From positions 1 to 15,495 of the forward strand of contig CAMLFV010000050.1 in NCBI GenBank assembly GCA_946479395.1: a stretch of 15,495 bases of DNA, read 5' to 3'. Below, piece after piece: positions 1-15,495 of the stretch. A program made the translations under genes and the position numbers. The notes beneath the pieces were generated by a model that had not been told where the DNA came from, made no database searches, and worked only from the letters and a program-made list of their open reading frames with translations. This DNA comes from an uncultured Flavobacterium sp. (GTDB lineage Bacteria; Bacteroidota; Bacteroidia; Flavobacteriales; Flavobacteriaceae). The number at the start of each line of letters is the position of its first letter. Position 1 is the stretch's first letter.

Positions 1-801
1 TCAATGGTGTACCACGCTGCAGCATACAAGCATGTACCTTTAATAGAGGATAATCCTCACGAGGCAATTTTTGTTAATGTGTTGGGAACTAAAAATGTGG
101 CGCAGCTTTCAAAAGAATATAAGGTTAACCGTTTTGTAATGGTTTCTACAGACAAAGCTGTAAACCCGAGCAATGTTATGGGGGCGAGCAAACGTATTGC
201 AGAAAAGTACGTGCAATCTTTGGCTCAGAAACTTAAAAAAGAAAACAACAACACAACAAAATATATCACTACCCGTTTTGGAAATGTATTAGGATCTAAC
301 GGATCGGTAGTACCATTATTCACTAAGCAAATTGAGAACGGTGGACCAATTACCATTACGCATCCTGATATTATTCGATACTTTATGACAATCCCCGAAG
401 CTTGTCAGTTGGTTTTAGAAGCTGGATCAATGGGTAACGGAGGCGAAATTTATATTTTTGATATGGGCAAACCTGTTAAAATTATCGACCTTGCTACAAA
501 AATGATTAAATTAGCCGGTTTGGAACCTAAAAAGGATATTGAAATTAAAGTTGTAGGTTTACGCCCAGGCGAGAAATTGTACGAAGAACTGTTAAATGAC
601 AGTGCTACAACACTACCTACACACCACGAAAAAATTATGATTGCCCAAGATATAAATGAAGATTACGAATTTATCTCAAATCAAATTGAAGAATTAAAGC
701 ATTTATCAGCAGCTTATTTAGTTTTAGATACTGTTGCTACAATGAAAAAAATTGTACCCGAATTTAAAAGTTTAAATTCAACTTTTGAAAAACTAGATTA
801 A
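1..801 (+). CDS. UDP-sugar 4,6-dehydratase/epimerase (CapD/WbpM/PglF type), C-terminal part
   Basis: Partial gene. The frame is open to base 1 (a Ser codon precedes the first Met), so that Met is internal and the true start lies upstream. The visible 266 codons are the C-terminal part of an extended short-chain dehydrogenase of the polysaccharide biosynthesis family. Seen: AAAYKHVPLIEDNP near the start, the STDKA segment (145-159), then MGASKR (178-195), and later RPGEKLYEELL (565-597). The spacing gives a Ser-Met-Lys triad in place of the usual Ser-Tyr-Lys. That is known for the long, membrane-anchored WbpM/PglF enzymes, so the missing N-terminus probably carries transmembrane helices and the NAD-binding Rossmann motif. 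Family role: 4,6-dehydration of a UDP-N-acetylhexosamine for capsule, LPS or glycan sugars. The next gene follows after 6 bases, indicating one operon. The exact substrate cannot be read from the sequence. Confidence 0.9.
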   Translation, partial: SMVYHAAAYKHVPLIEDNPHEAIFVNVLGTKNVAQLSKEYKVNRFVMVSTDKAVNPSNVMGASKRIAEKYVQSLAQKLKKENNNTTKYITTRFGNVLGSNGSVVPLFTKQIENGGPITITHPDIIRYFMTIPEACQLVLEAGSMGNGGEIYIFDMGKPVKIIDLATKMIKLAGLEPKKDIEIKVVGLRPGEKLYEELLNDSATTLPTHHEKIMIAQDINEDYEFISNQIEELKHLSAAYLVLDTVATMKKIVPEFKSLNSTFEKLD

Positions 802-807
802 ATATTT

Positions 808-1584
808 ATGAAAAAGATAATTTTACCTATTGTAGTTGCCACTGTTTTGTTGACTTCCTGCGCATCAAGAGAAAAAATTGCATATTACCAGGGAATTGAC
901 AATACAGAAATTGTTAACAAAAAGTTTGAAACAAAAATCAACCCAGACGATTTGTTAATGATCCTCGTATCCGCACAAGATCCATTAGCAGTACAACCTT
1001 TTAACTTAACTACCAATTTAAGTGTTGATCCAATGAATCAAGCAGGTGGCGGACAAATGCAACAACAATTGTATTTGGTTGATGATAAAGGCTATATTGA
1101 TTTTCCTACTTTAGGAAAAATTGATGTTGGCAATAAAACAAAAGAGCAAATTGTTCAAGATTTACAAACAAAAATATCAAAGTACGTAAAAAACCCAATT
1201 GTTAATTTGCGTATTATGAACTATAAAGTAACAGTTCAGGGCGAAGTTAAAATGCCGGGAACGCACCGAGTTACATCAGAAAGAATTACGTTGTTAGAAG
1301 CAATTTCCCTATCGGGCGATTTAACAACCTACGGTAAACGTGATAATATTTTGGTTTTGCGTGAAGAAAACGGAGAGATAAAATCACACCGTGTTGATTT
1401 GACTAAAGCTGATTTCATCAACTCTGATTTTTACTATTTAAAACAAAACGATGTGGTGTATGTAGAACCAAATAAAGTAGCTGTTAATTCATCTGCAGTT
1501 GGTCCAAACATCTCAATTTATTTATCGGCAATATCTTTATTATTAACCACAGTAGCCATTATACTTACAAATTCTAACAAATAA
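808..1584 (+). CDS. Wza-like polysaccharide export lipoprotein
   Basis: 258 residues. A lipoprotein signal ends in LLTSC, giving lipidated Cys18. A polysaccharide-export (Poly_export) domain follows at about residues 45-130 (INPDDLLMI, YLVDDKGYIDFPTLGKIDVG), then an SLBB-type beta-grasp domain at about 135-220 (VTVQGEVKMPGTHRV). These proteins form an outer-membrane ring that carries capsule or exopolysaccharide out of the cell and contacts the Wzc partner in the inner membrane. The last ~25 residues hold a hydrophobic helix (about 235-254, SIYLSAISLLLTTVAIILT), in the position where E. coli Wza has its amphipathic barrel helix. The stop codon TAA shares one base with the ATG of the next gene, so translational coupling with the Wzc homologue is likely. 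The protein is shorter than Wza (about 380 residues), as expected when the extra repeated domains are absent. Confidence 0.9.
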   Translation: MKKIILPIVVATVLLTSCASREKIAYYQGIDNTEIVNKKFETKINPDDLLMILVSAQDPLAVQPFNLTTNLSVDPMNQAGGGQMQQQLYLVDDKGYIDFPTLGKIDVGNKTKEQIVQDLQTKISKYVKNPIVNLRIMNYKVTVQGEVKMPGTHRVTSERITLLEAISLSGDLTTYGKRDNILVLREENGEIKSHRVDLTKADFINSDFYYLKQNDVVYVEPNKVAVNSSAVGPNISIYLSAISLLLTTVAIILTNSNK

Positions 1585-3902
1585 TGACTGAAGAAAAAGA
1601 CAACGTTATAAACTTAAAAGAAGAATTATTTAAGTATTTAGCACATTGGAGATGGTTTGTTTTAAGTGTTTTCGTTTCGCTTATTTTAGCTTTTTTATAC
1701 CTAAAATTTACTCCCAAAAGCTACAGTGTTGCTACAAAAATTTTAATTAAAGACGAAAAAAGCAATGATTTAGCAAACCAGTTAAGTGCATTTTCAGAAA
1801 TGAGCATGCTTGGTAATTCTAAAAATAATATTGAAAACGAAGTTGAAATTCTTAAATCAAGAACTTTAATTTACAATACTTTAGATTCTTTAAACTTAAA
1901 CATTCAATATTTAGATGCATCTGAAGTCATTGAAAAAGATCTATATAAAAAATCTCCTGTTCAAGTTGTTTGGAACAACGATCAACTTACAAAAACAGTA
2001 ACTATTGAATTACACAATATTACGGCTAATGCTTTCGATGTTTCTGTAAACGATACTAAAATAGGAAACACTACTTTTGGCAAAAGTATAAACAGTGAAT
2101 ACGGATCTTTTATTGTTAATAAAACCGGTGCTTTAAACAAAGTTAGCGAACTTAAAATTAACGTTTTCCCAAAATTGCAACATGCCGAAAGTTATCAAAA
2201 AATTTTAAGCGTAGCACCGGCAAGCAAAACGTCAAGCGTTATTGATGTTTCGATTATTGATAAAACTCCCGAAAAAGCTGCCGATTTCTTAAACACGTTG
2301 GTTTATAATTATAATTTAGGTGGAATAAAAGACAAACGTTTTATATCAGAAAACACCTCTGAATTTATTTCGGATCGATTAACTTTAATTGGCACTGAAT
2401 TAGGAGATGTAGAATCGCAAGTAGAAGGCTATAAAAACGCTAATAATTTATCAGACATTGAAACCGAAGTTAAATTATATTTAGATAACCTATCATCATT
2501 TGAAAAATCGGTTTTAGAGAATGAAACCAAAATTAATATTGTTAACGATTTAATTCGTCACATCAGCAGAACAAAATACGATGATTTGGTTCCTGGAGGA
2601 TTGTTAACTGACGATGCTGGGTCTGAAAGTTTTATTCAGGAAATCAACCAATTAATCTTGGAAAAGCAAAAGTTAGCTGTTAGTGCAACGACAGAAAACA
2701 CGAATTATATTCGTTTAGAAGAGCAAATTCGTGCTTTAAAATCAAATTTACAGGCAAGTTTAAGAAGAAATTTAAGCTCGTTACAAATTGTAAAAAATGA
2801 TTACAAACGTCAGGAAAACGAAATGCAGTCAAAACTTTCTCAAGTTCCTCGTCAGGAAAAAGAATTTAGAATCATTGACCGTCAGCAAAAAGTAAAAGAA
2901 GCTTTATACTTGTTTTTACTTCAAAAACGTGAAGAAACCAATATTACGCTTGCAGCAACTGATATGAATGCAAAGGTGATTGATAAAGCTATTGCTACTG
3001 ATAAGCCTGTTGCACCAAAAACAATGATAATTTTATTGGCGGCTTTAGTTTTAGGAGCCATAATTCCTTTCATTGTAATTTACATCACAAACCTGTTAGA
3101 CACGAAAATCAAAAACAGATTTGATGTTACCGATAATTCAGATATTCCGTTTTTGGGAGATATCCCTACATCAGAATCAAGCGGTGAATTAATGGAAATA
3201 GGCAGCAGATCAAGTGCAGCCGAAGCCGTACGTATTGTTAGAACGAATTTAGATTTTATATTATCAGACAAAGCAGAAGACGAATGTAAAGTAATCTTTT
3301 TAACATCAACTATTTCTGGTGAAGGTAAAACATTTGTATCTGCAAATTTAGCTGCAACATTTTCTCTTTCGGGCAAAAAAGTTTTATTAATAGGTTTAGA
3401 TTTACGTAATCCAAAATTATATGAGTATGTAAAAGTAAATCCTTTAGGTATTTCAAATTATATAACATCAAACAATAAATCGTTGAATGATTATATATCT
3501 CCTGTTGAAGGATATGAAAACTTTGATGTATTATCATCAGGATCAATTCCTCCAAACCCAACAGAGATTTTAATGAACAAAAAAATAAAAGAGGTTTTTG
3601 ACACCTTAAAAACCCAATACGATTATATTATTGTTGATACCGCTCCGGTTAGTTTGGTTACAGATACTTTGTTAATTAGTAAATATGCTGATGCTACGAT
3701 TTATGTGGTTAGAGCCAATAAGATTGATAAAGAAATGTTAAGAATACCTAACGAATTGTACAAAGACAAAAAACTAAATAAACTTTCGTTAGTCTTAAAT
3801 GATTCTGATGTTACAAAAGGTTATGGATATGGATATGGTTATGGATATGGCGCAAAGGTTGAGCAAAAACAACTTTGGAAGAAGATACTGGGAATCAAAT
3901 AA
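1584..3902 (+). CDS. Wzc-like chain-length regulator with BY-type tyrosine kinase
   Basis: 772 residues. Order seen: N-terminal Wzz domain with a first membrane helix (about 20-41); long periplasmic section with probable coiled coils (about 240-460); second membrane helix (about 481-504); cytoplasmic kinase domain (about 545-772). The kinase has Walker A SGEGKT (578-583, Lys582), Walker A' IGLDLR (Asp606, Arg608) and Walker B IIVDTAP (Asp685). The usual first Asp of A' is Gly604 here. The tail is a run of five Gly-Tyr pairs (746-755), matching the tyrosine-rich tail these kinases autophosphorylate. Role: control of polymer length and assembly together with the Wza-like exporter encoded just before it. 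It is the last gene of the operon; a strong hairpin lies 41 bases downstream. Only the one-residue A' change departs from textbook enzymes. Confidence 0.92.
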   Translation: MTEEKDNVINLKEELFKYLAHWRWFVLSVFVSLILAFLYLKFTPKSYSVATKILIKDEKSNDLANQLSAFSEMSMLGNSKNNIENEVEILKSRTLIYNTLDSLNLNIQYLDASEVIEKDLYKKSPVQVVWNNDQLTKTVTIELHNITANAFDVSVNDTKIGNTTFGKSINSEYGSFIVNKTGALNKVSELKINVFPKLQHAESYQKILSVAPASKTSSVIDVSIIDKTPEKAADFLNTLVYNYNLGGIKDKRFISENTSEFISDRLTLIGTELGDVESQVEGYKNANNLSDIETEVKLYLDNLSSFEKSVLENETKINIVNDLIRHISRTKYDDLVPGGLLTDDAGSESFIQEINQLILEKQKLAVSATTENTNYIRLEEQIRALKSNLQASLRRNLSSLQIVKNDYKRQENEMQSKLSQVPRQEKEFRIIDRQQKVKEALYLFLLQKREETNITLAATDMNAKVIDKAIATDKPVAPKTMIILLAALVLGAIIPFIVIYITNLLDTKIKNRFDVTDNSDIPFLGDIPTSESSGELMEIGSRSSAAEAVRIVRTNLDFILSDKAEDECKVIFLTSTISGEGKTFVSANLAATFSLSGKKVLLIGLDLRNPKLYEYVKVNPLGISNYITSNNKSLNDYISPVEGYENFDVLSSGSIPPNPTEILMNKKIKEVFDTLKTQYDYIIVDTAPVSLVTDTLLISKYADATIYVVRANKIDKEMLRIPNELYKDKKLNKLSLVLNDSDVTKGYGYGYGYGYGAKVEQKQLWKKILGIK
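3819..3851 (+). repeat. Hexanucleotide tandem repeat encoding (Gly-Tyr)5
   Basis: Five consecutive GGWTAT units (GGT or GGA, then TAT) plus a final GGC, in frame in the kinase gene. They encode the tyrosine-rich C-terminal tail. Gain or loss of a unit keeps the frame and changes the number of phosphorylatable tyrosines by one. Confidence 0.9.
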
Positions 3903-3943
3903 TCAAGTTAACCAATAAAAGTCTAATCTTTTAGGAATTGTTA

Positions 3944-3986
3944 TTAATAGAAAAAGTTCGATACAATATCGAACTTTTTCTATTAA
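3944..3986. terminator. Bidirectional terminator, 20-bp perfect stem
   Basis: Inverted repeat with arms 3944-3963 and 3967-3986 and a 3-base loop (CAA); all 20 pairs match. The core GTTCGATA/TATCGAAC is flanked by five A on the left and five T on the right, so each strand reads a GC-containing hairpin into a U-run. It lies between the convergent kinase gene (ends 3902) and hmuS (ends 4022), as expected for a shared terminator. Confidence 0.85.
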
Positions 3987-4021
3987 ATTAGAATTGAATA
4001 CTATAACTATGTTTTGTTTTA

Positions 4022-5059
4022 TTAATTCAATTTTTCAACTGTTTCTCTCCAAATATCCAATTCAGGAATTCCCGGTTTGCGTTTTCCAAAGAACTGAACA
4101 ATAATATCGCCCATTTCGTTGAAAACCTCAATAGCCGTAACTACACCATCTTCGGTTGGTTTACGTACCACCCAAGTTTGTGCAATTTTGCTCATATCTA
4201 AATGCAGGTTAAAATCAGGATCCATGATGTTGTACCATTCTTGGTGCCACATAGTTTTGCGTACACGACCTGTGTGTATTTGAATGTTTCCTTTGTTACC
4301 CACAAAAACCATGATTGGTGTTTTTTCTTTTGCAACTTCTTCTAACATGGTAACAATTCCGTCTTTAGAAATTTGTTTTGCATGAAAATCAGACGGAGCC
4401 ATGCGTAAAGCTTGTGTACGGCTCACACCAAATTTGCGTAACATCATAAAAAAGTCGTGCGTATCTTTAAGGTCTAACCAAGCTTGTTTAAATCCTTCAA
4501 CATCAATTTCGTTGTCTGGTTTTTCATCTAAATTTAATTCGTAAGCTTCCGATGTTTCAAACGGTTGTTGATCTTCGCTTTTGTATTTTTCAACCAAAGC
4601 TTCAAAAGCTTCCACATTACTATCGGCAGTTAAAAATATTTTGTGGATAGCTTCGCCGTCTTTTCCAAAAAACTGAATGCTTCTTGATGTTCCGCGTGCG
4701 TTTTCTTCAATAACAGTAAAAACTTTTTTCCAGTGCGATAAAAAGATTCTTAAATCGATATCTTCGTTCACAAACAAACCTGCATGCGGATTAGAAAAAT
4801 CGGCATTTGCATAAATTCCTTTGCGTTCGTGCACGCATTCTTCGTTACGTGTTAAAGCCATTACTTTACCTAACGATTCTATTTCAGCAAGCAGTTCTTT
4901 AAATTCCGGACGTAAACGCGTTACGTTGCTACCAATGTTTGTTGCCAATAATTCCATTTCGCTAACACCTAATTTTTGTGCGGCATTGCGTATTCTTAAA
5001 TGAGGTTGCTCTTGCTTAAGCGCGTCCCATTGGGTTTTTAAACTTTCAGTTGTATTCAT
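4022..5059 (-). CDS. hmuS: Cytoplasmic heme-handling protein, HemS/ChuS/HmuS family
   Basis: 345 residues, the usual family length, with no signal peptide. The family fold is a tandem duplication; the two halves are seen at about 1-165 and 185-345. The N-terminal half carries LTRNEECVHERKGIY (His77). The C-terminal half carries NKGNIQIHTGRV, where His262 lies in the segment that supplies the axial heme ligand in ShuS/HemS/PhuS. Family members bind incoming heme in the cytoplasm and either degrade it to release iron or pass it to heme oxygenase; which applies here cannot be read from sequence. It is the last gene of the - strand heme transporter operon, 12 bases after the ATPase gene. The name means the Yersinia-type HmuS, not the unrelated CobN-like HmuS of Porphyromonas. 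Start: ATG at 5057-5059. Confidence 0.9.
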   Translation of the reverse strand: MNTTESLKTQWDALKQEQPHLRIRNAAQKLGVSEMELLATNIGSNVTRLRPEFKELLAEIESLGKVMALTRNEECVHERKGIYANADFSNPHAGLFVNEDIDLRIFLSHWKKVFTVIEENARGTSRSIQFFGKDGEAIHKIFLTADSNVEAFEALVEKYKSEDQQPFETSEAYELNLDEKPDNEIDVEGFKQAWLDLKDTHDFFMMLRKFGVSRTQALRMAPSDFHAKQISKDGIVTMLEEVAKEKTPIMVFVGNKGNIQIHTGRVRKTMWHQEWYNIMDPDFNLHLDMSKIAQTWVVRKPTEDGVVTAIEVFNEMGDIIVQFFGKRKPGIPELDIWRETVEKLN

Positions 5060-5071
5060 TGTTGATTAGAT

Positions 5072-5845
5072 TTATCCGAATAATATAATTGGTTGTTGGT
5101 TTTCGGGGTGAGGGGTAATAATGCAGGGATACTGATAAACGCGCGAAATACGTTCTTGCGTAAGTACTTTTTTAGGTTCATCGAACATTTCAATAGAACT
5201 TTTGTTCATTAAAATTAATCGGTCTGCAAATTGCGAGGCAATGTTTAAATCGTGCAAAACAACCAATGCCGAATTGTTCTGATTTGTGAACTCTTTAATT
5301 AAATGAAGCGTTTTAAACTGATGCGCCACATCAAGATTATTCAAAGGTTCATCTAACAAAAGTAGTTTGTTTTCGATGTTATTTTCAAGTTGGCCAAAAA
5401 CGCGTGCTAAATGCAAACGCTGTTTTTCACCGCCTGAAAGTTGTTCGTATTCGCGATCGGTTAAATGACTGGTTTCGACTTTTGCCATCCATTTTTCAAC
5501 AATTTCCAAATCACTTAAATCGGCTTCGTTTTTAAAGTAGGGATACCTACCCATTAGAACAATTTCGTCGTTCTTTAAGTTGATTTCGTTTGACTGATGT
5601 TGAGAAAATTTGGCACGATGCTTTGGAATTTCGCTTCGTTTGTAACTTTTAACATCTTTATCTTTAAAAGTAAATTCTTTAGCTTGATAAGGAATTTCGT
5701 TGGCAACACAGCTTAAGAAAGTCGATTTTCCGGCTCCGTTTGGTCCTACAATAGCAATTAATTCTCCTTTGTTTATCTCTAAATTAATATCTTTTAAAAG
5801 AAATCGATCTTTAACTTGAAAGCTTAAATCGTGAATTTTTATCAT
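5072..5845 (-). CDS. hmuV: Heme ABC transporter ATP-binding protein
   Basis: 257 residues, a single nucleotide-binding domain of the FecE/BtuD/HmuV class. Seen: Walker A GPNGAGKST (34-42, Lys40), Q-loop near Gln82-Gln84, signature LSGGEKQR (136-143), Walker B LLLLDEP (Asp165, Glu166) and H-loop His198 in VVLHDLN. After Walker B it reads PLNNLD where most relatives have a Thr in place of the Leu, a conservative peculiarity. It powers the permease encoded directly upstream. Its ATG overlaps the TGA stop of hmuU by four bases (5842-5845), so the two products are probably coupled in translation. All catalytic residues are present and the gene looks intact. Heme as substrate is inferred from the neighbours (HmuT, HmuS, heme receptor). 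Confidence 0.92.
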   Translation of the reverse strand: MIKIHDLSFQVKDRFLLKDINLEINKGELIAIVGPNGAGKSTFLSCVANEIPYQAKEFTFKDKDVKSYKRSEIPKHRAKFSQHQSNEINLKNDEIVLMGRYPYFKNEADLSDLEIVEKWMAKVETSHLTDREYEQLSGGEKQRLHLARVFGQLENNIENKLLLLDEPLNNLDVAHQFKTLHLIKEFTNQNNSALVVLHDLNIASQFADRLILMNKSSIEMFDEPKKVLTQERISRVYQYPCIITPHPENQQPIILFG

Positions 5846-6870
5846 TTTAATTTTCTTTTATAATTAATTAAGATCGAAATAAATACAGGCGCGCCCATAA
5901 TGGCTGTTAAAATACCAATTGGCAGTTCGGCAGGAACTACGATGGTTCTACTAATAGTATCGGCAATTAACAAAACTACTGCTCCCAAAAGCATTGATAA
6001 AGGTAGTAAAATATTGTAATTAGAATTAAAAACAAATCTTAAAATATAAGGAACTACCAATCCAACAAAGCCAATTGTTCCGTTGAAAGCCACCACGCAG
6101 CCTACCATTAACGAGACAATAATAATGATTTCGCGTTTGGTTTTTTCAATATCGAATCCTAAATGAGCAGCTTCTTTTTCGCCCAACATTAACGCATTTA
6201 AAATTTTACCTTTTGATAATAAACGAATGCTTCCTATTAATACCACGATGAAAACCAAGCAGACTTTCCACCAGTTTGATCCGGCTAAACTTCCTAAAGA
6301 CCAAAAAGTGATGTTTCTTAATTCTTCTTCGGTAGAAATATAAGTTAAGAAACCCGTTACAGCACCTGTTAATGCCGTAATAGCCACACCAGATAACAAT
6401 AAAATTAGAATGTGCGTTTTACCGTTTGATGTTGCCATTTTGTAAACAAACCACATAGTTAACAATGCACCGATAAACGCCATAACGCTTAAAAAAACAT
6501 AACGGAAAAATGCCGGTAGCAGGTGCATTACAGCAGATCCAAAAACAATTGTTAAAGCTGCGAATAATACTGCACCTGAAGTGATTCCTATTAAATCGGG
6601 TGATGCCAATGGGTTTTTAAACAAGCCTTGTAAACTTGTTCCGCTAATTGCCAAAGCAGCTCCGGTTAAAATTGCCATTAATATTCGTGGAATACGCAAT
6701 TCTATCAATACAAAAGAATCGGCTGTGTGGGTGTTTGTATTAAAATAGGTGCTTATAATTTCAAACACCGAATGGTTGAAATCATAAGCACCTAAATATA
6801 ATGCCGTTACTAAAGCAACAAGTAATACTATAAAGAACGCAACTTTGTAAACAGCAACTTTTTTCTTCAT
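5842..6870 (-). CDS. hmuU: Heme ABC transporter permease, FecCD family
   Basis: 342 residues, highly hydrophobic throughout, with about nine to ten membrane helices; the length fits the FecCD/BtuC permease family. Family signatures seen: RIPRILMAILTGAALAISG (about residues 57-75), GLFKNPLASPDLIGITSGA (about 80-98) and GTIGFVGLVVPYILR (about 263-277), the last being the region that contacts the ATPase. It forms the inner-membrane channel that receives heme from HmuT. The start codon shares one base with the hmuT stop (6870) and the end overlaps hmuV by four bases, so hmuTUV is one tightly packed unit. No broken or missing segments were seen. Family assignment is firm; heme specificity rests on context. 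Confidence 0.92.
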   Translation of the reverse strand: MKKKVAVYKVAFFIVLLVALVTALYLGAYDFNHSVFEIISTYFNTNTHTADSFVLIELRIPRILMAILTGAALAISGTSLQGLFKNPLASPDLIGITSGAVLFAALTIVFGSAVMHLLPAFFRYVFLSVMAFIGALLTMWFVYKMATSNGKTHILILLLSGVAITALTGAVTGFLTYISTEEELRNITFWSLGSLAGSNWWKVCLVFIVVLIGSIRLLSKGKILNALMLGEKEAAHLGFDIEKTKREIIIIVSLMVGCVVAFNGTIGFVGLVVPYILRFVFNSNYNILLPLSMLLGAVVLLIADTISRTIVVPAELPIGILTAIMGAPVFISILINYKRKLK

Positions 6871-7733
6871 TATTGTAATTTGTTATGTAATTCTACAACA
6901 GCGTCGCCTACACGCGGACCAAAACCTGAAAGGTATTGTCCGTCCATTGTAACAACTTTTTTGTTTTTACCTGCATTTGTTGTAGCAATACCTTCAATTT
7001 TCAATAAACCGTCCACACCGCCTAAACTTTGTAAACCTTTATCAAACATTAAAATAACGTCTGGGTTTGTAGTTAATAAAGCTTCTGGAGTTAAAGGTTT
7101 AAAATCAGTTAAAGCAGCAGCAGCATTTTCTGCACCGGCTAATTCAATCATGCTGTGTAAAGGAGTTCCTGAACCTGCAACCATTAAGTTACCTGCACCA
7201 CGAGCGTAAATAAACAACACTTTAGGTTTTTTATCGAATGCTTTAACGTTAGTCATTTTGTTAGAAATATTATCTAAAAGTGGCTGATAATTGTCTTTTT
7301 TAAGTTTTGTAGCAACTTCTGTAATTAATTTTTTACTTCCGTCTATGCTGTATTCCTGATCGATCAATACTAAAGGAATATTTGCTTTTTTCAATTGCTC
7401 GTTCAAGTTCGGGTTCACATCTTTAGTTGTTCCAAAAACAACACTTGGTTGTAATGCCAAAATGCTTTCGGCAGTAATTGAACGTACGTGACCTAAATCG
7501 GTAGCTTTTAAATCGGCAGGATATGTAGAAGTAACATCTCTACCAACAATGTTTCCGGCAACATCTAAAGCTGCCAACGTTTCAGTTACAGCTCCGTTTA
7601 AAGATACAATACGGTCTGTTTTAATTTCTGTTACAACAGTATCTGTTTCTGTAGTTGTTGTTTTGTTTTCTTCTTTTTTATTACAGCTTGCAACAACAAT
7701 TGCTAAAGCAAGTACTGAGAAAAATTTCTTCAT
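6870..7733 (-). CDS. hmuT: Heme-binding lipoprotein of the ABC transporter
   Basis: 287 residues. The signal peptide ends in IVVASC, giving lipidated Cys17, so this is an anchored lipoprotein rather than the free periplasmic protein of Proteobacteria. A Thr/Glu-rich linker (about 18-38) precedes a helical-backbone binding domain (about 40-287; RIVSLNGAVTETLAALD and the LGHVRSITAESILALQPSVV region, quoted in part). Tyr71 in TSTYP lies where HmuT/ShuT/PhuT proteins carry a heme-ligating Tyr; this alignment is from memory. Cys17 is followed by Asn-Lys-Lys-Glu-Glu, which is not a clear surface-export signal. First gene of the - strand operon. A -7 element lies about 40 bases upstream and is paired with the divergent receptor promoter, so co-regulation is likely. 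Alternatives within the fold (siderophore, cobalamin binding) are less likely given HmuS and the HmuY-like protein nearby. Confidence 0.87.
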   Translation of the reverse strand: MKKFFSVLALAIVVASCNKKEENKTTTTETDTVVTEIKTDRIVSLNGAVTETLAALDVAGNIVGRDVTSTYPADLKATDLGHVRSITAESILALQPSVVFGTTKDVNPNLNEQLKKANIPLVLIDQEYSIDGSKKLITEVATKLKKDNYQPLLDNISNKMTNVKAFDKKPKVLFIYARGAGNLMVAGSGTPLHSMIELAGAENAAAALTDFKPLTPEALLTTNPDVILMFDKGLQSLGGVDGLLKIEGIATTNAGKNKKVVTMDGQYLSGFGPRVGDAVVELHNKLQ

Positions 7734-7774
7734 AAATAGGGTTTAATAAAAGGTTTAACTTATTATTTACGGTG

Positions 7775-7782
7775 CAAAAATA
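7775..7782 (-). promoter_or_regulatory. -7 element of the hmuTUVS promoter
   Basis: On the - strand the sequence reads TATTTTTG, matching the Bacteroidota consensus TAnnTTTG, about 41 bases from the hmuT ATG. No clear -33 TTTG was found at the usual distance; a T10 tract (7787-7796) occupies the spacer instead. The element lies within the left arm of the 7769-7849 inverted repeat. Confidence 0.6.
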
Positions 7783-7835
7783 GCGGTTTTTTTTTTAAAA
7801 GAATATTTTATTTAGAACAAATAAAAATAACTTAA

Positions 7836-7843
7836 TATATTTG
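7836..7843 (+). promoter_or_regulatory. -7 element of the heme receptor promoter
   Basis: TATATTTG, a full match to TAnnTTTG, ends 31 bases before the receptor ATG at 7875, giving a short leader of about 25 bases if transcription starts some six bases downstream. No convincing -33 TTTG is visible. It sits in the right arm of the 7769-7849 inverted repeat. Confidence 0.65.
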
Positions 7844-7874
7844 CACCGTGATTTAAACAGAATAAATAAAAATA

Positions 7875-10025
7875 ATGAGAATTAAATCTTTAATTTTTTC
7901 CTTGTGTTGTGTGAACGGATTTGTAATGAATGCACAGGTTGATTCATTAGAACAAAGTATTGAAGATACAAGACTTGAAGAATTAGTTATTACAGGACAA
8001 TTTGAACCCCAGTCTATAAAGAAATCGGTACATAATGTAAGAGTTATTTCAAAAGAAGATATTAAGAATTTAGCTGCAAATAATTTAAGCGATATTTTAA
8101 ATCAGTATTTAAATATAAACGTTACTTCAAATTCACAAACAGGTAAATCATCGGCTTCATTATTTGGTTTAGATTCACAGTATTTTAAAGTTTTAGTTGA
8201 TAATATTCCAATAGTTAGCGATACCGGTTTAGGTACTAGCATTGATTTAACCCAGATTAATTTAGATAATGTTGAACGTATTGAAATTATTGAAGGAGCA
8301 ATGGGTGTAACTCATGGTGCGAATGCTGTAAGTGGTATTTTAAATATTATCACCAAAAAAAATTCTAAATACGATTGGGAATTATCTGCAAGTATTCAAG
8401 AAGAAACGGTTGGTAAAGAATATGCGTTTTTCGATAAAGGTCGCCATATACAAAACTTTAAAATAGGACATAATTTTTTAAATAACTGGTATGTGTCAGT
8501 TGGGGCAAACCGCAATGATTTTAGAGGGTTTTTTAACGGAAAAGAAGGGAAAGATTATACCGAAAATGATGGAAAAAGAGGTGTAGACCAGCTTTTAAAA
8601 GATCAAATTGCAACGAATGCAACAGTTGGGTACGAAAAGAATGATACAAGAATTTTTTATAAGTTCGATTACTTAAACGAAACGGTAACCTATTATAACG
8701 ACGTTGTAGTGCCGGTTGATAATTATCCATTTCCAACTACGTATTATTCAAATGATAAGCGTGTTCCAACAAACCGTTTTTATCATCATTTAAACTATTA
8801 CGGCAAATTGTTTAACGATTTAATTTTTAACATTTCGGTATCTCACCAAAAACAAAAACGCGAAGAAGAAACTTATAATTATTATATTTTAGATAAAGAA
8901 GAACTAAATAATAAAAAGGAAGTTTTTCACTCTAACGAAGTTTTATATTCAACGGGAACCATTACCAATTTTACAAAAAGTAAAAAGTTTGATTTTCAGG
9001 TAGGATACGAATTTGTAAATGAAAACAGTTTTGCAGATGCTTCTGCCGGAATGTTTAAAAATGAAGACAAGCAAGATGCCGATGTTAGAAAAAGAATGGA
9101 AAATTACGATGTCTTTGTTTTAGGTGAAGTAAATTTTACCGATAAGTTTTCGCTACGCGCCGGAACAAGATATTCTTTTCAATCAAGATTCGAAGATCAG
9201 CAATCCTATTCATTAGGTTTACGTTATTTATTTCCAAACGATATCGAAGCCCGTTTATCATCAGGTTTTTCTTACAGAACACCAAATTTTGCCGAATTAT
9301 ATACTTATTTTGTAGATTCAAATCATAATATTCAAGGAAATCAAAATTTAATTCCGGAACATAGTAATTATTTCGAAGCAAACGTTAAGAAAAATACCAT
9401 TTTCAAATCGGGTGTAAGTTTGTACAACAGCTTAAGTTCGGGACTTATGTTTGTTGACGATAAAATAAGTATGTTGTTAACAAGTACAGATCCAATACAA
9501 ACCTATCAATATATTAATGTTGACGATTATAAAATGTGGAATATAACTGTTGATAACCGTCTTTCATACAAAAATTGGAATTTAGCTGCAGGTTTTGCCT
9601 TAATAGGAATTTCACAGCAAATTAATACAGGTGCTTTACAAACAATTTCAGACGATAAATTTTTATACGTTTTTAACGTAAACGCCGCATTAAGTTATCA
9701 ACTTCCAAAATACCAAACACAGTTTAGTGTGTATTTTAAACACAACGGTAGTTCGCAACAATTTGTGGCTAACCCAGATGATCAATCTGAATTTTTATTA
9801 TCAAAAATCGATTCGTTTAGTTGGTTAGATGCCTCTGTAAGAAAAAGTTTTTTTAGCGGGAAATTTGAAGCAATGGTAGGTGCACGAAACATTTTAAATG
9901 TAGTCAATGTGCAAAATTCGCAAACTACAAGCATTGGTGGTAGCGCACACACATCAACCAATAATCTTATGTTGGGTTATGGTAGATCTTACTTTGTAAA
10001 ACTTACGTACAATCTTAATTTTTAA
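7875..10025 (+). CDS. TonB-dependent outer-membrane heme receptor
   Basis: 716 residues. A signal peptide (about 1-20, cleavage after MNA) is followed by a TonB-box-like segment EELVITG, a plug domain (about 45-165, ending GANAVSGILNIITKK) and a 22-strand type barrel to the C-terminal Phe (YNLNF). No SusC-type carboxypeptidase-like extension is present, so it is a classical receptor. Heme-receptor signatures: YRTP (467-470) in the FRAP position and NQNLIPE (489-495) in the NPNL position, with His484 between them, where HmuR-type receptors have a heme-coordinating His. His147 in the plug is another candidate. It faces the hmuTUVS operon divergently and is followed after 14 bases by an HmuY-like lipoprotein gene, comparable to the Porphyromonas hmuY-hmuR pair in reversed order. 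Heme rather than siderophore uptake is inferred from these motifs and neighbours. It could be called hmuR. Confidence 0.88.
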   Translation: MRIKSLIFSLCCVNGFVMNAQVDSLEQSIEDTRLEELVITGQFEPQSIKKSVHNVRVISKEDIKNLAANNLSDILNQYLNINVTSNSQTGKSSASLFGLDSQYFKVLVDNIPIVSDTGLGTSIDLTQINLDNVERIEIIEGAMGVTHGANAVSGILNIITKKNSKYDWELSASIQEETVGKEYAFFDKGRHIQNFKIGHNFLNNWYVSVGANRNDFRGFFNGKEGKDYTENDGKRGVDQLLKDQIATNATVGYEKNDTRIFYKFDYLNETVTYYNDVVVPVDNYPFPTTYYSNDKRVPTNRFYHHLNYYGKLFNDLIFNISVSHQKQKREEETYNYYILDKEELNNKKEVFHSNEVLYSTGTITNFTKSKKFDFQVGYEFVNENSFADASAGMFKNEDKQDADVRKRMENYDVFVLGEVNFTDKFSLRAGTRYSFQSRFEDQQSYSLGLRYLFPNDIEARLSSGFSYRTPNFAELYTYFVDSNHNIQGNQNLIPEHSNYFEANVKKNTIFKSGVSLYNSLSSGLMFVDDKISMLLTSTDPIQTYQYINVDDYKMWNITVDNRLSYKNWNLAAGFALIGISQQINTGALQTISDDKFLYVFNVNAALSYQLPKYQTQFSVYFKHNGSSQQFVANPDDQSEFLLSKIDSFSWLDASVRKSFFSGKFEAMVGARNILNVVNVQNSQTTSIGGSAHTSTNNLMLGYGRSYFVKLTYNLNF

Positions 10026-10039
10026 TATATAATTATATC

Positions 10040-11440
10040 ATGAAGAAGTATTTATTATTTTTTTCGTTTCTGATTTTATCAGTTTATTCTTGTAAAGATG
10101 ATGATGGAGTAGATTCAGGACCTCTTGCAGTAAGTTTTGCTGTTCCGTCTGCAAATCTTACAGAAGAAGTAACAGATGTTGTTATTTCTTTCTCAAAAGC
10201 TACATCATCAGCAGGTACTATTACACTTGGCGTGGAAGAAACAGAAGCTGAATATGGTGTTGATTACACTACAAACCCAGCAGGATCTGCATCAACATTA
10301 ACAGTTCCATTTGAAGCTGGTGTATCTAAAGTAATTTTCAAATTCAATAAATTGATTCCTGCAGTTGAAGGTGAGGTTAAAAATATAAAATATACAATTA
10401 ATGCAATCTCAACTAACTATGAGATTGCAGGAAACAATACAACACTTTTAAACTTTAACGAAACTGCTCTTACAGGTAAATCATTAGCACCGCAAGTTGG
10501 TGGTCCATCACAGGCAAATCAGGTTTATATCGATTTAAGCAGTGGTGCAATGACAACAGTTCCTCGCGTTTCTTGGGATTTAGGATTTTACTCTGGTAAC
10601 GAATTTAGAGTTATCTTGAACAATTCAGTAAAAATGTCTGCCAAGTCTTTAAACAGTACAGATCTTGGAGCAGTTGTAGCAGAAGATAACACAATGCTTA
10701 TTTCTCAAGGTTCAGGAAGTGTTAATCAAATTGACAACCCAACAGGAGTTATTACAGGAACTGCAATTGCAGAAGTATCGGCTAACGATGCAGAAAATTC
10801 TGTTTATTTGATTAATTTAGGAAGCAACCCTTCAACAACTCCGCCAACTTTAGGTTCGGTTGCTGCAGATTCAGGTGCACACAGAGGATGGAAAAAAATT
10901 AGAGTATTAAGAAGTGCTAACGGTTATAAATTACAATATGCTAATTTAGATGCTACTACTTTTAACGAAGTTATCATTGATAAAAATTCGGCTTTCAACT
11001 TTAATTTCTTTAGCTTTACTGCAAATGCAACAGTAAATGTAGAGCCGCAAAAAGGGAAGTGGGATCTTAATTTCACGACATTTACAAATATTTTCGGAGG
11101 TAACACACCTTATTTCTTCCCAGATTTTGTTGTAAATAACAGTAGAGGTGGAGCGTTGGCTTACAGTGTTTCTACAGCAGATTTTTCTTTCGCAAATTTC
11201 ACAATGGCTAATGTTGATCAATCTAAATTTATTGAAGATCAAAGAGGTATTGGTTCATTGTGGAGAGGGACAAGTGCTCCTGGACCAGACGGATTCCCAA
11301 TCTCGCAATTTGTTCTTAAAACAGATATTTTCTTTGTATTGAAAGATCCTGCAGGAAACATCTACAAAATTAAAATGACAGGTGGTGCATTACCTAATTT
11401 AGAAAGAGGTCACCCAACTTTTGTTTACTCTTTATTATAA
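10040..11440 (+). CDS. Surface lipoprotein with Calx-beta-like domain and HmuY-type heme-binding domain
   Basis: 466 residues. The signal peptide ends VYSC with Cys18, followed by Lys-Asp-Asp-Asp, matching the lipoprotein export signal that sends Bacteroidota lipoproteins to the cell surface. Residues about 28-140 resemble a Calx-beta domain (EYGVDYTTNP, then LTVPFEAG and VIFKFNKL). Residues about 155-466 look like the HmuY family: VYIDLSSG, VSWDLGFYSGNEFRVILNNS, then YKLQYANLD, KGKWDLNFTTF and a closing beta-rich part. HmuY proteins take heme from host proteins and hand it to the receptor encoded beside them. Porphyromonas HmuY is about 216 residues, so this protein is much larger. Only two His occur (281, 458); Met171, Met199 and Met219 fall in or near the segment where family members place their axial ligands. 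Last gene of the receptor operon; a strong terminator follows. Confidence 0.8.
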   Translation: MKKYLLFFSFLILSVYSCKDDDGVDSGPLAVSFAVPSANLTEEVTDVVISFSKATSSAGTITLGVEETEAEYGVDYTTNPAGSASTLTVPFEAGVSKVIFKFNKLIPAVEGEVKNIKYTINAISTNYEIAGNNTTLLNFNETALTGKSLAPQVGGPSQANQVYIDLSSGAMTTVPRVSWDLGFYSGNEFRVILNNSVKMSAKSLNSTDLGAVVAEDNTMLISQGSGSVNQIDNPTGVITGTAIAEVSANDAENSVYLINLGSNPSTTPPTLGSVAADSGAHRGWKKIRVLRSANGYKLQYANLDATTFNEVIIDKNSAFNFNFFSFTANATVNVEPQKGKWDLNFTTFTNIFGGNTPYFFPDFVVNNSRGGALAYSVSTADFSFANFTMANVDQSKFIEDQRGIGSLWRGTSAPGPDGFPISQFVLKTDIFFVLKDPAGNIYKIKMTGGALPNLERGHPTFVYSLL

Positions 11441-11460
11441 AATAAATCCTTATATTTTTG

Positions 11461-11493
11461 AAGGCTCGCACATTGTGCGAGCCTTTGTTTTTT
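11461..11493 (+). terminator. Intrinsic terminator of the heme receptor operon
   Basis: Perfect 11-bp stem, AAGGCTCGCAC (11461-11471) with GTGCGAGCCTT (11475-11485), loop ATT, followed by TGTTTTTT. It starts 21 bases after the stop of the HmuY-like gene. The tail is T-rich only on the + strand, so it is one-directional and does not serve the convergent ABC-F gene. Confidence 0.92.
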
Positions 11494-11556
11494 GGAGCTA
11501 ATTGTTAACGAAATCTTATAAAAATATTAAAAATCAGTGGTTTGTAATTTTATTTG

Positions 11557-11564
11557 TATATTTG
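11557..11564 (+). promoter_or_regulatory. Orphan -7 element with no coding sequence downstream
   Basis: TATATTTG (followed by CAAAGG) fully matches TAnnTTTG on the + strand, in the gene-free stretch between the terminator (ends 11493) and the 3' end of the convergent ABC-F gene (11606). The only downstream reading frame from an ATG (11599) ends after seven codons. No -33 TTTG is found at the expected spacing. It may be a chance match in AT-rich DNA or the start of a small or antisense RNA. Nothing else was recognised in 11494-11605. Confidence 0.3.
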
Positions 11565-11605
11565 CAAAGGAAATTCAAATAGTGACAGTGTTTGAGAAAT
11601 GATTA

Positions 11606-12556
11606 CTATTCTTCCATTTTAGAAGAAAGTTCAAACCAGCGTTCTTCTTTTTCTTCTAAAGTTTCGATTATCTTTTGCAATTCCAATCCTTTTGAGATCA
11701 TCTCATCATCAGAAACCGTTCCGTTTGAAAAACCTTCTTCGATTTGTTTTTTCTGATATTCCAGATCTTTTATTTCGCGTTCAATTTTAGAAAACTCTTT
11801 TTGTTCGTTGAAACTTAAGCCTGCTTTTTTAGGCTGATTGTCTTTCCAATTAACTTTATCTTTGGGTGTATCGTCTTTTACAGGTTCGGCAGAATCTTCG
11901 TAAATTCTAAAATCGGAATAATTGCCCGGAAAATCTTCAATTTCTCCTTCGCCCCTAAACACAAATAAATGATCTACAATTTTATCCATAAAATAACGGT
12001 CGTGCGAAACTACCAATAAACATCCCGGATAATCTAACAAGAAATTTTCCAATACATTCAACGTAACAATATCCAGATCGTTTGTAGGCTCATCTAAAAT
12101 TAAGAAATTTGGATTTTGAATTAAAACCGTACACAAATACAGTCGTTTTAATTCGCCACCACTTAATTTCTCAACAAAATCGTGTTGTTTTTTTCTATCG
12201 AATAAAAAGCGTTCTAACAACTGCCCTGCCGAAATGGTTCTGCCTTTTGTCAACGGAATGTATTCGCCATATTCTTTAATAATATCAATAACTTTTTGCT
12301 CAGGTTTCGGGTTGATACCGCTTTGGGTGTAATAACCAACCTTAATGGTATCACCAATGACCACTTTGCCAGAATCGGGCTGAAGCGTTTGGGTTAGTAT
12401 GTTTAAAAAGGTAGATTTTCCGGTTCCGTTTTTGCCGATGATACCAATACGTTCGCCACGATTAAACAGGTAATCAAAGTTTTTTAAGATGATTTTATCG
12501 TTAAAAGATAACGACACATTGTGCATTTCAATGACTTTAGAGCCCATGCGTTCCAT
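11606..12556 (-). CDS. Uup-like ABC-F ATPase, C-terminal half (second NBD plus C-terminal coiled coil)
   Basis: 316 residues from the first ATG after an in-frame TAG. It is the second half of an ABC-F protein: NBD2 with Walker A GKNGTGKST (41-49), signature LSGGELKR (131-138), Walker B FLILDEPTND (Asp155, Glu156) and the switch His in SHDRYFMD, then a charged C-terminal region with a predicted coiled coil (about 250-316) as in Uup, where it contributes to nucleic-acid binding. It is in the same frame as the N-terminal half, from which only the stop and three codons (Glu-Ile-Asn) separate it. In intact relatives the ERMGSKVIE segment directly follows the linker, so this ATG is internal to the original gene. 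TAGGAG lies six bases before the ATG and could serve as a ribosome-binding site. It may be made by reinitiation, by readthrough of the stop, or not at all. Confidence 0.75.
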   Translation of the reverse strand: MERMGSKVIEMHNVSLSFNDKIILKNFDYLFNRGERIGIIGKNGTGKSTFLNILTQTLQPDSGKVVIGDTIKVGYYTQSGINPKPEQKVIDIIKEYGEYIPLTKGRTISAGQLLERFLFDRKKQHDFVEKLSGGELKRLYLCTVLIQNPNFLILDEPTNDLDIVTLNVLENFLLDYPGCLLVVSHDRYFMDKIVDHLFVFRGEGEIEDFPGNYSDFRIYEDSAEPVKDDTPKDKVNWKDNQPKKAGLSFNEQKEFSKIEREIKDLEYQKKQIEEGFSNGTVSDDEMISKGLELQKIIETLEEKEERWFELSSKMEE

Positions 12557-12565
12557 GTTGATCTC

Positions 12566-12568
12566 CTA
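12566..12568 (-). other. In-frame TAG splitting the ABC-F gene
   Basis: Reading the - strand: GAC TAG GAG ATC AAC ATG GAA CGC. The reading frame is unchanged on both sides, so no insertion or deletion is needed; one substitution (for example from TTG, CAG, AAG or GAG) explains it. It falls between the linker and NBD2. A sequencing error at a single base cannot be excluded from the sequence alone. Confidence 0.9.
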
Positions 12569-13468
12569 GTCTAACTGGTGTTCTTTACGGCGTGAATTGG
12601 CTTTGTCTTTAATTACATTAAAATCGTCTTGACGTGATTTTGACTTGGTAGTACGTGCTTTCGGTTGGCGACGCATCCATTCCAATTCTTTTACAAACAA
12701 GTTTTTTGCTTTATCAATCGATGCATTTTCAGATGCAATTCGCTCTTCTTTCTTTTGCAGATAGTACGAATAATTTCCTTTGTATTGATATATTTTTCCG
12801 TTATCCAATTCAATGATTTCGTTACAAACTCGCTCTAAAAAGAAACGGTCGTGCGTTACCATGAACAACGTAATATTTTCTTTTGCAAAGTAATCTTCCA
12901 GCCATTCAATCATTTCCAGATCCAAGTGGTTGGTAGGCTCATCTAAAATCAACAAATCGGGTTTATTAATCAAAATAATTGCCAATGCTAGGCGTTTACG
13001 CTGCCCACCAGACATGTTTTTAACCTTTGCCTTTAAATCTTCGAGTTTTAATTTAAAGAGAATCTGCTTGTACTGTGTTTCAAAATCCCAGGCGTTGAAT
13101 TGATCCATTTGATCGAACGCCAATTGATATTCCTCTTGATCGTCCATGTTTTCCAACGCTTTTTCGTATCGTTCAATAACCTTCAAAATTTCGTTATCTG
13201 ATGCAAAAATGCTTTCTTCAACCGTTAATTCGTCTTGTAAATTAGGTTCTTGCGATAAAAACTCCATACGGATACCTTTTCTGATCACCACCTGACCCGT
13301 ATCCGGAAAATCCAATCCGTTGATAATACTTAATATGGTTGATTTTCCCGTTCCGTTTTTAGCTACAAAGGCAATTTTCTGGTCTTTGTTGATACCGAAC
13401 GATACGCCTTCAAACAGCGTACGCGCCCCGAAAGATTTTGATATATTTTCTACTGAAAGATAGTTCAT
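12566..13468 (-). CDS. Uup-like ABC-F ATPase, N-terminal half (first NBD plus linker), ended by in-frame TAG
   Basis: 300 residues, ending in an in-frame amber codon. NBD1 shows Walker A AKNGTGKST (36-44; Ala36 replaces the usual first Gly), signature MSGGQRKR (152-159), Walker B LLILDEPTNHLD (Asp176, Glu177) and switch His206 in THDRFF. Residues about 237-300 are the charged linker (ELEWMRRQPKARTTKSKSRQ, 261-280) that in ABC-F proteins reaches toward the ribosomal P-site tRNA. ABC-F proteins act on ribosomes or, for Uup, in DNA repair and late ribosome assembly. Start: ATG at 13466-13468, giving the family N-terminus MNYLSVENISKSFG. A longer reading from TTG at 13489 is rejected because that TTG is part of the promoter. 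Together with the downstream half it makes 620 codons, normal for the family, so one nonsense codon is the only visible damage. Confidence 0.8.
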   Translation of the reverse strand: MNYLSVENISKSFGARTLFEGVSFGINKDQKIAFVAKNGTGKSTILSIINGLDFPDTGQVVIRKGIRMEFLSQEPNLQDELTVEESIFASDNEILKVIERYEKALENMDDQEEYQLAFDQMDQFNAWDFETQYKQILFKLKLEDLKAKVKNMSGGQRKRLALAIILINKPDLLILDEPTNHLDLEMIEWLEDYFAKENITLFMVTHDRFFLERVCNEIIELDNGKIYQYKGNYSYYLQKKEERIASENASIDKAKNLFVKELEWMRRQPKARTTKSKSRQDDFNVIKDKANSRRKEHQLD

Positions 13469-13486
13469 GATTGATTTCTTGAAGCA

Positions 13487-13494
13487 CAAAAGTA
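13487..13494 (-). promoter_or_regulatory. -7 element of the ABC-F promoter
   Basis: On the - strand TACTTTTG, a full TAnnTTTG match, lies 18 bases before the ATG at 13468, giving a leader of roughly a dozen bases. Its last three bases are the TTG that would otherwise look like a start codon. No -33 TTTG was found. Confidence 0.6.
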
Positions 13495-13548
13495 CGTTTT
13501 TTTGGCTTATGAATATGATGACTTATGTATTGAAACTGATATTGTATA

Positions 13549-14082
13549 TTAAAACAAGCGGTAACCAAATTTTAGTCGAAGTACAGGTGCAACATCTCCG
13601 TAAGTAGTATCAAAATCGTACATATAACCTAAACCAATGTTGGTATTCAATGTGAATTTTGTACCTAAACTACGTTGCAATCCCCAATGAATATCGGTTA
13701 AAAGAGCTTTGTTTAGCGCAAGACTATTAGGATGTCCAAAACTGTATTTTGTTTGTAAACCTACATAGTTTCCGGCATTATTGGCATTATTCTTCTCTTT
13801 TGCTCCGCGTTTTTCACGGTTGTACATCCATTTTAATTCTGTAGAAACAAATGGAACAGGATCAAGCAAATAAAAACTATAAGTACTTTTATTGTGATCC
13901 ACTTCCATTCCCACACCTAAACCGGCTGCACTTTCTAAGAGTAAGCTTTTACCCAACGGAAGTTCGTAGGAAAATTCTGCTCCTTGCAAACCTAAACTTA
14001 CTTTACCAACTTTTTCTAATGTAGATTGTGCAAAAACTGATGCATTTGCTACTAAAAGTGCTGCTAACAAACATTTTTTCAT
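13549..14082 (-). CDS. Small outer-membrane beta-barrel protein, function unknown
   Basis: 177 residues. A signal peptide (1-18, cleavage after SVFA before Gln19) leaves a mature protein of about 159 residues with alternating short hydrophobic strands (KVSLGLQGAEFSYELPLG, LLLESAAGLGVGMEV, YVGLQTKYSF, FTLNTNIGLGYMYDF, PVLRLKFGYRLF) and a C-terminal Phe, the pattern of a small eight-strand outer-membrane barrel inserted by BAM. A charged, Asn-rich segment near residues 90-107 would be an external loop. I do not recognise a specific family or ligand. It appears to be a single-gene unit: a possible promoter lies upstream (14109-14140), and the next gene downstream has its own promoter. No terminator was seen in 13490-13548. 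Confidence 0.75.
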   Translation of the reverse strand: MKKCLLAALLVANASVFAQSTLEKVGKVSLGLQGAEFSYELPLGKSLLLESAAGLGVGMEVDHNKSTYSFYLLDPVPFVSTELKWMYNREKRGAKEKNNANNAGNYVGLQTKYSFGHPNSLALNKALLTDIHWGLQRSLGTKFTLNTNIGLGYMYDFDTTYGDVAPVLRLKFGYRLF

Positions 14083-14108
14083 GGTGTTTTATTTTTTTAT
14101 TGAGCTGG

Positions 14109-14140
14109 CAAAGGTCGGCTTTTAAAATAAAACTCACAAA
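14109..14140 (-). promoter_or_regulatory. Possible promoter of the barrel-protein gene
   Basis: On the - strand a TTTG (14137-14140) is followed after 20 bases by GACCTTTG (14109-14116). The spacing fits the Bacteroidota -33/-7 arrangement, and the -7 box matches the TTTG half but has GA in place of TA. It lies 27 bases from the ATG at 14082. Confidence 0.4.
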
Positions 14141-14156
14141 CACTAACAGGTATTGC

Positions 14157-14182
14157 TAAAAAAGGTTGCTGTAAAGCAACCT
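14157..14182 (-). terminator. Intrinsic terminator of mltG
   Basis: Read on the - strand: an 8-bp stem AGGTTGCT/AGCAACCT (14175-14182 and 14163-14170), 4-base loop, then TTTTTT. It begins two bases after the mltG stop, so the hairpin starts almost at the stop codon. Confidence 0.85.
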
Positions 14183-14184
14183 CT

Positions 14185-15222
14185 CTATTTTATATTATTC
14201 TTTGTTAACCAAGCGGTATATTTATCTCGGTTTGCAGCGTGTTCTTCAATAGTACTTGCAAATTCGTGATAACCCATGCGTTCTACACTTGCGCAAAAAT
14301 AAATGTAATTGTGCTTTTCCGCATTCAGTACGGCATCTATCGAGCTTTCATCGGGCATAGCGATTAATCCTTTTGGAACACCTTTGTATTTGTAGGTATT
14401 AAACGGATGATCTAAAACCAAATCTTTTAAATAAACGCGTTTTATAACTTGTTCAAAATCGTTACTCAAAGCTTTCTTAGCATAAACAACTGTTGGATCT
14501 GCCTGTAAAAGCATGTCTTTGTTCAATCTGTTTAAGTAAGCACCTGCAACTTTTGGGCGTTCATCTACTTTTGCTGTTTCTTTTTGAACAATTGCTGCCA
14601 ATGAAGAAACTTCAACCGGAGATAAATTCAATGCTTGTGCTTTTGCTTTGCGTTCATCATTCCAAAATCGAACATACGATTTTTGCAATAAATTTCTAAT
14701 TTTTAAAGGCGTACTATTCCAATAAACTTCATAGGTATTTGGCATGCACATTGCCAAAACATTGTCTTTAGTCATACCCATTTCCTGTAAAAAAGCAGGT
14801 TCTGTGAATGACTGATACAAATCGGCAACATCGGGTTCTACTTGAGATGCAATCCGTTGTAACAATTTTTGCAATGTTTCCTGATTATTAAAAGTCAGCT
14901 TAACCGGAACATTATGACGTAACGATTTTATGATTCGGTAATTATTGTATCCGTTTTCAATCAAATATCTTCCCGGTTCAACCGTAGCCGATTCTCCTAA
15001 TTTAGAAAACAAACCTTGTAACGATTCATAATCTTTTACATATTTCTTCAATGAATCTTGAACCTGTGCATGCGTTGCATCGGTTGGAACAAGAATATAG
15101 ATGCTTTTTTCTGAAAAATTGGTGTTTGCCGTAAACGCTTTTCGGTACAACATGTATCCGAATATTAATGCTACAAAAACTCCGAGAATGGAAACGTAGC
15201 TTACTAATTTATTAATTTTCAT
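14185..15222 (-). CDS. mltG: Endolytic murein transglycosylase MltG
   Basis: 345 residues, the usual length for the YceG/MltG family. One N-terminal membrane anchor (about residues 7-26) places the rest in the periplasm. A LysM-like part (about 75-110, VEPGRYLIENGYNNYRIIKS) precedes the catalytic domain: MPNTYEVYW (160-168), AAIVQKETAKVDERPKVAGA (209-228) with Glu215 aligning to the catalytic Glu218 of E. coli MltG, NRL, and LLQADPTVVYA (238-248), plus the closing YHEFA. It cleaves nascent glycan strands and is thought to end peptidoglycan chain growth. Its ATG lies inside the end of the upstream acetyltransferase gene (11-base overlap, 15212-15222), so both are probably co-transcribed from a promoter outside the window. 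A terminator follows directly. All family motifs are intact. Confidence 0.95.
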   Translation of the reverse strand: MKINKLVSYVSILGVFVALIFGYMLYRKAFTANTNFSEKSIYILVPTDATHAQVQDSLKKYVKDYESLQGLFSKLGESATVEPGRYLIENGYNNYRIIKSLRHNVPVKLTFNNQETLQKLLQRIASQVEPDVADLYQSFTEPAFLQEMGMTKDNVLAMCMPNTYEVYWNSTPLKIRNLLQKSYVRFWNDERKAKAQALNLSPVEVSSLAAIVQKETAKVDERPKVAGAYLNRLNKDMLLQADPTVVYAKKALSNDFEQVIKRVYLKDLVLDHPFNTYKYKGVPKGLIAMPDESSIDAVLNAEKHNYIYFCASVERMGYHEFASTIEEHAANRDKYTAWLTKNNIK

Positions 15223-15495
15223 TTAATGGATTTATTAATTGATACAGCGTTTCATCGACATATACAGAACCAACTTTGTTCCAATGTTTTTTTACTCCGA
15301 TTTTTTGAAATCCAAAATTAGAAAAAAGCTTAATACTTGCACTATTTGTTTCGGCAACATTAACAAATATTTGATGCACGTTTAAAACCTGAAACGCGTA
15401 ACCTAAAAGTAGTTTTACCGATTCACTGCCAAAACCTTTGTTTCTTTCGGAAGGATTTTTAACAACAATGCCCAATCCTACCCTGCTGTTTTTAG
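15212..15495 (-). CDS. GNAT-family N-acetyltransferase (RimJ/RimL-like), C-terminal part
   Basis: Partial gene: the frame stays open to the window edge (residues KNSRVG precede the first possible start), so the 5' end is outside. The visible ~94 residues are the C-terminal half of a GNAT fold: the strand RVGLGIVV, the acetyl-CoA pyrophosphate loop RNKGFGSE (the Arg-x-x-Gly-x-Gly motif), helix VKLLLGYAFQVLNVHQ, the strand IFVNVAETNSASIKLFSNFGF and the closing segment FQKIGVKKHWNKVG, typical of RimJ/RimL-like acetyltransferases of ribosomal or other small-molecule amines. The substrate cannot be deduced. The TTG at 15475 is not the start because the fold would lose its N-terminal strands. It overlaps the start of mltG by 11 bases, implying a common transcript. 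Confidence 0.85.
   Translation of the reverse strand, partial: KNSRVGLGIVVKNPSERNKGFGSESVKLLLGYAFQVLNVHQIFVNVAETNSASIKLFSNFGFQKIGVKKHWNKVGSVYVDETLYQLINPLNEN

Follow-up and report, generated by a model that had tools for sequence, protein, structure and literature searches.

The window, the whole 15,495-nucleotide stretch of DNA analysed here, holds an ABC-F gene, normally a single gene for an ATPase of a ribosome-associated type, whose frame is interrupted by one in-frame stop codon between its two ATPase domains. In our judgement this is probably a regular ABC-F gene (Uup/EttA kind), present once in each relative checked, that was recently hit by a nonsense change in this strain; that the stop is real and recent, and that this strain has one copy of the gene, we infer. 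Taken broadly, the interruption is probably either an ordinary nonsense mutation that arose very recently or a sequence error.

Anatomy and family of the interrupted gene

The frame running from 13468 to 11606 has a single internal stop, the TAG at codon 301, and ends in a natural stop that is also TAG (Table 1). The N-terminal half, the internal TAG, the three codons behind it, the ATG and the C-terminal half all share one reading frame, and the plus strand of 11606-13468 is full of stops. Compared with seven intact relatives of the same length, the window gene has no indels. A first-pass annotation of this DNA had described two intact halves in the same frame, together of normal length (620 codons) and free of extra frameshifts or stops, and the frame reading and the comparison with relatives bear this out. 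The coordinates that it gave for the gene (11606..13468) are correct; the strand, which it left out, is minus.

Table 1. Features of the interrupted ABC-F gene (positions in the window)
Feature	Position	Strand	Size	Basis
ABC-F frame, whole	13468 to 11606	minus	621 codons including the natural stop; 620-codon protein frame	
N-terminal half: first ATPase domain and interdomain linker	12569..13468	minus	300 codons	ORF and Pfam
In-frame TAG, codon 301 of the ABC-F frame	12566..12568	minus		frame reading
Three sense codons from the TAG to the next in-frame ATG	12557..12565	minus		frame reading
In-frame ATG, possible restart, codon 305	12554..12556	minus		ORF list; Met in 113/113 related loci
C-terminal half: second ATPase domain and C-terminal domain	11606..12556	minus	316 aa	ORF and Pfam

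The N-terminal half matches ABC_tran and ABC_tran_Xtn and the C-terminal half ABC_tran and ABC_tran_CTD, each above its Pfam cut-off. The place of codon 301 in the fold was taken from the Pfam limits and from alignments to EttA chains. Since the ABC_tran_Xtn match ends at residue 297 and, in an intact relative aligned to EttA chains, the residues beyond 301 lead into the second ATPase domain, the earlier placement of the sole interruption, at the junction of the linker and the second ATPase domain, is right. Each half shows motifs that we take to be Walker A, signature and Walker B, as had been noted before. An ABC-F protein has two ATPase domains and a linker in one chain; the intact orthologues do, whereas in the window the domains sit in two ORFs parted by the TAG. 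On sequence grounds, the two ORFs are a single gene cut once, because all 113 related loci have an open frame with a sense codon at codon 301 and the collinear region of a related genome, G131, carries the gene intact.

The family was assigned with the help of P0124, an intact protein of 620 aa encoded on a 2,653-base contig and probably from the same species as the window. It scores 402.8 bits against the ABC-F model NF000355 (cut-off 380), whose name includes 'ribosomal protection-like'; the window halves alone reach 217.6 and 202.7, both below that cut-off. With two ABC_tran domains, an ABC_tran_Xtn linker and a C-terminal ABC_tran_CTD domain, the architecture is that of Uup/YfmR, and in this respect the earlier label 'Uup-like' stands; it does not stand by the curated model, since P0124 falls well below the cut-off of the Uup equivalog NF050005 (433.1 bits versus 900), and the window chain differs further in being cut after the linker. 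The highest-scoring curated models for P0124 are those of EttA, but both cut-offs are missed (NF008775, 482 versus 599; TIGR03719, 476.9 versus 806.75) and a C-terminal domain of P0124 extends past the EttA match. Among solved structures, the intact protein is closest to EttA chains and then to a Uup chain. One Paenibacillus Uup is reported to give pleuromutilin resistance when expressed in E. coli (PMC6723617).

Codon 301 in relatives and the age of the stop

The window comes from a flavobacterium of the Paenimyroides type; close relatives found by protein search are named as Paenimyroides, Flavobacterium or Myroides. Among 113 related loci, of which five are partial and which reduce to 108 distinct sequences because some genomes are repeated, codon 301 is always a sense codon that encodes a single amino acid, and codon 305 always encodes Met. 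Reading this codon in relatives had been proposed in the first-pass annotation; the outcome is that the stop is peculiar to the window. In a scan of the genus, 378 of 398 genomes had a match at E 1e-250 or better, and the matches listed were checked for internal stops. A recurrent in-frame TAG was considered, as G400 and G267 were flagged, and rejected: among the matches listed, both flags fall where the gene naturally ends. The remaining 20 genomes comprise one with a broken gene (G117), eight with part of the gene, several of these parts beginning at the first bases of a contig, eight with paralogues only and three with nothing at E 1e-85. In G117 (G117:C16:2994-4848), the same gene lies in two overlapping pieces in different frames, parted near codon 446, and the second piece has two stops. 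Breakage of this ABC-F gene in assemblies is rare, yet not unique, and the G117 break is elsewhere in the gene.

Split forms were also sought among database proteins. Twenty-two of the 120 matches listed are of 330 aa or less, and 14 of these 22 begin at the codon-305 Met; the candidates were dropped, as contig ends are indistinguishable from real breaks. One short protein, P0267 (315 aa), consists of the C-terminal half only and comes from an 86-kb contig; its first residue is the Met that matches the possible restart ATG of the window. The open-licence literature, judged by titles and the starts of abstracts among the matches listed, yielded no account of split or nonsense ABC-F genes.

At the level of the locus, positions 4 to 15493 of the window are collinear with G131:C67 in one alignment of 15,528 columns at 90%, and at the same place G131 has the ABC-F gene as a single intact 620-aa ORF. 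A recent pseudogene should have an intact copy at the same locus in a close relative, and G131 provides it; P0124 adds an intact protein near-identical to the window halves. Close ABC-F orthologues number one each in G131, G001 and G334 (97-99% protein identity), and further ABC-F matches in these genomes are at 29-37% identity. The window gene is probably the regular ABC-F gene and not a spare copy, because the intact gene at this place in G131 is that genome's only close orthologue.

Several comparisons bear on the age of the stop. Besides the stop, P0124 differs from the window halves at codons 284 and 300 only, so the C-terminal half shows zero residue changes; the same would be expected if this half were still in use, which counts against a reading as loss. 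Set beside the seven intact relatives, the window carries private bases at 25 positions, and 21 of these leave no residue that is private to the window. The other four alter codons 284, 300, 301 and 537; at 537, P0124 has the residue of the window. The ratio of silent to altering codon differences between the window and G131 is 45:5 in the N-terminal half and 51:6 in the C-terminal half. These codon ratios point to strong constraint on both halves, and the C-terminal half was constrained until very recently, or still is.

The main rival to a recent nonsense mutation is a sequence error, in which the gene is in truth intact and the stop arose in sequencing or assembly, or comes from a minority path through a sample of mixed strains; we regard this as unlikely. 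What speaks for it, apart from the existence of P0124 as a near-identical intact protein, is that the private altering codons 284, 300 and 301 fall within 18 codons while all other residues equal those of P0124. Three altering changes relative to P0124 would lie so close with a probability of 0.002 if changes were uniform, and any three of the four private altering sites with a probability of 0.008 in the DNA comparison, both values being post hoc. On the other hand, the private bases overall show no significant clustering (5 in 60 bases, p 0.11), the changes are substitutions, where long-read errors are typically indels, and the other 12 genes of the window, two of which are truncated by its ends, match G131 at full length. 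Residues 284 and 300 are well conserved across the 113 loci: 97 agree at 284, and all have Glu or Gln at 300. The cluster at 284, 300 and 301 would fit a local error patch, or a relaxed or altered constraint on the end of the linker after the split. A short palindrome-driven double change at codons 300-301 was considered and dropped, since an arm of three bases is too short to argue from. The first-pass annotation had proposed that a sister with a sense codon at this position would mean an assembly error; such a sister exists in P0124, but alone it is no proof of one.

Consequences of the stop

We return to a recent nonsense mutation as the preferred reading. Among the explanations first offered (a recent nonsense mutation, a two-subunit ABC-F and translational readthrough) it fits best, given the near-identical intact protein, the intact G131 locus and the absence of further decay. 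Like known recent nonsense pseudogenes, the window gene has one stop, no other decay and intact close relatives; it differs from them in the possible restart ATG closely after the stop. The proposed course is as follows. The nonsense change, which falls where the interdomain linker ends, would be confined to this strain, and the main product would be a protein of 300 residues with one ATPase domain and the linker. ABC-F function would probably be lost, because the second ATPase domain is missing from this product, and the loss would probably be tolerated, as several ABC-F paralogues are present in relatives. Ribosomes restarting at the ATG, nine bases further on, may still make a little of the C-terminal half. 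In E. coli, cold sensitivity and altered polysome profiles are both reported to be absent when a single ABC-F gene, or uup together with ettA, is disrupted (PMC6723617); B. subtilis is reported to suffer a dramatic growth defect when YfmR/Uup and EF-P are both lost (PMC11381351). Loss of the ABC-F in this flavobacterium would probably be tolerated. If the stop is a plain nonsense mutation, it adds one more case of sporadic loss of a housekeeping-type ABC-F.

The first-pass annotation also suggested a two-subunit ABC-F. In this reading, translation would end at the TAG at the domain boundary, some ribosomes would restart at the conserved Met, and the two halves, made from one message, would assemble and cooperate; we think this quite improbable. 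In its favour are a C-terminal half that is of full length and constrained, and the in-frame ATG nine bases past the stop with an A at -3. An A at this position is reported to favour initiation in Flavobacterium johnsoniae, as are adenines at -12 and -13 (PMC6847099), which the ATG at 12554-12556 does not have. At native E. coli gene pairs, reinitiation is reported to fall steeply with distance, by 40-80% at +14 nt, without being abolished (PMC10666635). Some restart at the ATG is plausible, because the stop-to-start distance here is +9 nt with an A at -3 and reinitiation in E. coli is partly kept at +14 nt.

Other evidence weighs against a working two-chain protein. An AGGAG precedes the restart ATG, but it means little: it is probably irrelevant to restarting, since Bacteroidia ribosomes are reported to fail to recognise Shine-Dalgarno sequences (PMC9976891). 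The RNA around the ATG is no less folded than shuffled sequences (z 0.03). Because the Met, present in 113 of 113 relatives, and its distance from codon 301 are set by the conserved protein sequence, they reflect no adaptation and do not show selection for restarting. Among the matches listed, no relative turned out to have a proven split, the 14 of 22 short proteins that start at the Met being explicable by contig ends or gene callers. The ATG nine bases after the stop leaves some room for the two-subunit option, for which the analysis gave no positive evidence. Compared with termination-reinitiation gene pairs, the window halves share the same strand and products that elsewhere are parts of one complex; their stop-to-start distance is +9 nt, where the start of such pairs is expected at the stop or a few bases from it. 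In such pairs, overlaps of 4 or 1 bases are reported to be by far the commonest (PMC10666635), whereas conserved codons within one gene fix the distance in the window. A point against the nonsense reading is that the stop falls at the domain boundary and near an in-frame ATG. This position is somewhat special, in that a Met lies within four codons downstream of 51 of 619 codons (8%) and boundary codons make up 14 of 619 (2%), but the finding was picked for that position. Were both halves made and cooperating, they would show how one step can split a tandem ATPase, and would also amount to a natural test of Bacteroidota reinitiation over a 9-base gap without Shine-Dalgarno pairing.

We also weighed whether the window holds a decaying second copy, moved from an original locus that keeps an intact one, and find this very hard to credit. 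The idea was prompted by G001, where the ABC-F gene lies elsewhere and the haem-uptake block is inverted; the orthologue is likewise elsewhere in G023 and G334, and in all three it lies next to genes of NUDIX-domain and pyrE-like type, which in G001 have NUDIX and phosphoribosyltransferase domains by Pfam. An extra decaying copy was dropped in view of G131, whose only close orthologue is intact and lies in the arrangement of the window.

Programmed readthrough, of which the first-pass annotation had raised the readthrough, or TAG reassignment is next to inconceivable: the frame is open on both sides of the single TAG, but TAG is the ordinary terminator of two genes of the window, this one and mltG, the stop is conserved in none of the 113 loci, where codon 301 is always sense, and the two TAG flags of the genus scan mark the natural end among the matches listed.

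Gene order and neighbouring sequences

The window opens with an epimerase-like gene and two capsule-export-type genes (Poly_export; Wzz and tyrosine-kinase type), followed by a haem-uptake block of HemS, ABC ATPase, permease, binding protein, TonB receptor and HmuY. After this block come the ABC-F gene, an outer-membrane-type protein without a Pfam match, a YceG/MltG protein and an acetyltransferase-like gene; names of genes lacking a Pfam match were assigned by eye. The order differs among close relatives (window 4012-13547; L133; L119), and in G001 the inverted haem-uptake block lies next to the outer-membrane gene. By these alignments the locus is rearranged within this group, and the rearrangement would be older than the stop, unless the region was exchanged between lineages, because G131 has the order of the window and not the stop. 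A chimeric contig was considered and dropped, as G131 has the same order and one intact copy.

A 68-base piece over the 5' end of the ABC-F gene is repeated about 1.6 kb upstream of the gene in G023 and G198 (L120, 15923-15990 and 17629-17696; L152, 6207-6274 and 7911 onward), the copies being 91-93% identical to the piece in the window. Between the copies in G023 are two small ORFs, one without a Pfam match and one with a weak, sub-cut-off match to DUF922. The repeat looks like a small insertion carrying a copy of the gene's 5' end. Elsewhere in the window (7875-11440), the TonB haem receptor and HmuY are 71% and 88% identical to their G131 counterparts, where the other window proteins reach 94-99.7%; this divergence may reflect diversifying selection or local gene exchange.
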